Source of the DNA: Rhizobiales bacterium 62-47 | GTDB taxonomy: Bacteria > Pseudomonadota > Alphaproteobacteria > Rhizobiales > Xanthobacteraceae | Assembly (NCBI GenBank): GCA_001899255.1 | Contig: MKVX01000013.1 | Location: 62,001 to 126,000, forward strand | Length of the DNA: 64,000 bases | Direction: 5' to 3' | In this document: positions 1-64,000 of the stretch, one piece after another | Numbering within the stretch: position 1 is the first letter of the stretch | How the letters are laid out: each line of letters opens with the position of its first letter | Notes under the pieces: model-generated | The model's database searches: none | What the model was told of the DNA's origin: nothing | What the model saw: only the letters and a program-made list of their open reading frames with translations | Position numbers and translations under genes: made by a program

Positions 1-49
1 AAACGATCAGCGGCGCATTGCCGCGCCGCACCGTCAGCCAGGATGTCAT
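1..49 (-). CDS. hutG: N-formylglutamate deformylase, N-terminal end only
   Basis: Only the first 16 codons are inside the window; the gene continues past position 1. The start codon ATG at 49-47 overlaps the hutI stop as ATGA, the usual sign of translational coupling. The readable peptide is [16 protein letters not shown], which matches the start of N-formylglutamate amidohydrolases (W-x-V-x-RG-x-APLIV before the PHTG segment). These enzymes release formate and glutamate from N-formylglutamate, the last step of the histidine route that uses HutF. The neighbouring hutI, hutF and hutC support the call. The short length is what limits confidence. Confidence 0.72.
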
Positions 50-1248
50 GCCCCCCTCCAGACGCGTTGGAACAGCGGATTAAAGCCGATGCGATAGACC
101 AGTTCCGCCGGACGCTCGATGTCCCAGATGGCAAGATCGCACCACTTGCCGGTTTCCAGCGTACCGATGTCGTTGAGGCGTCCGAGCGCGCGCGCTGCCT
201 CGCGGGTCACACCGGCGATCAGTTCATCCACGGTCAGGCGAAACAGCGTCGCTCCCATGTTCATGGTGAGCAACAGCGACGTCAGCGGCGACGTGCCGGG
301 GTTGCAATCGGTCGCAACCGCAATCCGGACGCCATGGCGGCGGAACGCATCGACGGGCGGCAATTGCTTTTCGCGCAACATATAGAACGCGCCGGGCAAC
401 AGCACCGCGACCGTCCCGGCCTTGGCCATCGCGATGGCGCCGCCCTCATCGGTATATTCGAGGTGATCCGCCGACAGGGCGCCGTGCTCGGCGGCCAGCC
501 GTGCGCCGTGCAGGTTGGAGAGTTGATCCGCATGCAGCTTGACCGCCAGTCCCGCAGCCTTGGCGGCCTCGAAGACACGGGCGGTCTGCTCGGGTGAAAA
601 TGCGATGCCTTCACAGAAAGCGTCGACGGCGTCCGCCAGCTTTTCCCCGGCTATAGCCGGGATCATGGCGCAGATATCGGCGATGAATTGATCCTTGTCG
701 GTGTATTCGGGCGGCAGCGCGTGCGCACCGAGGAACGATGTCACCACATCAATTGGGCGTTCCTTGGCGAGCCGCCGCGCAGCACGAAGCACGCGCAATT
801 CACTGTCCCGATTAAGACCGTAGCCGGATTTGACCTCGATCGTGGTGACGCCTTCGGCGATCAGGTGATCGAGCCGCGGTAGCGACGCCCTGATAAGATC
901 GGCCTCGCTGGCGGCCCGGGTCGCCTTGACCGTGGAGAGGATGCCGCCACCGGCGCGGGCGATGTCTTCATAACTCGCGCCCGCCAGTCGCAACTCGAAC
1001 TCGTGTGCCCTGCTACCGCCATAAACCAGATGGGTGTGGCAATCGACCAGCCCGGGCGTCACCCAGCTGCCGTCGAGCCGCACTGTTTCCGCCGCGCTCC
1101 ATCCCACCGGCAGGTCGGATGCAGGCCCGACATAGGCGATGCGGCCATCCTTCGCGGCGATCGCACCGTCCTCAACGATCCCGAGCCCGGCCAGCGCAGG
1201 GTTGACCGTCACCAGCCGCGCATCCAGCCAAATCCTGTCGTACCGCAT
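46..1248 (-). CDS. hutI: Imidazolonepropionase
   Basis: The 400-residue protein has full family length. It hydrolyses 4-imidazolone-5-propionate to N-formimino-L-glutamate, the third step of histidine breakdown, in the cytoplasm. Amidohydrolase-fold metal ligands are visible: HTH at residues 71-73 in CHTHLVYGG, His239 in KLHADQLSN and Asp314 in [10 protein letters not shown]. The ATG at 1248 is preceded by GGGGA at a good distance, so this start is kept. It is divergent from hutF across a promoter region with two HutC-like operator copies, and its stop overlaps the hutG start. hutU and hutH are not visible and may lie left of the window. Confidence 0.96.
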
Positions 1249-1286
1249 CCAATTCCCCGCAACAGGCCTCTGCCGTCGATGGCAGA

Positions 1287-1306
1287 CAATTGTCTATACA
1301 TAATTG
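1287..1306. promoter_or_regulatory. Candidate HutC operator, copy 1
   Basis: This 20-bp site reads CAATTGTCTATACATAATTG. It is an imperfect inverted repeat, with CAATT...AATTG arms around a TGT-N4-ACA core, the form typical of HutC-subfamily GntR operators. An identical copy lies 32 bp further on, and hutC itself is two genes away. It sits about 40 bp upstream of the hutI start. Binding by HutC is inferred from context. Confidence 0.7.
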
Positions 1307-1318
1307 CCGAACGGCTTT

Positions 1319-1338
1319 CAATTGTCTATACATAATTG
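1319..1338. promoter_or_regulatory. Candidate HutC operator, copy 2
   Basis: This is an exact second copy of the 20-bp palindromic site at 1287-1306, ending 24 bp before the chosen hutF start. The 32-bp repeat period is about three DNA turns, so two HutC dimers could bind the same face. One copy probably serves each divergent arm (hutI-hutG and hutF-hutC). Confidence 0.7.
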
Positions 1339-1362
1339 ACCAGATCAGGGAGGCCGACCGGA

Positions 1363-2775
1363 ATGACGCGACTGCCAGCCACAGGTGCCATGAGCCCGCA
1401 GCATTCAGCCGGCGCGCGCTCACTGTTTCTCGACCATGCCTTCCTGCCCGACGGCTGGGCGCGCAACGTTCGCCTGACAATTGAAAGCGGTTGCATTTCG
1501 CACGTTGCTGCTGATGCCGAGCGTGGCGAAAGCGAGTACGTCAAGGGCATCGCCCTGCCGGGATTGCCAAATCTGCATTGTCACACATTCCAGCGCGGCA
1601 TGGCCGGACTCGCAGAGCGTCGCGGATCGGGCAACGACAGCTTCTGGACCTGGCGGGAGGTGATGTATCGCTTTCTTGATCGTCTGATGCCGGACGATGT
1701 CGAAGCGATTGCAGCCCACGCTTATGCCGAGATGCTCGAGCAGGGGTTCACATCGGTCGGTGAGTTCCACTATATCCATCACGGAATCGATGGATCGCCA
1801 TATGCCAATCTCGCGGAGATGGCGTCGCGAATCGTTGCAGCGGCTTCCGCGAGCGGCATCGGCCTGACGCTGCTTCCGGCGTTCTATGCTTATGGCGGTT
1901 TTGGCGCGGCGGCGGCGACCCCGGGCCAGCGGCGGTTCCTCAACGATCCCGACCGCTTTCTGAAGTTGGTCGCGCAGACGCGCGAAGCGGCATCACAGCT
2001 TCCGTCGGCGGCGGTCGGAATTGCGCCGCACTCGTTGCGTGCGGTGTCGCCGGAGACGTTGCGTGCTGTGGTCGATGCAACGGCCGCAGCGCCGATCCAT
2101 ATCCACGTCGCCGAGCAGACCAAGGAGGTCGAGGACTGCATTGCGTGGTCCGGCCGTCGTCCCGTCGAATGGCTGCTGGACAATATGCCGGTGGACGCAC
2201 GATGGTGCCTGATCCATGCAACGCACATGACCTCCGCTGAAACCCAACGGCTTGCGGCTTCGGGGGCGGTAGCTGGACTTTGTCCGATCACGGAAGCATC
2301 GCTCGGCGACGGCATTTTCAACGGCCCGGAATTTCTTGCAGCCGGCGGTCAGTTTGGCGTGGGGTCGGACTCCAACATCGAGATCGACGCTGCCGGCGAA
2401 TTGCGGCTCCTCGAATACAGCCAGCGCCTCGGTCGCCGTGCGCGTAATGTGATGACGACGCTTGCTGGCGAATCGACCGGCCGGCGGCTATTCACTGCGG
2501 CGTTGGCTGGCGGTGCCAAGGCGCTCGGTCGCCCGATCGGTGCAATCGCTGCAGGCCATCGCGCCGACATCGTTCTGCTCGATGCCGATCATACGAGCTT
2601 TGCGACGGTCGATCGCGATCATTGGCTGGATTCATGGATTTTCGTTCCTGGTCGTCCGTCGATAACGACTGTGCTGGTGGGCGGAGAGACGGTTGTCCGC
2701 GATGGGTGTCATCTGCACAGCGAGGCGATCACGGCGCGGTATCGGGCGACGCTTAGGAGACTTGTCGATGCCTGA
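1363..2775 (+). CDS. hutF: Formimidoylglutamate deiminase
   Basis: The 470-residue protein is an amidohydrolase that converts N-formimino-L-glutamate to N-formyl-L-glutamate and ammonia. It marks the five-step histidine pathway, which continues with HutG. Metal-site residues are visible: His72 and His74 in NLHCHTFQRG, His246 and His248 in PIHIHVAEQ, and Asp336 in GVGSDSNIE. I chose the ATG at 1363 because GGGAGG lies about 9 bases upstream; an ATG at 1390 would give a protein nine residues shorter. The gene overlaps hutC by 8 bases, so the two are almost certainly co-transcribed. Confidence 0.94.
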   Translation: MTRLPATGAMSPQHSAGARSLFLDHAFLPDGWARNVRLTIESGCISHVAADAERGESEYVKGIALPGLPNLHCHTFQRGMAGLAERRGSGNDSFWTWREVMYRFLDRLMPDDVEAIAAHAYAEMLEQGFTSVGEFHYIHHGIDGSPYANLAEMASRIVAAASASGIGLTLLPAFYAYGGFGAAAATPGQRRFLNDPDRFLKLVAQTREAASQLPSAAVGIAPHSLRAVSPETLRAVVDATAAAPIHIHVAEQTKEVEDCIAWSGRRPVEWLLDNMPVDARWCLIHATHMTSAETQRLAASGAVAGLCPITEASLGDGIFNGPEFLAAGGQFGVGSDSNIEIDAAGELRLLEYSQRLGRRARNVMTTLAGESTGRRLFTAALAGGAKALGRPIGAIAAGHRADIVLLDADHTSFATVDRDHWLDSWIFVPGRPSITTVLVGGETVVRDGCHLHSEAITARYRATLRRLVDA

Positions 2776-3520
2776 TATTCGGAGATTGCGGCGGACGAGT
2801 CCGCGAACCAACGGCGTGGCGCGCTATACCGAAATCCAACGTGCACTTGAGACCGCGATTTTTTCGGGAGACTGGCCGCCGGGCACCCGCGTGCCTTCAG
2901 AGCAGGAATTGCTGAAGCGCTATCGCTGCTCACGCATGACGGTCAACAAGGCATTGAGTGCGCTCGCTGCTTCGGGGCTGGTCGTTCGTCGCCGCCGTTC
3001 CGGCAGCTTTGTCGCGCAGCGTCAAGGCGAGAAGAACGTTCTGCAGATTCACGACATCGAAGAGGAAATTCAGCGTGAGGGGAAATCCTACCGCGTCAAG
3101 CTGGTATCGCGCAGCGAACGCAAGGCGACCAAGCGAGATGCCGCGCGCCTAGATGTGCCGGTGTCCACGCGCATACTGGCGCTGACTTGCGTGCATTATG
3201 GCGAAGAACGCCCGCTGGTCGCGGAGGATCGATTAATCAACCTCGATGCGGTGCCATCGGCGACGGAAGTGGACTTCAACGAAACGTCACCGGGAAACTG
3301 GTTGTTGAAGCAGGTGCCGTGGAGCGAGGCCGAACATCATATCCGGGCAGTCAATGCCAGTGAGGATATCGCGGAACATCTCGAGATCACCGAAGGCGAA
3401 GCCTGTCTCGTTGTGGAGAGAAGGACGCGGCATGGTGGGCGCTCCATTACTCACGTCGTGCTGTCATATCCCGGCGACGGGTATCAACTCGTCGCGCGCT
3501 TCAGTCCGTCGCAGGGGTGA
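2768..3520 (+). CDS. hutC: Histidine-utilisation repressor, GntR/HutC family
   Basis: The 250-residue regulator has an N-terminal winged helix-turn-helix at about residues 20-88, with the GntR signature PSEQELLKRY then SRMTVNKAL. A UTRA ligand domain follows at about 95-240. In characterised systems HutC represses hut genes and releases DNA on binding urocanate. The start at 2768 overlaps the end of hutF by 8 bases and has AGGAGA about 8 bases upstream; a longer in-frame reading from 2693 lies inside hutF and is rejected. The likely targets are the two identical palindromes at 1287 and 1319. Placement at the end of the hutF arm implies autoregulation. Confidence 0.92.
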   Translation: MPDIRRLRRTSPRTNGVARYTEIQRALETAIFSGDWPPGTRVPSEQELLKRYRCSRMTVNKALSALAASGLVVRRRRSGSFVAQRQGEKNVLQIHDIEEEIQREGKSYRVKLVSRSERKATKRDAARLDVPVSTRILALTCVHYGEERPLVAEDRLINLDAVPSATEVDFNETSPGNWLLKQVPWSEAEHHIRAVNASEDIAEHLEITEGEACLVVERRTRHGGRSITHVVLSYPGDGYQLVARFSPSQG

Positions 3521-3652
3521 AGATCACGTCGTTCATAGATTGCCGCGATAGCGGATCGAGAACGCGATTCCCGTTTCCTGGAATTGGCATCCTGCGTGTA
3601 CTTGTAGGCCGATAGCAGTTATCCGTCCGCGTGTCTGGTTCAGACGAATGAG

Positions 3653-4417
3653 ATGACCTCGGCCATTTCGATGCCGGCCGGCGACTTCTTTATCGGGCCG
3701 ATGGTGTTCGGGAAGGTTGGGAGTACCGGGGCGTTTCGCGCCGTGGACAACCTCAACCTGGCGGTCCGTCCGGGCCAGATGTTGGCGCTGCTTGGCAAGA
3801 CCGGTTGCGGGAACTCGACCATCTTCAACATGGTCGCCGGCCTCACCGAACCGTCGGAGGGGACGGTGCGGGTCGATGGCCGCGATCCGTTCGCCGAGTT
3901 CGGTTCGCTTCGTGGCAAGATGGCCATCGTGTTTCAGGGCGACCGCCTGCTGCCTTGGCGCAGTGCTATCGCCAACGTCGAATTCGGGCTGGAGTTGCTT
4001 GGCGTCGCGCCTGCCGAGCGGCGGGCCACTGCGCAACTGTGGTTGTCCAAGCTGGGTTTAGGTGGTCACGAGCAGGATTTTCTGCACGCACTCTCGGGCG
4101 GCATGAGCCAGCGTGTTTCCATCGCGCGTGCATTTGCGACCAACGCCAGCATCCTGCTCTGCGATGAGCCGTTTTCGGCGCTGGATGAAGCGACAGCAGG
4201 CAAGCTTTGTGCGGAGTTCGTGCGGCTGGTGAAGGAAAACGGCAAGACCGCCATTCTCATCACGCACTCGATCAGCGAGGCTCTTGAGATCGGCGATCGG
4301 ATCTTCGTGCTGAAACGTCCCGCAGAGATCGCGTATGATGTGAGCTTCAACAGCGAAACGAGCACAGAAGAACGCGGCAAGATCCGGGCGCGGATCGGCG
4401 AGGTGCTCGCCTGCTAA
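3653..4417 (+). CDS. Orphan ABC ATPase of the nitrate/sulfonate/taurine type with altered Walker A
   Basis: The 254-residue protein has the layout of SsuB/TauB/NrtD-type ATPases: Q-loop in VFQGDRLLPW, signature LSGGMSQR, Walker B ILLCDEPFSALD and H-loop LITHS. The Walker A reads GKTGCGNS at residues 48-55, so the nucleotide-binding lysine is replaced by Asn54 (codon AAC at 3812-3814). That change normally abolishes ATP hydrolysis. No permease or binding-protein gene adjoins it, although import ATPases of this type work with both. It follows hutC by 132 bases, so it may be a relic of a histidine or urocanate importer. Either it is decaying, or it relies on another partner. Confidence 0.85.
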   Translation: MTSAISMPAGDFFIGPMVFGKVGSTGAFRAVDNLNLAVRPGQMLALLGKTGCGNSTIFNMVAGLTEPSEGTVRVDGRDPFAEFGSLRGKMAIVFQGDRLLPWRSAIANVEFGLELLGVAPAERRATAQLWLSKLGLGGHEQDFLHALSGGMSQRVSIARAFATNASILLCDEPFSALDEATAGKLCAEFVRLVKENGKTAILITHSISEALEIGDRIFVLKRPAEIAYDVSFNSETSTEERGKIRARIGEVLAC

Positions 4418-4447
4418 GCTGCAGGCCGCCGAACAACGAGCAGCTTC

Positions 4448-5551
4448 CTAGGTGACGGAGCGCGGGCCCAGCGAACCGAAAGCGTCGGGGTCGTAGGCCA
4501 GCTTGTATTGCATATCGGCAGCAAGGATCGGCTGCTTGCAACGGTCGCAAATGACCGATGCATGGAAGTCGTGCCCGCAGGTGTTATGCCTGAGCAGGAG
4601 CGGTGGCTTACCCTTAGAAAGCCAGCGGTCGCCCCATTGCAACATGACGATGAACGGCCCGTAGAGGTCGCGTCCCATGTCGGTGAGGAGATATTCGTAG
4701 CGGTCGGGTGAGCTCTGATATTGCCTGCGGTGGAAGACACCGCTCGCGACGAGGCGGGAGAGCCGATCGGTCAGGATATTCGGCGCAATTGCCAGTTCGG
4801 TCAGGATTTGATCGTAGCGTCGTTTGCCGAAGAAGGCCTCGCGCACGACCATGAAGCTCCATTTGTCGCCGATGATCTGCAGCGCGCGCGAGACCGAACT
4901 CGGGCGCCCAAGCAGGAAGCGGTTTCCGTCAGAGGCCCGCCGGGTATTGCGGCCGGCCTTTGCGGCGTGGCGGCCGGCGCCGGGTCCGTCGCGGTAAGTC
5001 ACGTCCCGCGCCGTGACGCTTTCGCCGCAATGAGAGCACGCCACCAAAGGATGGCTGTCGCAGCCGCAACTCATGTGAACCAGCGTCAAGGGCGCCGGTC
5101 TTTTATCGGCAAGCCAGCGATCGCCGAATTGCATCAAGGCGACGAAGCTTGGGTACAGATCGAACCCCATCTTCGACAGCCGATATTCCTTGCGTTGCGA
5201 TGAGGCGGTCGCAGCCTGACGAAAGATCGCGAGCTGCGTCAGCTTCTTCAAACGATCCGTGAGCGTCGCGCGCGGAATGCCGAGCGCTGACCGGAATGCT
5301 TCGAATGTGCGTGTGCCGAAGAACGCTTCGCGAATGATCAGAAATGCCCAGGCGTCGGAAACGATGTCGAGGGTTCGCGCGACCGAACAATTCCTCTCGT
5401 GCCGCGCGCTGCTCGACCGGGCCTTCGTCGGCAGCGGAGTCGGTCTGGATGGAAGGTTCGCGGTCCGTGCTTTGTTGGTGGCGGGCATCTTTTTGTTCTT
5501 GTTGCAAGCGAGGGATTCGGGGCCGTTTCGAGAGGTGCGCTCGTTTAACAC
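4448..5551 (-). CDS. Tandem-duplicated HxlR-family transcriptional regulator
   Basis: The 367-residue protein (from a GTG at 5551) contains two complete HxlR units; family members usually have one of about 100-150 residues. Unit 1 winged helix spans about 54-150 and unit 2 about 218-313, each with the REAFFG segment and a TDRL recognition region. Each is followed by a small Cys/His cluster of equal spacing: C162-x-C164-x7-C172-x2-C175 and C325-x-H327-x7-C335-x2-C338, which look like metal sites. An ATG at 5488 is an alternative start that removes 21 low-complexity residues; neither start has a strong ribosome-binding site. It is divergent from the catabolic operon and is its likely regulator. 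Confidence 0.85.
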   Translation of the reverse strand: MLNERTSRNGPESLACNKNKKMPATNKARTANLPSRPTPLPTKARSSSARHERNCSVARTLDIVSDAWAFLIIREAFFGTRTFEAFRSALGIPRATLTDRLKKLTQLAIFRQAATASSQRKEYRLSKMGFDLYPSFVALMQFGDRWLADKRPAPLTLVHMSCGCDSHPLVACSHCGESVTARDVTYRDGPGAGRHAAKAGRNTRRASDGNRFLLGRPSSVSRALQIIGDKWSFMVVREAFFGKRRYDQILTELAIAPNILTDRLSRLVASGVFHRRQYQSSPDRYEYLLTDMGRDLYGPFIVMLQWGDRWLSKGKPPLLLRHNTCGHDFHASVICDRCKQPILAADMQYKLAYDPDAFGSLGPRSVT

Positions 5552-5580
5552 ATCATCGCGATTGACTCCCAGGAAATTTA

Positions 5581-5623
5581 AGTCTAGTTATGCATGTAAC
5601 AAAAGTCTAGATATGCTAGTAAC
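5581..5623. promoter_or_regulatory. Tandem 20-bp direct repeat, candidate operator of the double HxlR regulator
   Basis: Two copies of a 20-bp element (5581-5600 and 5604-5623, period 23) differ at only three positions. Each contains AGTCTAG, TATGC and GTAAC blocks, and the first copy also has GTTA...TAAC inverted ends. The pair lies in the divergent gap between the HxlR gene and the binding-protein gene, 45-87 bases before the latter's start. A doubled site next to a doubled HxlR protein suggests one operator half per unit. Binding itself is inferred. Confidence 0.6.
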
Positions 5624-5667
5624 AAGCCGGAGCGAACCGGGTTCAGATAGTTCCAGGAGGAATGGAT

Positions 5668-6894
5668 ATGACGGCCGGAATACAGAAAACTCTGATCGCC
5701 GCAGCTGCGGCGGCTCTCTTTGGCGGCACCGCAGTGGCACAGACCGCCGCGGTTTCTGATGATGTCGTCAAGATTGGCGTGCTGACCGATATGTCCGGCC
5801 AATTCTCGCACGAATCCGGTGAAGGCGCGGTCACGGCGGTCAAGATGGCCGTCGAGGATTTCGGCGGCAAGGTGCTGGGCAAGCCTATCGAAGTTGTGGT
5901 TGCCGATCATCAAAACAAGCCCGATGTGGCTTCGACGCTGGCGCGCAAATGGTTCGATGTCGAGAAGGTCGACATGATCGCCAACCTGATCAACTCGTCG
6001 ATCGCGCTGAGTGTTTCCCAGCTTGCGAAAGAGAAAGATCGTATCGCCATCGTCAATGGCTCCGGTTCGTCGCGCCTGACCAACGACGCCTGCACACCGA
6101 ACAGCATCCACTATGCGTATGACACCTACGCTCTCGCCAAAGGGACTGGCGCGGCGATGCTGAAGGCTGGTGAGAAGAGCTGGTACTTCCTCACGGCCGA
6201 CTACGCGTTCGGACATGCGCTGGAGGCCGACACCAGCGCTATCGTCAAGTCGCTCGGCGGCGAGGTCGTCGGTGCAACGCGTTATCCGCCGGAAACCTTC
6301 GACCAATCGTCGTTTCTGCTGAAGGCGCAGGCGTCGAAAGCCAAGGTGGTGGCGCTGGCCGGTTCGGGAACGGTGCTGGTGAATGCCGTCAAGTCGGCGC
6401 AGGAATTCGGTATCCGCAAAGGCGGGCAGGAACTGGCGGGATTGTTGGTCTGGATCACCGACATCAAGAGCATGGGACTCGATCTTGCACAGGGCCTCGT
6501 GTTGACCAATGCCTTCTACTGGGATCGCGACGACGAGACGCGCGCATGGTCGAAGCGTTTCTATGAGCGGATGAAGCGGATGCCGCATATGGGCGATGCC
6601 GGCGACTATTCGTCGACCATGCATTATCTGAAGGCCATCAAGGCCGCCGGTACGGACGATGCGAAGGCGGTGATGAGCAAGATGCGCGAACTGCCGGTCA
6701 ACGACTTCTTCGCCAAGAATGGCAAGATCCGCGACGACGGGCGCATGGTGCACGATATGTACGTCTACGAAGTCAAGAAGCCGTCCGAGTCGAAGGGCGA
6801 ATGGGACTACTACAAGCTGCGTGAAGTGATCCCGGGCGATCAGGCTTTCCGCCCGCTCAAGGATAGCGCCTGCCCATTGGTCAAGAAGGGTTGA
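5668..6894 (+). CDS. Periplasmic substrate-binding protein, branched-chain amino acid/aromatic acid type
   Basis: The 408-residue protein is a Peripla_BP_6 family binding protein. An N-terminal secretion signal (about residues 1-24, ending AVAQ) precedes the mature start. The segment KIGVLTDMSGQFS is the family's first strand. I chose the ATG at 5668 because AGGAGG at 5655-5660 lies 7 bases upstream; an ATG at 5662 is too close to it. It is the first gene of the catabolic operon. No permease or ATPase for this transporter class is present in the window, so it must share a transporter encoded elsewhere or act in sensing. Related proteins in Rhodopseudomonas bind aromatic acids; the ligand here is unknown. 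Confidence 0.9.
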   Translation: MTAGIQKTLIAAAAAALFGGTAVAQTAAVSDDVVKIGVLTDMSGQFSHESGEGAVTAVKMAVEDFGGKVLGKPIEVVVADHQNKPDVASTLARKWFDVEKVDMIANLINSSIALSVSQLAKEKDRIAIVNGSGSSRLTNDACTPNSIHYAYDTYALAKGTGAAMLKAGEKSWYFLTADYAFGHALEADTSAIVKSLGGEVVGATRYPPETFDQSSFLLKAQASKAKVVALAGSGTVLVNAVKSAQEFGIRKGGQELAGLLVWITDIKSMGLDLAQGLVLTNAFYWDRDDETRAWSKRFYERMKRMPHMGDAGDYSSTMHYLKAIKAAGTDDAKAVMSKMRELPVNDFFAKNGKIRDDGRMVHDMYVYEVKKPSESKGEWDYYKLREVIPGDQAFRPLKDSACPLVKKG

Positions 6895-6905
6895 TGTCGG
6901 CGCAT

Positions 6906-6929
6906 CGGAGGATTTTCCAAAGTCCTCCG
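6906..6929 (+). other. Intercistronic stem-loop after the binding-protein gene
   Basis: CGGAGGA (6906-6912) pairs perfectly with TCCTCCG (6923-6929) around a 10-base loop. It starts 12 bases after the stop codon and has no T-run, so it is not a classical terminator. Stem-loops in this position often protect the upstream binding-protein mRNA and lower expression of downstream enzymes. Confidence 0.5.
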
Positions 6930-6989
6930 ACGCGGCGCCAAGAGGTGTGCTCACCGCACGGTCGTGGGCACGAAGCGAAGGCTTTCGAG

Positions 6990-8561
6990 ATGGATCAGAA
7001 ATTTGTTTCGGGTGGCGACGTGGTGCCTACGGGTAACGCGATCAGCTCGGGGGCCGAATATATCAACAGCTTGAGAGGGCGAAATCTGAAGGTCTATCTG
7101 ATGGGCGAATTGGTCGCCGAGCCGGTGGACCATCCGATCATCAGGCCTTCGATCAACGCGGTCGCGGAAACCTATGACCTTGCGCTGAGCAATCCGGAGC
7201 TTGCCTCGACCACGTCGCCGCTGACCGGCGAGCGAATCAATCGCTTCCTCCATATTGCGACGAGCCAGGCCGATCTCGTGATGCAAAACAAGATGCAGCG
7301 CCGTCTTGGGCAGATCACAGGGACCTGCTTCCAGCGCTGCGTCGGCATGGACGCTTTGAATTCGCTGCATTCGGTGACTTTCGACATCGATCGCAAATGC
7401 GGTACCGACTATCACAGTCGCTTCAACGCATTCCTCAGGCGGATGCAGCAATCGAATCTGGTCATCGGTGGTGCCATGACCGATGTGAAAGGGGATCGCG
7501 GCAAGTCTCCATCACAGCAGGTAGATCCGGATCTGTTTGTTCATGTCACGCGTCGTACGCCGCAGGGGATCTATGTCAGCGGCGCAAAGGCGCATCAGAC
7601 CGGATGTCTGAATTCGCATTGGCTCATCATCATGCCAACCATGCGGCTCGATGCGGCGGACAAGGACTACGCCATCGTCGGTGCGCTGCCGGTAAATGCG
7701 AACGGCATCACTTACATTTACGGCCGGCAATCATGCGACAGCCGGAGTGCCGAAGCTGGCGATATCGACGCAGGCAATGCGCGGTTCTCGGGTCAGGAAG
7801 CGATGATCGTGCTCGAGGACGTGTTCATCCCGAACGAGCACGTCTTCATGGACGGCGAGGTCGAGTTTGCCGCCGATCTGGTCGAGCGATTTACCTGTTA
7901 TCACCGCCGCAGTTACGTTTGTAAGACCGGTGTCGGCGATGTTTTGATCGGTGCCGCGGCGACTATTGCCGATTATAACGGCGTCGAGCGAGCCTCCCAC
8001 GTGCGCGACAAGCTGGTCGAAATGACCCACCTCAATGAAACGATCTATGGGGCGGGCATCGCCGCAAGCCATCAAGGCACCGAGACGAGTTCTGGCGCCT
8101 ATCTTCCTGACGAAATGCTTGCCAATGTGTGCAAGCATCACGTCACGCGATTGCCCTACGAGATTGGCCGGCTGGCCCAGGATCTCGCCGGCGGGTTGAT
8201 GGTGACGCTGCCGTCGGAGCGCGATCTGCGGCACGAAACGATTGGGCCGTTGATCGAGAAGTATCTGAAGGGGCGCTCCGACATCGCCACCGAGGACAGG
8301 ATCAGAATTCTGCGTCTGGTCGAGAACATGACGCTCGGTCGAAACGCCGTTGGCTATCTGACGGAATCCATGCACGGCGCAGGATCGCCGCAGGCGCAGC
8401 GGATTCAGATCGCTCGGGCAATGCAGATTGAATACAAGAAGGAGCTGGCCAAGACGCTCGCGGGGATCGATTGTGCTGCGCGCGACGAGATCGCAGACGA
8501 CCTTTCGTCCTATATGGCGCGGGTATTTAGACCCGTCGAAAATGTAGGTCGGTCGACATGA
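6990..8561 (+). CDS. 4-hydroxybutyryl-CoA dehydratase-family flavoprotein (HpaB superfamily)
   Basis: The 523-residue protein belongs to the 4-hydroxyphenylacetate 3-hydroxylase / 4-hydroxybutyryl-CoA dehydratase superfamily. Cysteines C113-x3-C117 in GTCFQRC, then His305 and Cys311 in YHRRSYVC, match the positions of the four [4Fe-4S] ligands of the clostridial dehydratase (C99, C103, H292, C299 as I recall them). Plain FADH2 monooxygenases of the superfamily lack these. The His-to-Cys spacing is one residue shorter than in that enzyme. The segment ESMHGAGSPQAQ near residue 460 also fits the dehydratase branch. The ATG at 6990 is preferred; an upstream in-frame extension lies in the leader. 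A radical dehydration or isomerisation of a hydroxyacyl-CoA is inferred. Confidence 0.8.
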   Translation: MDQKFVSGGDVVPTGNAISSGAEYINSLRGRNLKVYLMGELVAEPVDHPIIRPSINAVAETYDLALSNPELASTTSPLTGERINRFLHIATSQADLVMQNKMQRRLGQITGTCFQRCVGMDALNSLHSVTFDIDRKCGTDYHSRFNAFLRRMQQSNLVIGGAMTDVKGDRGKSPSQQVDPDLFVHVTRRTPQGIYVSGAKAHQTGCLNSHWLIIMPTMRLDAADKDYAIVGALPVNANGITYIYGRQSCDSRSAEAGDIDAGNARFSGQEAMIVLEDVFIPNEHVFMDGEVEFAADLVERFTCYHRRSYVCKTGVGDVLIGAAATIADYNGVERASHVRDKLVEMTHLNETIYGAGIAASHQGTETSSGAYLPDEMLANVCKHHVTRLPYEIGRLAQDLAGGLMVTLPSERDLRHETIGPLIEKYLKGRSDIATEDRIRILRLVENMTLGRNAVGYLTESMHGAGSPQAQRIQIARAMQIEYKKELAKTLAGIDCAARDEIADDLSSYMARVFRPVENVGRST

Positions 8562-8595
8562 ACTTACCAGCATTGGCAAGCCGTGGAGTTCTGCG

Positions 8596-9045
8596 GTGAG
8601 CAATCGGCCGAAGCCAGAGTCCCGAAGCGCCTTCCCGCATTTCTACGAGATGACGACGCGGTGGGGCGACAACGATGCTTATCGCCACATGACAAACGTT
8701 GTCTATCTGTCGTTCTTCGATTCGGCTGTGTGCCGGTACCTGATCGAGAACGGAGTTCTTGATGTCGAAGCCAGCGCGGTCATCGGAATGGTGGCCGAAA
8801 CCCATTGCAGCTATTTCAAAGAGATCAGCTTCCCGTCCGTCATCAACGTCGGCCTTCGCATTGGCGAACGGGGCAATAGCAGCATTCGGTACGAGATTGG
8901 CTTGTTTCGCGATAGTGACGACCTTGCCTGCGCTCAGGGATACCTTGTCCACGTTTATGTCGAACGCAAAACCGGTCGCCCAGTGCCGATCCCGGATGAC
9001 ATACGCCATGCGGTTGCACCGCTGCGTCAACGTCACATCGCTTAA
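8596..9045 (+). CDS. Hot-dog fold acyl-CoA thioesterase
   Basis: The 149-residue protein is of the YbgC / 4-hydroxybenzoyl-CoA thioesterase type. The signature stretch is RWGDNDAYRHMTNVVY, with the aspartate-containing D-x-D-x-x-x-H-x-N-N-like motif near the N terminus. The start is a GTG at 8596 with GGAG about 7 bases upstream. It lies 34 bases after the dehydratase-like gene and 18 before the CoxG-like gene, within the same operon. It would release the free acid and CoA from a pathway intermediate or a dead-end thioester. The substrate cannot be read from the sequence. Confidence 0.86.
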   Translation: MSNRPKPESRSAFPHFYEMTTRWGDNDAYRHMTNVVYLSFFDSAVCRYLIENGVLDVEASAVIGMVAETHCSYFKEISFPSVINVGLRIGERGNSSIRYEIGLFRDSDDLACAQGYLVHVYVERKTGRPVPIPDDIRHAVAPLRQRHIA

Positions 9046-9063
9046 CCGGGGGAGAGTGCAGCC

Positions 9064-9528
9064 ATGGACATGTCTGGCAGGATCGAACTGAAGGCCCCGA
9101 AACAGCGCGTGTGGGAATCGCTTAACGATCCCGAGATCCTGAAGGCCTGCATTCCGGGGTGTGCGAGTCTCGAAAGGACGGCGGACGATGGGTTTGCCGT
9201 GGTTGCCGTGCTGAAGGTCGGACCGATCAAAGCCAAATTCCAGGGGAGGGTGCGCCTGCTCGATATCGTAGCACCCACAAGTTACACGATCAGCGGGGAA
9301 GGCCATGGCGGAATTGCCGGCTTTGCTGCCGGTAGCGCCAAGGTCGCGCTTGAGGAAATCGATCCGCAGACAACCGAGTTGTCGTATTATACCGAAGCCA
9401 AGGTCGGCGGCAAAATCGCACAGCTTGGCGCGCGTCTGATCGATTCCACCGCAAAGAAACTCGCAGGTCAGTTCTTCGAACAGTTCAGTCTGCAGGTGAG
9501 TGGCCAGGCTGTTTCCGACAACAACTAG
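9064..9528 (+). CDS. CoxG-like SRPBCC protein
   Basis: The 154-residue protein has the CoxG pattern: it starts with MSGRIELKAPKQRVWESLND and carries the conserved CIPGC segment, here KACIPGCASLER, then GHGGIAGFAAGSAKV. CoxG proteins accompany molybdenum hydroxylases and in Oligotropha help attach CO dehydrogenase to the membrane. The GGGGGAG ribosome-binding site lies about 6 bases before the ATG at 9064. Its place just before the molybdenum-enzyme subunits suggests it recruits that enzyme to the membrane or to a quinone-linked acceptor. It lacks the long C-terminal hydrophobic tail of some CoxG proteins. Confidence 0.85.
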   Translation: MDMSGRIELKAPKQRVWESLNDPEILKACIPGCASLERTADDGFAVVAVLKVGPIKAKFQGRVRLLDIVAPTSYTISGEGHGGIAGFAAGSAKVALEEIDPQTTELSYYTEAKVGGKIAQLGARLIDSTAKKLAGQFFEQFSLQVSGQAVSDNN

Positions 9529-9561
9529 CCGGACGTTGCAGGCAAGACAGGGATAGAGACC

Positions 9562-10326
9562 GTGGCTGACATTGAATGCGCTGTGGAGGGCAGGGTTGCA
9601 ACGGTGACGTTGAATCGTCCGGCCATGCGCAATGCGATGACATTATCGATGTGGAAAGGCATTGCAGAGATTTTCAAGCAGCTTGGCGAAAATCGCGAGG
9701 TCCGGGCCATCATCTTCACCGGTGCCGACGGTAACTTCAGCGTCGGGGCGGACGTCTCGGAATTCGCTGCCGTACGGTCGAGTGCGCGCGATAGTGCCGA
9801 CTATGAAGTCGCGGTTGATGCGTCGTCCGACGCTATAGCCGGGGTACCGCAACCTGTTATTGCCGTTGTCGAGGGGTATTGTCTTGGTGGCGGGTGTCAC
9901 CTGTCGATGGCGTGCGACTTTCGCTTTGCTGACCCGACAGCTCAATTCGGCATTCCTTCCGCCAATCTGTCAATCATCTACGGGGTTCGAAGCACCAAGC
10001 GGCTCCTGGGGTTGGTGGGGCTCACGAAAGCCAAACGCATCCTCTACGCTGCCGAGCGCATCGCGGCGAGCGACGCCATGCATGTCGGTCTTGTCGATCA
10101 TCTGGGTGCCGATGCGAAAGGCGATGCTCGGACCTTTGCCGAGCAGATGGCCGAAAAGGCGCCGCTATCGATAGCAGGCGCCAAGTACATTCTGAACCAG
10201 ACCGCCATGGGAGAAAGCGGTTCGCTTGCGCAGGCGATGATCGATCATGCGTCGGATAGCGAAGACTATCGCGAGGCGCGACAGGCGTTTGCCGCAAAGC
10301 GGCTCCCCCGATTCAAGGGGCATTGA
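9562..10326 (+). CDS. Crotonase-superfamily protein lacking both catalytic glutamates
   Basis: The 254-residue protein has a complete crotonase fold. NFSVGADVSEF and GYCLGGGCHLSMACD give the oxyanion-hole and CoA-binding elements. In enoyl-CoA hydratase the catalytic residues are Glu144 in GGCEL and Glu164 in FGQPE. Here the aligned positions are His113 (GGCHL) and Ser133 (FGIPS), so simple hydration of an enoyl-CoA is unlikely. Crotonases with other residues act as hydrolases, dehalogenases or C-C lyases. HmfE of the 2-furoate pathway is a crotonase-family hydrolase that also sits beside a molybdenum dehydrogenase. GTG start at 9562. Only 2 bases separate it from the next gene. Confidence 0.85.
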   Translation: MADIECAVEGRVATVTLNRPAMRNAMTLSMWKGIAEIFKQLGENREVRAIIFTGADGNFSVGADVSEFAAVRSSARDSADYEVAVDASSDAIAGVPQPVIAVVEGYCLGGGCHLSMACDFRFADPTAQFGIPSANLSIIYGVRSTKRLLGLVGLTKAKRILYAAERIAASDAMHVGLVDHLGADAKGDARTFAEQMAEKAPLSIAGAKYILNQTAMGESGSLAQAMIDHASDSEDYREARQAFAAKRLPRFKGH

Positions 10327-10328
10327 CG

Positions 10329-11207
10329 ATGAAGCCACCGCCGTTCGACTATTTCGCCGCCGATAGTATCGAGGCCGCCGTCCAGGCGCTCGCCGATGCC
10401 GGCGGCGACGGCAAGATTATCGCTGGCGGTCAAAGCCTCATGCCGATGCTCAATTTTCGGCTGCTGCGCCCGTCGGTGCTGATCGACATCAACCGAATCC
10501 CCGACCTCGCTTACGTGCGCGATGACGGAGAGTGTATTCGGATCGGCCCGTTGACGCGGCATCGTACGCTGGAAACCTCAAGTCTCGTCGCGGAACAGCT
10601 GCCGGTGTTGCATGAGGCGATGGGATACGTCGCACATCTGGCCATTCGCAATCGCGGTACGATCGGCGGAAGTCTCTCGCATGCCGATCCTGCTGCGGAA
10701 CTGCCGATGATGTCGTTGCTGTTGGACGCGCGCCTGGAGATTCAGTCGTTATCCGGGCGCCGGACAATCGATGCGCGGGATTTCTTTCTTGGGGCGCTGA
10801 CGACCGATCTCGACGAAGGCGAAATGCTGGTGGAGGTAAGGCTGACCAAGTTGCGCAAAGGAACCGGCTGGGCATTTGAGGAAGTCGCGCGCCGCTCGGG
10901 TGATTTTGCGCTGGCGTCCGTAGGGATCACTCTGAGTCATGACGACGGCAAGATATCCAATGTGCGAATTGGATTGATGGGCGTCGGCGAGACACCGATG
11001 CGTGCAACTGACGCGGAGAGCCTGCTGGCTGGGCAGCCCTTCAGTGAAACGGTGGTTACTGCGGCGGTCGACTCGATCCGTCGAACTGTCGAACCGAACA
11101 CCGATTTGCACGCATCGTCAGATTACCGGCGGCATCTGGTCGGGGTTCTGGCCGAGCAGGCGCTTTCAAAGGCTTGGCAACGAGCGACGCAGGCTGCCCA
11201 TGACTGA
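10329..11207 (+). CDS. Molybdenum hydroxylase, FAD-binding subunit (CoxM-like)
   Basis: The 292-residue protein is a medium subunit of the xanthine dehydrogenase / CO dehydrogenase family. FAD-binding elements are visible: AGGQSLMPML near residues 33-42 and RNRGTIGGSLSHADP at about 105-120. It carries electrons from the 2Fe-2S subunit to the final acceptor. I chose the ATG at 10329 because AAGGGG lies about 9 bases upstream; a TTG at 10323 is too close to it. The gene is followed by the 2Fe-2S subunit with an 8-base overlap. Confidence 0.92.
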   Translation: MKPPPFDYFAADSIEAAVQALADAGGDGKIIAGGQSLMPMLNFRLLRPSVLIDINRIPDLAYVRDDGECIRIGPLTRHRTLETSSLVAEQLPVLHEAMGYVAHLAIRNRGTIGGSLSHADPAAELPMMSLLLDARLEIQSLSGRRTIDARDFFLGALTTDLDEGEMLVEVRLTKLRKGTGWAFEEVARRSGDFALASVGITLSHDDGKISNVRIGLMGVGETPMRATDAESLLAGQPFSETVVTAAVDSIRRTVEPNTDLHASSDYRRHLVGVLAEQALSKAWQRATQAAHD

Positions 11208-11700
11208 ACCCGTCGTCATTCGGATCACTGTCAATGGTGTCGAATATGAGAAGTCCGTCGAGCCGCGACTTCTGCTCTCCGATTTTCTGCGCAATGACCT
11301 CGGCCTGACCGGGACTCATGTGGGGTGCGAGCATGGCGTTTGCGGCGCCTGCACGGTGCTGGTCAATGGTGAGAGCGCGCGATCCTGTCTGTTTCTGGCC
11401 GTGCAACTCGATGGTGCGCAGGTTGAGACCGTGGAAGGCCTTGGAACGGCGCATGCGATGCATCCAATTCAGCAGGCGTTTCACGAATGCCATGCCTTGC
11501 AGTGCGGCTTCTGTACGCCAGGCATGTTGATAACAACCGTCGATCTGCTGAAGAAATTCCCGGAAGCCGATGACGAGCAAATTCGTGAAGGGCTGTCCGG
11601 CAATCTCTGCCGCTGCACCGGCTACCAGAACATCGTTCGCGCGGTGCGTATGGCCGCAGATGAACTCAAGGCTCGCGAAGTCAAAGAGGCCGCCTCATGA
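11200..11700 (+). CDS. Molybdenum hydroxylase, 2Fe-2S subunit (CoxS-like)
   Basis: The 166-residue protein shows all eight cysteines for two [2Fe-2S] clusters: C43, C48, C51 and C63 (CEHGVCGAC then SC), and C102, C105, C137 and C139 (QCGFC and CRC). It passes electrons from the molybdenum centre to the FAD subunit. The start at 11200 overlaps the FAD-subunit stop by 8 bases, and the stop overlaps the next gene as ATGA. An upstream in-frame extension to 11002 lies wholly inside the FAD gene and is rejected. Confidence 0.95.
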
Positions 11701-12458
11701 AAATGCATGTTCTCTCTGGCGGTCGCCTGCGAATGCGGAAGCACATCTACTTTCCGGATGCCGACCGCAACGAGTCGATTGAACTGCCGGTGAACTGCAT
11801 TCTGCTCCGGCATGCAAAGGGCAATGTGCTGTTCGATACCGGCTGTCACCCCGATGTCGTGCGCGATGCCGAGGGGCGCTGGGGCGCTTTGGCGCGCGTG
11901 ATGACGCCGTTGATGTCCGCCGAGGATAACGTTATCAGCCAGTTGAGAGCTATCGGATTATCGCCGGATGATATCGATGTGGTGATTTGTTCGCATTTGC
12001 ATCCGGATCACTGCGGCTGCAATCAATTCTTCTCGAAGGCAAGAATTCTGGTCCGCAACGAGGAGCTGGCTGCGGTCAGGAAGCCCGACGCCGTTGCCGT
12101 TGGCTATCTGCCGGCCGAGTGGGATCATCCACTCAACTACCAGGCCGTAACGACCGATCTCGATGTCTTCGACGACGGTGCGATCCGGTTGGTGCATTTG
12201 CCGGGCCATACGCCGGGGACGATGGGCGCGCTGGTGACCCTGAAGAACAGCGGCCGCTTTTTACTTGCCGCCGATGCGGTCAGTGTCCGCGAGAATCTCG
12301 ATGCTGACATCATCCCGAAGAATACCTGGAACAAGGAGCTTTGCCGCGAAAGTTTCGCGATGGTGCGCCTGATCGAAGCGCAGGGAGCGACTGTGATCTG
12401 TGGACACGATGACGCGCAATGGTCGTCGCTGCGCAAGTTGGCCGACTACTATGACTGA
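11697..12458 (+). CDS. Metallo-beta-lactamase-fold hydrolase, lactonase-like
   Basis: The 253-residue protein has the di-metal motif H100-x-H102-x-D104-H105 in SHLHPDHCG, then His171 (LPGHTPG), Asp193 and His237 (CGHD). Length and spacing resemble AttM/AiiA-type N-acyl-homoserine lactonases. The gene is unusual in place: it sits between the 2Fe-2S and molybdenum subunit genes, overlapping the first by 4 bases and the second by 8. Strict co-translation with the enzyme suggests it acts on the product, for example opening a lactone or hydrolysing a thioester. Quorum quenching is a less likely alternative because of the operon. Confidence 0.86.
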   Translation: MKMHVLSGGRLRMRKHIYFPDADRNESIELPVNCILLRHAKGNVLFDTGCHPDVVRDAEGRWGALARVMTPLMSAEDNVISQLRAIGLSPDDIDVVICSHLHPDHCGCNQFFSKARILVRNEELAAVRKPDAVAVGYLPAEWDHPLNYQAVTTDLDVFDDGAIRLVHLPGHTPGTMGALVTLKNSGRFLLAADAVSVRENLDADIIPKNTWNKELCRESFAMVRLIEAQGATVICGHDDAQWSSLRKLADYYD

Positions 12459-14886
12459 TGCGTCGTTGAAGGCAGTTGACGAGCGGCAGGACGGCGTTGC
12501 CGAGGAACTTGCCACGCGCCCCAAGATTATCGGGGCACGCGTCAAGCGGACCGAGGATCCACGTCTGCTGACCGGGAAGGGTGCCTATGTCGACGATCGG
12601 AAGGTCGCCGGCATGCTGCACGTCGCATTCCGGCGGAGCGATCACTCTCATGCCCTGATCAAGTCGATCGATGTCAGTGCGGCACGTCAGGCGGCCGGTG
12701 TCGTTGCCGTGCTGACGGCGGAGGATATGTCGGAGATCAATGCGGTCTTCGCCACATCGCGGATGAGGGATTATCACACCACGCCGATCACCGCGTTGGC
12801 AAGCAAGAAGGTGCGTTATGTCGGAGAACCGATTGTCGGCGTCGTCGCTAAGAGCCGTTATCTTGCGGAAGATGCGCTCGAACTGATCGAGGTCGAATTT
12901 GAGCCGCTGCCGGTGGTCATCGATCCCGAAACAGCCTGCCTCCCTTCCGCAGCAGTACTGCATGATGATGCAGGTACCAATGTTCTCTGTTTTCGCGAAT
13001 TCAAAACCGGAGACGCGGACGCCGCCATTGCAAGCGCGCCGATCCGCGTCTCCGGTCGTTTCCGGTTTTATCGCAAGACGCCGGTGGCAATGGAGAATCG
13101 CACCTATCTCGCCGAATACGAGGTCGGTCGCGATGAACTGACTCTCTACACATCGTCGCAGGTGCCGGGAATCATTCGCGACGCGTTATCGGATGCTCTC
13201 GATATGCCGGGAAGCCAACTCCGCGTTATCGCGCCGGATGTCGGTGGCGGCTTCGGCGGCAAGGCTTCCCTGTATCCCGAAGAGATATTTGTCGCCGTTG
13301 CCGCGCGCCGCCTCGGATGTGCGGTGAAATGGACCAGCGACCGGATGGAGGATCTGGCGGCCACCAGTCAGGGCTTTGACCAGATCGTCAACGCCGAACT
13401 GGCGTTGGATGCGAATGGCAACGCCGTGGCGCTCAAGGCCGATGTGATTGGCGATGTCGGAGCATATTCGATCTACCCGTGGACGGCAGTGATCGAGCCG
13501 GTTCAGGTCGTCAGCTTTCTCCCGGGGCCCTACAAGATCGCCAACTATCTCGGGCGCGTGCGCGGCGTTGCGACTTCCAAGCCGCCGACCGGGCCGTATC
13601 GAGGCGTGGGGCGGCCGACGTCGACCTTCGTTACGGAGCGTCTGATGGATATGGCCGCCCAGCGGCTCGGCATGGATCCGGTTGCGCTACGCCTGCGCAA
13701 CATGATCCAGCCTGACGAATTTCCGCATCGCATTGGCTCAGGTATCATTTGGGATCAATGCGCTTTCACCGAATGCCTCAACGCCGCTTGCGATAAGGTT
13801 GATTATCCGACGCTGCGCGCCAGACAGGCGCAGGCACGCGCGGCCGGCCGTTGGTTCGGAATTGGCGTCGCGTGCTACGCCGAGTTGACCGGAATTGGAT
13901 CGCGCATCTCGGTGGCACCGGGAATGCCGATCAATACCGGCACGGAAACCGCCAAGATCACCATCGATTCGACCGGCGCCGTCACCGCGGCGTTCGGCGT
14001 CACGGCGATGGGGCAGGGCTTGGAAACCACGTTGGCTCAAGTCGTCGCCGAGCATCTCGGTGGCCGCGTCAAAGACATCCGCGTCATTCAGGGGGACAGC
14101 GCGGCAGTTCCAAACGCCACCGGAAGTTATGCCAGCCGCAGCGCTGTGTTGGCCGGCGGTGCGGCAACACTCGCCGCCAAGGAAGTCAAAGACAAGATCA
14201 TTCGGGCGGCTTCGCATCTTCTCGAAACCGGACCGGAAGATCTCGTCGTCGAGGACGGCAAGGTTTCTGTTGTCGGCACGGATCGGGCGTTGACCTTCCG
14301 GCAGCTGGCGCGTGCCGTCTATCTGGAGATGAGGCGTATTCCTGCCGACAAGCGGGAAGAGCTGGCGTCAACCAAGACGTACGACCCGGTGTTCGGTACC
14401 AGCGCCACGGCAGCGCATCTCGCCGTCGTCGAGATCAATCCGGATACCTTGGAAATCAAGCTTGAGCGGTTCGTCGTCGCCGAGGATTGCGGTCGGCTGA
14501 TCAATCCGATGATCGTCGACGGCCAGGTACATGGCGGTGTGGCGCAGGGCATCGGCGCGGCTCTGTACGAGGAAGTCGTCTACAACGACGAAGGCCAGAA
14601 CGTCACCGCCAGTCTCGTCGACTACATCATCCCGACCGCGACTGAAATTCCCCCCATCGAGGTGGTGCATATCGAAGCGGCCTCGCTGACGACACTCGGC
14701 GGCTTCCGCGGCATGGGCGAGGGCGGCACGATCGGCGCGCCTGCTGCCGTTGCCAACGCCGTTGCGGACGCCGTCGCGCCGCTAGGTATCGATATCCTCG
14801 AACTTCCAGTTTCACCCGAACGGCTTTTTCGGCTGATCGAAAACAGCAAACAGCACAAGGACGCAACGCATGGACATGAAACTTAA
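12451..14886 (+). CDS. Molybdenum hydroxylase, molybdopterin subunit (CoxL/xanthine dehydrogenase-like)
   Basis: The 811-residue protein is a full-length large subunit. DVGGGFGGK at 263-271 and GMGEGG at 754-759, with the catalytic Glu757, mark the molybdenum site. The active-site loop reads PPTGPYRGVGRPT at 378-390. This lacks the AYRCSFR cysteine loop of true CO dehydrogenase, so CO is not the substrate; the form resembles form-II CoxL-like enzymes. It should hydroxylate or dehydrogenate a ring or acyl-CoA using water oxygen. The start at 12451 overlaps the metallo-hydrolase by 8 bases. No XdhC/CoxI- or MocA-type maturation gene is visible nearby. Confidence 0.93.
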   Translation: MTDASLKAVDERQDGVAEELATRPKIIGARVKRTEDPRLLTGKGAYVDDRKVAGMLHVAFRRSDHSHALIKSIDVSAARQAAGVVAVLTAEDMSEINAVFATSRMRDYHTTPITALASKKVRYVGEPIVGVVAKSRYLAEDALELIEVEFEPLPVVIDPETACLPSAAVLHDDAGTNVLCFREFKTGDADAAIASAPIRVSGRFRFYRKTPVAMENRTYLAEYEVGRDELTLYTSSQVPGIIRDALSDALDMPGSQLRVIAPDVGGGFGGKASLYPEEIFVAVAARRLGCAVKWTSDRMEDLAATSQGFDQIVNAELALDANGNAVALKADVIGDVGAYSIYPWTAVIEPVQVVSFLPGPYKIANYLGRVRGVATSKPPTGPYRGVGRPTSTFVTERLMDMAAQRLGMDPVALRLRNMIQPDEFPHRIGSGIIWDQCAFTECLNAACDKVDYPTLRARQAQARAAGRWFGIGVACYAELTGIGSRISVAPGMPINTGTETAKITIDSTGAVTAAFGVTAMGQGLETTLAQVVAEHLGGRVKDIRVIQGDSAAVPNATGSYASRSAVLAGGAATLAAKEVKDKIIRAASHLLETGPEDLVVEDGKVSVVGTDRALTFRQLARAVYLEMRRIPADKREELASTKTYDPVFGTSATAAHLAVVEINPDTLEIKLERFVVAEDCGRLINPMIVDGQVHGGVAQGIGAALYEEVVYNDEGQNVTASLVDYIIPTATEIPPIEVVHIEAASLTTLGGFRGMGEGGTIGAPAAVANAVADAVAPLGIDILELPVSPERLFRLIENSKQHKDATHGHET

Positions 14887-15622
14887 AGGTAAAGTCGCAC
14901 TCGTCACAGGTGCGGCGCGGGATGTCGGGCGTGAGATTGCGCTCAGTCTCGCCGCCGAGGGGGCGGCGGTTGCCGTGAACTATCGGGGTTCGAAAGATCT
15001 GGCTGATGAAGTCGTTGCGGAAATCACGCGCAATGGCGGCAAAGCCATCGCCTATGGGGCCGACGTATCTGATTTCGCCGCTGTGCAGGCGATGGTTAGC
15101 AAGATCGTTGCCGATTTCGGCGGATTGAACATCGTCGTCAACAATGCCGGCGTCGCGCTGCGCAATCGCTTCGTCGAAACGACTCCTGCGGAGTGGGAGA
15201 AGCAGATCAACATCTGTCTCTATGGCGCTATCCACATTTCCAAGGCAGCCGCGCCGCATTTGGAGAAGGCTGGCGACGGCCGGATCATTGCCATGATAGG
15301 AGATTCTTCGCGGGTTGGTGAGTCCGGTTTGGCAATCGTAGCGGCCGCACGCGCCGGGGTCATCGGATTGATGAAATCGCTCGCGCGCGAATTCGGCCGC
15401 TTCGGCACAACGGCAAATGTCATCTCTCTCGGGCTTATCGAGACGGCGCACGATCGGGCTTGGGTCGATGCTAACCGCGACAAGCTGACTAAGTTTTATC
15501 CGCTTCGCCGCCTCGGATTGCCGCAGGATATCGCTCCGACGGTGACGCTGCTGGCGTCGCCACATGGAGGCTGGATCACCGGACAGGTGATCAGCATCAG
15601 TGGTGGATTCAGTATGGTCTAG
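14870..15622 (+). CDS. SDR-family protein without the catalytic Tyr-Lys pair
   Basis: The 250-residue protein has the classical SDR Rossmann fold: TGAARDVG at 13-20 for nucleotide binding and NNAG at 91-94. The catalytic YxxxK motif is missing. The aligned segment reads VAAAR at 157-161, so Tyr is Val157 and Lys is Arg161. A normal SDR dehydrogenase mechanism is therefore improbable. AAGGA lies about 8 bases before the ATG at 14870, and the gene overlaps the molybdenum subunit by 17 bases. It may be a non-catalytic partner or use another chemistry. The NAD(P)-binding part looks intact. Confidence 0.88.
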   Translation: MDMKLKGKVALVTGAARDVGREIALSLAAEGAAVAVNYRGSKDLADEVVAEITRNGGKAIAYGADVSDFAAVQAMVSKIVADFGGLNIVVNNAGVALRNRFVETTPAEWEKQINICLYGAIHISKAAAPHLEKAGDGRIIAMIGDSSRVGESGLAIVAAARAGVIGLMKSLAREFGRFGTTANVISLGLIETAHDRAWVDANRDKLTKFYPLRRLGLPQDIAPTVTLLASPHGGWITGQVISISGGFSMV

Positions 15623-15652
15623 TGAAAATACAGTCGCAGTAAGGGAAGAGAA

Positions 15653-17230
15653 ATGCTACGGACGGATTTGATAGCGCCGGTTGCGACGCTTATTCAACGC
15701 CACGCTGATGAGCGCGGCAGCAAGATCGCATTTGAAGATGCCAATAGCAAAGTCACCTATGGTGAATTGGCCAGCCGGACCGCAAATCTAGCGGGGCATC
15801 TGGTCGAACTTGGCGTAAATGCCGGCGATACCGTGGCGATTTTCCTTCCCAACAGCGTGCATTGGGTCGAGTCTTGTTTTGCCATTACGCGAGCGGGCGC
15901 CATCGGCGTGCCAATTAGCTACGATGCGACCGAGAGCGAGATCGCGTATCGTCTTCAGGATGCATCCTGCAAGGTTATCATCACCACCGATGAGCGCGCT
16001 CCGCTGCTCGCCGCGATCAAGAACGAATGTCCGGCATTGGCCACGACGATCCTTGTCGAGCGAGGCGCGGAAAGAGGCACGGGCCTGCGTTTTAGCGATC
16101 TTGTCTCGATCAAGCCAAGGTCGGAGCCGCGCGATCCATCTTCAATTCACGAGCCAGCCTATATCATCTACACGTCGGGAACGACGGGGCGGGCGAAGGG
16201 CGTTCTACTGTCGGTTCACAGCATGTTGTGGATCACGGCGTCTTGCTGGGCGCCGATCGCAATGTTGTCCGAGAAAGACCGTGTTCTTTCGCCGCTACCG
16301 TTGTTTCATTCCTATGCGCTGAATTTGTCGGTGCTCGCCATCCTCGCTGCCGGCGCTAGCGAATACATCATGGAGAAGTTCTCGACCAGCGAAGCGACAC
16401 GATTGCTGGAGAGCGGTTCGTTCACGTTGTTTCCGGGCGTGCCAACCATGTTTCACTATCTGCTCGAGACCGCCAAAGGAAACGCCAAGAATAATCTCAA
16501 GGCCCATCTGAAAGGCCTTCGGCTGGCGATCTCGGCGGGTGCGATCATGCCGGCAACGCTGAATCGGGAATTCGAAGCGCATTTCGGCATCAAGTTGCTC
16601 GACGGTTATGGCATTACCGAAACCGCAACGATGGTCACCATGAACTGGCCGTCAGGTGGACGGGTGTTGGGGTCTTGCGGCCTGCCAGTGCCGGGTCTCG
16701 CTGTCCGAATTGTTGATGCGGCTACCGGGAAAGACGTGCCGATCGGCAGTGAAGGCGAGTTGATCGTTCGCGGTCCGAATGTGATGATCGGATACCATAA
16801 CAAGCCGGATGAAACCGCCAAGGCACTTCGTGACGGCTGGTATCATACCGGTGATCTGGCCAAGAGCGACGAGAACGGCTTCCTGACGATTACAGGCCGT
16901 CTAAAGGAACTCATCATTCGTGGCGGTCAGAACATTGCACCGGCCGAAATCGAAGAAGTCGTCAGCATCATCGATGGTATTGTCGACAATGCAGTGGTGG
17001 GCCTTCCGCACCAACATCTCGGCGAAGTGCCGGCGTTGTTTGTCGTCAAGCATCGCGACCGCGACATTGGCGCACAACAAATTCTCGATCACTGCAAGGG
17101 GCGGCTGTCGGCCTATAAGGTGCCGTTCTCGGTACACTTCGTCGATGAGATTCCTCGGACAGGTTCGGGCAAGATTATCCGGTTCAAACTGCGCGATATT
17201 CTCCTCAAACCGGAGAACAAGGCATCCTAA
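15653..17230 (+). CDS. AMP-dependent acyl-CoA ligase
   Basis: The 525-residue protein belongs to the ANL superfamily. The P-loop YTSGTTGRAKG lies near residues 175-190, YGITETA at about 323, YHTGDLAK and GRLKELIIRGG near 400-425, and the catalytic lysine motif PRTGSGKI near 503. It activates a carboxylic acid to an acyl-AMP and then to the CoA thioester, so it probably starts the pathway encoded upstream. AAGGGAAGAG precedes the ATG at 15653. It is the last gene of the operon. It resembles long-chain and aromatic acid ligases alike, so the chain or ring substrate cannot be told. Confidence 0.92.
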   Translation: MLRTDLIAPVATLIQRHADERGSKIAFEDANSKVTYGELASRTANLAGHLVELGVNAGDTVAIFLPNSVHWVESCFAITRAGAIGVPISYDATESEIAYRLQDASCKVIITTDERAPLLAAIKNECPALATTILVERGAERGTGLRFSDLVSIKPRSEPRDPSSIHEPAYIIYTSGTTGRAKGVLLSVHSMLWITASCWAPIAMLSEKDRVLSPLPLFHSYALNLSVLAILAAGASEYIMEKFSTSEATRLLESGSFTLFPGVPTMFHYLLETAKGNAKNNLKAHLKGLRLAISAGAIMPATLNREFEAHFGIKLLDGYGITETATMVTMNWPSGGRVLGSCGLPVPGLAVRIVDAATGKDVPIGSEGELIVRGPNVMIGYHNKPDETAKALRDGWYHTGDLAKSDENGFLTITGRLKELIIRGGQNIAPAEIEEVVSIIDGIVDNAVVGLPHQHLGEVPALFVVKHRDRDIGAQQILDHCKGRLSAYKVPFSVHFVDEIPRTGSGKIIRFKLRDILLKPENKAS

Positions 17231-17827
17231 CTGTGGCCGACCGGTGCGCCGAAGTAGATGCCGTTACTTTATAACCTGCGTTTAGTTGGGGTTGCCTCAC
17301 AGTTCACTCCGTACTGACCAACATGGGTCGTGTAAGGGAATCCGACGCTTGCGCTGACACAGGTCGAGCGCCCTGAGAACCTAAGTGAGCAATATGTCGC
17401 ATCTGCCCGATCACGCTTGACGAAAGATGTTTTCCGAAAGTTGAACGGTTCACTTGGCATACTCTCCGCCATTACGGAATCTCAGTCTGGATTGAAGCAG
17501 ACCTGCGGCCAAAGACCGTCCAGACCTTTGCGGGCCATAGCAGTCTTGCGGTCACGATGGACCGCTATGGTCATCTCTTCAAATCTGAGGATCACAAGAA
17601 GCGATGGATTCCATCGCGAAGGATCTGGCAAATGGATAAACTCCTAACTTGGGCTGGTTGTCGCCAAAGGTGGCTCCCTGTCAGCGCCTCGTTTACCAGA
17701 AGGACTCGTCCGCAGCGGCTGCTGCTTTTATTGGACGCTTCGCCGCAAACGATTTTCGCGGCACACTAGTGTCACACGGAGGGCGAACCTTGGTTGATTT
17801 TGTTGATTTTTATTCCGAATATGTCGC
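17231..17827. other. Degraded junction region without an intact gene
   Basis: Apart from the integrase remnant inside it (17389-17639), this stretch has no coding frame I can support. Base composition is mixed and stops are frequent in all frames. It links the catabolic operon to the tRNA fragment and looks like eroded mobile-element DNA. Confidence 0.55.
17389..17639 (+). pseudogene. Tyrosine recombinase (phage-type integrase), C-terminal remnant with frameshift
   Basis: One frame encodes RFTWHTLRHYGISVWIEADL from about 17446, including the HxLRHY box, followed by FAGHSSLAVTMDRYGHLF, which holds the catalytic His and the nucleophile Tyr of tyrosine recombinases. Near 17600 the frame is lost. 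A second frame starting at 17604 gives MDSIAKDLANG and a stop, a typical integrase tail. Upstream of 17389 the frame is closed by TGA codons, so the N-terminal and core-binding parts are gone. The gene is a frameshifted C-terminal fragment lying 190 bases before a tRNA 3' half, the usual setting for an integrative element scar. Confidence 0.85.
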
Positions 17828-17874
17828 GGCTCATAACCTGAAGGTCATAGGTTCAAATCCTATCCCCGCAACCA
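17828..17874 (+). pseudogene. 3' half of an initiator tRNA-Met (attachment-site remnant)
   Basis: The 47 bases hold the CAT anticodon at 17832-17834, the 3' anticodon arm, a perfect 5-bp T stem (ATAGG/CCTAT) around TTCAAAT, and the acceptor 3' strand CCCCGCA with encoded ACCA. CCCCGCAACCA is the 3' end of initiator tRNA. The 5' half is absent: upstream bases do not give the D arm or 5' acceptor strand, and similarity starts just inside the anticodon stem. This is the pattern left when an element integrates at a tRNA 3' end and duplicates it. Confidence 0.85.
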
Positions 17875-17883
17875 AGTCGTGTG

Positions 17884-17917
17884 AAAACCCCGGTCCCTAT
17901 GTATGGCCGGGGTTTTT
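17884..17917 (+). terminator. Rho-independent terminator after the tRNA fragment
   Basis: AAAACCCCGG (17884-17893) pairs perfectly with CCGGGGTTTT (17907-17916) around a 13-base loop, and the T-run continues to 17917. It lies 10 bases after the tRNA CCA end, which is where a tRNA gene's own terminator would be expected. Confidence 0.85.
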
Positions 17918-17989
17918 GCTTTTCAGAGCTGAGCTTGCGGTATCGGGGCCCAAGTTGAAGCTTTCGCCAGCCGCGATAACATTCGCGGC

Positions 17990-19144
17990 ATGAGCGCACC
18001 GACAGGCAGCCGCCCGTTCTACGCCGGCATCCCGATTTTTCGCGGTTTCGGCAACTTGATGGAGCCTACGCTCTATTCGCCGCTGCCCGACGATTGGGTG
18101 ATCGGCGTGTCCGACATCGTCGAGTCCACTAAGGCCATCGCGGCACAGCGCTACAAGGCGGTCAACATGGCCGGTGCCGCGGTGATCGCGGCGGTGACCA
18201 ATGCGTTGGAGGATCGCGAATTTCCCTTCGTGTTCGGCGGCGACGGCGCGAGCTTTGCCGTGGCGCCTGAGGATATCGGCCGCGCGCGCGAGGCTCTGGC
18301 TGCCACCGCGACTTGGGTGCGCGACGACCTCGATCTCGTCATGCGCGTTGCGCTGGTGCCGGTGAGCGAGGTGCGGGCGCGGGGACTAGACGTGCGCGTG
18401 GCGCGCTTTGGACCGTCGCCCAATGTCGCCTATGCGATGTTCTCCGGCGGCGGGCTGGGCTGGGCGGAAGCCGCGATGAAGCGCGGCGAGTTTGCCGTTG
18501 CACCCGCGCCGCCGGGCACGCAGCCGGACCTCAGCGGACTGTCTTGTCGATTTTCCGAAATTCCGGCGGTGCGCGGCGTCATACTGGCGATGCTGATCGT
18601 ACCGGCCAGCGGTGCCGATCCCGCCGCATTCCGGCGCGTGATCGAAGACATCGTCACCTCGATCGAGCGCAGCCCCGATGCGGGGCGGCCGGTGCCATTG
18701 AGTGGCCCGCCGTTGCATTGGCCGCCAGCCGGACTCGATTTTGAAGCGCGGGCGCGGCGCGGAGGATCGCTGCTGCTCAAACGGGCATCGGTGATCGCCC
18801 GGACGTTGGGCGTCTTTCTGATCATGCGGCTCCGCATTCGCGTCGGCGGATTCATTCCGGCCGCTTACATCGCGCAGGCGGTCGAGAATTCCGACTTCCG
18901 CAAATATGACGACGGCCTGCGCATGATCCTCGATTGCACGCCGGAACTGGCGCAGGACATCGAAGATCGGCTCGCCGCCGCGGCGGCTGCGAACGTCGTG
19001 CGTTTCGGATTGCATCGTCAGGACGCGGCGATGATGACCTGCTTCACGCCGTCAGCGATGCGGAACGATCACGTGCATTTCATCGATGGCGCGCGCGGCG
19101 GCTATGCGTCCGCAGCCACGGCGCTGAAAGCTACGCTGGGCTAG
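17990..19144 (+). CDS. DUF3095 family protein, class III cyclase-like
   Basis: The 384-residue protein matches what I know as DUF3095. Its N-terminal part resembles a class III nucleotidyl cyclase: SDIVESTKAIA with Asp42 at the first metal position, and FVFGGDGASF with Asp85 at about the second. No signal peptide or clear transmembrane helix is seen. The ATG at 17990 follows the tRNA terminator by 72 bases. Cyclase activity is inferred from these two motifs only; the transition-state residues were not identified. The next gene is convergent. Confidence 0.7.
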   Translation: MSAPTGSRPFYAGIPIFRGFGNLMEPTLYSPLPDDWVIGVSDIVESTKAIAAQRYKAVNMAGAAVIAAVTNALEDREFPFVFGGDGASFAVAPEDIGRAREALAATATWVRDDLDLVMRVALVPVSEVRARGLDVRVARFGPSPNVAYAMFSGGGLGWAEAAMKRGEFAVAPAPPGTQPDLSGLSCRFSEIPAVRGVILAMLIVPASGADPAAFRRVIEDIVTSIERSPDAGRPVPLSGPPLHWPPAGLDFEARARRGGSLLLKRASVIARTLGVFLIMRLRIRVGGFIPAAYIAQAVENSDFRKYDDGLRMILDCTPELAQDIEDRLAAAAAANVVRFGLHRQDAAMMTCFTPSAMRNDHVHFIDGARGGYASAATALKATLG

Positions 19145-19164
19145 CGCAAACCGGTACGATCGAA

Positions 19165-19605
19165 TCAGCGTTTGGCGCGGGTCCAGTTCTCGCCGCCGCA
19201 GAGCGCGCCGACGCAGCCGTTGACGCGCAACGTATCCGGCCCGGCAATCGAGATGTCGCTGTCGTATGTGCCGCCATCGTCGGCATTGTAGATATGTCCT
19301 GCCCATCGGCCGTGGCCGGCCGGCCGCATATTGCTGAACAGCGGCAACCCGACGATCGGCCGCCGCCGCAATGCCGGATTCGGATTCTTGTCGTCGACGA
19401 ACGGCGTGCCGGTCGCGGGATTGGTCGGCTCGCGCAGTGAAACGACGACGCCGCAAATGCCTTCGCCGCACCGGCTGACGCGCACCTTGGCATCGCCGGC
19501 CTGCGTTATCCAGAGTCCCGATGGATCGCCGCTTTGCGCCATTGCGCCCACCGAACCGCTACATAACGTCAAAACGATTAAAGCCAAACGCGCGTGAAGT
19601 TTCAT
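19165..19605 (-). CDS. DUF2147 family secreted protein
   Basis: The 146-residue protein has an N-terminal signal peptide (about residues 1-23, ending AMAQ). DUF2147 features follow: GLWITQ near residue 30, CGEGICGVVVSL, and a C-terminal GENWTR. Two cysteine pairs may form disulfides. These small beta-rich periplasmic proteins are common in alphaproteobacteria and have no settled function. I chose the ATG at 19605, with GGAGG about 5 bases upstream, over a TTG one codon earlier. It is convergent with the DUF3095 gene. Confidence 0.82.
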   Translation of the reverse strand: MKLHARLALIVLTLCSGSVGAMAQSGDPSGLWITQAGDAKVRVSRCGEGICGVVVSLREPTNPATGTPFVDDKNPNPALRRRPIVGLPLFSNMRPAGHGRWAGHIYNADDGGTYDSDISIAGPDTLRVNGCVGALCGGENWTRAKR

Positions 19606-19838
19606 CAAGACCTCCGGATGAATCGGTGTTGCATTACAAAAAAGGCAAACTTGTGCAATGCCGAGTGAGCCGAATTTGGCTGTGCCGGTTTGACGCGGCG
19701 AATATCGTAAAATAATCGTTGCTGGATATGGCGGTCCGCAGCCGGAATCGATCGAGCGAATCCAGTTGAAATTGACGACGCAGCTGTGACGAAAGCGCGC
19801 GTGTCACAAGATTCGGCAAGCAACTTTGTGCCGAATGC

Positions 19839-21221
19839 TCATGTTCCCCAACGGGTGAAACATACCGCTGCAGCGGTTCCGAGACCGAACGCCACCATGG
19901 CTGCGCCCACCAGCGCGAACAGGGCCCACGCCGGCGCGTGCATGGCGGCGAGCCACCAGCCGCCGATACCGACCATCAGCAGGCGCAGCGTCGACGCCAG
20001 CACCGGACCACCGACCCTGGCCGCGCCCTGTGCGGAAAAATACAGCGCAACGCCTAACCCGAAGAAGCCGAATGCCGGCCCGGCCCAGGCGAAATAGGAC
20101 GATGCTGCGGCGCTGACACCGGGATCGGTGGTGAACAGCGATATCCACAGCGTCGGCTTGATCGCGACGATGACGCCGAGCAGGCCGACCGTCAGCGCTG
20201 CCGCAGCGCCGGTAGTCCATGCCACGCGACGCGCGCGCGACACCAAGCCGGCGCCGATGGCCATGCCGACCATCGGCGTCGATGCGATGCCGAATGCGAA
20301 CGCGATGGGAATCAGCAGAAACTCGAGTCGCGCGCCGATGCCGTAGCCCGCCAGCGCTTCGGTGCCGAAACTCGCGACGATGCTGGTGAACACCAGAATG
20401 GTCAGCACCGTTTGCAGCGGCGAGAAACTGGCGATCGCGCCGACTCTCAGGATGTCGAAAAACATGTCGCGCTGAATCGCAAATTTGGATGTCTGCAGGT
20501 CGAGCCGGCTGCGGCCGTTCATCAGATACCAGATCAGAAACGCGGTCCCCAGCGTGTAGGCGATCGCCTGTCCCGCCGCGACGCCACGCATGCCGAATTG
20601 CGGGACGCCGCCAAGGCCCAGGCCGAGCGTGCCGCCGATGACGACTTGCAGCAGCGCCACCGTGAGCAGCGTTGCCGACGGTACTCTCATGTCGCCGGTG
20701 CCGCGCACGATCGACGCCAGCGTGTTCACCAGCCAGATCGAGATGGCGCCGGCAAACAGCACGTCGGCATAGGCGCAGGCTTCCTCGAGCACCGCGCCAC
20801 GGCCGCCGAGCCACGCAAAGAACGAGCGGCCGAACAGCCACATCGCCAGCGTGAAGACGATGCCGCCGATCACGCCGATCATCGCCGCATGCCACGCCAG
20901 CGTCGCCGCGCGGGATCGATCGCCGGCGCCGAGCGCGCGGCTGATAGCCGACGACACGCTGCCGCCCATGGCGCCCGCCGAAGTCATCTGCATCAGCATG
21001 GTGAAGGGGAAGGCCAGCGCGATGGCGGCCAGCGGCACGATGCCCAGCCGGCCGATATAGGCGGTCTCGGCCACCGCAACCAGCGCGCTGCCGAGCATGG
21101 CGATGGTATTGGGCAGCGCCAGCCGCAACAGTGTCGGCAGGATCGGCGCCGTCAGCAACTGGTTGGTGGCGACGCTGCCAGTTGTAATGTTGGCCGGAGC
21201 ATTCATGGTCGCCGTCCACAT
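19839..21221 (-). CDS. MATE family efflux transporter
   Basis: The 460-residue membrane protein has about twelve hydrophobic segments and the MATE start PTLLRLALPNTIAMLGSAL followed by ETAYIGRLG. MATE pumps export cationic drugs or metabolites using sodium or proton gradients. The start may be ATG 21221 or ATG 21206 (MNAPANITTG); ribosome-binding sites do not decide. The upstream 21250-21290 stretch is AT-rich with GATTAT/ATAATC ends of an imperfect inverted repeat, possibly an operator. The substrate is not predictable. Confidence 0.9.
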   Translation of the reverse strand: MWTATMNAPANITTGSVATNQLLTAPILPTLLRLALPNTIAMLGSALVAVAETAYIGRLGIVPLAAIALAFPFTMLMQMTSAGAMGGSVSSAISRALGAGDRSRAATLAWHAAMIGVIGGIVFTLAMWLFGRSFFAWLGGRGAVLEEACAYADVLFAGAISIWLVNTLASIVRGTGDMRVPSATLLTVALLQVVIGGTLGLGLGGVPQFGMRGVAAGQAIAYTLGTAFLIWYLMNGRSRLDLQTSKFAIQRDMFFDILRVGAIASFSPLQTVLTILVFTSIVASFGTEALAGYGIGARLEFLLIPIAFAFGIASTPMVGMAIGAGLVSRARRVAWTTGAAAALTVGLLGVIVAIKPTLWISLFTTDPGVSAAASSYFAWAGPAFGFFGLGVALYFSAQGAARVGGPVLASTLRLLMVGIGGWWLAAMHAPAWALFALVGAAMVAFGLGTAAAVCFTRWGT

Positions 21222-21313
21222 CAGGAGGCCAGCGGCCGGACGACCGTCAGCATTAGATTATGATCGACATATTATATGATAATCGCGCCGATGCCAGCCT
21301 TGCCTGCGCATGG

Positions 21314-21814
21314 TCACCACGGCGAACCGCATAGGTCGATGACGCCCTCGCGCGGCGCGCGGCGCAGGTCGAAAACGTAGGGCGTGCCGGGGCCGCTGCC
21401 GGGTGCCGGCGTGCGGATTTCGCCCGTGAAGGCCCGCCAGCGACGTTCCTGAAAGAAGGCGGCCTGTTGCGGCTCGCAAAACAGCAGCGCGAAATCCGTC
21501 GCTCGCTCGTCCTTCAGGGTCTGCGTGGCGGCGTTGAGCGCGATGCTGGCATAGCCACGGCGGCGGCAATCGGGGCGGGTGGCGATGGCGCCGATTCCGC
21601 CGATCCGGATCTTGCGGTCGTTCCACATCGCGTCGCGCCAGTGAATGCCGACATGACAGGCGAGGCCGGTTTCATCTTCCAACAGCACGCGCAGATCGGC
21701 AGCGGCGAAGGCCGGTCCGCTGGCCGCAGCGTTGTCCGGCCACACGGCATGCAGCAGCGGTCGCGCGATGGGCCACGATGTGGCCCCGGTCAAAATCTCA
21801 ATATCGATACTCAT
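21314..21814 (-). CDS. GNAT family N-acetyltransferase
   Basis: The 166-residue protein has the GNAT acetyl-CoA loop in IATRPDCRRRGYASIAL (R/Q-x-x-G-x-G/A type) near residues 77-93, and a C-terminal segment FFQERRWRAF like the FYxKxGF box. The substrate cannot be read from the sequence. It lies upstream of the MATE gene on the same strand with a 92-base gap, so they may be expressed together or separately. Confidence 0.82.
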   Translation of the reverse strand: MSIDIEILTGATSWPIARPLLHAVWPDNAAASGPAFAAADLRVLLEDETGLACHVGIHWRDAMWNDRKIRIGGIGAIATRPDCRRRGYASIALNAATQTLKDERATDFALLFCEPQQAAFFQERRWRAFTGEIRTPAPGSGPGTPYVFDLRRAPREGVIDLCGSPW

Positions 21815-21927
21815 GATTTGGTTTGTTGCCCCGCGAAATTCGCATTGCCTCTCGGCGGTTGGATGGGTGGCAAGATTTCGATTCCGATGTCAATGTGAAG
21901 AATAATTTTCTTTGCCAGGGCTTCGCG

Positions 21928-23169
21928 ATGACCGCAGCGCAATTGAGTACCTTCCAACGCTGGTCGATTCTGATCGGCGCCTCAGTGCTGCTCAGCCTTG
22001 CGATGGGCATGCGGCAGAGCTTCGGCCTGTTTCAGACGTCGGTCATTCGTGACATCGGCATCACCACGGCGGACTTCTCGCTGGCCACGGCGATTCAGAA
22101 CGTGGTCTGGGGCGTCACGCAACCGATGGTTGGCGCGATGGCGGACCGCTATGGGTCGCGCTTCGTCATGGTTGCGGGCGTATTCGTCTACGCCGCCGGT
22201 CTGGTGCTGATGATGATCGCGACGTCGGCGCTGGTGTTCACGCTCGGCGCGGGCTTCTGCGTCGGCCTCGCGCTGTCGTGCACGGCGTCGAGCATGACCA
22301 TGACGGTGACGTCGCGCGTCGTCTCGGTCGCCAAGCGCAGCCTCGCGATGGGCGCGGTGTCGGCGGCGGGATCGCTCGGTCTGGTGCTGGCGTCGCCGCT
22401 GGCGCAAACGCTGATCACCCGCGCGGGCTGGCAGGTGGCGCTGATCGGCTTCCTCGGTCTCGTCGCGGTCATGCTGCCGTCGGCCTTCATGGCCGGCCGT
22501 GCCGACAAGATCGACATCGACAAGGCGGACGACACCTCGCAGCCGCTCGGCACGGTGGTGCAAACGGCGCTCGGGCATTCCGGTTTCATGGTGATGTCGA
22601 TCGCGTTCTTCGTCTGCGGACTGCAACTGGTGTTCATCACCACGCATCTGCCGACCTACCTCGAAGTCTGCGGCCTCGATCCGTCGCTGGGCGCCGAAGC
22701 GCTGGCGATGATCGGCCTGTTCAACGTCATCGGCTCTTACACCTTCGGCTGGCTCGGCGGCCGCTACCCGAAGCAATTGCTGCTCGGCGGCATCTATATC
22801 GTTCGCTCGGTCACCATCGCCGCCTATTTCTGGTTCCCGGCGACGCCGACGACGACATTGGTGTTCGCGGCCGTCATGGGGTCGCTCTGGCTCGGCGTCG
22901 TGCCGCTAGTCAACGGCCTGGTGGCGCAACTGTTCGGCCTGCGCTTCATGGCGACGCTGACCGGTATCGCCTTCCTCAGTCACCAGGCGGGCTCGTTCCT
23001 CGGCGCCTGGGGCGGCGGCCTGATCTACGATCACCTCGGCAGCTACGACATGGCGTGGCGCGCGGCGGTAATCATCGGCCTGATCGCCGGCGCGTTCCAG
23101 ATGCTGATGAATGTGCGTCCGCCGGCGGCGCAGGGCGCGATCGACGGCGCGGTGCCTCGCGCGGCGTGA
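21928..23169 (+). CDS. MFS transporter
   Basis: The 413-residue membrane protein has twelve predicted hydrophobic segments. The loop 2-3 motif reads GAMADRYGSRFVM, and SLAMGMRQSFGLF resembles the monocarboxylate/oxalate-formate antiporter branch. The ATG at 21928 gives a normal family N terminus; an in-frame ATG at 21823 adds an unlikely polar extension. It is divergent from the GNAT gene. The substrate is probably a small organic anion, but that is inferred from family resemblance. Confidence 0.88.
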   Translation: MTAAQLSTFQRWSILIGASVLLSLAMGMRQSFGLFQTSVIRDIGITTADFSLATAIQNVVWGVTQPMVGAMADRYGSRFVMVAGVFVYAAGLVLMMIATSALVFTLGAGFCVGLALSCTASSMTMTVTSRVVSVAKRSLAMGAVSAAGSLGLVLASPLAQTLITRAGWQVALIGFLGLVAVMLPSAFMAGRADKIDIDKADDTSQPLGTVVQTALGHSGFMVMSIAFFVCGLQLVFITTHLPTYLEVCGLDPSLGAEALAMIGLFNVIGSYTFGWLGGRYPKQLLLGGIYIVRSVTIAAYFWFPATPTTTLVFAAVMGSLWLGVVPLVNGLVAQLFGLRFMATLTGIAFLSHQAGSFLGAWGGGLIYDHLGSYDMAWRAAVIIGLIAGAFQMLMNVRPPAAQGAIDGAVPRAA

Positions 23170-23242
23170 TCCGTATCACAGACGGCGCTTCGTCCGGCGC
23201 CGTTCAATGTGATACGATTTCGCGGTGACGACGAGGCAAACC

Positions 23243-24820
23243 ATGCGCGCGCTGGGCATTTTCCTTTTTGTACTTTGCATCCTGTGCGGGGGCGGACAGC
23301 AGGCGCTGGCGGCCAAGCGCGTCGCGCTGGTGATCGGCAACTCCGCCTATCAAAACGTCGCGCGGCTTTCCAATCCGGTCAACGATGCCGCAGCCGTCGC
23401 CGACATGTTCAAGAAGGCGACGTTCGATGTCGTCGGCCTGCGCGACGACCTGACCAACGCCGAAATGCGGCGGGCTTTACGCGAATTTTCCGATAAATCG
23501 CGCGATGCCGATATCGCGGTGATTTACTATGCGGGGCATGGCATCGAGGTCGACGGCACCAACTATCTGATCCCGGTCGATGCCACCATCGAGCGGGACA
23601 CCGACGCTTACGACGAGGCTATCGCGCTCGAACGCATCCTGCAGGCGGTCGAACCCGCCAAGCAGTTGCGGCTGGTCATTCTCGATGCCTGCCGCGACAA
23701 TCCGTTCGCCAGGAAGATGAAGCGCACGGTGGCGTCGCGCTCGCTGGGCCGCGGCCTCGCCGGCGTTGAACCGAACCAGCCGAATACGCTGGTGGCTTTC
23801 GCGGCGAAAGGCGGCTCGACAGCGTCCGATGGCGACAGCAGGAACAGTCCGTTCACCGTCGCGCTGCTGAAGCACCTGACCACGCCGGGTCTCGAAGTGC
23901 GCAAGGCGTTCGGTCTGGTGCGCGACGATGTCATGGCGGCGACCGGCAATCGCCAGGAGCCGTTCGTGTACGGCTCGCTCGGCGGCAACGATGTCGCGCT
24001 GGTCGCGCTGCCGGTTGCTGCGAGCGGACCCCGCGGCAAGACCGCCGCGGACGTGCGTCAGGATTACGAACTGGCCGAGAAGGTCGGCACCCGCGAGGCA
24101 TGGGATTCCTTCGTGGCGGCCTACCCCACCGGCTTCTACAGCGACCTCGCCAAGGCGCAGCGAAACAAGTTGGCGGGCGAGCGCGGCCGGGAGGCGATGC
24201 CGGCGAAGGCGGCTGCCGAAACCGCCGCACCGGCAACCGACAATGCGGCGAAGGCGCCCGCGCAGACGTTGGCGGCGCTGCCTCCGGCAGCCGACGCCGC
24301 GCCTCGGGCGAGCAAGCCGGCAGATACCGAGCTGCCGCGCTTGCTGCAGGTCGAGCTGAAGCGCGTCGGTTGCCAGACGGGCGAGATCGACGGCATCTGG
24401 GGCGCGTCATCGCAGCGCGCGCTGACGTCGTTCAATCGCAGTGCGGGCACCCGCTTCGAGGTGAAGGTGGCGAGTCTGGATGCGCTCGACGCGGTGCGCG
24501 GCAAGCGTGGCCGCATCTGTCCGCTGGTGTGCGAGAGCGGCACCAAGGCCGTCGGCGAGACCTGCGTGGCCGTCGCCTGCAAGCCGGGCTTCGCGCGCGA
24601 CGACGACAACGTCTGCCGCCGTAGCGAGCGGCGCGCCCGCACCCAGCCCATGGAGCGCGGCGAGGACCCGCGCACCCGGCGTCAGGCACCGCCTCGGCAG
24701 CCCGCGGCTGCGTCGCAGTCCGGGCAGATGATCTGCGACGATCACGGCTGCCGCCCGGTGAGCCGGGGTTGCCGCGCCGCCGATTCCCGCGGGCCGTACC
24801 AGACCGAGGTTTGCAACTGA
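23243..24820 (+). CDS. Secreted caspase-family (C14, metacaspase-like) protein
   Basis: The 525-residue protein has a signal peptide (about residues 1-24, MRALGIFLFVLCIL to ALAA). A caspase p20-like domain spans about 25-255, with RVALVIGNSAY, the catalytic His99 in YYAGHG and Cys150 in ILDACRDNPF. An Ala/Pro linker follows, then a peptidoglycan-binding-like segment (about 360-400, LLQVELKRVGCQTGEIDGIW) and a Cys-rich tail. The dyad is intact, so peptidase activity is likely. The ATG at 23243 is preferred because it leads directly into the signal peptide; a GTG at 23225 adds six residues. Such proteins are abundant in this family and poorly understood. Confidence 0.88.
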   Translation: MRALGIFLFVLCILCGGGQQALAAKRVALVIGNSAYQNVARLSNPVNDAAAVADMFKKATFDVVGLRDDLTNAEMRRALREFSDKSRDADIAVIYYAGHGIEVDGTNYLIPVDATIERDTDAYDEAIALERILQAVEPAKQLRLVILDACRDNPFARKMKRTVASRSLGRGLAGVEPNQPNTLVAFAAKGGSTASDGDSRNSPFTVALLKHLTTPGLEVRKAFGLVRDDVMAATGNRQEPFVYGSLGGNDVALVALPVAASGPRGKTAADVRQDYELAEKVGTREAWDSFVAAYPTGFYSDLAKAQRNKLAGERGREAMPAKAAAETAAPATDNAAKAPAQTLAALPPAADAAPRASKPADTELPRLLQVELKRVGCQTGEIDGIWGASSQRALTSFNRSAGTRFEVKVASLDALDAVRGKRGRICPLVCESGTKAVGETCVAVACKPGFARDDDNVCRRSERRARTQPMERGEDPRTRRQAPPRQPAAASQSGQMICDDHGCRPVSRGCRAADSRGPYQTEVCN

Positions 24821-24828
24821 CGTCCGGC

Positions 24829-24847
24829 GCGGCCCGGCACGGGCCGC
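24829..24847 (+). terminator. Stem-loop, weak terminator candidate
   Basis: GCGGCCC and GGGCCGC pair perfectly around GGCAC, 8 bases after the caspase-like gene. A run of five T lies 9 bases further on, so it is not a classical terminator. Confidence 0.4.
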
Positions 24848-24926
24848 ATTGGACTGTTTTTCGCGATGGAACCTTATATAAGGGGTCCCGTTAGACAGTT
24901 ATCTCCCACTAGTCCGGACAGACATC

Positions 24927-25523
24927 ATGACCTTCAAGCTTCCCGATTTGCCGTATGCCTACGATGCGCTTGCCCCGCACATGTCGAAGGAAACGCTGGA
25001 ATTCCACCACGACAAGCATCATCAGGCCTATGTCACTAACGGCAACAACCTGCTGAAAGGCACCGAATTCGAGAACAAGTCGCTTGAGGAGATCGTCAAG
25101 GGCTCGTTCGGCAAGAACCAGGCGCTGTTCAACAACGCCGGCCAGCACTACAACCATCTGCATTTCTGGAACTGGATGAAGCCGAATGGCGGCGGCAGCA
25201 AGCTGCCCGGCCGTCTGGAAAAGAAGATCAACGAAGACCTCGGCGGCCTCGAGAAGTTCAAGGCCGACTTCGCCGCGGCCGGTGCCGGCCAGTTCGGTTC
25301 GGGCTGGGCCTGGCTCTCGGTCAAGAACGGCAAGCTTGAGGTCTCGAAGACCCCGAACGGCGAGAACCCGCTGGTGCATGGCGCGACCCCGATCCTCGGC
25401 GTCGACGTCTGGGAGCACTCCTACTACATCGACTACCGCAACCGCCGTCCGGACTATCTCAAGGCGTTCGTCGATCACCTGGTCAACTGGGACTACGTTG
25501 ACGAGCTGTTCGGCAAGGCGTGA
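24927..25523 (+). CDS. sodB: Superoxide dismutase, Fe/Mn type
   Basis: The 198-residue protein has family length. The metal ligands are recognisable: His27 (LEFHHDKHH), a second His in QHYNHLHFWNW (about 73-83), and Asp and His in DVWEHSYYIDY near residue 160. It converts superoxide to peroxide and oxygen. The motif set fits both Fe and Mn forms, so the metal is not assigned. A strong terminator follows 31 bases after the stop, so it is a single-gene unit. Confidence 0.94.
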   Translation: MTFKLPDLPYAYDALAPHMSKETLEFHHDKHHQAYVTNGNNLLKGTEFENKSLEEIVKGSFGKNQALFNNAGQHYNHLHFWNWMKPNGGGSKLPGRLEKKINEDLGGLEKFKADFAAAGAGQFGSGWAWLSVKNGKLEVSKTPNGENPLVHGATPILGVDVWEHSYYIDYRNRRPDYLKAFVDHLVNWDYVDELFGKA

Positions 25524-25554
25524 TCGCTTTTCCTGATTGAATTCAAGGTATTGA

Positions 25555-25583
25555 GGCGGCACCACCCACGGTGCCGCCTTTTT
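25555..25583 (+). terminator. Rho-independent terminator of sodB
   Basis: GGCGGCACC (25555-25563) pairs perfectly with GGTGCCGCC (25570-25578) around a 6-base loop, followed by five T. Confidence 0.92.
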
Positions 25584-25624
25584 GCCGGCCCGCAGCGTTC
25601 CGGTGCCTCAAGGTTGCTTGTAAC

Positions 25625-25637
25625 GTTATATTATAAC
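25625..25637. promoter_or_regulatory. Candidate Zur box upstream of the zinc-uptake genes
   Basis: The core GTTATATTATAAC is a near-perfect 13-bp palindrome (GTTATA/TATAAC) flanked by TGTAAC and ATC. It matches the alphaproteobacterial Zur box form. It lies 52 bases before the first gene of the zinc block and inside an AT-rich patch, as a promoter should be. With zinc bound, Zur would repress the operon. Confidence 0.72.
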
Positions 25638-25688
25638 ATCTATATTGCCGGACTGGCGGGATCATGGTCCCCGCGACATGTCAGGCCG

Positions 25689-25904
25689 ATGTCCTTGTCT
25701 CACTCTCACACCCACACGCATGGCCACAGCCATAGCCACGTCCATGGCCCCGGCGACGGGCACGCGCATGGGCTGGCGCCGCATCCGGCGCAGGATGCGC
25801 CGTGGTCGATTTTGCGCATGTCGCTGGTGACACGGCTCGGCGCGGCGGTCGCGGTCAGCGCGGTGATGTGGGCCATCGTCCTGATCGCGATGAGGCCGTC
25901 ATGA
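25689..25904 (+). CDS. Small histidine-rich membrane protein of the zinc operon
   Basis: The 71-residue protein has a His-rich first third (MSLSHSHTHTHGHSHSHVHG) with about a dozen histidines, and one transmembrane helix near residues 47-67 (RLGAAVAVSAVMWAIVLIA). It overlaps znuC as ATGA, so it is co-translated with the importer. It is not a member of a family I can name. A zinc-binding or zinc-handing role at the membrane is inferred from composition, position and the Zur-like box upstream. The ribosome-binding site is weak. It is easily missed by annotation because of its length. Confidence 0.72.
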   Translation: MSLSHSHTHTHGHSHSHVHGPGDGHAHGLAPHPAQDAPWSILRMSLVTRLGAAVAVSAVMWAIVLIAMRPS

Positions 25905-26659
25905 GTGCGCATCTGACATTTCGCGACGTGACGTTGGGCTACGACCGCCATCCGGCCGTGCATCATCTCAGCGGCGAGGTGGCGCCCGGAGCGCTGGTGG
26001 CGCTGGTCGGTCCCAACGGCGCCGGAAAATCGACCTTGTTCCGCGGCATCGTCGGCATGCTCAAGCCGCTGGCCGGCAGCATCTCGCTCGGTGGGCTCGA
26101 CGCCCGCGATATCGCCTATTTGCCGCAGAGCGTCGATATCGACCGCAGCTTCCCGATCTCGGTGTTCGATTTCGTCGCCACCGGACTCTGGCGCAGCAGC
26201 GGCCTGTTCGGCGGCATCGGCAAGCAGCGGCAGGCCAAGGTGCTCGCCGCGCTGGCCGCCGTCGGCCTCAACGGCTTCGAGCGGCGCACCATCGGCACGC
26301 TGTCGGGCGGCCAGATGCAGCGCATGCTGTTCGCGCGCGTGCTGTTGCAGGACGCGCGGCTGATCGTGCTCGACGAACCGTTCAATGCCATCGATGCCAA
26401 GACCTCCGCGGACCTGCTCAAACTGGTGAAGCATTGGCACGCCGAGCAGCGCACCGTGCTGGCGGCCTTGCACGACATGGATCTGGTGCGGGCGAATTTC
26501 CCGGAAACCGTGCTGTTGGCGCGCGAACCGGTGGCGTGGGGTGCGACGGCGCAGGTGCTGACGTCGGACAACCTGCTGGTGGCGCGGCGGATGTGCGAAG
26601 CCTTCGACGATAGCGCGGCGCTCTGCGCTGCGGACCATGCACCGGCGCGGGCCGCCTGA
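25901..26659 (+). CDS. znuC: Zinc ABC transporter, ATP-binding protein
   Basis: The 252-residue protein has Walker A GPNGAGKST at 37-45, signature LSGGQMQR, Walker B LIVLDEPFNAID and the H-loop ALHDMD. It is the ATPase of a cluster A-I metal importer. The start at 25901 overlaps the His-rich gene; an upstream in-frame extension to 25802 overlaps that gene further and is rejected. The permease gene follows after 4 bases. Zinc rather than manganese is inferred from the binding protein (see znuA) and from the upstream box. Confidence 0.92.
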   Translation: MSAHLTFRDVTLGYDRHPAVHHLSGEVAPGALVALVGPNGAGKSTLFRGIVGMLKPLAGSISLGGLDARDIAYLPQSVDIDRSFPISVFDFVATGLWRSSGLFGGIGKQRQAKVLAALAAVGLNGFERRTIGTLSGGQMQRMLFARVLLQDARLIVLDEPFNAIDAKTSADLLKLVKHWHAEQRTVLAALHDMDLVRANFPETVLLAREPVAWGATAQVLTSDNLLVARRMCEAFDDSAALCAADHAPARAA

Positions 26660-26663
26660 CGTC

Positions 26664-27533
26664 ATGCTATACGACGTTCTGATCTCACCGTTCACCGAGT
26701 TTGAATTCATGCGGCGTGCGCTCGCCGGAATCATCGCGCTGGCCTTGGGCGGCGCGCCGATCGGCGTGTTCCTGATGTTGCGGCGGATGAGCCTGGTCGG
26801 CGACGCCATGGCGCATGCCATTCTGCCCGGCGCGGCAATCGGCTTTCTGATTTCCGGACTCAACCTGTTCGCGATGACGTTCGGCGGTTTGATCGCGGGC
26901 TTCGCCGTGGCGATCCTGTCCGGCATCGTCGCGCGCACCACAGAACTCAAGGAAGACGCCTCGCTGGCGACGTTCTACCTGGTGTCGCTGGCGCTCGGCG
27001 TCACCATCGTGTCGATGCGCGGCACCAACATCGACCTGCTGCATGTGCTGTTCGGCAACATTCTCGCGCTCGACGATCAGACCCTACTGGTGATCGCCTT
27101 CAACGCCACGATCACGCTGCTGGTGATGGCGGTGATCTATCGGCCGCTGGTGATCGAATGCGTCGATCCGGTATTTCTGCGCACCGTCAGCCGCTCCGGC
27201 GCGCCGACGCATCTGGTGTTTCTGGCGCTCGTCGTCGTCAACCTCGTCAACGGCTTCCATGCGCTCGGCACGCTGCTGGCCGTAGGGTTGATGATCCTGC
27301 CCGCGGGCATCGCACGGTTCTGGTCGCGCGATATCAGCGGCATGATCGCCATCGCGGTCGCCAGCGCCATGGTCTCGGGCTATGCGGGATTGGTGCTGTC
27401 GTTCCAGACCAAGGTGCCGTCGGGACCGGCGATCATTCTTGTCGCGGCGTTGCTGTATGTGTTCTCGGTGCTGTTCGGCAATGTCAGCGGGTTGGTCCGG
27501 CAATTGTTTCCCGGCCGTCACCTCGAAGCCTGA
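26664..27533 (+). CDS. znuB: Zinc ABC transporter, permease
   Basis: The 289-residue membrane protein has the ABC-3 family pattern with about eight hydrophobic segments, including LRRMSLVGDAMAHAILPG, the typical ZnuB/TroC stretch. The start at 26664 follows the znuC stop directly; an in-frame ATG at 26637 would overlap znuC by 23 bases. It forms the membrane channel for ZnuC and ZnuA. Confidence 0.92.
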   Translation: MLYDVLISPFTEFEFMRRALAGIIALALGGAPIGVFLMLRRMSLVGDAMAHAILPGAAIGFLISGLNLFAMTFGGLIAGFAVAILSGIVARTTELKEDASLATFYLVSLALGVTIVSMRGTNIDLLHVLFGNILALDDQTLLVIAFNATITLLVMAVIYRPLVIECVDPVFLRTVSRSGAPTHLVFLALVVVNLVNGFHALGTLLAVGLMILPAGIARFWSRDISGMIAIAVASAMVSGYAGLVLSFQTKVPSGPAIILVAALLYVFSVLFGNVSGLVRQLFPGRHLEA

Positions 27534-27544
27534 GGCCGCGCGCC

Positions 27545-28441
27545 ATGCCGATGCATCGTCGTGCGTTGCTGGTTGCCTTGATGGCCTGTGCGGCAACCGC
27601 GCTGCGCCCGGCCTATGCGTCCGACAAAGTCAACGTCGTGGCGACGTTCTCGATCCTGGCGGATTTCGTTCGCAACGTCGGAGGCGACCGTGTCGAGGTG
27701 ACGGCGCTGGTCGGCCCCGGCGCCGATGCCCACGTCTATACGCCGTCGCCCTCGGACGCGAAAAAGATCGCCGCGGCGAAGCTCGTGGTGGTCAACGGCC
27801 TCGGGCTCGAAGGCTGGTTGCCGCGGCTGGTCAAATCCAGCGGTGGCACCGCGACGACGCTGGTTGCCAGCTCGGGGATTACGCCGCTCAGGCCGGGCGG
27901 CGGCCATCATGCCGAGGCCGATCCGCACGCCTGGCAGTCGGTCGCCAACGCCAAAATCTATGTCGGCAATATCCGTGACGCGCTGATGACGGCCGACCCG
28001 GACGGGGCCGCGACCTATCGCAGCAATGCCGAGCAGTATCTGGCCCGGCTCGATGCGCTGGATCGCGAGGTGCGCGAGGCGGTGGCGCAAATCCCGCCGG
28101 AGCGGCGCAAGGTGATCTCGAGCCACGAGGCGTTCGGCTATTTCGCGGCGGCCTATGGCATCGCTTTTGTCGCGCCGCAGGGCGTTTCGACCGAATCCGA
28201 GCCGAGCGCGCGCGATCTCGCGACCATTATCCGGCAAATCCGCAAGGAAAACATTCCGGCGGTGTTTCTCGAAAACATCAGCGATCCACGGCTGGTGGAG
28301 CGGATCGCGGCCGAGACCGGCGCCCGGATCGGCGGCACGCTGTATTCCGACAGCCTGACCGGCGAAAAGGGCGATGCACCCACTTACATTGATATGGTCA
28401 GGCACAATATAAGGGCGGTGTCGAGCGCGCTTAAATCCTAG
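27545..28441 (+). CDS. znuA: Zinc ABC transporter, periplasmic binding protein
   Basis: The 298-residue protein has a signal peptide (about residues 1-25, ending AYA). Metal ligands are His63 (DAHVYTPSP), His128 (ADPHAW), His194 (SSHEAFGYF) and a late Asp in LYSDSL. The third His is the zinc-type residue; manganese proteins of the family have Glu there. The usual long His-rich loop is reduced to GGGHHAEADPH, which is short for ZnuA. The upstream His-rich small protein may make up for this. The start is ATG 27545 or 27551. Confidence 0.9.
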   Translation: MPMHRRALLVALMACAATALRPAYASDKVNVVATFSILADFVRNVGGDRVEVTALVGPGADAHVYTPSPSDAKKIAAAKLVVVNGLGLEGWLPRLVKSSGGTATTLVASSGITPLRPGGGHHAEADPHAWQSVANAKIYVGNIRDALMTADPDGAATYRSNAEQYLARLDALDREVREAVAQIPPERRKVISSHEAFGYFAAAYGIAFVAPQGVSTESEPSARDLATIIRQIRKENIPAVFLENISDPRLVERIAAETGARIGGTLYSDSLTGEKGDAPTYIDMVRHNIRAVSSALKS

Positions 28442-28486
28442 GGCAGGGGCTCCCCTGCCGCGGCGGCGCTCCTTCCCGCCGGAGTT

Positions 28487-29587
28487 ATGATGTCCGAACC
28501 CACTGCTGCTTCCAAAATCCCCGTGACCGTTCTCACCGGCTATCTCGGTGCCGGCAAGACCACCCTGCTCAATCGCATCCTGTCGGAGAACCACGGCAAG
28601 AAGTATGCGGTCATCGTCAACGAATTCGGCGAGATCGGCATCGACAACGACCTGATCATCGGCGCCGACGAGGAAGTGTTCGAAATGAACAACGGCTGCG
28701 TCTGCTGCACGGTGCGCGGCGACCTGGTCCGCATCCTCGACGGCCTGATGAAGCGCAAGGGCAAGTTCGACGCCATCATCGTCGAGACCACCGGCCTCGC
28801 CGACCCGGCGCCGGTGGCGCAGACCTTCTTCGTCGACGAGGACGTGCAGGAGAATGCGCGGCTCGACGCGGTGGTGACGGTGGCCGATGCCAAGTGGCTG
28901 AGCGACCGCCTGAAGGACGCGCCGGAAGCCAAGAACCAGATCGCTTTCGCCGATGTCATCGTGCTGAACAAGACCGATCTGGTGACGCCGGCCGAACTGG
29001 CCGAGGTCGAGGGCCGCATCCGCGCCATCAACCCCTACGCCAAGCTGCACCGGACCCAGCGCTGTCAGGTGGCGATTGCCGACGTGCTGGAGCGCGGCGC
29101 GTTCGATCTCGACCGCATTCTCGAACTCGAGCCGGAATTCCTCGAAGCATCCGATCACGATCACCACCATCACGATCACGACCACGAGCATTGCCACGAC
29201 GAGAACTGCACCCACGAGCATCATCATCACGATCATGATCACCACCACGATCATGACCACGCGCATGGCATGAAGCATTATCACGACGAGGACATGCAAT
29301 CGCTGTCGCTGCGCACGTCGAAGCCGCTCGACCCGACCAAGTTCATGCCGTGGCTGCAGCAACTGGTTGCCACCGAGGGCCAGAAGATCCTGCGCTCCAA
29401 GGGCATCCTCGCTTTCACCGGCGACGACGACCGTTACGTGTTTCAGGGCGTCCACATGATGCTGGAGGGCACGCATCAGCGCGCCTGGAAGGACGGCGAG
29501 CCGCGCGAAAGCCGGCTGGTGTTCATCGGCCGCGAATTGCCCGAGCAGGCGATCCGCGACGGCTTCGAGCAGTGCGTCACGACGTGA
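28487..29587 (+). CDS. CobW/COG0523 GTPase with histidine-rich loop
   Basis: The 366-residue protein has Walker A GYLGAGKTT at 18-26, the metal-binding CVCC at 71-74 and NKTDLV for guanine. A long His/Asp-rich segment spans about 222-272. The CobW C-terminal domain follows. Proteins of this family act as metallochaperones; those in Zur regulons deliver zinc during starvation. It follows znuA by 45 bases and is followed with a one-base overlap by the WD40 gene, so it likely belongs to the zinc regulon. The start may be ATG 28487 or ATG 28490. Confidence 0.92.
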   Translation: MMSEPTAASKIPVTVLTGYLGAGKTTLLNRILSENHGKKYAVIVNEFGEIGIDNDLIIGADEEVFEMNNGCVCCTVRGDLVRILDGLMKRKGKFDAIIVETTGLADPAPVAQTFFVDEDVQENARLDAVVTVADAKWLSDRLKDAPEAKNQIAFADVIVLNKTDLVTPAELAEVEGRIRAINPYAKLHRTQRCQVAIADVLERGAFDLDRILELEPEFLEASDHDHHHHDHDHEHCHDENCTHEHHHHDHDHHHDHDHAHGMKHYHDEDMQSLSLRTSKPLDPTKFMPWLQQLVATEGQKILRSKGILAFTGDDDRYVFQGVHMMLEGTHQRAWKDGEPRESRLVFIGRELPEQAIRDGFEQCVTT

Positions 29588-30606
29588 TGAGTTCGTTTGG
29601 ATTGCCGGAAAATCCGGCCTCGATTGCTTCGGTTACAGATCGTGTGCTGCCGGTGGAGATCGGCGGCGCGGTTGCCGCTATTCATTTCCTCGGCGACGTC
29701 GCGGCCTTCGTTGGCGCCGAAGAAGCCGTGACTTTCGCCGCACGCGAAGGCGAGGCGACGCGGCTGCCGATCCACGATGGCGCCGTGCTTTGCGTGACAT
29801 CGGACGGCAAGCGCATCGTCACCGGCGGCGACGACGGCAAGCTGATGCAGATCGCGGGGAACGGCGACGTCACCACGCTGGCGACCGATGCCAAGCACCG
29901 CTGGATCGACAACGTTGCGCTGAACAGCGATGGCGCGGTGGCGTGGTCGGTGGGCAAGACGGCGTTCGTCCGCACCGCCAAGGGCGAGGAGAAGTCGCAC
30001 GAGGTGAAATCCACTGTCGGCGGTCTGGCTTTCGCGCCGAAAGGATTGCGGCTGGCGATCGCGCATTACAACGGCGTGACGTTGTGGTTTCCCAACATGA
30101 CGGCGACGCCGGAAGGGTTGGAATGGGCGGGATCGCATCTCGCTGTCAGCTTCAGCCCCGACAACAAGTTCCTCGTCACCGCGATGCATGAGCCGGCGCT
30201 GCACGGCTGGCGTCTGGCCGACGGCAAGCACATGCGGATGACCGGTTATCCGGCGCGGGTGCGCTCGATGTCGTGGAGCGCCAACGGCAAGCTGCTAGCG
30301 ACGTCGGGCGCCGACACCGTGATCCTGTGGCCGTTCGGTAGCAAGGACGGCCCGATGGGCAAGGAGCCGGCGATGCTGGCGCCGCTGCAGGCTCGCGTTA
30401 CGGTGGTCGCCTGTCATCCGCGCGAAGACATTCTCGCCGCCGGTTACAGCAACGGCACTATCCTGCTGGTGCGGATGACCGATGGCGCTGAAATCCTAGT
30501 GCGCAAGAATACCGACGAAGCGGTGACGGCGCTGGGCTGGAATGCCAAAGGCAACTTGCTGGCCTTCGCCGCAGGCGATGGCAAAGCGGGGCTGCTCGAG
30601 ATGTAG
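29587..30606 (+). CDS. WD40-repeat protein of the zinc block
   Basis: The 339-residue protein is built of beta-propeller repeats, with recognisable GGDDGKLMQI, SWSANGKLLATSGADTVILW and GWNAKGNLLAFAAGDGKAG blades. There is no signal peptide. Its ATG overlaps the CobW stop by one base. A WD40 gene directly after a CobW gene is a recurrent alphaproteobacterial pairing. A scaffold role for the GTPase is plausible but inferred. Confidence 0.82.
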   Translation: MSSFGLPENPASIASVTDRVLPVEIGGAVAAIHFLGDVAAFVGAEEAVTFAAREGEATRLPIHDGAVLCVTSDGKRIVTGGDDGKLMQIAGNGDVTTLATDAKHRWIDNVALNSDGAVAWSVGKTAFVRTAKGEEKSHEVKSTVGGLAFAPKGLRLAIAHYNGVTLWFPNMTATPEGLEWAGSHLAVSFSPDNKFLVTAMHEPALHGWRLADGKHMRMTGYPARVRSMSWSANGKLLATSGADTVILWPFGSKDGPMGKEPAMLAPLQARVTVVACHPREDILAAGYSNGTILLVRMTDGAEILVRKNTDEAVTALGWNAKGNLLAFAAGDGKAGLLEM

Positions 30607-30620
30607 AGAGGCCGGGGGCG

Positions 30621-31337
30621 ATGAGCTTTCTGACCACGTTCCAGACCTACGATTTTCTCGACACGCTTGTGAGCCTGACGGCGGCGTTCGTGTTCGGCAC
30701 CTTGATCGGTGCCGAGCGCCAATACCGGCTGCGCACGGCGGGGCTGCGCACCAACGTCCTCGTCGCGGTGAGTGCGGCCGCATTCGTCGATATCGGCATG
30801 CATCTGACCGGCGCCGACGGCGCGGTGCGGATCATTGCCTATGTGGTTTCTGGCATCGGCTTTCTCGGCGCCGGCGCCATCATGAAGGAAGGCATGAATG
30901 TGCGCGGCCTGAATACGGCCGCGACCTTGTGGGGATCGGCGGCGGTCGGCTGCTGCGCGGGTGCCGACATGATCGCGCAGGCCGGGTTGCTGACGCTGTT
31001 CGTGCTCGCCGGCAACACGCTGCTGCGGCCGCTGGTCAACGCCATCGAACGCGCGCCGCTCGATGAACGCAGCACCGAGGCGACCTATCAGTTCAGGCTC
31101 ACCGTCGATGCCGATGCGCTGGCGGATATGCGCGACATGCTGGTCGAGAAACTGGAAGCGTCGCACTATCCGGTCAAGGATGTCGAGGTGATCGAACGGT
31201 CCGACGACAGCGTCGAGATCGTCGCGACGCTGGTGAGTACCGCCGTCGAGGCGCGGGAACTCGATGTCGTGGCGTCGGATCTGGAGCGGCAGCCGGGGGT
31301 GCGGCACGCAACCTGGGACGTCAGCACGCAGGACTGA
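30621..31337 (+). CDS. MgtC/SapB family membrane protein
   Basis: The 238-residue protein has four to five N-terminal transmembrane helices with the family signature FGTLIGAERQYRLRTAGLRTN (split here as FGTLIGAERQ and RTAGLRTN), and GFLGAGAIMKEG. A cytoplasmic ACT-like C-terminal domain covers about 155-235. MgtC proteins inhibit F-ATPase or support growth at low magnesium in pathogens; the role in this organism is unknown. It follows the WD40 gene by 14 bases and could be co-transcribed with the zinc block. Confidence 0.88.
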   Translation: MSFLTTFQTYDFLDTLVSLTAAFVFGTLIGAERQYRLRTAGLRTNVLVAVSAAAFVDIGMHLTGADGAVRIIAYVVSGIGFLGAGAIMKEGMNVRGLNTAATLWGSAAVGCCAGADMIAQAGLLTLFVLAGNTLLRPLVNAIERAPLDERSTEATYQFRLTVDADALADMRDMLVEKLEASHYPVKDVEVIERSDDSVEIVATLVSTAVEARELDVVASDLERQPGVRHATWDVSTQD

Positions 31338-31408
31338 TGCCGCGCTCGCGCGCGATGAATCTCCAAGCCATGTGCGTGGCACGGTTCCACCCATCACCAG
31401 GAATTGCG

Positions 31409-31433
31409 CCGTCATGGGTCCTGCCCATGACGG
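31409..31433. other. Perfect 10-bp stem-loop
   Basis: CCGTCATGGG pairs perfectly with CCCATGACGG around TCCTG. It is 72 bases after the MgtC gene and 46 before the next start. There is no T-run. It could act as a weak transcription end or a leader structure. Confidence 0.45.
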
Positions 31434-31479
31434 GAACGATGCGCAGCGCGTGCCGTTGGTTCACCGGAGGAGGTGAACC

Positions 31480-31821
31480 ATGTCGACGGATCAGCAAAAG
31501 CGCGCGGTACGAACCGACTTCTGGGTTGCTGCGGCGATTATCGCCAGCGGTCTGGCGGTGTCGGGACTGTCGCTGATGCAGCTCTCCGCCAGCGGGCGGG
31601 TGAGTTCGGCGCATTCATCGCAATTCGCGCAGTCGCAGACCGCGCCTGCCGACACGGCCAAGGGAGATACTCCCGCGGAAGCCAAGCCCGGCGGCACGCG
31701 GCCCACCACGCCCGCTCCGGAGCCCGCGCGCCCGGATGCGAAGGCACGCGAGAGCGGCGCGGAGCCAGCATTGCCGCCTGCGCCGGCGGAGAAGGCAGCT
31801 CCACCGATCAGAGAGAAATAA
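31480..31821 (+). CDS. Hypothetical single-pass membrane protein with Pro/Ala-rich tail
   Basis: The 113-residue protein has one hydrophobic helix (about 14-34, FWVAAAIIASGLAVSGLSLM) followed by a disordered Ala/Pro/Glu-rich tail. A strong GGAGGAGGTG ribosome-binding site precedes the ATG at 31480, which supports translation. I recognise no family. The topology suggests an inner-membrane anchor with a periplasmic tail. Confidence 0.6.
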   Translation: MSTDQQKRAVRTDFWVAAAIIASGLAVSGLSLMQLSASGRVSSAHSSQFAQSQTAPADTAKGDTPAEAKPGGTRPTTPAPEPARPDAKARESGAEPALPPAPAEKAAPPIREK

Positions 31822-31858
31822 GCCGGAGCAGCGGATCAGTCAGCCGGAAGCGGAGGCC

Positions 31859-31901
31859 GTCACCCTTCGAGGTTTGCTTTGCTCGCACCTCAGGATGACG
31901 G
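31859..31901. repeat. Palindromic intergenic repeat
   Basis: The stretch reads GTCACCCTTCGAGG, then TTTGC and GCTCGC, then ACCTCAGGATGACGG. The arms TCAnCCTTCGAGGT/ACCTCAGGATGA are imperfectly inverted. I recognise this as the kind of short palindromic element scattered through Bradyrhizobium and Rhodopseudomonas intergenic DNA. It lies between convergent genes. Only one copy is seen in this window. Confidence 0.6.
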
Positions 31902-31939
31902 AACGCGCTTTGATTCAGGCCGGGCACACACGAGCGGCG

Positions 31940-33385
31940 TCAGCGCACCAGCACGTTCTTGAACTGCCACGGATCGCTGGTGTCGAGGTCTTCCGGGAAC
32001 AGGCCCGGACGATCCGTCAGCGGCGTCCAGTCGGTGTAGTAGCCCTTCACCGGTCCGAGATAGGGCAGCTGGATTTCCAGCAGCCGATCGAAATCCATCT
32101 CGTCGGTTTCGACGATGCCTTCGTTCGGGTTTTCCAACGCCCACACCATGCCGGCGATCAGGGCCGACGTTACCTGCAAGCCGGTGGCGTTCTGATAGGG
32201 CGCGAGTTTCCGCGTCTCATCGATGGAGAGCTGCGACCCGAACCAGTAGGCATTGTTGTCGTGGCCATAGAGCAGCACGCCGAGTTCGTCGATGCCATCG
32301 ACGATCTCGTTCTCATCGAGGATGTGATGCTTCTCCTGCGCTCTGGCGGCGCGTCCGAACATTTCGTGCAGCGAGAGCACCGCATCATCCGCGGGGTGAT
32401 AGGCGTAATGGCACGTCGGCCGATAGATCGCGGTGCCCGACGCGTCGCGCACCGTGAAATAGTCGGAAATCGAAATCGATTCGTTGTGGGTGACGAGGAA
32501 GCCGTATTGCGCGCCACGGGTCGGGCACCAGGTGCGCACCCGCGTGTCGGCGCCGGGTTGCATCAGATAGATCGCCGCGCCGCATCCCGCCTCGTGGGTG
32601 TGGGCATTTGCCGGCATCCACTTTTCGTGGGTGCCCCAGCCGAGCTCGGATGGCTGCACGCCTTCGGATATGAAGCCCTCCACCGACCAGGTGTTGACGA
32701 AGACGTCCGGCTCTTTCGGCTTCTTCGCGCGCTGGGTGTCGCGTTCGGCAATGTGGATGCCCTTGACGCCGGCCTGGCGCATCAGGTCCGCCCATTCGGC
32801 CCTGGTCTTCGGCCTCGGAGCATTGAGCTTGAGGTCGGCGGCGACATTCAGCAGCGCTTGCTTGACGAAGAACGAGACCATGCCGGGGTTGGCGCCGCAG
32901 CAGGAGACGGCCGTCGTCGAGCCCGCGGGGCGGGCCTTCTTGGCGGCCAGCGTGTTCTCGCGCAGCGCGTAGTTGGAGCGCGCTTCCGGCCCCTTCGATG
33001 CATCGAAATAGAAGCCGAGCCAAGGTTCGTTGACGGTGTCGATATAAAGCGCGCCGAGTTCGTTGCAGAGCTCCATGATGTCGGCGGAGCCGGTATCGAC
33101 CGAGACGTTGACACAGAAGCCTTGGCCGCCGCCTTCGGTGAGCAGAGGTGTCAGCAGGTCGCGGTAGTTGTCCTTGGTCAGGCCCTGCTGGATGAAGCGC
33201 ACATTGTGCTTCTCGCAATGCGCCTTGCGGCCTTCGTCCTTCGGATCGATCACGGTGACGCGCGACTTGTCGTAGTCGAAATGCCGCTCGATCAGCGGCA
33301 GCGTACCTTTGCCGATGGAGCCGAAGCCGACCATGACAATCGGGCCGGTGATGCGCGCGTGCACGGGCCAGGCGGGTGACGGCAT
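31940..33385 (-). CDS. hss: Homospermidine synthase
   Basis: The 481-residue protein has full family length. The nucleotide-binding site is MVGFGSIGKGTLPLIERHF near residues 18-36. Other family stretches are VNVSVDTGSADIMELCNELG and ALYIDTVNEPWLGFYFD. It makes sym-homospermidine from two putrescines with NAD. Homospermidine is the main long polyamine of many rhizobia. The putrescine source, ornithine decarboxylase, is encoded 2 kb upstream on the same strand. Confidence 0.95.
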   Translation of the reverse strand: MPSPAWPVHARITGPIVMVGFGSIGKGTLPLIERHFDYDKSRVTVIDPKDEGRKAHCEKHNVRFIQQGLTKDNYRDLLTPLLTEGGGQGFCVNVSVDTGSADIMELCNELGALYIDTVNEPWLGFYFDASKGPEARSNYALRENTLAAKKARPAGSTTAVSCCGANPGMVSFFVKQALLNVAADLKLNAPRPKTRAEWADLMRQAGVKGIHIAERDTQRAKKPKEPDVFVNTWSVEGFISEGVQPSELGWGTHEKWMPANAHTHEAGCGAAIYLMQPGADTRVRTWCPTRGAQYGFLVTHNESISISDYFTVRDASGTAIYRPTCHYAYHPADDAVLSLHEMFGRAARAQEKHHILDENEIVDGIDELGVLLYGHDNNAYWFGSQLSIDETRKLAPYQNATGLQVTSALIAGMVWALENPNEGIVETDEMDFDRLLEIQLPYLGPVKGYYTDWTPLTDRPGLFPEDLDTSDPWQFKNVLVR

Positions 33386-33624
33386 CTAAACATTCTCCGG
33401 ATGATGTGGTTGGTAGGTCGCCGTAGTGGCGCGCTTGAGGTGTTGAAAACGACAAATAGCGGCGAAAATCAAGGCCGCAGACGGCGTTCTCGCGGTGGCG
33501 GTGCTGTCATGCCGCCTTCACAATCCGGTCCTGAAACCGGCTCGCGGCGCGCGCACGATGGTAAGAGTTGGTTCTGTTGCGGCGGTCCGGCTGAGAGCGC
33601 CGGCGCCGCCGCGACAGTCGTCGT

Positions 33625-34020
33625 TCAGTTGACCTTGATGACGGTCAACGAACGCCAGCCGCCGGCCGGCGTCTGGAATTCGATGGTCTGCCCGGCGGAA
33701 AGGCCGATCAGCGCCGCGCCGATCGGCGTCAGGATCGAAATCCTGCCGGCATCGACGTCGGCTGCCTCCGGGAACACCAGCGTAACGGTGCGTGCCTGGC
33801 CGCTGATGTCGTCGCGGAACGTCACTTCGGAGTCCATGGCGACGATGCCGTGCATCGGATGATCGCTCTCGCGAATTTCGGCGCGATCGATTTCGCGTGC
33901 CAGGAACTCGGCCGTCGCCGGATAGCGTTCCGTGGCGGCTTCGGCGAGATGCCGCAAGCGTTCGATATCGCGCGTGCTAATGGCGATGCTGGGAAGCCGG
34001 GTCTGCAAATCGTGGTCCAT
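33625..34020 (-). CDS. rnk: Rnk/GreA-like transcription elongation regulator
   Basis: The 131-residue protein has a short N-terminal helical part and a C-terminal GreA/GreB-type domain: VTFRDDISGQARTVTLVFP, then ISILTPIGAALIGLSAGQTI. Rnk proteins bind RNA polymerase near the secondary channel without the transcript-cleavage coiled coil. The start at 34020 has GAAGGA just upstream; a longer frame to 34074 is rejected. The upstream region carries several strong stem-loops. Confidence 0.88.
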   Translation of the reverse strand: MDHDLQTRLPSIAISTRDIERLRHLAEAATERYPATAEFLAREIDRAEIRESDHPMHGIVAMDSEVTFRDDISGQARTVTLVFPEAADVDAGRISILTPIGAALIGLSAGQTIEFQTPAGGWRSLTVIKVN

Positions 34021-34339
34021 GTCCTTCACCGTGGGTTGGCCGCTCGATCGGCACTGTTGAGAAAGCGGGCTCAATCAAACAGAAAGTCGCATGGCCGCAC
34101 GTCGCGATTGAGATCGCTCGGGCACGTCATACGAAGCGGAGAGATTTGTTGATGGAATGAGATTGAAAAGCGAACGTATACCCGGGACGGCGCACACGCG
34201 CGTCCGCCCGGGTCACCTTCCTGCGATAAGGTGACCGGCGCGCAACAGCAAACGGTTGGTGCAGACGTTCGTCATGATGTCCTTAAAGTAGGTCGGTCCG
34301 CGCGGAAGTCAACGCGCGGACTGCGACATCTTGGCGCGA
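34021..34339. other. 319-bp gap with three strong inverted repeats
   Basis: There is no gene here. ACCCGGG/CCCGGGT ends a 34-base inverted repeat (34180-34213). GGTCACCTT/AAGGTGACC forms a perfect 9-bp stem at 34211-34236 that shares three bases with the first. GTCCGCGCG/CGCGCGGAC forms another perfect 9-bp stem at 34296-34321, just after the RidA stop on the minus strand. The last one may be the RidA terminator, although its T-run is poor. The first two could regulate rnk. Confidence 0.55.
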
Positions 34340-34729
34340 TCAGTTGGCGCTGCGCTTCGCCGTGACCTCGATTTCGATCTTCATTTCCGGTTTGTAGAGC
34401 CCGGCGACGACCAGAAGCGTTGCGGCCGGCCGAATCTCGCCGAGATGTTCGCCGCAAACTGCAAACACCGCGTCGGCATCGGCCGCGTTGGTGATGTAGT
34501 AGGTCGCACGCACGATATCGGCCATCGCGAAGCCGGCCTGCTTGAGCACGCCGTCGATGGTCTTGAAGCAGTTGCGCGCCTGCGCAGCGACATCTTCCGG
34601 CAGGCTCATCGTGGTGTAGTCGTAGCCGGTGGTGCCGGAGACGAAAACGAAATCGCCGTCGACGACGGCGCGGCTGTAGCCCGCGGTCTTCTCGAACGGC
34701 GATCCGGTGGAAATCAGGCGGCGCGACAT
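34340..34729 (-). CDS. RidA family protein
   Basis: The 129-residue protein has the YjgF/YER057c/UK114 fold, with SRAVVDGDFVFVSGTTGYD and the C-terminal IEIEVTAKR. RidA proteins hydrolyse reactive enamine/imine intermediates, but the conserved C-terminal Arg-Glu context should be checked; this member may belong to another Rid subfamily. The start at 34729 has GAGG about 8 bases upstream. A longer frame to 35146 overlaps the next gene antisense-fashion and is rejected. It sits between the two polyamine genes. Confidence 0.85.
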   Translation of the reverse strand: MSRRLISTGSPFEKTAGYSRAVVDGDFVFVSGTTGYDYTTMSLPEDVAAQARNCFKTIDGVLKQAGFAMADIVRATYYITNAADADAVFAVCGEHLGEIRPAATLLVVAGLYKPEMKIEIEVTAKRSAN

Positions 34730-34779
34730 GGCAAAACCTCGTTGTTGAATACTCGCAATGCCGCGTCCCGGCGGGTGAA

Positions 34780-35376
34780 TCAAGCCGCTTTGTGCAGGCG
34801 TGAGGCGGCCTTGCTCGCGCGGCGCGGACGCCGCGCTTTGGCGCCGGTCGCGACGATCATGCCCGCAGCACTGTCCAGCGCGCCGTCGCGCAGCTCGACC
34901 GCCAGCAGCCGCTCGGGCTCGAACGGGCCGGGCAAGGCGAGTCCGCCGGTCTGCTCCGCGGAAAAGCCGAAGCGGGCGTAGTAGGCTGCATCGCCGCGCA
35001 GGATCACGGCGCCATGGCCGCGTGCTTTTGCGGATGCCAAAGCGTGTTGCATCAGTGCCGCGCCGATTCCGAGCTTGCGGCAGGAGGCGTCCACCGCCAG
35101 CGGGCCGAGCACCAGCGCCGGAATGCCACCGGCGCTGACGTGCCACAACCGCACGGTACCGACCAGCTTGCCCTTGTGCACGGCCGAGAAGGCGAGGCCT
35201 TCGGCAGGCGCGCGACCGTCGCGCAGGCGCTGGCAGGTGCGCGCATGGCGGCCTTCGCCGAAGCTCGCATCCAGCAGCGCTTCACGCGCAACAACGTCCG
35301 AAGCCCGCTCCGCACGGATCGCGAACGGAGCGGCATCGGCGAGGGGCGTAGCGATCGATTTCCAAACAGCGGTCAT
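34780..35376 (-). CDS. GNAT family N-acetyltransferase
   Basis: The 198-residue protein has a YhbS-type GNAT domain, with VLGPLAVDASCRKLGIGAAL as the acetyl-CoA loop (about 90-109) and AAYYARFGF further on. A basic, Arg/Lys-rich C-terminal tail follows. The substrate is unknown. Its neighbours in polyamine synthesis make a polyamine or amino-acid substrate conceivable, but this is only context. Confidence 0.82.
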   Translation of the reverse strand: MTAVWKSIATPLADAAPFAIRAERASDVVAREALLDASFGEGRHARTCQRLRDGRAPAEGLAFSAVHKGKLVGTVRLWHVSAGGIPALVLGPLAVDASCRKLGIGAALMQHALASAKARGHGAVILRGDAAYYARFGFSAEQTGGLALPGPFEPERLLAVELRDGALDSAAGMIVATGAKARRPRRASKAASRLHKAA

Positions 35377-35445
35377 GGCACGTCAGTCCCCACTCCCGCG
35401 GCAACAGTGCCCGGAGTGTTGTCAGCAATTCGACTGTGACGGGAT

Positions 35446-35467
35446 GGAAGCCGGCGAACCGGCTTCC
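35446..35467. other. Perfect 9-bp stem-loop between odc and the GNAT gene
   Basis: GGAAGCCGG pairs with CCGGCTTCC around CGAA. It lies 52 bases past the decarboxylase stop on the minus strand. The CTCCCCC...GGGAGAG stretch right beside it is a second inverted repeat. The T-run is missing, so the terminator function is weak. Confidence 0.5.
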
Positions 35468-35518
35468 GGTTACTTTGCTCCCTCCCCCTGCAAGCGGGAG
35501 AGGTGAGAAGACGCGACC

Positions 35519-36661
35519 TTAGATGTGGTAGGTCTTCAGCGGCGGGATGCCGTTGAAGGCCACCGACGAGTAGGTCGACGTATAGGCGCCGGTGCCTTCG
35601 ATCAGCAGCTTGTCGCCGATCTCGAGCGTCACGGGGAGCGGATACGGCACCTTCTCGTACAGCACGTCGGCCGAGTCGCAGGTCGGGCCGGCGAGGATGC
35701 ACGGCGTCATCTCCGCACCGTCATGCGGCGTCTTGATCGCATAACGGATCGACTCGTCCATCGTCTCGGCGAGACCCCCGAACTTGCCGATGTCGAGGTA
35801 GACCCAGCGGTTCTCTTCGTCGTCGCTCTTCTTCGAGATCAGCACCACTTCGGTTTCGATGATCCCCGCATTGCCCACCATGCCGCGGCCCGGCTCGATG
35901 ATGGTTTCCGGGATCTGGTTGCCGAAGTGCTTGCGCAGCGCACGGAAGATCGAGCGGCCGTACTGCACGACCGGCGGCACGTCCTTCAGGTACTTGGTCG
36001 GGAAGCCGCCGCCCATGTTCACCATCGACAGGTTGATGCCGCGCTCGGCGCAGTCGCGGAACACCGTCGCGGCCATCGCCAGCGCGCGGTCCCACGCCTT
36101 CACCTTGCGCTGCTGCGAACCAACGTGGAACGAGATGCCGCACGGCTCCAGGCCCAGGCGCTTGGCGTGGTCGAGCACGTCGACCGCCATTTCCGGGTCG
36201 CAACCGAACTTGCGCGACAGCGGCCATTCGGCGCCGGCGCAGTCATAGAGAATACGGCAGAACACCTTGGCGCCGGGGGCGGCGCGGGCGATCTTCTCGA
36301 CCTCGGCGGTGCAGTCGACCGCGAACAGCCGAATGCCCAGCGCATAGGCGCGCGCGATGTCGCGCTCCTTCTTGATGGTGTTGCCATAGGAGACGCGCTC
36401 GGGCGTCGCACCGGCGGCCAGCGCCATTTCGATTTCGGCAACCGTCGCGGTGTCGAAGCACGAGCCGAGCGACGCCAGCAGCGTCAGCACTTCCGGCGCC
36501 GGGTTGGCCTTCACGGCATAGAACACGCGCGAGTCCGGCAGCGCCTTGGCAAAGGTCTGGTAGTTGTCGCGCACGACTTCGAGGTCGACGACGAGGCACG
36601 GCTCGGTGTCGAGGCCGTCGCGACGGCGGTTGCGCAGGAATTCCTGAATGCGTTCGGTCAT
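35519..36661 (-). CDS. odc: Ornithine decarboxylase, fold III (alanine-racemase type)
   Basis: The 380-residue protein is a pyridoxal-phosphate decarboxylase: Lys51 in FYAVKANP binds the cofactor, His179 in FHVGSQ stacks on it, GGGF and EPGRG bind phosphate, and Cys328 in PTCDSADVLYE is the catalytic cysteine. It makes putrescine from ornithine; some relatives also accept lysine. The start at 36661 is chosen by family alignment; a frame to 36730 adds a poor extension. The gene has a long structured leader and, with hss, forms a putrescine-to-homospermidine route. Confidence 0.92.
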   Translation of the reverse strand: MTERIQEFLRNRRRDGLDTEPCLVVDLEVVRDNYQTFAKALPDSRVFYAVKANPAPEVLTLLASLGSCFDTATVAEIEMALAAGATPERVSYGNTIKKERDIARAYALGIRLFAVDCTAEVEKIARAAPGAKVFCRILYDCAGAEWPLSRKFGCDPEMAVDVLDHAKRLGLEPCGISFHVGSQQRKVKAWDRALAMAATVFRDCAERGINLSMVNMGGGFPTKYLKDVPPVVQYGRSIFRALRKHFGNQIPETIIEPGRGMVGNAGIIETEVVLISKKSDDEENRWVYLDIGKFGGLAETMDESIRYAIKTPHDGAEMTPCILAGPTCDSADVLYEKVPYPLPVTLEIGDKLLIEGTGAYTSTYSSVAFNGIPPLKTYHI

Positions 36662-36869
36662 AGCACGCTCCCAAACGGCCCAGCGACGGACCGTCCAAAA
36701 AAAGATTTTCGGACGTAAGCGCGCGGCCAAGTCGCACGATGGAGACGCGACAAAGCCTCGAACTCAGTACCGAACTGTGCTGCCGTGGATTGGTTGGGAA
36801 ATTCCCGCCCGCACACCTGGCAATGAAGGACAAGCCTTTTCAGTAGCCCGCGCCGGCGGTGGAATGCCG

Positions 36870-37030
36870 GTAGAGACCAAAAAAGCCCGATCCGTCGTTG
36901 CTTTAAGTCGCGTCCCCCGTTGAGAGCGGGGTGCGCCGGTTCGCCTCCGGCTGCCAGTCACGGTTGCAAGGAGCGAAGTCGCCTTCAACGGCATCTCTTG
37001 AGAGAGATGCTGGCCTCTTAAAGTCTCATC
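36870..37030 (-). ncRNA. Candidate structured leader of ornithine decarboxylase (speF-type)
   Basis: Upstream of odc on the minus strand several stems occur in order: GCATCTCT/AGAGATGC (36991-37010, perfect 8 bp), GCCGG/CCGGC and CCCCG/CGGGG near 36915-36955, then six T at 36884-36879. Alphaproteobacterial ornithine decarboxylase genes are known to carry a conserved leader called speF. I see the expected position and folding but did not match a covariance model, so this is a candidate only. Confidence 0.4.
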
Positions 37031-37264
37031 GACTGTAAGCGACCCTCGGCTTCTTCATCCCTTGGCGGCTGTCCGGCCTCTTGTCCGGATACCCACCGAC
37101 TGACACACGACCACAGGCACGTGCGAAATTGGGCAAAAGCGGAAATAAGTGTTTTGGTCAGGCTTCGCAAGATTTTTTTGGGGCCCGCGGCAAATTTCCC
37201 CAAGTCGCCAAGCTGCTGATGCATTTGCGCCGCACTTCGCGCAGCGAAGATGAATGGATGTTTA

Positions 37265-37280
37265 TTTTCGTTAACGAAAA
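37265..37280. promoter_or_regulatory. Perfect 16-bp palindrome, candidate operator
   Basis: TTTTCGTTAACGAAAA is a perfect 16-bp palindrome with an AT-rich outside and a CGTTAACG core. It lies in the gap upstream of the odc leader and downstream of the small membrane gene. A dimeric regulator site is likely, though a weak terminator for the small gene is an alternative. Confidence 0.5.
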
Positions 37281-37344
37281 GTCACTGCGGCACAGGCGTA
37301 AGTCGCATCGTGCAGGAGCGCGTGCGATGTTGTCGCGGGCGACG

Positions 37345-37605
37345 TCAGACGCGACGCGTGAACGGCTCGACACGCTGCGCGCCGCGGACGAAGCCGATCA
37401 TGATCAGCACGCCCAATCCGAACAGCACCGCCTGCAGGATGTGTGCGGCGAGCTCGTCGAGGCCGAACAGGATCGCCAGCGCCCAGCCGCCCGCGAAAGC
37501 GGCGCCGAACACTTCGGCGCCAATCAGAATGGCGGCCGAGATGACGGTGATGACGCTGGGCCAGGCGATCTCGCGGCGGCCCGGGGTGGTGGACGAAGTG
37601 CTCAT
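37345..37605 (-). CDS. Small two-helix membrane protein
   Basis: The 86-residue protein has two hydrophobic segments, about 17-36 (VITVISAAILIGAEVFGAAF) and 55-75 (AVLFGLGVLIMIGFVRGAQR). AGGATG lies 5-8 bases before the ATG at 37605. I recognise no named family. It is the only gene in the 1-kb gap between odc and the M3 peptidase, and it is divergent from the latter. Confidence 0.65.
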   Translation of the reverse strand: MSTSSTTPGRREIAWPSVITVISAAILIGAEVFGAAFAGGWALAILFGLDELAAHILQAVLFGLGVLIMIGFVRGAQRVEPFTRRV

Positions 37606-37731
37606 GATGGCATCCTGTTGCGGGCCGCAATCTCTCCGAAAACGCGGTTTGTATCAAGCGCTAAAGGCCCAAAAAAGCCGCATGGCGTGTTATATGGAAT
37701 GGAACAAAACAGCGCAGAATCAGGAATTGTG

Positions 37732-39822
37732 ATGCCGGACGCGATCGACGGGGTTGCCGCAACTGCCAACGCCGAGAACCCACTGCTAGAGGCGTGGCGG
37801 ACGCCGCTCGAGACGCCGCCGTTCGACCGCATCGCTCCCGAACACTTCCTGCCGGCCTTCGAGCAGGCCTTTGCCGACCATGCCGCCGAGGTCGCGGCGA
37901 TCACCCAGGATCCGGCGGAGCCCGACTTCGCCAACACTATCGTGGCGCTGGAGCGCTCCGGCAAGCTGCTCAGCAAGGTGTCGGCGGTGTTCTACGATCT
38001 GGTCTCGGCGCATTCGAGCCCGGAGCTGCTGGCGATCGACAGCGAAGTGTCGCTGCGTCAGGCTCGGCACTGGAATCCGATCCTGATGAACGCGGTGCTG
38101 TTCGGCCGCATCGCCAAGCTGCACGAGAACCGCACCGGTCTCGGTCTCACGCCGGAGCAGCTCCGGCTGCTGGAGCGGACCTACACCCGTTTCCATCGCG
38201 CCGGCGCGGGCCTCGACGAGGCGGCCAAGAAGCGCATGGCGGATATCAACGAGCGGCTGGCGCAGCTCGGCACCACGTTCAGCCATCATCTGCTGGGCGA
38301 CGAGCAGGCCTGGTTCCTCGAGCTTGGCGGGGAGGATCGCGACGGCCTGCCGGAGAGCTTCATCGCCGCCGCGGAAGCTGCGGCTGCCGAGCGCGGCATG
38401 GCGGGCAAGGCCATCGTCACGCTGTCGCGGTCGTCGGTGGAGCCGTTCCTGAAGGATTCCAGCCGCCGCGATCTGCGCGAGAAGGTGTTCAAGGCCTTCA
38501 CCGCGCGCGGCGACAACGGCAACGCTAACGACAACAATGCGACTATCGTCGAGATCCTGACGCTGCGCCAGGAAAGCGCGCGGCTGCTCGGCTATCCGAC
38601 CTTTGCCGCCTATCGCCTGGAGGATTCCATGGCGCGGACGCCGCAGGCGGTTCGCGACCTGCTGGAGCGGGTGTGGCGGCCGGCGCGCGAACGGGCGCTG
38701 GCGGATCGCGATGCGCTGCAGGCCTTGATCGCGGAGGAGGGCGGCAATTTCACCCTCGCGCCGTGGGACTGGCGATACTACGCCGAGAAGCTGCGGCGGC
38801 AGCGCGCCAATTTCGATGACGCCACGATCAAGCCCTATCTCGCATTGGAGAACATGATCGCCGCCGCGTTCGACTGCGCGACGCGGCTGTTCGGCGTCCG
38901 CTTCACCGAGCGCAAGGACATCCCGGTGTGGCATCCCGACGTCCGCGTCTGGGACGTCACCGATGCGAGCGGCAAGCACAAGGCGCTGTTCTACGGCGAC
39001 TACTTCGCCCGCCCGTCGAAGCGCTCCGGCGCGTGGATGACGTCGCTGCGCGACCAGCAGACGCTCGACGGCGAGGTGTCGCCGCTCATCATCAACGTGA
39101 TGAATTTCGCCAAGGGGGCCGAGGGCCAGCCGGCGCTACTGTCGCCGGACGATGCGCGGACCCTGTTCCATGAATTCGGCCACGGCCTGCACGGCATGTT
39201 GTCGAACGTGACCTATCCGTCGCTGTCCGGCACCAGCGTGTTCACCGACTTCGTCGAACTGCCCTCGCAGCTTTACGAGCACTGGCAGGAGCAGCCGCAG
39301 GTGCTGCGCCAGTTCGCGCGGCATCATCAGACCGGCGAGCCGTTGCCGGACGAACTGCTGCAACGCTTCCTCGCCGCGCGCAAATTCAATCAGGGCTTTG
39401 CCACCGTCGAGTTCGTCTCCTCGGCGCTGCTGGATCTCGAATTCCATACCCAGCCGGCCGCGAACAGCCGCGACGTCGCTGCCTTCGAGCGCAAGGAACT
39501 TGAGAAAATCGGCATGCCGGCGGAAATCGTGCTGCGGCATCGGCCGACGCAGTTCGGTCACATCTTCTCCGGCGATCACTATGCCGCGGGCTACTACAGC
39601 TACATGTGGTCCGAAGTGATGGACGCCGATGCGTTCGGTGCGTTCGAGGACGCGGGCGACATCTTCGATCCGGCAGTGGCCAAGCGGTTGCACGACGACA
39701 TCTATTCGTCGGGAGGCTCGCGTGAGCCGGACGAAGCCTATGTCGCGTTCCGTGGCCGCAAGCCGGAGGCTGACGCGCTGCTGCGCCGGCGCGGGCTGTT
39801 CGACACGCCCGAGGCGGCGTGA
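37732..39822 (+). CDS. M3 family oligopeptidase
   Basis: The 696-residue protein is a zinc metallopeptidase of the oligopeptidase A / dipeptidyl carboxypeptidase branch. The zinc site HEFGH is at 480-484 in LFHEFGHGLHGML, and the third ligand Glu lies shortly after. It degrades cytoplasmic oligopeptides and signal-peptide fragments. No secretion signal is seen. I chose ATG 37732 because AGGA lies about 8 bases upstream; ATG 37699 is possible. The long in-frame extension to 37081 runs through non-coding DNA and the antisense small gene. Confidence 0.92.
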   Translation: MPDAIDGVAATANAENPLLEAWRTPLETPPFDRIAPEHFLPAFEQAFADHAAEVAAITQDPAEPDFANTIVALERSGKLLSKVSAVFYDLVSAHSSPELLAIDSEVSLRQARHWNPILMNAVLFGRIAKLHENRTGLGLTPEQLRLLERTYTRFHRAGAGLDEAAKKRMADINERLAQLGTTFSHHLLGDEQAWFLELGGEDRDGLPESFIAAAEAAAAERGMAGKAIVTLSRSSVEPFLKDSSRRDLREKVFKAFTARGDNGNANDNNATIVEILTLRQESARLLGYPTFAAYRLEDSMARTPQAVRDLLERVWRPARERALADRDALQALIAEEGGNFTLAPWDWRYYAEKLRRQRANFDDATIKPYLALENMIAAAFDCATRLFGVRFTERKDIPVWHPDVRVWDVTDASGKHKALFYGDYFARPSKRSGAWMTSLRDQQTLDGEVSPLIINVMNFAKGAEGQPALLSPDDARTLFHEFGHGLHGMLSNVTYPSLSGTSVFTDFVELPSQLYEHWQEQPQVLRQFARHHQTGEPLPDELLQRFLAARKFNQGFATVEFVSSALLDLEFHTQPAANSRDVAAFERKELEKIGMPAEIVLRHRPTQFGHIFSGDHYAAGYYSYMWSEVMDADAFGAFEDAGDIFDPAVAKRLHDDIYSSGGSREPDEAYVAFRGRKPEADALLRRRGLFDTPEAA

Positions 39823-39846
39823 CGATTCTGCGTCAATAATTGTGCA

Positions 39847-39870
39847 GCGAAGCCATACGTGCGGCTTCGC
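39847..39870. other. Perfect 8-bp stem-loop
   Basis: GCGAAGCC pairs with GGCTTCGC around an 8-base loop, 24 bases after the peptidase stop. There is no T-run. It may protect or weakly end the upstream transcript. Confidence 0.45.
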
Positions 39871-39905
39871 CGGTTGCCCTCCTCGCAATGCAAAGGTGGT
39901 TCGAG

Positions 39906-40541
39906 ATGCGCCGACTGGGCCAAACGCTGCTGATGATCGCGATGCTTGTCGCCGGCACGACAGTTGCGTCGGCGCATCCGCACGTCTGGGTCAAATCCGC
40001 CAGCGAACTGGTCTATGCGGCGGATGGTACGATCACCGGCGTCCGCCATAGCTGGACCTTCGACGACATGTTCTCGGCCTATGCCTTGCAGGGTATCGAG
40101 ACCAAGACCAAGGGCGTCTACACCCGCGAGGAACTGGCCCCGCTGGCGCAGACCAATGTCGAGTCGCTCAAGGAATTCGGCTTTTTCACCTTCGCCAAGG
40201 CCGACGGCCGGAAGCAGCGGTTTGTCCAGCCGGTCGACTACTATCTTGAATATAAGGACGCCGCGCTAGTGCTGCACTTCCTGTTGCCGTTCAAGACGCC
40301 GTTCAAGACACAGCAGCTCAGCCTCGAGATCTTCGATCCGTCCTACTTCGTCGATTTCCAGTTGCAGGAGAAGGAGCCGATCAAACTCGTCGGTGCGCCC
40401 GCTGCCTGCGCAATCGCCATCGAACGCCCGACCGATGGCGCCGCCAGCGCCAAGAAGCTGGGCGAGGACAATTTCCTCGATGGCAGCAATGCCAACTTCG
40501 GTGCGATGTTTGCCAACAAGATCACGGTGAACTGTCCATGA
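39906..40541 (+). CDS. DUF1007 family periplasmic protein
   Basis: The 211-residue protein has a signal peptide (about 1-23, ending ASA). The mature protein starts HPHVWVKS, the DUF1007 hallmark and a possible metal site. AAAGGTGG lies 5-8 bases before the ATG at 39906. It overlaps the next gene as ATGA. DUF1007 proteins regularly pair with NicO-type metal exporters and are thought to serve as their periplasmic partner. Confidence 0.86.
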   Translation: MRRLGQTLLMIAMLVAGTTVASAHPHVWVKSASELVYAADGTITGVRHSWTFDDMFSAYALQGIETKTKGVYTREELAPLAQTNVESLKEFGFFTFAKADGRKQRFVQPVDYYLEYKDAALVLHFLLPFKTPFKTQQLSLEIFDPSYFVDFQLQEKEPIKLVGAPAACAIAIERPTDGAASAKKLGEDNFLDGSNANFGAMFANKITVNCP

Positions 40542-41680
40542 GGCGGTACGGATTGGCCGCCGGACAGACATGGGTGATGCTCGGTGCGGTAGTGATCGCC
40601 GCGCTGTGGATCGGCGATGCGGCGTGGCACGCGACGCTGGCGCAGAATCCGTTCGGTGCGCCGCGCGCGGTGCCGGACCAGCAGATCGGCGGCATCATCG
40701 GCTGGCTGCTCGCCAAGCAATCCGAATTCTACCGCGCGATGTCCGCGACCATCCGCGCCGCCAAGAGCGATGGCAGCGCGGTGTGGACGCTGCTCGGCAT
40801 TTCGTTCGCTTACGGAGTTTTTCACGCCGCCGGGCCCGGCCATGGCAAGGCGGTGATTTCATCGTATCTCGTCGCCAATGAGGAGACCGCGCGGCGCGGC
40901 ATCGTGCTGTCGTTTGCCTCAGCGCTGGCGCAGGCGCTCGTCGCCGTGCTGATCGTCGGCATCGGCGCGTGGCTGCTCAATGTCACCGCCAAGACGATGT
41001 GCGGCGCCGAGCGCGGCATCGAAATCGTCAGTTATGCCTTGATCGCGGCGTTCGGCGCGGGGCTGGTGTGGAGCAAAGGCGGCGGCTTCTTCCGTGCCAT
41101 CCGCAACGCCTCGGCCAAACCGGCGCCGCAACTCACGCCGGCAATGGCTGCCCCGGCAGATCGTCACGGCGAGACGGCGCACGCGCACGATCACGATCAC
41201 CATGGGCATGCGCATGCCTTCACCCACGAACATCGGCATGCGACGCACGAGCATCACGATCACCATCACCATGGCCATCATCATCACGACGAACACTGCG
41301 GCCATTCGCACGGTCCGGAGCCGGGAGAGTTGGCGGGGCCGGGCGGCTGGGCGCGCGGAATTGGCGCGGTGCTGACGGTCGGCATCCGGCCATGCTCCGG
41401 CGCGATCCTGGTGCTGGTGTTCGCGCTGGCGCAGGGGCTGTTCTGGGCCGGTGTGGCGGCGACGTTCGTCATGGGACTCGGCACCGCGATCACGGTTGCG
41501 GCCATCGCGACCTTGGCGGTGTCGGCGAAGGGTCTTGCGCGGCGCATGGCCGCGGGGCGCGAAGGTGGCGGTGCGCTGGCGATGCGCGGGCTGGAATTCG
41601 CTGCGGCGGGCCTGCTGCTGCTGCTCGGCGTCGGGCTGCTCCTGGGTTACGTCGCGACCGAGCGCGTCACCTGTTTCTGA
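40538..41680 (+). CDS. NicO/RcnA-type nickel-cobalt (or zinc) exporter
   Basis: The 380-residue membrane protein has at least six hydrophobic segments: GVFHAAGPGHGKAVISSYLV is the NicO signature and TVGIRPCSGAILVLVFALA a second conserved stretch. A cytoplasmic loop at about 207-258 is packed with His, Asp and Glu (HDHDHHGHAHAF and similar). RcnA-type proteins export nickel and cobalt. The substrate here may be nickel, cobalt or zinc. The gene is coupled to DUF1007 by ATGA. Confidence 0.88.
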   Translation: MRRYGLAAGQTWVMLGAVVIAALWIGDAAWHATLAQNPFGAPRAVPDQQIGGIIGWLLAKQSEFYRAMSATIRAAKSDGSAVWTLLGISFAYGVFHAAGPGHGKAVISSYLVANEETARRGIVLSFASALAQALVAVLIVGIGAWLLNVTAKTMCGAERGIEIVSYALIAAFGAGLVWSKGGGFFRAIRNASAKPAPQLTPAMAAPADRHGETAHAHDHDHHGHAHAFTHEHRHATHEHHDHHHHGHHHHDEHCGHSHGPEPGELAGPGGWARGIGAVLTVGIRPCSGAILVLVFALAQGLFWAGVAATFVMGLGTAITVAAIATLAVSAKGLARRMAAGREGGGALAMRGLEFAAAGLLLLLGVGLLLGYVATERVTCF

Positions 41681-41740
41681 TCGTCTCGCGTGGCGCCTTG
41701 CCTTGACAACGATCTGACGACACGCCAATCCAACGGGATC

Positions 41741-42769
41741 ATGACCGCCACTTCCAACGATACAGAGCCTGTCAGCAACGGCCCGGCCCGCGTCGGTGTG
41801 CTGCTTGTCAACCTCGGCACGCCGGATACCGCCGATGCGCAAGGCGTGCGGGTTTATCTCAAGGAATTCCTGTCCGATCCGCGCGTGATCGAAAATCAGG
41901 GCTTGTTCTGGAAGCTGGTGCTCAACGGCATCATTCTGCGCACCCGTCCGGCGCGCAAGGCCAAGGACTACCTGAAGATCTGGAACAATGCCGGCAACGA
42001 GTCGCCGCTGAAAACCATTTCGCGCAGCCAGTCCGACAAGCTCGCGGCGGCGATCGCCGATCACGATCACGTCGTGGTCGACTGGGCCATGCGCTACGGC
42101 AATCCGTCGATCCGCTCGCGCATCGATGCCCTGTTGGCGCAGAAGTGCGATCGCATCCTCGTGGTGCCGCTCTATCCGCAATATTCGGCGGCAACCTCGG
42201 CAACGGTCTGCGACGAGGTGTTCCGCGTGCTGGCGGCGATGCGGGCGCAGCCCACCTTGCGCGTCTCGCCGCCGTATTACGACGATCCGGTCTACATCGA
42301 TGCGTTGGCCACCTCGATCAAAACGCATCTGGCAACGTTGCCGTTCGAGCCCGAGGTGATCCTCGCCTCGTTTCACGGCATGCCCCAGAAGTACATCGAC
42401 AAGGGCGATCCCTATCAGGGCCAATGCGTCGTCACCACTGACCGCTTGCGCGAGCGGCTGGGACTCGATGCCTCGAAGCTGCTGCTGACGTTCCAGTCGC
42501 GCTTTGGCTTCGATCCGTGGCTGCAGCCCTATACCGACAAAACGGTGGCGAAGCTGGCCAAGGACGGCGTGCGGCGCATGGTGGTGGTGACGCCGGGCTT
42601 CTCCGCCGATTGTCTGGAAACGCTGGAAGAGATCGCGCAGGAGAATGCCGAGATCTTCCGTCACAATGGCGGCGAACAATTCTCCCTCGTGCCATGTCTG
42701 AACGACAGCGAACCCGGCATGGACGTGATCCGGCAACTGGTGCTGCGCGAACTGCAGGGCTGGATCTAA
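41741..42769 (+). CDS. hemH: Ferrochelatase
   Basis: The 342-residue protein inserts Fe(II) into protoporphyrin IX, the last step of haem synthesis. The conserved GVLLVNLGTPDT is at the N terminus, the catalytic His lies in ILASFHGMPQ, and the Glu in CLETLEEI is the partner residue. The start at 41741 fits family length; the longer frame to 41690 starts in the upstream gene. It is followed at once by a perfect hairpin. Confidence 0.95.
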   Translation: MTATSNDTEPVSNGPARVGVLLVNLGTPDTADAQGVRVYLKEFLSDPRVIENQGLFWKLVLNGIILRTRPARKAKDYLKIWNNAGNESPLKTISRSQSDKLAAAIADHDHVVVDWAMRYGNPSIRSRIDALLAQKCDRILVVPLYPQYSAATSATVCDEVFRVLAAMRAQPTLRVSPPYYDDPVYIDALATSIKTHLATLPFEPEVILASFHGMPQKYIDKGDPYQGQCVVTTDRLRERLGLDASKLLLTFQSRFGFDPWLQPYTDKTVAKLAKDGVRRMVVVTPGFSADCLETLEEIAQENAEIFRHNGGEQFSLVPCLNDSEPGMDVIRQLVLRELQGWI

Positions 42770-42788
42770 GGCTGGATTGAATCCAGCC
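42770..42788 (+). terminator. Near-perfect hairpin after hemH
   Basis: GGCTGGATT and AATCCAGCC pair fully around a single base directly after the hemH stop codon. In RNA some central pairs must open to make a loop. There is no T-run, so the ending may depend on Rho. Confidence 0.45.
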
Positions 42789-42918
42789 GATTATCCGCTC
42801 GATTTCCGCAGGTTCGAACCTTACATTCGGAGATAACGACCAAACGGAGCGTCGCGACGGCTCGCATTTCGGGGCCGGTCGCGATGCGTGCACATTTCTG
42901 GCGGGCTGGGAGATGCCG

Positions 42919-43917
42919 ATGTCTGGTTTCGATATTTTTGCGATTGCCGTGGTGCTGCTGGTCATCCTGACCCTGTTCGCCGGCGTCAAAACGGTGCCGC
43001 AAGGCTTCGACTGGACCATCGAGCGGTTCGGCAAATACACCCGCACGCTGGCGCCGGGCCTCAATCTCATCATTCCGTATTTCGATCGCGTCGGTCGCAA
43101 GATCAACATGATGGAGCAGGTGATCGATATTCCCGAACAGGAGGTCATCACCAAGGATAACGCCACGGTGACGGTCGACGGCGTCGCGTTCTATCAGGTG
43201 TTCGACGCGGCCAAGGCAAGCTACGAAGTCTCCAACCTCAATCAGGCCATCGTCACTTTGACCATGACCAATATCCGTTCGGTGATGGGATCGATGGACC
43301 TCGATCAGGTGCTGTCGCATCGCGACGAGATCAACGAGCGGCTGTTGCGCGTCGTCGATGCCGCGGTGTCGCCGTGGGGTCTCAAGGTCAACCGCATCGA
43401 GATCAAGGATATCGTGCCGCCGGCCGATCTGGTCGAGGCGATGGGCCGCCAGATGAAGGCCGAGCGCGTCAAGCGCGCCGACATTCTGCAGGCCGAAGGT
43501 CAGCGGCAGTCGGAAATCCTTCGCGCCGAGGGCGCCAAGCAAAGCCAGATCCTGCAGGCGGAAGGCCGCCGCGAAGCCGCGTTCCGCGATGCCGAGGCGC
43601 GCGAACGCTCGGCCGAAGCCGAGGCCAAGGCGACGGAAATGGTCAGCGACGCGATCGCCAAGGGCGACGTGGCGGCGTTGAACTATTTCATCGCCGACAA
43701 GTACATCAAGGCATTCGGACAACTGGCGGAGTCGCCCAACCAGAAGGTCATCATGCTGCCGGTCGAGGCAACCAGCATGCTGAGTTCGCTGGCGGGCATC
43801 GGCGAAATCGCCAAGGCAACCTTCGGTGAGAGCGCCGCGTCGGCGGCGGCTGCCGCGCGGCGATCCTCGGTGCCGAATGCCGGGCCGCCGGTGCCGCCCG
43901 CACCGCCGCAGCGTTGA
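42919..43917 (+). CDS. SPFH/Band 7 membrane protein (stomatin/QmcA-like)
   Basis: The 332-residue protein has an N-terminal membrane helix (about 5-24) and an SPFH domain (about 25-200) with [20 protein letters not shown] and DVNNIRS-like [15 protein letters not shown] coiled coil rich in EGx[13 protein letters not shown] repeats spans about 195-250, and the tail is Ala/Pro-rich. I chose ATG 42919, with CTGGGAG about 6 bases upstream, over ATG 42913. The NfeD partner follows after 10 bases. Such pairs form microdomain scaffolds and guard membrane proteins. Confidence 0.93.
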
Positions 43918-43927
43918 GGTCAGTATC

Positions 43928-44371
43928 ATGAGTTCGATGTTTGTCACGCTGGGAAGCTGGAATTGGCTGATCCTCGGCCTGTTGCTGATGGCGCTGGAGA
44001 CGCTGGCGCCCGGCGTCTTCCTGTTCTGGCTGGGTCTTGCCGCCTTGCTGGTCGGGTTGCTGTCGTTCGCCGTCGATCTGTCGTGGCAGATGCAGCTCTT
44101 GCTGTTCGCGGTGTTTTCCGCAGCGGCGGTGCCGTTGTGGCGCCGCATGGCGCAGCGCGGCAAGGGAGTTTCGCCAAGTCCGTTCCTCAACAAGCGCGCC
44201 GACGCGCTGGTCGGCCGTGTCTTCACGCTGGAGAAGCCGATTGTCGACGGGTCCGGCACCGTGCGCGTCGACGATACGATCTGGCGCGTCACAGGCCCGG
44301 ATACTGCCGCAGGCAGCAAGGTGAAGGTGGTGCGGGCCGATGGCGCGATGCTGACGGTCGCCGCCGCCTAG
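43928..44371 (+). CDS. NfeD-like membrane protein
   Basis: The 147-residue protein has two to three hydrophobic segments (about 8-75) and a C-terminal OB-fold domain with GRVFTLEKPIVDGSGTVRVD and WRVTGPD. It is the short NfeD1b form without the protease domain. It is the usual partner of the SPFH gene just upstream. GAGGT lies 7 bases before the ATG at 43928. Confidence 0.9.
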   Translation: MSSMFVTLGSWNWLILGLLLMALETLAPGVFLFWLGLAALLVGLLSFAVDLSWQMQLLLFAVFSAAAVPLWRRMAQRGKGVSPSPFLNKRADALVGRVFTLEKPIVDGSGTVRVDDTIWRVTGPDTAAGSKVKVVRADGAMLTVAAA

Positions 44372-44463
44372 CGCGTTTCCGAAGCGATCCGGCGGTTTGA
44401 CAATCGTGCGCCAGTCGCTAGATCGATTGGGACGCCATCTTTCGCCGCCATCGGACGCCGCCC

Positions 44464-45546
44464 ATGTCATCCTCGCACGTTTCTTCCGCAACTGGCTGGC
44501 GGGATTGGTGCCGGGAGCGTGTCGCGACGCTATTCCCCGGCTATTTCGCACTGGTGATGGCGACCGGCATCATCGCCAATGCGATGTGGTTCGAGGGCCA
44601 TCGCGATATCTCGGATGTACTGCTGGCGCTCAACGTCGTGGCTTACTGCGCGCTGTTCCTGATGACTGTGGCGCGTCTCATAGCCTTTCCCCGCGCGGTC
44701 TGGCGCGACCTCAGCGAGCCGCGACTGGTGTTCGCGTTTTTCACGCTGGTCGCCGCCACCGATGTCCTCGGCGTCGGGCTTAGTCTGCGTGGCTTCGCCA
44801 CCATTGCACTGCTGATGTGGATCGGCGCGCTGCTGGTCTGGCTTGCACTGATCTATCTCGGCTTCGCCATCCTCATCTTCGTCAACACCGCCGAGCGCGC
44901 CGACATCATCTTCGGCGGCTGGCTGATCGCCATCGTCGCCACCGAGGCGGTGGCGATCCACGGAGTCGTGGTCGCGCCCAGCCTCGGCGATGCGGCCGTG
45001 CTGGCGGTGTTGTTCGGCCACATGCTGTGGGGCGTTGGCGTCGTGCTCTACGCCATCTTCATGGTGCAGTTCACCCAGCGCATCTTCTTCGCCGATGTGC
45101 GGCCGCAGGACGTGACGCCGCTGCTGTGGGTGGTGATGGGCGCCGCCGCCATCAGCACCAATGCGGGCGCGCTGCTGGTGCTCACCGACACGTCGTCGTC
45201 GTTCCTGCTGACGATCCGGCCATTCGTCGGTGGCGTCACGCTCGTGATGTGGGGCTGGGCGACGTGGTGGATTCCGTTGCTGGTGATCTTCGGCATTTGG
45301 ACGCACGGCGTGCATCGGTTGCCGCTGACCTATACGCCGCTGTTCTGGGGGCTGGTGTTTCCGCTCGGCATGTATGCGCTGGCCAGCCTGCGGCTGTCGC
45401 ACGCGGCCGATATCCCGGCACTCGATTCGGTATCGCGCGTGATGGTGTGGATCGCGCTGGCGGCTTGGACGCTGACCTCGGCGGGGCTAGCCGGAGTGTG
45501 CTGGCGCCAGTTGCGCCAGCTCGGCAGTGCTGCGACGCAGCCGTAG
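44464..45546 (+). CDS. TDT/SLAC1-family transporter (TehA-like)
   Basis: The 360-residue protein has about ten hydrophobic segments, starting FPGYFALVMATGIIANA, which is the TehA/Mae1 signature. The family includes tellurite-resistance TehA, dicarboxylate carriers and anion channels. There is no adjacent tehB. The transported anion cannot be chosen. It is convergent with metH. Confidence 0.87.
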   Translation: MSSSHVSSATGWRDWCRERVATLFPGYFALVMATGIIANAMWFEGHRDISDVLLALNVVAYCALFLMTVARLIAFPRAVWRDLSEPRLVFAFFTLVAATDVLGVGLSLRGFATIALLMWIGALLVWLALIYLGFAILIFVNTAERADIIFGGWLIAIVATEAVAIHGVVVAPSLGDAAVLAVLFGHMLWGVGVVLYAIFMVQFTQRIFFADVRPQDVTPLLWVVMGAAAISTNAGALLVLTDTSSSFLLTIRPFVGGVTLVMWGWATWWIPLLVIFGIWTHGVHRLPLTYTPLFWGLVFPLGMYALASLRLSHAADIPALDSVSRVMVWIALAAWTLTSAGLAGVCWRQLRQLGSAATQP

Positions 45547-45578
45547 CTGCGCCACGGTCAACCGTTGCGGATCGTGCG

Positions 45579-49448
<3,870 letters not shown>

Positions 49449-49452
49449 GAGA

Positions 49453-50355
49453 TCAGGCTGCCTTTCGGGCGGAGGGACGGATGCCGAGCAGATGGCTGAT
49501 GGCGAACACCAGATCCGCGCGGTTCATCGTATAAAAATGGAAATTCTCGACGCCATGCTTGGCGAGTTTCTGCACCTGCCCGGCGACCACGGCGGCGGCA
49601 ACCAGCTTGCGTGTCTCGGCGTCGTCGTCGAGGCCGTCGAACTTCTCCTCCAGCCATGACGGCACCGTGGTGCCGGCGCGGGTGACAAAGCCGCGCGCCT
49701 GCTTGAAGTTATGCATCGGCATGATGCCGGGGAGGATCGGAATATCGATGCCGCGCGCCCGCACGCGATCGAGATAACGGAAGTAAAGGTCGTTATCGAA
49801 GAACACCTGGGTGATGGCGCGGGTCGCCCCGGCATCCACTTTGGCCTGCAGCACGTCGAGGTCGGCGTCGAAGTCGCGACTCTCCGGATGCTTCTCCGGA
49901 TAGGCGGACACTGTGACGTCGATGTCGGGATAGCGCTTCTTGATGCTGGCGACGAGTTCGGCCGAGGTCTGGTAGCCGTCGGGATGCGCGATGTATGGCG
50001 TGCCGATGCCGGTCGTCGGGTCGCCGCGCAGCGCCACGATATGGCGGACACCGACCTCGTGATAGCGCGCGACGACATCGTCGATGTCGGCACGCGGGGC
50101 ATTGACGCAGGTCAGGTGCGCGGCGGGAATGAGATCGGTCTCTGACAGGATGCGGGCGATCGTGGCGTGGGTACGCTCGCGGGTCGAGCCGCCGGCACCA
50201 TAGGTCACAGAGACGAAGCTCGGCGTCAGCGGTGCGAGACGTTCGATGACGTCCCACAGATTGCGCTCCATCTCTTCAGTCTTGGGCGGGAAGAACTCGA
50301 AAGAGATATTCGGCAGCTTCGGCGCGGTTGAGCCGTTTCCGCGGGCCTTGGTCAT
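49453..50355 (-). CDS. metF: Methylenetetrahydrofolate reductase
   Basis: The 300-residue flavoprotein reduces 5,10-methylene-THF to 5-methyl-THF for MetH. Family stretches are [18 protein letters not shown] with the catalytic Glu, [17 protein letters not shown], and ALRGDPTTG. The start at 50355 has GGAGTGAG about 10 bases upstream; a longer frame to 50397 is rejected. It is the first gene of the metF-metH unit. Confidence 0.95.
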
Positions 50356-50780
50356 GACGCTGCTCACTCCACTCAAATAACGAGAACCGGACGCCATCCG
50401 GCGGTCACGGCCATGGGTTCGGGATGGGTCATAAAATATGTCAGGGGGCGGAAACGGCCTACCGCTGAATCGAATCAGATCAGTGGGAAATTGCCCATGA
50501 TGCCGATATTGTTTGGGTTTTTAGGTCTGTATTATATTGAGTGGGCAAGATTGCCGCGACTGACTTCGTCGGAGCTTCTCTCATAAATTATTATTATATA
50601 ATGATAATTATAGTGTTTACTCGGATTTTTAAGGCCCAAATTTGTTGGGCAGAAATTTTAGAAGTTAAAATAATTCAAAAATCCATCCCACCTTTCGCAG
50701 CTTGTGTTGCGGCCGCTTGCGCAACGGGTCTGCGTCCGGCGCGGCTTTTGCCGAACCGGTTGACGCACTAAGTTGTGTGC
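50356..50780. other. AT-rich divergent gap between metF and a luciferase-family gene
   Basis: No gene is supported here. From about 50500 to 50690 the DNA is strikingly AT-rich for this genome, with a TTATTATTATATAATGATAA-like run. A perfect 6-bp stem (GCCCAA/TTGGGC, 50634-50650) with a 5-base loop follows. A 76-codon open frame starting at 50541 has no protein-like features. Both promoters (metF leftwards, the LLM gene rightwards) must lie in it. I looked for SAM-II and cobalamin riboswitches and saw neither. Confidence 0.55.
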
Positions 50781-51800
50781 ATGCCACCGCTCTCCATCCT
50801 CGATCTTTCCGTCGTCACGGCCGCAACGCCGCCCTCTGCAGCCCTGCGCAACAGCATCGATCTGGCGCGCCATGTCGATCGGCTTGGCTATGTGCGCTAC
50901 TGGCTGGCTGAGCATCACAACCTGCCGTCGGTCGCCAGTCCGTCACCCGACATCATGATTGGGCAGATCGCGGCGCTGACCGAACGTATTCGGGTCGGCT
51001 CCGGCGGCGTCATGCTGCCCAACCACGCCCCGCTGATGGTTGCCGAGCGCTTCAAGATGCTGGAAGCGCTGTTTCCGGGTCGTATCGATCTCGGGCTAGG
51101 CCGTGCGCCGGGCACCGATCCCGCGACCTCGCACGCGTTGCGCCGCCGGCTCGATGGCCGCGAGGGTGACGACTTCCTCGAGCGGCTGCACGAGTTGACG
51201 CTGTGGGAGACGCGCGATTTTCCACCGGCGCATCCCTATAACCGCGTTGTCGCGATGCCGAACGATGCGCCGTTGCCGCCGCTCTGGCTGCTGGGGTCGA
51301 GCGGTTACAGCGCCGAACTGTCGGCGCAGGTCGGCATGGGCTTCGCCTTCGCGCACCACTTCGCCACGTATGATGCGGTGGATGCGCTGACGAACTACCG
51401 GCAACATTTTCGCCCTTCCAACTGGCGCGCGACGCCCTATGCCATTCTGGCGGTGGCGGTGATCGCCGCCGAAACCGATGCCGAGGCCGAGCGGCTGGCG
51501 GCGTCGGCCGATCTCAATCGGCTGTTGCGGGATCGCGGCCAATACATCCCGCTGCCGAGCATCGAGGATGCGCTGGCATTTCCTTACACCGAGGCGGATC
51601 GCGCTTCGATCGCGCGCAACCGCTCGCGGCTGTTTGTCGGCGCGCCGGATACGGTTGTGCAGAAGCTCAAGCCGCTGATCGATGCCAGCCAGGCCGACGA
51701 GGTGATGGTGATCACCGCCGTCTTTGACCACGATGCGCGCAAGCGCTCGTACGACTTGTTGGCGTCGGCGTTCGAACTCGACAAGCGCGCGGCGGCGTGA
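50781..51800 (+). CDS. LLM-class (luciferase-like) flavin-dependent oxidoreductase
   Basis: The 339-residue protein has the bacterial luciferase-like fold. LSILDLSVV is the first strand, [11 protein letters not shown] the typical WxxEHH motif, and [19 protein letters not shown] a core stretch of the MsnO8-type group. It should use FMNH2 from a separate reductase. The substrate is unknown. The start may be ATG 50781 or GTG 50775; neither has a good ribosome-binding site. It is convergent with pheA. Confidence 0.88.
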
Positions 51801-51839
51801 GCTGCGCCTCTCTCGGCAGCTCCAGTCAATTCGGCCGCG

Positions 51840-52700
51840 CTATTCGGCCTTTTCGCTGAAGGTGGCGCGGAACGGGTGGCCCGGATAGACGCCGACGATG
51901 CGGAATTCCCGCGAAAAGAACTTCAGCTCTTCCAGCGCAAAGGCGAGGCCCTTGTCGTCCGGATGGCCCTCGACATCGGCGTAGAATTGCGTGGCGAAGA
52001 AATTGCCGTCGACCATGTAGCTTTCCAGCTTGGTCATGTTGACGCCGTTGGTGGCGAAACCGCCCATCGCCTTGTAGAGTGCGGCCGGCAGGTTGCGGAC
52101 ACGGAAGACGAAACTGGTGACCAGCAGCCCCGAGCCAGCTTTGGCCCACTTCGGCTCGCGCGCCAGCACGACGAAGCGCGTCGTGTTGTGGGCCTCGTCC
52201 TCGACATCCTCCGCCAGAATATCGAGGCCGTAGATTTTCGCGGCCAAGCGGGACGCAATCGCGGCGCAGCTCTTGTCGCCGCGTTCGGCGACGATGCGCG
52301 CTGAGCCTGCCGTGTCGGCGGCGACGACCGGCTTGATGCCGAGCTTGCGGATGATGTTGCGGCACTGGCCGAGCGCCTGCACGTGGCTTTCGACCGTCTT
52401 GATGCCGGCGAGGCTGGCGCCGCGCGGCGCCATCAATTGATGCCGGACCGGCAGGAACCATTCCCCGACAATAAACAGACCGGATTGCGGCAGCAGATAA
52501 TGGATATCCGCGACGCGTCCGGCTACCGAGTTCTCGATCGGGATCATGCCGAGGTCGGCTTCGCCCGAGGCGATGGCGCCGAGCGCGTCCTCGAATGTGG
52601 CGCAGGGCAGCGGCTCGGCGTCTGGATAGGCTTCGACGATGGCGAGGTGCGAATTGGCACCCATTTCGCCCTGAAAGGCGATCTTGATTGGCTTGGTCAT
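51840..52700 (-). CDS. pheA: Prephenate dehydratase
   Basis: The 286-residue protein has a dehydratase domain (about 1-190) with AFQGEMGANSHLA, IPIENSVAGRV and the NTTRFVVL catalytic motif, then an ACT domain (about 205-275) with NMTKLESYM for phenylalanine feedback. It lacks a chorismate mutase part, so it is the monofunctional form. The ATG at 52700 fits the family; ATG 52715 adds five residues. kdsB lies just upstream on the same strand with a 59-base gap. Confidence 0.95.
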   Translation of the reverse strand: MTKPIKIAFQGEMGANSHLAIVEAYPDAEPLPCATFEDALGAIASGEADLGMIPIENSVAGRVADIHYLLPQSGLFIVGEWFLPVRHQLMAPRGASLAGIKTVESHVQALGQCRNIIRKLGIKPVVAADTAGSARIVAERGDKSCAAIASRLAAKIYGLDILAEDVEDEAHNTTRFVVLAREPKWAKAGSGLLVTSFVFRVRNLPAALYKAMGGFATNGVNMTKLESYMVDGNFFATQFYADVEGHPDDKGLAFALEELKFFSREFRIVGVYPGHPFRATFSEKAE

Positions 52701-52759
52701 GGCGCGTTGTATCAACCGTTGCGGGTTTGGCTAGGGGTGTCGTCGGAGGATTCGCGGTT

Positions 52760-53497
52760 TCAGGGCGCCAGGATGCGCCGGGCGGTTTCGAGGTCGGCCG
52801 GCGTATCGACGCCACGCGGCACGGTCTTGACGATGGTCACGTCGATCCGCATGCCGGCTTCCAGCGCGCGCAATTGCTCGAGCTTTTCGCGCCGCTCCAG
52901 CGGCGAGGGCGGCAGCCCGACAAAGCGCGCCAGCGCCTCACGGCGATACGCATAGAGACCGATATGGTGATAGCGCGGCCCGTCGCCATGCGGCGCGGTG
53001 GCCCGGGTGAAGTACAGCGCCCGCAGCCGCGTGTCGCTGAGCGGCGAGCCGACCACCTTGACGACATTGGGATTGGTGGCCTCTTCCGCGGTGTGGATTT
53101 CCGCTGCCAGCGTGGCGATGTCGACCGTCGGATCGGCCAGCGGCTCCAGCACGGCGCTGATCTGGTCTGGCTGGATGGTCGGGAAATCGCCCTGCAGATT
53201 GATGACGATCGGCGTCCGGCCGTCGGGATCGAGCAGGCCCAGCGCCTCGCAGATGCGGTCGGAGCCCGATGGATGATCGTCGCGGGTCATCACCACCTCG
53301 CCGCCGTGGCGCTTCACCGCAGCGGCTATTTCCGGCGCGTCGGTGGCGACCGCCACCCGGCCGATGCCGGCGGCTTCAGCCCGGCGCAGGACATGGACGA
53401 TCATCGGCAAGCCGCCGATATCGGCCAGCGGCTTGCCGGGCAGGCGGGTCGCGGCCATGCGGGCTGGAATCAGAATGAGCGGGGCTGGCGCGGTCAT
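52760..53497 (-). CDS. kdsB: 3-deoxy-manno-octulosonate cytidylyltransferase
   Basis: The 245-residue protein activates Kdo with CTP for lipopolysaccharide synthesis. The nucleotide site is [20 protein letters not shown] near the N terminus. VINLQGDFP and the metal Asp follow, and [11 protein letters not shown] is a conserved stretch. The start at 53497 fits the family; an in-frame extension to 53965 runs antisense through cycM and is rejected. Confidence 0.95.
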
Positions 53498-53704
53498 GGT
53501 GCCGGAGGCCTTGGGTGGATCGACTTGCGCATGAAATGTTGGGGTTTTTTCACGAGAGGGCTCCCTTATACGGGTTGCCAGAGCCCGGGCAAACCGGTAT
53601 CTCATCGCCGTTACCCCACAGTTCCTCGTGGCTGATTCCGGGTAATTCCGTGGCCGTTTCAGCCGGCCGTACAATCGATTTTCCGGCCTGGAGCCTGATC
53701 CGCA

Positions 53705-54253
53705 ATGGACTCCTTCGAACTCAATAAGATTCTCGGTGCGATCCTCGGCACTTGCCTGCTCTTGATGGTGACCAACTTCGCCGCGCAAGCGATTTTCGCT
53801 CCGGTCAATCCGGCCAAGCCGGGCTTCGATATCGCCGTCAAGGAAGAAGGCGCAGGCGGCGGGGCCAAGGAAGCTGCCGCTGCTTCGGAGCCGATCGAGA
53901 AGCTGTTGCAGACGGCATCGATCGAGAAGGGTATGGCTGCCGCCAAGAAGTGCGCCGCGTGCCACACCTTCGAGAAGGGCGGCCCGAACCGGGTCGGTCC
54001 GAACCTCTATGGCGTCGTCAACGAGCCGCGCGGCGAAGGCCGTGGGTTCAACTTCTCCGCAGCCATGAAAGCCAAGGGCGGCACCTGGACGTTCGACGAA
54101 CTGAACAAGTTCCTCGCCAATCCGAAGGGTTACATCCCTGGCACGGCGATGGGCTTCGCCGGCCTGACTAAGGATGGCGAACGCGCAGACGTGATTGCTT
54201 ATCTAAATTCGCTGTCGGAGCATCCGGCTCCGCTGCCAACCGCGTCCAAGTGA
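53705..54253 (+). CDS. cycM: Membrane-anchored cytochrome c (CycM type)
   Basis: The 182-residue protein has an uncleaved N-terminal helix (about 8-30, [20 protein letters not shown]), an Ala/Gly/Glu linker, and a class I cytochrome c domain with CAACH at 83-87 and the axial Met149 in GTAMGFAG. In Bradyrhizobium CycM carries electrons from the bc1 complex to aa3 oxidase. Length and layout match. It is divergent from kdsB and ends with a strong terminator. Confidence 0.93.
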
Positions 54254-54285
54254 CGCCACGGTTGCTCGAACAAAACGACGGATCG

Positions 54286-54311
54286 ACGGCCAGGCATTGC
54301 CTGGCCGTTTT
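54286..54311 (+). terminator. Rho-independent terminator of cycM
   Basis: ACGGCCAGGC (54286-54295) pairs perfectly with GCCTGGCCGT (54299-54308) around ATT, followed by T. The short T-run is enough for a strong 10-bp stem. Confidence 0.9.
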
Positions 54312-54640
54312 CGTATCGGCGGGTCTGATCGCGCCGGCGAGGCTTTTCGCCGCAGCGGATAACCGGCACGCATGCCAACCTGTGCGGAAACCGGCGAGTT
54401 TGCCGAATACTTGCCTTATATCGCAGCGTTAATGGCGGGCGGAACGTGCGACTGGAGCGTCGCTCAGGTCTCGTAAACGTGCGCATGAAATAGATTTCAC
54501 GTGCCCTCGGCGCCAATTCGGTGTCCACTTCAGGGGTAGAATTCTGGATCTGACATTCGCATGATGAACTTGCAGCCGGATGAGTGGCGAGGCTCACGTC
54601 AACACCGCCGGGTTGTGCTGGTACCAACAGGATCTTTCAA
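54312..54640. other. Promoter region of the Yej-type operon
   Basis: These 329 bases hold no gene I can support. They must contain the promoter of the transporter operon. I see no clear operator, repeat or riboswitch. Confidence 0.5.
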
Positions 54641-56542
54641 TTGGCGATAACCCGACGACGTCTGCTTCAGAGTGGTGCCTTGGTGGCGGTGGCCCCGATG
54701 GCGAGCATTGCAACCGGCTTTCCTGGCGTCGATCCTGCCGGTGCCCAAACGGCAACTGCCGAAGCCAACTGGCGCCACGGTTTGTCGCTGTTCGGCGAGG
54801 TGAAGTATCCGCCGCATTTCAAGCATTTCAGCTACGTCAATCCGGACGCGCCGAAGGGCGGCACGGTGCGGCAGATCGCGCTCGGCACCTTCGATAATTT
54901 CAATCTCGTGGTGGCAGGCGTGAAGGGGTCGATCGCCGGATCGGTCGGCCTGATCTATGAGTCGCTGACCACTGCAGCGCTCGACGAAGTTTCCACCGAG
55001 TACGGTCTGCTTGCCGAGTCGGTCAGCTATCCGGAGGATTTCTCGTCGGTCACTTATCGGCTGCGGGCGCAGGCGCGCTGGCACGACGGCAAGCCGGTGA
55101 CGCCGGAAGACGTTGTCTTCTCGCTCGATACTTTCAAGAAAAACCATCCGCAGTATTCGGCTTACTACCGGCACGTCGTCAAAGCCGAGAAGGTTGGTGA
55201 GCGCGATGTGAAATTCAGCTTCGACGCGCCGGGCAATCGCGAGCTGCCGCAGATCGTTGGGCAACTCGTCGTGCTGCCGCGCCACTGGTGGGAAGGCAGC
55301 AACGAGACCGGCGCCAAGCGCGACGTTTCGGCAACGACGCTGGAGCCGCCGCTCGGCAGCGGGCCCTATCGCATCAAATCGTTCTCGCCGGGCCGTTCCA
55401 TTGTCTACGAACGCGTCAAGGATCATTGGGCACGCGAGCTCAACGTCAATGTCGGCCGCAACAACTTCGACGAGTTGCGCTATGAGTATTTCCGCGACTC
55501 GACGGTGGCGATCGAAGCGTTCAAGGGCGATCAGGTCGATTGGCGTTCGGAAAATAGCGCCAAGAACTGGGCAACCGCTTATGACTTCCCGGCGGTAACC
55601 GACAAGCGCGTGTTGCTGGAGGAATTTCCCAACCGCAGCTCCGGCATCATGCAGGCTTTCGCGATGAACATCCGCCGCGAAAAATTTTCCGATGCGCGGG
55701 TGCGTCGCGCACTGAACTTCGCGTTCGATTTCGAAGAGATGAACAAGCAGATTTTCTTTGGGCAATACAAGCGCATCAGCAGCTACTTCGATGGCACCGA
55801 ACTGGCGTCGAGCGGATTGCCGGAGGGACGCGAGCTCGAGATTCTCGAAACCGTGCGCAATCAGGTGCCGCCGGAAGTCTTCACCACGCCATACACCAAT
55901 CCGGTCGGCGGCAATGCCGATGCGGTGCGCAACAACCTGCGCGAGGCGCTGAAGCTCTTGAAGGAGGCAGGTTACGAGGTGCGCGACCGGAAGCTGGTCG
56001 ACGGCAAGAGCGGCACTCCCTTCACCATCGAGCTTCTGGTCGAAGATCCGAGCATGGAACGTGTCATGCTGTTCTTCAAGCCGTCGCTGGAGCGGCTCGG
56101 CATGGCAGTCAGCGTCCGGACCATCGACCCGACGCAATACGAGAACCGGCTGCGCAGTTGGGATTTCGACATCGTTGTAGCGTCGTGGCCGGAATCGTTG
56201 TCGCCCGGCAACGAGCAGCGCGAGTTCTGGAGTTCGCAGGCGGCGAATATCGCCGGATCGCGCAACGTCGTCGGCATCAAGAATCCGGCCATCGACAAAT
56301 TGATCGATCGCGTGATCTTCACCAAGGATCGCGCCGATCTGGTGGCGGCCACCAAGGCGCTGGACCGTGTGCTGCTGTGGAATCACTATGTCGTGCCGCA
56401 GTGGAATTATCCCAAGGTGCGTACGGCGCGCTGGGATCGCTTCGGTCGGCCCGCGGAACTGCCGAAGTATGGTCTCTCCGGATTCCCTGCCATCTGGTGG
56501 TACGATGCCGAGAAGGCCGCCAAGAGCGGCAAGCGATCTTGA
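54641..56542 (+). CDS. yejA: Oligopeptide ABC transporter binding protein, YejA-like, copy 1
   Basis: The 633-residue protein is a family 5 extracellular binding protein with a twin-arginine-like leader (ITRRRLLQSGALVAV). The mature part has HGLSLFGEVKYPPHFKHF and NPDAPKGGTVR, as in YejA. I chose TTG 54641, with CAGGA about 9 bases upstream, because it places RRR close to the N terminus; GTG 54584 would add 19 residues. In enterobacteria YejABEF imports oligopeptides and microcin C. A second binding protein follows after 14 bases. Confidence 0.86.
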   Translation: MAITRRRLLQSGALVAVAPMASIATGFPGVDPAGAQTATAEANWRHGLSLFGEVKYPPHFKHFSYVNPDAPKGGTVRQIALGTFDNFNLVVAGVKGSIAGSVGLIYESLTTAALDEVSTEYGLLAESVSYPEDFSSVTYRLRAQARWHDGKPVTPEDVVFSLDTFKKNHPQYSAYYRHVVKAEKVGERDVKFSFDAPGNRELPQIVGQLVVLPRHWWEGSNETGAKRDVSATTLEPPLGSGPYRIKSFSPGRSIVYERVKDHWARELNVNVGRNNFDELRYEYFRDSTVAIEAFKGDQVDWRSENSAKNWATAYDFPAVTDKRVLLEEFPNRSSGIMQAFAMNIRREKFSDARVRRALNFAFDFEEMNKQIFFGQYKRISSYFDGTELASSGLPEGRELEILETVRNQVPPEVFTTPYTNPVGGNADAVRNNLREALKLLKEAGYEVRDRKLVDGKSGTPFTIELLVEDPSMERVMLFFKPSLERLGMAVSVRTIDPTQYENRLRSWDFDIVVASWPESLSPGNEQREFWSSQAANIAGSRNVVGIKNPAIDKLIDRVIFTKDRADLVAATKALDRVLLWNHYVVPQWNYPKVRTARWDRFGRPAELPKYGLSGFPAIWWYDAEKAAKSGKRS

Positions 56543-56556
56543 GCAGCGTGACGCGC

Positions 56557-58425
56557 ATGGCGCAATTCAGCCGCCGGCATGTATTGGGTCTCGGTTTGGG
56601 CGCGCTCAGCGCAAGCTGGCTGCGGCCGTTGCACGCCGACGATGCGGCAACGGAAGCGCACGGCATGTCGGTGTTCGGCGACCTGAAGTATCCGGCGGAT
56701 TTTCACCACTTCGACTACGTCAATCTCTCGGCGCCGAAGGGCGGCATGTTCTCGACGGTGCCCTCTGTGCGCGCCTACAATCAATCCTACCAGACCTTCA
56801 GTTCGCTGAATGCCTACATCCTCAAGGGCGAGGGCGCGCAGGGCATGGACCTGACCTTCGCGCCGCTGATGGTGCGTGCTGGCGACGAGCCGGATGCGAT
56901 GTACGGTCTGGTCGCCAAGTCGGTGCGGATTTCAGCCGACAAGCGGACCTATCGCTTCACGCTGCGGCCTGAGGCGCGATTTCACGACGGCAGCAAGCTT
57001 ACCGCGCATGACGTTGCGTTTTCGCTGACCACGCTGAAAGCCAAGGGCCATCCGCTGATCGTGCAGCAGATGCGCGATGTCGTCAGCGCCGAGGCGCTCG
57101 ACGACGCCACGGTGCAGGTGGTGTTCGCCGAGAAGCACGCTCGCGATGTGCCGCTCTACGTGGCGGGCCTGCCGATCTTCTCGCGCGCTTACTATGCGTC
57201 GCGGCCGTTCGATGAATCGACGCTGGATATCCCGCTCGGCTGCGGCCCGTACAAGGTCGCCAAGTTCGAGGTCAATCGCTTCATCGAATTCGAGCGTGTC
57301 AAGGAATGGTGGGGCGCCGATCTCCCCGTGACGCGCGGCAGCTACAATTTCGATGCCGTGCGCTACGAATTCTATCGCGACCGCGATGTCGCCTTCGAAG
57401 GCTTCACCGCCAAGAACTATCTGTTCCGCGAGGAATTCACCGCGCGCGTCTGGGCGACGCGCTATGATTTTCCGGCGGTGAAGGATGGACGCGTCAAACG
57501 CGAGACACTGCCGGATGAGACGCCCTCCGGCGCGCAAGGCTGGTTCATCAATACGCGGCGCGACAAGTTCAAGGACGCGCGCGTGCGCGAAGCCTTGATC
57601 CAGGCGTTCGATTTCGAATGGACCAACAAGACCATCATGTATGGCGCCTATGCGCGGACGCAGTCGCCGTTCCAGAATTCGGACATGATGGCGAGCGGGC
57701 CGCCGTCGGCCGACGAGCTTAAATTGCTGGAGCCCTTCCGCAAGGATTTGCCGGAAGAGGTGTTCGGCGCGCCGTTCGCGCCGCCGGTGTCGGACGGCTC
57801 GGGACAGGATCGGGCGCTGCTGCGCAAGGCGTCGCAATTGCTCCGCGATGCAGGATACCCGGTCAAGGACGGCAAGCGGCTGCTGCCGAACGGCGAGGTG
57901 TTCAAGATCGAATTCCTCGCCGATGAGCCGCAGTTGCAGGCGCATCATGCGCCCTACATCAAGAATCTCGCCACCATCGGCATTGAGGCCAGCCTGCGTC
58001 TGGTCGATCCGGTGCAGTATCGCGCGCGCGTCGAAGATTTCGATTTCGATATGACGATCGAGCGCTTCAGCATGTCGGCGACGCCCGGCGATGGCATGCG
58101 GCCGTTCTTCACCTCGCAGGCGGCGCGCACCAAGGGCTCCTACAATCTCGCCGGTATCGAGAGTCCGGCGATCGACGCGCTGGTCGAGCGTATCATCGGC
58201 GCCAATTCGCGCGATGAACTGACGATAGCCTGCCGTGCCTTCGATCGCGTGTTCCGCGCCGGGCGCTACTGGGTGCCGCAGTGGTATCGCACCAACCATC
58301 CCGTCGCCTATTGGGATGTCTTCAATCATCCGGCCAAGTTGCCGCGCTATTTCGGCAGCGTCGGCGCCATCGAGTTGTGGTGGTCGGACCCCGCCAAGGC
58401 GGCCAAACCTGAGCAGGCGAAATAG
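56557..58425 (+). CDS. Oligopeptide ABC transporter binding protein, YejA-like, copy 2
   Basis: The 622-residue protein is a diverged paralogue of the preceding one: HGMSVFGDLKYPADFHHFDY and NLSAPKGGMF align with its start. It has its own twin-arginine-like leader (FSRRHVLGLGLGAL). One permease pair serves both, so the two may widen the peptide range. ATG 56557 is used; GTG 56548 is possible. yejB begins 3 bases after the stop. Confidence 0.88.
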   Translation: MAQFSRRHVLGLGLGALSASWLRPLHADDAATEAHGMSVFGDLKYPADFHHFDYVNLSAPKGGMFSTVPSVRAYNQSYQTFSSLNAYILKGEGAQGMDLTFAPLMVRAGDEPDAMYGLVAKSVRISADKRTYRFTLRPEARFHDGSKLTAHDVAFSLTTLKAKGHPLIVQQMRDVVSAEALDDATVQVVFAEKHARDVPLYVAGLPIFSRAYYASRPFDESTLDIPLGCGPYKVAKFEVNRFIEFERVKEWWGADLPVTRGSYNFDAVRYEFYRDRDVAFEGFTAKNYLFREEFTARVWATRYDFPAVKDGRVKRETLPDETPSGAQGWFINTRRDKFKDARVREALIQAFDFEWTNKTIMYGAYARTQSPFQNSDMMASGPPSADELKLLEPFRKDLPEEVFGAPFAPPVSDGSGQDRALLRKASQLLRDAGYPVKDGKRLLPNGEVFKIEFLADEPQLQAHHAPYIKNLATIGIEASLRLVDPVQYRARVEDFDFDMTIERFSMSATPGDGMRPFFTSQAARTKGSYNLAGIESPAIDALVERIIGANSRDELTIACRAFDRVFRAGRYWVPQWYRTNHPVAYWDVFNHPAKLPRYFGSVGAIELWWSDPAKAAKPEQAK

Positions 58426-58427
58426 CC

Positions 58428-59537
58428 ATGAGCGCCTATATCGCCCGCCGCATTCTGCTGATGATCCCGACACTGCTGGGAATCCTGTTCGTGTCGTTCG
58501 TCGTGGTGCAGTTCGCGCCCGGCGGTCCGGTAGAGCGGGTCATCGCGCAACTGAGCGGCGCGGACACCGGCGCCAGCTCACGTATCTCGGGCTCATCGGG
58601 TGGTGATTTCGGCGCGCGCAATCAGGTGGGTGCCAGTGCCGACGCGGTGAATTCGAAGTATCGCGGTGCGCAGGGCCTCGATCCGGATTTCGTCAAGAGT
58701 CTTGAGAAGCAGTTCGGTTTCGACAAGCCGGCGCCGGAACGCTTTCTCATCATGCTATGGAATTTCGCGCGCTTCGATTTCGGCAAGAGCTATTTCCGCG
58801 ATACCAGCGTGCTGCAATTGATCAAGGAGAAGCTGCCGGTCTCGATGTCGCTGGGCATCTGGATGACGCTCCTGACGTACCTGATCTCGATTCCGCTTGG
58901 CATCCGCAAGGCCGTGGCGGACGGTTCGCGGTTCGACATCTGGACATCGGGTATCATCATCGTCGGCTTTGCGATCCCCGGATTCCTGTTCGCGATCCTG
59001 CTGATCATCCTGTTTGCGGGCGGCTCGTTTCTCGATCTGTTTCCCTTGCGCGGCCTGACCTCGGACGGCTGGTCGCAATTCCCGTGGTACTGGAAGATCA
59101 TCGATTATTTCTGGCACCTCACTCTGCCGCTGGTCTCGATGGCGCTCGGCGCCTTCGCCACCATGACACTGCTGACGAAGAATTCATTTCTCGACGAAAT
59201 CCGCAAGCAGTATGTCATGACCGCGCGCGCCAAGGGCTGCAGCCAGCGGCAGGTGCTGTACGGCCACATCTTCCGTAATGCGATGCTTATCGTCATCGCC
59301 GGTTTCCCGGGCGCCTTCATCCACGCGTTCTTTTCCGGCTCGCTGCTGATCGAAACCATCTTCTCGCTCGACGGACTTGGCTTGCTGGGCTTCGAGAGCG
59401 TGTTGAACCGCGATTACCCGGTGGTGTTCGGAACCCTGTTCATCTTTTCGCTTGTGGGTCTGGTGGTCAATCTGCTCTCCGATCTGGCTTATATGTGGGT
59501 CGATCCACGGATCGACTTTGAGGCGCGGGAGGTCTGA
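58428..59537 (+). CDS. yejB: Oligopeptide ABC transporter permease
   Basis: The 369-residue membrane protein has six hydrophobic segments. The first, ILLMIPTLLGILFVSFVVVQ, is the YejB/DppB start, and the EAA loop is AKGCSQRQVLYGHIFRNAM. A long loop at about 35-95 (Ser/Gly-rich, then FGFDKP) is typical of YejB. It overlaps yejE as ATGA. Confidence 0.92.
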   Translation: MSAYIARRILLMIPTLLGILFVSFVVVQFAPGGPVERVIAQLSGADTGASSRISGSSGGDFGARNQVGASADAVNSKYRGAQGLDPDFVKSLEKQFGFDKPAPERFLIMLWNFARFDFGKSYFRDTSVLQLIKEKLPVSMSLGIWMTLLTYLISIPLGIRKAVADGSRFDIWTSGIIIVGFAIPGFLFAILLIILFAGGSFLDLFPLRGLTSDGWSQFPWYWKIIDYFWHLTLPLVSMALGAFATMTLLTKNSFLDEIRKQYVMTARAKGCSQRQVLYGHIFRNAMLIVIAGFPGAFIHAFFSGSLLIETIFSLDGLGLLGFESVLNRDYPVVFGTLFIFSLVGLVVNLLSDLAYMWVDPRIDFEAREV

Positions 59538-60715
59538 TGACACTGCAGACCCGCGAACCGATCGAGACCACGACGTCGACGCCGCTGGGCGAGGCGGTGC
59601 CGCCAACACGTCACACGCTAACGTTGTCGCCGATCAACAAGCGGCGCTGGCAGAATTTCAAGGCCAACCGCCGCGGCTTCTGGTCGTTGTGGATTTTCGG
59701 CCTGCTGTTTTTCGTATCGCTGTTCGCCGAATTGATCGCCAACGATCGGCCGTTCTTCATCGAATATGATGGCCATTGGTACTGGCCGGCTTTCGTCACC
59801 TATTCGGAAACGACGTTCGGCGGCGATTTCGAAACGGCCGCCGACTATCGCGATCCGTATCTGCAGAAGCAGATCGCGGAGAAGGGCGGCCATATCGTCT
59901 GGCCGCTGATCCGCTATTCCTACGACACGCACAATCTCGATCTGCCGACGCCGGCGCCGTCGAAACCGACCTGGATGCTGACCGAAGCGCAATGCAAGAG
60001 CGTGGTGGAGAAGAAGGGTCTCAAGAGCTGCCGCGACCTCGAATACAACTGGCTCGGCACCGACGATCAGGGACGCGACGTTGTCGCACGGCTGATCTAC
60101 GGCTTCCGCATCTCGGTGCTGTTCGGGCTTTGCCTCACCATCGTCTCGTCGATCATCGGCATCGCCGCCGGTGGCGTGCAGGGCTATTTCGGCGGCTGGG
60201 TCGATCTGACATTCCAGCGCTTCATCGAGGTATGGACGGCAATTCCCTCGCTCTATCTGTTGCTGATCCTGTCATCGGTGCTGGTGCCGGGTTTTTTCGT
60301 GCTGCTCGGCATCCTGTTGTTGTTCTCGTGGGTGTCGCTGGTGGGGCTGGTGCGCGCCGAATTCCTGCGCGGGCGCAACTTCGAATACATCATGGCGGCA
60401 CGGGCGCTCGGCGTATCCGACAAGGTCATCATGTTCCGGCATCTGTTGCCGAACGCGATGGTGGCGACCATGACGTTCCTGCCGTTCATCGTCTCGTCCT
60501 CGGTGATGACGCTGACGGCGCTGGACTTCCTCGGCTTTGGTCTGCCGCCGGGCTCGCCGTCGCTCGGCGAGTTGCTGTCACAGGGCAAGGCCAACGTTCA
60601 GGCGCCGTGGCTTGGCTTCACCGGCTTCTTCTCGCTGGCGATCATGCTGTCGTTGTTGATCTTCATCGGTGAAGCGGTGCGCGACGCTTTCGATCCGCGC
60701 AAGACCTTCAACTAG
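59537..60715 (+). CDS. yejE: Oligopeptide ABC transporter permease
   Basis: The 392-residue membrane protein has NKRRWQNFKANRRGFWSLWI before the first helix, as in YejE, and GTDDQGRDVVARLIYG typical of DppC-type permeases. The EAA loop is ARALGVSDKVIMFRHLLPNA. It is about 50 residues longer than the E. coli protein, mostly at the N terminus and in the periplasmic loop. The ATPase gene follows after 14 bases. Confidence 0.92.
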   Translation: MTLQTREPIETTTSTPLGEAVPPTRHTLTLSPINKRRWQNFKANRRGFWSLWIFGLLFFVSLFAELIANDRPFFIEYDGHWYWPAFVTYSETTFGGDFETAADYRDPYLQKQIAEKGGHIVWPLIRYSYDTHNLDLPTPAPSKPTWMLTEAQCKSVVEKKGLKSCRDLEYNWLGTDDQGRDVVARLIYGFRISVLFGLCLTIVSSIIGIAAGGVQGYFGGWVDLTFQRFIEVWTAIPSLYLLLILSSVLVPGFFVLLGILLLFSWVSLVGLVRAEFLRGRNFEYIMAARALGVSDKVIMFRHLLPNAMVATMTFLPFIVSSSVMTLTALDFLGFGLPPGSPSLGELLSQGKANVQAPWLGFTGFFSLAIMLSLLIFIGEAVRDAFDPRKTFN

Positions 60716-60729
60716 GACAGAGCTTGCCG

Positions 60730-62367
60730 ATGGACGCCATCAACCAGCCCCTGCTTGAAGTTCGCGATCTCTCGGTCGCGTTTCGCCATGGTGGCGGCGC
60801 GTCGATGGCGGTAGATCACATTTCGTTCGAGATCGGGCGCGGCGAATGCGTCGCGCTGGTCGGCGAATCCGGTTCGGGAAAATCCGTCAGCGCGCTCTCG
60901 GTGCTCAAGTTGCTGCCGTATCCGACCGCCACGCATCCCTCGGGCAGCATTCGGTTCAAGGGGCGGGATCTGCTGTCGTTGTCGGAACAGGAGATCCGCA
61001 CCATCCGCGGCAACGATATCTCGATCATCTTCCAGGAGCCGATGACGTCGCTCAATCCGCTGCATACCATCGAGGCACAGATTGGCGAGATATTGCTGCT
61101 GCATAAGGGCATTCGCGGCGCGGCAGCAAAAGCGCGGACGATCGAGTTGTTGACCCAGGTCGGCATTCCCGAGCCGGAAACGCGGCTGGCGAGTTATCCG
61201 CATCAACTGTCCGGCGGTCAGCGCCAGCGCGTGATGATCGCCATGGCGCTGGCGAACGAGCCGGACCTCCTGATCGCCGACGAGCCGACAACCGCGCTCG
61301 ATGTCACCGTGCAGGCACAGATTCTGGCGCTGTTGGCGGAGATCCGTGCGCGCACCGGCATGAGTCTGTTGTTCATCACCCACGATCTCGGCATCGTGCG
61401 GCGCATCGCCGATGTCGTGTGCGTGATGAACAACGGCAAGATCGTCGAAAAGGGACCGGTCGAGCAGGTGTTCACGGCGCCGCGCCATCCTTACACGCGC
61501 GCGTTGCTCGCCGCCGAACCGAAGGCCGATCCCGCGCCGCCGCAGCCGCAGGCGCCGGTGGTGGTTTCGACCAACGATCTGAAGGTCTGGTTCCCGATCA
61601 AGCGCGGTCTGCTGCGGCGAACCGTCGGCCACATCAAGGCGGTCGATGGCGTCAACCTCGCCGTGCGCAAGGGCGAGACGCTGGGCGTCGTCGGTGAATC
61701 CGGTTCGGGCAAGACGACCTTGGGGCTGGCGCTGCTGCGGCTGATTTCGTCGGAAGGCCCGATCGTGTTCATGGGCAAGGATGTGCAGGGTCTGCGCGCC
61801 AAAGAGATGCGTCCGTTCCGACATGACATGCAGATCGTGTTTCAGGATCCGTTCGGCGCCTTGAGTCCACGCATGTCAGTCGGCGATATCGTCGCCGAAG
61901 GCTTGAGCGTGCATCAACCGTCGCTCTCGACGCAGGAACGAGAGGCGCGGGTCATTCGCGCCCTGCAGGATGTCGGCCTCGATCCGGAAACGCGGTCGCG
62001 GTATCCGCATGAATTTTCCGGCGGTCAGCGCCAGCGCATCTGCGTGGCGCGTGCCGTCGTGCTGGAGCCGAGTTTCGTGGTGCTGGATGAGCCCACCAGC
62101 GCGCTCGACATGCTGTTTCAGGCGCAATTGGTCGATCTGCTGCGCGAGCTGCAACGCAAGCATGACCTGACGTATCTGTTCATCTCGCACGATCTTCGGG
62201 TTGTCGCCTCGCTGGCGAGTCATCTCATCGTGATGCGCCAAGGCAAGGTCGTGGAGGAGGGGCCTGCCGCGGACCTCTTCAAGAACCCGAAAAGCGACTA
62301 CACCCGCGTGCTGTTCGCGGCCGCATTCCGCAACGAGGCGGCTGGCGGCCACACGGCGGCGCAATGA
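60730..62367 (+). CDS. yejF: Oligopeptide ABC transporter, fused double ATPase
   Basis: The 545-residue protein holds two ATPase domains in one chain. Walker A sites are [10 protein letters not shown] (about 42-51) and [10 protein letters not shown] (about 322-331). Signatures are [10 protein letters not shown] and [10 protein letters not shown]. It powers YejB-YejE. I chose ATG 60730, with AGGA upstream, over TTG 60724. It overlaps the NUDIX gene as ATGA. Confidence 0.93.
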
Positions 62368-62999
62368 CTAGGCGGATTCCGTTCGATGCGGTCGCGGATC
62401 GGCCCGCCGATGTCACGGTTTCGGAGCCGACCGATATCGCGCGCGGCTTCATGCCGTATGAGCGTTATTCCGTAGTTCTGCCGGACAGCGAAGGACGCGA
62501 AACGCGGCAGCGGCGCGATCTGCTGCGTGCTGGCCGCGTCGTCGCGGTGCTGACCGTCGATCTCGATCAGGACCGCATCGTATTGATCCGGCAGTTTCGC
62601 TTGTCAGGACATATCGCCACCGGGCGCGGCGATATGGTCGAGATCGTCGCCGGCCGAGTCGACCGCGGAGAAAGTCCGCGCGACGCGGCAATTCGCGAAT
62701 GTCGTGAAGAGATTGGTGTCGCCCCTTCGCGGATCGTCGAATTGTTCAGCGTGTTATCGACGCCGGGCCTGACGGAGGAATATGTGACGTTCTTTCTGGG
62801 AACGGTCGACTCGTCGAAGGTTGTTGCGCGCGGTGGTCTTGACGGTGAAGGCGAAGACACGCTGCCGTTCGTCGTGTCGGTCGACGACGCGCTCGCGGCG
62901 CTGGATCGCGGGTCCGTCGCCAACGCGCTTCTGGTCAATGCGTTGCAGTGGCTGGCGCTCCACCGCGCCGGGCTTCGCGATTATATCACAGCCGCTTGA
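62364..62999 (+). CDS. NUDIX hydrolase, ADP-ribose pyrophosphatase-like
   Basis: The 211-residue protein has a perfect NUDIX box, G-x5-E-x7-RE-x-x-EE-x-G, in GRVDRGESPRDAAIRECREE followed by IGV. The surrounding IRQFRLSGHIATGRGDMVEI and late LSTPGLTEEYVTFFL fit the ADP-ribose/GDP-mannose group. The ATGA overlap with yejF suggests co-transcription. The 3' end overlaps that of the convergent NlpC/P60 gene by 14 bases. Confidence 0.9.
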   Translation: MTRRIPFDAVADRPADVTVSEPTDIARGFMPYERYSVVLPDSEGRETRQRRDLLRAGRVVAVLTVDLDQDRIVLIRQFRLSGHIATGRGDMVEIVAGRVDRGESPRDAAIRECREEIGVAPSRIVELFSVLSTPGLTEEYVTFFLGTVDSSKVVARGGLDGEGEDTLPFVVSVDDALAALDRGSVANALLVNALQWLALHRAGLRDYITAA

Positions 63000-63828
63000 T
63001 GCTGGTGATTTCGTGTCCCGCCGCGCTGATGCGGGATACGGCATCGCGGATGGGTTCGATCGCCGTTGCCATATGGTAGGCGTTGGCATGCACGATCGTT
63101 GAGGCATCGCGCACGATGGCAACGTGGCCTTTCCAGAAGATCAGGTCGCCACGTCTCAACTGATGCAGTTGCGTCACCGGCACCGTTGCGCCGAGCGAAG
63201 CCTCCTGCATGTCGCTGTCGCGCGGTGCGCCCACGCCACTGGCTGTCAATGCGACCTGTACCAAGCCTGAGCAATCGATACCGAGACTGCTCTTGCCGCC
63301 CCACAGATAGGGTGTGCCGACGAACAACTCGGCGATCGCGACGAAATCGGCCGCGTGGTCGGTGATCGGCGCGAGATGTTGTGCTGGCACGAACAAGCCC
63401 GCGTCGGTCATCGCGAAAACATCGTCGGTTCGGTTGACGGCAATGGTGGCGCCGAGCGGCAGTGTCGCGGCCGGCGGCAATTTGATCGAGGGACCGGGGA
63501 ATGCGAAAGTGCGGATAGCCGCAACCTTGTGTGTGACGGCGGCACCCGGTTGGCCCAGCGCATGATCCGGCAGCCAGCCGACATAGCCGTCGCTCCCGAG
63601 TTGCCCCCAAGCCCAGCCTTCGCCGTTGCGATCGTAGATGGTGACGTGCTCGCCCAGCAATGCCTGCGTCTGCAGCATCGCGTCGGCGCGCGGCGCTGTT
63701 CGGACCGGCGCGATGGCATCCGTCACGACACATTTTTCGCCGTTGACGAAGCGGGCCGCCTTCACTTTGCCTTCGAGATATTTTGCCGCCACGTCGGGCC
63801 GGGCCGGAGTGAGGCGGGGATCATCCAT
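62986..63828 (-). CDS. NlpC/P60 family peptidoglycan hydrolase with SH3-like domains
   Basis: The 280-residue protein has N-terminal SH3-like parts (about 35-145; QALLGEHVTIYDRNGEGWAW) and a C-terminal NlpC/P60 domain. Catalytic residues are Cys in GIDCSGLVQ, His in WKGHVAIV and the late His in VHANAYH. No signal peptide is seen, which is common for this dipeptidyl-peptidase VI-like group acting on imported muropeptides. The start overlaps the aminopeptidase gene by 8 bases. Confidence 0.9.
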   Translation of the reverse strand: MDDPRLTPARPDVAAKYLEGKVKAARFVNGEKCVVTDAIAPVRTAPRADAMLQTQALLGEHVTIYDRNGEGWAWGQLGSDGYVGWLPDHALGQPGAAVTHKVAAIRTFAFPGPSIKLPPAATLPLGATIAVNRTDDVFAMTDAGLFVPAQHLAPITDHAADFVAIAELFVGTPYLWGGKSSLGIDCSGLVQVALTASGVGAPRDSDMQEASLGATVPVTQLHQLRRGDLIFWKGHVAIVRDASTIVHANAYHMATAIEPIRDAVSRISAAGHEITSIKRL

Positions 63829-64000
63829 AGCGTTGGCTCAGCAAGCGATACAATGCGCGCGCGGCCTGGCATTCGCCGCCTTCCGGGCGCCCCGGCTTCG
63901 CTGTCGGCGTCCAGCCGTAAATGTCGAAGTGCAGCCAGTTGCTGGCACGCTCGACGAAGCGTTGCAGGAACAGCGCGCAGGTGATCGAACCCGCGAAGCC
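63821..64000 (-). CDS. Leucyl aminopeptidase (M17), C-terminal end only
   Basis: The window holds the last 59 codons. The peptide includes GFAGSITCALFLQRFVE, then NWLHFDIYGW and RPEGGECQAARALYRLL, which is the M17 C terminus, with WLHFDIYGW in place of the usual W-H-D-A-W. It removes N-terminal amino acids using two metal ions. Together with NlpC/P60 and the Yej importer, it fits muropeptide or oligopeptide recycling. Confidence 0.88.
   Translation of the reverse strand, partial: GFAGSITCALFLQRFVERASNWLHFDIYGWTPTAKPGRPEGGECQAARALYRLLSQRYG

Follow-up and report, generated by a model that had tools for sequence, protein, structure and literature searches.

Within a 64,000-nucleotide window from Rhizobiales bacterium 62-47 (contig MKVX01000013.1), a putative operon of eleven genes probably specifies a modular catabolic pathway leading to 4-hydroxybutyryl-CoA or 4-hydroxybutyrate. 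Judged by gene content across its relatives, the cluster is a trunk with exchangeable exits. The trunk consists of a molybdenum hydroxylase, a short-chain-dehydrogenase-fold protein (SDR) and a putative lactonase (MBL), often accompanied by a CoA ligase (LIG) and a crotonase-fold protein (ECH). The exit is either a 4-hydroxybutyryl-CoA dehydratase (HBD) or a thioesterase (TE) with an alcohol dehydrogenase, to which a succinate-semialdehyde dehydrogenase (SSADH) is often added. The computed results are the protein families, the residues, the synteny and the exit exchange; from these we infer every reaction and the substrate, and the exit part of the scheme is better supported than the trunk part.

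Organization of the operon

The eleven plus-strand ORFs are closely spaced (Table 1), and their coordinates, together with NCBIfam and Pfam matches, confirm the eleven co-directional genes and the families assigned in an earlier, sequence-only reading of this DNA. That reading had placed the operon at 5581-17230; the end stands at 17230, and the start takes in upstream DNA, the first ORF beginning at 5662. Overlaps of 8, 4, 8 and 17 bases join MoM to MoS, MoS to MBL, MBL to MoL and MoL to SDR, and gaps of 34, 18, 33 and 30 bases separate HBD from TE, TE from CoxG, CoxG from ECH and SDR from LIG. Two junctions depend on the start chosen: SBP and HBD lie 95 bases apart if HBD starts at ATG 6990 and overlap by 4 if it starts at TTG 6891, and ECH and MoM overlap by 4 or are separated by 2 with the two possible MoM starts. 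Simple scans returned 3 promoter sites (4.5 expected) and 11 terminators (10.5 expected), which is uninformative.

Table 1. The operon and its divergent regulator, in window coordinates
Gene	Product or family	Coordinates	Strand	Basis
HxlR2	Tandem HxlR-type regulator, divergent from the operon	4448..5551	-	Two HxlR stretches
SBP	LivK-type periplasmic substrate-binding protein	5662..6894	+	Peripla_BP_6, E 2e-109; nearest solved chain 3i09
HBD	4-Hydroxybutyryl-CoA dehydratase family, HpaB/HBD	6990..8561	+	Homology and ligand residues
TE	4HBT-type acyl-CoA thioesterase	8596..9045	+	Pfam 4HBT_2; nearest solved chains 2av9, 2o6b
CoxG	Molybdenum hydroxylase accessory protein	9064..9528	+	COXG, E 1e-37
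ECH	Crotonase fold, both hydratase glutamates absent	9562..10326	+	Pfam ECH_1; PDB alignments
MoM	Molybdenum hydroxylase FAD subunit	10329..11207	+	NCBIfam matches, below cut-offs; alternative start TTG 10323
MoS	Molybdenum hydroxylase 2Fe-2S subunit	11200..11700	+	NCBIfam matches, below cut-offs
MBL	AttM/AiiA-like metallo-hydrolase, putative lactonase	11697..12458	+	AttM family, 159 bits
MoL	Molybdopterin subunit	12451..14886	+	Nearest solved chain 1t3q
SDR	Short-chain dehydrogenase fold without catalytic tetrad	14870..15622	+	PDB alignment
LIG	AMP-forming acyl-CoA ligase	15653..17230	+	AMP-binding and C-terminal domain

The dehydratase, the molybdenum hydroxylase and the putative lactonase

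In phmmer comparisons with solved chains, HBD scores 810 bits against 6vjr, a chain named vinylacetyl-CoA delta-isomerase, and 577 bits against 1u8v (named gamma-aminobutyrate metabolism dehydratase/isomerase), compared with 134 bits against the best monooxygenase chain, which indicates full-length homology to 4-hydroxybutyryl-CoA dehydratase and not to HpaB monooxygenase. The [4Fe-4S] ligands of the dehydratase, which we take to be C99, C103, H292 and C299, were located on the alignment of 1u8v with the window protein, where they correspond to C113, C117, H305 and C311. These four are invariant in 81 of 81 rows, as are all seven cluster and active-site residues, and the spacing from the histidine to the following cysteine is one residue shorter in the window protein than in 1u8v. 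By its sequence and its full complement of cluster ligands, the flavoprotein belongs with the 4-hydroxybutyryl-CoA dehydratases, and the earlier proposal of a CoA-linked catabolic operon containing such an enzyme is supported.

Comparison with solved chains likewise bears out a three-subunit molybdenum hydroxylase, of the CoxLMS type. The closest chain to MoL is quinoline 2-oxidoreductase (1t3q, 550 bits), with the MGEGG glutamate region aligned, and the top-scoring NCBIfam models for MoM and MoS are those of glyceraldehyde dehydrogenase, below cut-off. The MBL gene sits between those for MoS and MoL. Its product carries an HxHxDH motif in the aligned rows shown and scores 159 bits against the AttM equivalog, under the cut-off of 390, and far below the AiiA and AhlS cut-offs as well.

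Exchange of exits among relatives

MBL was found in 43 of 296 genomes of the family (E<=1e-60), and only seven of these 43 also have HBD, in each case no more than one gene away from a cluster gene (7/7) and in differing positions. The dehydratase is thus not the fixed part of the operon that it had been taken for; elsewhere it is replaced by an alcohol dehydrogenase, often with SSADH. A comparison of gene order across relatives, which the sequence-only reading had called for, splits the cluster: the trunk genes recur and the exit genes vary.

We counted exits in 46 loci of at least 13 kb carrying SDR, MBL and LIG above identity thresholds, leaving out the window and four re-fetched duplicates. 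Sixteen have HBD only, 18 alcohol dehydrogenase only, one both and 11 neither (Fisher p 1.7e-4); TE occurs with alcohol dehydrogenase in 19 and alone in two, alcohol dehydrogenase without TE in none, and neither in 25 (Fisher p 5e-11). Both tests are naive, as the rows are not independent and relatedness is ignored. TE therefore mostly accompanies the alcohol-dehydrogenase exit (19 of 21 TE loci); against this pairing, TE has no adjoining alcohol dehydrogenase in the window and its sister genomes, and against the exit model itself, no exit is visible in the 11 loci with neither gene. A hand count within genus g26 (14 genomes with SDR) gave iron alcohol dehydrogenase (FeADH) in 10, HBD in three, both in one and neither in two, a complementarity that is weak inside this genus alone; in the same genomes TE is present in 10 of 10 with FeADH and 0 of 4 without. 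In the two loci scanned, the partner aldehyde dehydrogenase passes the SSADH model TIGR01780 (751 bits in L167 and 732 in L192; cut-off 646); L167 also passes NF008415, and L192 falls 5 bits short. A search of the window genome for a close FeADH or SSADH found none, the best matches being 32% and 43% identical, respectively. Since the exits appear interchangeable on a common trunk, their common node is most likely 4-hydroxybutyryl-CoA or 4-hydroxybutyrate.

Origin of the dehydratase

In our trees, of the HBDs in the seven MBL-bearing genomes, the six outside the window do not form a single clade with the Bradyrhizobium and window HBDs (AU p 0.029, a modest value from a test made after a tree had been inspected). 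By this phylogeny, the HBDs of the cluster fall in two or more parts of the HBD tree, a case of repeated recruitment. The operon is the same in two sister genomes (G003 and G004), except that the stretch from SBP to TE holds no HBD there, only some 150-190 bases that do not align. At 4449-6901 the window shares 82% identity with the sister genomes, and at 4444-8540, a block that takes in HBD, 81% with Bradyrhizobium; the contrast may reflect loss in the sisters or gain in the window, either being compatible with these alignments.

Distribution of the cluster

Nine of the eleven genes (ECH, MoM, MoS, MBL, MoL, SDR, LIG, SBP and HBD) are grouped with the HxlR regulator in 13 of 18 Bradyrhizobium loci, and the grouping is therefore more than chance. 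Two of these 13 (L009 and L012) showed no CoxG, and none has TE; the HxlR2-like gene lies in the cluster in all 13 and in many relatives. The other five loci are cut by a contig end (L007), partial (L015) or carry HBD without the cluster (L013, L020 and L027). The identity of SBP drops from 95% in the two sister genomes to 81-92% across the complete Bradyrhizobium clusters, and is lower elsewhere. Trunk genes recur in many genera of the window's family and also on plasmids of Aminobacter, Sinorhizobium, Agrobacterium, Rhizobium etli and Bradyrhizobium. In all 11 distinct genomes from the class and phylum searches, the window's among them, no more than about 4 kb separates SDR from MoL, and in 10 the two are direct neighbours.

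LIG and ECH are less constant. In L210-L215 and L217 the trunk was seen with no adjoining LIG orthologue (>=48%); some of these have a ligase of about 30% identity nearby, and L209 and L216 are too short to judge. An ECH orthologue (>=50%) was present in five of 19 SDR-bearing genomes, picked mostly because ECH was not visible near the cluster, and six genomes of the same family (G009, G183, G217, G223, G234 and G097) have no ECH homologue above 38%. A universal requirement for ECH as decarboxylase is unsupported by this survey. A minimal pathway lacking both LIG and ECH, considered from L208, was dropped for G597, where the two genes share a contig with MoL, some 17-20 kb away from it.

Missing catalytic residues in SDR and ECH

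Classical SDR enzymes use an Asn-Ser-Tyr-Lys tetrad. At these sites the window protein has C116, G144, V157 and R161, with the motif GDSSR, and its orthologues have C116 in 39 of 40 rows (S in one) and G144, V/A/G157 and R161 in 40 of 40; the whole tetrad is missing, and the protein is not a classical short-chain dehydrogenase/reductase. Enoyl-CoA hydratases have two catalytic glutamates, present at both sites in E. coli PaaF and CaiD, whereas ECH has H113 and S/A133 in 30 of 30 rows (rows of more than 220 residues, 10 shorter ones dropped) and is not an enoyl-CoA hydratase by these residues. By sequence, then, SDR does not resemble an ordinary dehydrogenase, nor ECH an ordinary hydratase, contrary to the first reading. 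The idea that these two proteins carry out ordinary beta-oxidation within the operon (lactone, 4-hydroxyacid, CoA ester, crotonyl-CoA, 3-hydroxybutyryl-CoA, acetoacetyl-CoA) was dropped, as both lack the residues needed.

All 30 ECH rows carry Y140, which lines up with Y140 of E. coli methylmalonyl-CoA decarboxylase (ScpB), a residue that presumably has a functional role in that enzyme; PaaF, PaaG and CaiD have proline at this site. Among the open-access papers on decarboxylase residues listed as matches, no mention of Tyr140 was found. ECH differs from ScpB in having H113 for Glu113 and A63 for His66, and scores 134 bits against the NCBIfam methylmalonyl-CoA decarboxylase model (cut-off 257). 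By analogy, it probably works like that enzyme without belonging to its family.

Proposed pathway

In the pathway that we propose, SBP would serve the uptake of a small cyclic acid, for which a furan-type acid fits best, and LIG would form its CoA ester. The molybdenum hydroxylase would place a water-derived oxygen beside the ring heteroatom to give a lactone, and SDR would act on this product, probably by using NAD(P)H to reduce an activated C=C, with no need for a tyrosine acid. MBL would then open the lactone to a hydroxy acid, and ECH, where present, would probably remove CO2 from a malonyl-type CoA ester. At the window's exit, HBD would convert 4-hydroxybutyryl-CoA to crotonyl-CoA by its FAD/[4Fe-4S] radical mechanism, for ordinary beta-oxidation assumed to be encoded elsewhere in the genome; in other species, TE, alcohol dehydrogenase and SSADH would lead to succinate.

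A complete version starting from 3-furoate, our boldest specific proposal, would use all the cluster enzymes and give two fold families new chemistry, and we hold it to be decidedly doubtful. LIG would yield 3-furoyl-CoA, hydroxylated at C2 by the molybdenum enzyme to 2-oxo-2,5-dihydrofuran-3-carbonyl-CoA. SDR would pass hydride to this C=C, which is doubly activated, and could do without a tyrosine since a stabilised enolate would result. Lactone opening by MBL would give (2-hydroxyethyl)malonyl-CoA, and decarboxylation by ECH (Tyr140) would give 4-hydroxybutyryl-CoA for HBD, or for TE with alcohol dehydrogenase and SSADH.

Alternative readings and known systems

The cluster might instead salvage lactones or diols with no ring acid involved, the molybdenum enzyme acting as an aldehyde or lactol oxidase (for example from 4-hydroxybutanal or 2-hydroxytetrahydrofuran to gamma-butyrolactone), followed by MBL to 4-hydroxybutyrate, LIG and HBD. 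This is doubtful but not far-fetched: the below-cut-off matches of MoM and MoS favour it, as does G009, which has MoM-MoS-MBL-MoL-SDR-LIG-HBD with no adjoining TE or ECH. It would, however, leave SDR without a role, the nearest solved chain to MoL is a quinoline oxidoreductase, and LIG, ECH and TE are kept in clusters whose exit would need no CoA ester. The butyrolactone operon of Agrobacterium (blcABC/attKLM) encodes a lactonase, an iron alcohol dehydrogenase and SSADH, the enzyme set that MBL, FeADH and SSADH match in the alternative variant of our cluster, a match that also favours salvage; the cluster differs in adding the molybdenum hydroxylase, LIG, SDR and ECH, and in the sub-cut-off AttM score of MBL. 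It is scarcely credible that MBL is an N-acyl homoserine lactonase in an operon recycling signal molecules. Its plasmid orthologues are annotated as N-acyl homoserine lactonase family proteins, and two Rhizobium plasmids, from R. phaseoli (L291) and R. acidisoli (L194), keep it intact among molybdenum gene fragments, from which it follows that the lactonase can outlast the trunk, a point that also counts against our own scheme; yet its scores argue otherwise, and the partners in intact clusters (molybdenum hydroxylase, SDR) would be superfluous. Also quite improbable is that HBD acts on another gamma-hydroxy or beta,gamma-unsaturated acyl-CoA, making the node a substituted 4-hydroxybutyrate. 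HBD has a known isomerase side reaction, and the close relative 6vjr is named for it, but the active-site residues are invariant and the aldehyde dehydrogenase of the alternative exit passes SSADH cut-offs.

HmfE, of the 2-furoate pathway, belongs to the crotonase family. That pathway, hmfABCDE of Cupriavidus basilensis and Pseudomonas, shares with ours an acid-CoA ligase and molybdenum-dependent acyl-CoA ring hydroxylation to a lactone, and in the excerpted account its lactone hydrolysis has no gene assigned (PMC6678421). The earlier comparison with Hmf was apt in this respect, a lactonase-family gene lying here between the molybdenum subunits. A variant of it ending in 2-oxoglutarate, in which MBL would supply the absent lactone hydrolase and TE would be a 2-oxoglutaryl-CoA thioesterase, is nonetheless very improbable, as it would leave HBD, FeADH, SSADH and SDR jobless, all of which recur with the trunk. 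Compared by gene content, the cluster adds a lactonase-family gene, the tetrad-less SDR, TE and exits that fit 4-hydroxybutyrate, and its end product would not be 2-oxoglutarate; the limited set of ligase, molybdenum enzyme and HmfE is not what was found, since MBL, SDR, CoxG, TE and exits recur. If our 4-hydroxybutyrate scheme is correct, MBL would be a candidate for the kind of enzyme that opens the lactone in the furoate route, and two conserved families with familiar folds would have rebuilt active sites. The natural exchange of exits would point to an intermediate independently of the substrate, making the pathway directly testable.

Pseudomonas putida KT2440 shares the 4-hydroxybutyrate branch point and an iron alcohol dehydrogenase exit in its use of 1,4-butanediol and 4-hydroxybutyrate, but HBD is in none of the three routes named in the abstract (PMC7090098). 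Open-access titles and abstract openings yielded no description of the gene set among the matches listed, subscription papers being mostly outside this scope. The dehydratases of clostridia and ammonia-oxidising archaea resemble HBD in sequence and ligand residues; in the excerpted sources they belong to 4-aminobutyrate or succinate fermentation or to CO2 fixation (PMC8364193, PMC7078158), in contrast to the molybdenum-hydroxylase operon here. If the scheme holds, an enzyme best known from those settings would have been recruited more than once as an exit for degradation, in soil and symbiotic (root-nodule) bacteria. Nitrosopumilus loci are among the relatives of HBD.

Gene content and the dehydratase

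Family scans of the operon agree with the list of gene families drawn up in the sequence-only reading. Two of the enzymes, the "SDR" and the "crotonase", are misnamed: alignments show the active-site residues of both folds to be replaced. The predicted dehydratase has the marks of the 4-hydroxybutyryl-CoA dehydratase (HBD) family: near-full-length alignments to 6vjr and 1u8v score 810 and 577 bits, against 134 bits at most for hydroxyphenylacetate monooxygenases. The residues that align with the cluster and active-site positions C99, Q101, C103, H292, Y296, C299 and K300 of 1u8v are identical in 81 of 81 rows (the window and 80 relatives).

Features of the window and closest solved structures
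Feature	Position (strand)	Closest solved chain(s)	Remark
ORFs resembling histidine-use genes	46-3520		a short way upstream of the operon
NitT/TauT-type ABC ATPase	3653-4417 (+)		orphan
Tandem HxlR regulator	4448-5551		divergent from the operon
Operon	5662-17230 (+)		11 genes from ORF calls and translations
Binding protein (SBP)		3i09	
HBD		6vjr, 1u8v	
Thioesterase (TE)		2av9/2o6b	
Molybdopterin subunit (MoL)		1t3q	quinoline 2-oxidoreductase
Metallo-hydrolase, putative lactonase (MBL)		acyl-homoserine lactonases	

A conserved trunk with exchangeable exits

Related loci share a trunk of molybdenum hydroxylase (FAD, 2Fe-2S and molybdopterin subunits MoM, MoS and MoL), SDR-like protein and lactonase, often with the acyl-CoA ligase (LIG) and the crotonase-like protein (ECH-like). 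Of 296 genomes in the window's family, 43 hold the lactonase at E<=1e-60; its surroundings were fetched in the 42 besides the window's, some of them as short contigs only. The SDR-like gene (E<=1e-75) occurs in 35 of these 43 genomes and HBD (E<=1e-120) in seven (the window, L181, L183, L222, L237, L288 and L290). In all seven, HBD lies no more than one gene away from a member of the cluster, but its position varies: it may follow SBP or LIG, converge with LIG, precede MoM or stand on the opposite strand. Wider searches at E<=1e-70 covered 385 genomes of the class and 398 of the phylum and found the SDR-like gene in 10 and 2 of them, respectively, the window's genome counting in both. MoL directly adjoins it in 10 of the 11 distinct genomes, making hydroxylase and SDR-like protein the most widely kept pair seen; in the eleventh (G597) MoL lies ~3 kb away, with CoxG (a hydroxylase accessory), MoM, MoS and MBL between.

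The usual order in Bradyrhizobium is ECH-like-MoM-MoS-MBL-MoL-SDR-like-LIG, after which come the regulator, SBP-HBD and, in most cases, CoxG; carriers of the cluster include the laboratory strain B. retamae Ro19 and a B. elkanii strain. Two sister genomes from the window's own genus (G003 and G004) carry the window's operon minus HBD: their DNA is 82% identical to the window over 4449-6901 and 77-78% from 8597 or 8646 to ~17200, with ~150-190 unaligned bases in place of HBD. In many other genomes, and on plasmids of Aminobacter, Agrobacterium, Sinorhizobium and Rhizobium etli, an iron- or zinc-type alcohol dehydrogenase adjoins the trunk and is often accompanied by an aldehyde dehydrogenase. 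The aldehyde dehydrogenase of locus L167 exceeds the NCBIfam succinate-semialdehyde dehydrogenase (SSADH) cut-offs NF008415 and TIGR01780, and that of L192 exceeds TIGR01780.

Among 46 loci of at least 13 kb in which SDR-like protein, MBL and LIG all pass chosen identity thresholds (leaving out the window and four re-fetched duplicates), 16 have HBD only, 18 alcohol dehydrogenase only, one both and 11 neither. TE and alcohol dehydrogenase occur together in 19, TE alone in two, alcohol dehydrogenase alone in none and neither in 25; p-values on these counts are only indicative because related loci are not independent. Three loci counted as "neither" have an HBD connection: in L227 the gene lies just beyond the fetched stretch (as seen in L288), the genome of L186 carries HBD elsewhere (at L015), and in L241 a remnant adjoins LIG. 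This last, a 111-residue stretch directly 3' of LIG (15047-15382) that is 54% identical to HBD, looks like what is left of an HBD exit. The TE that the window and both sister genomes carry is not explained by this pairing with alcohol dehydrogenase and counts against it. In the window genome the best matches to the relatives' iron alcohol dehydrogenase and SSADH are only 32% and 43% identical, in keeping with HBD as its probable exit.

Probable repeated recruitment of HBD

In the HBD trees the window's enzyme groups with those of Bradyrhizobium. Six HBDs that other genera carry in this cluster form a clade of their own (SH-aLRT 100), whose position close to archaeal sequences and L087 is weakly supported. 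The HBD of L071, a beta-proteobacterial locus that also has the order SDR-like-LIG-HBD, falls elsewhere with weak support. A tree constrained to unite the six with the Bradyrhizobium/window group is 37 log-likelihood units worse (AU p 0.029; groups were set by synteny, and the test was run after one tree had been viewed). That one kind of exit enzyme arrived independently is the strongest reason to think that the trunk produces the substrate of HBD.

Rebuilt active sites

The SDR-like protein retains the glycine-rich nucleotide-binding motif. Classical SDRs use a catalytic Asn, Ser, Tyr and Lys, at whose places it has C116, G144, V/A/G157 and R161; G144 and R161 are invariant (40/40 rows) and C116 occurs in 39/40. 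The crotonase-like protein has H113 and S/A133 at the places of the two hydratase glutamates, and its Y140, invariant in the 30 rows longer than 220 residues, aligns with Y140 of the E. coli methylmalonyl-CoA decarboxylase ScpB, a place taken by Pro in PaaF, PaaG and CaiD. Because ScpB E113 and H66 are missing, we term it decarboxylase-like rather than a member of that family.

Proposed route and evidence against it

TE mostly accompanies exits acting on the free hydroxy acid, from which we infer an early action of LIG and a CoA ester as the product of the trunk. A published account of the furoyl-CoA route assigns no gene to lactone hydrolysis (PMC6678421); together with the placement of MBL between molybdenum subunits, this suggests that the ring is hydroxylated beside oxygen. 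A bold and, in our judgment, rather improbable scheme that would employ all cluster enzymes begins with 3-furoate. Conversion to 3-furoyl-CoA would be followed by 2-oxo-2,5-dihydrofuran-3-carbonyl-CoA, 2-oxotetrahydrofuran-3-carbonyl-CoA and (2-hydroxyethyl)malonyl-CoA, which would then yield 4-hydroxybutyryl-CoA.

Several results weigh against the reading of the cluster as a whole. The crotonase-like protein was found at >=50% identity in only 5 of 19 SDR-like-bearing genomes examined, most of them picked because its gene was not near the cluster, and six same-family genomes have no match above 38%; in such genomes the substrate would differ or the decarboxylation would fall to another enzyme. 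No LIG orthologue was found beside the trunk in seven distant loci (L210-L215 and L217). Two plasmid loci, L291 in R. phaseoli and L194 in R. acidisoli, have a whole MBL among fragments of MoM, MoS and MoL, and the lactonase can therefore be kept without the trunk; both are read as decayed trunks with a retained lactonase.

Novelty and neighboring observations

Judged by titles and abstract openings, no description of this gene set was found among the open-access matches listed. The component families are already known; as far as seen among those matches, the gene combination, the exit swap and the two rebuilt active sites are undescribed.

HBDs 66-78% identical to the window's occur in Saprospiraceae, Woeseiaceae and other mostly uncultivated bacteria (L022-L067 and others), with no trunk seen in the fetched flanks. 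Two Bradyrhizobium loci, L013 and L020, hold HBD copies (81-82%) where the cluster is absent, and the L013 flank also holds an iron alcohol dehydrogenase (58%). The histidine-use ORFs of the window resemble imidazolonepropionase, formiminoglutamate deiminase and a HutC-type regulator; no counterparts were noticed in the related loci. In the Walker A motif of the window's ABC ATPase (GKTGCGNST) the expected Lys is replaced by Asn, and the protein is possibly non-functional. In L222, L226, L229 and L231, MBL and the SDR-like protein accompany another molybdenum hydroxylase (MoL ~40% identical), and each map has a PadR-like regulator gene. The same lactonase family (58-62% identical) also occurs apart from trunk molybdenum genes in L015, L173, L176, L182 and L184, among acyl-CoA-dehydrogenase-like genes and in some cases genes resembling CoA-transferases and the crotonase-like protein of the cluster; these clusters perhaps represent a sister pathway for other lactones.
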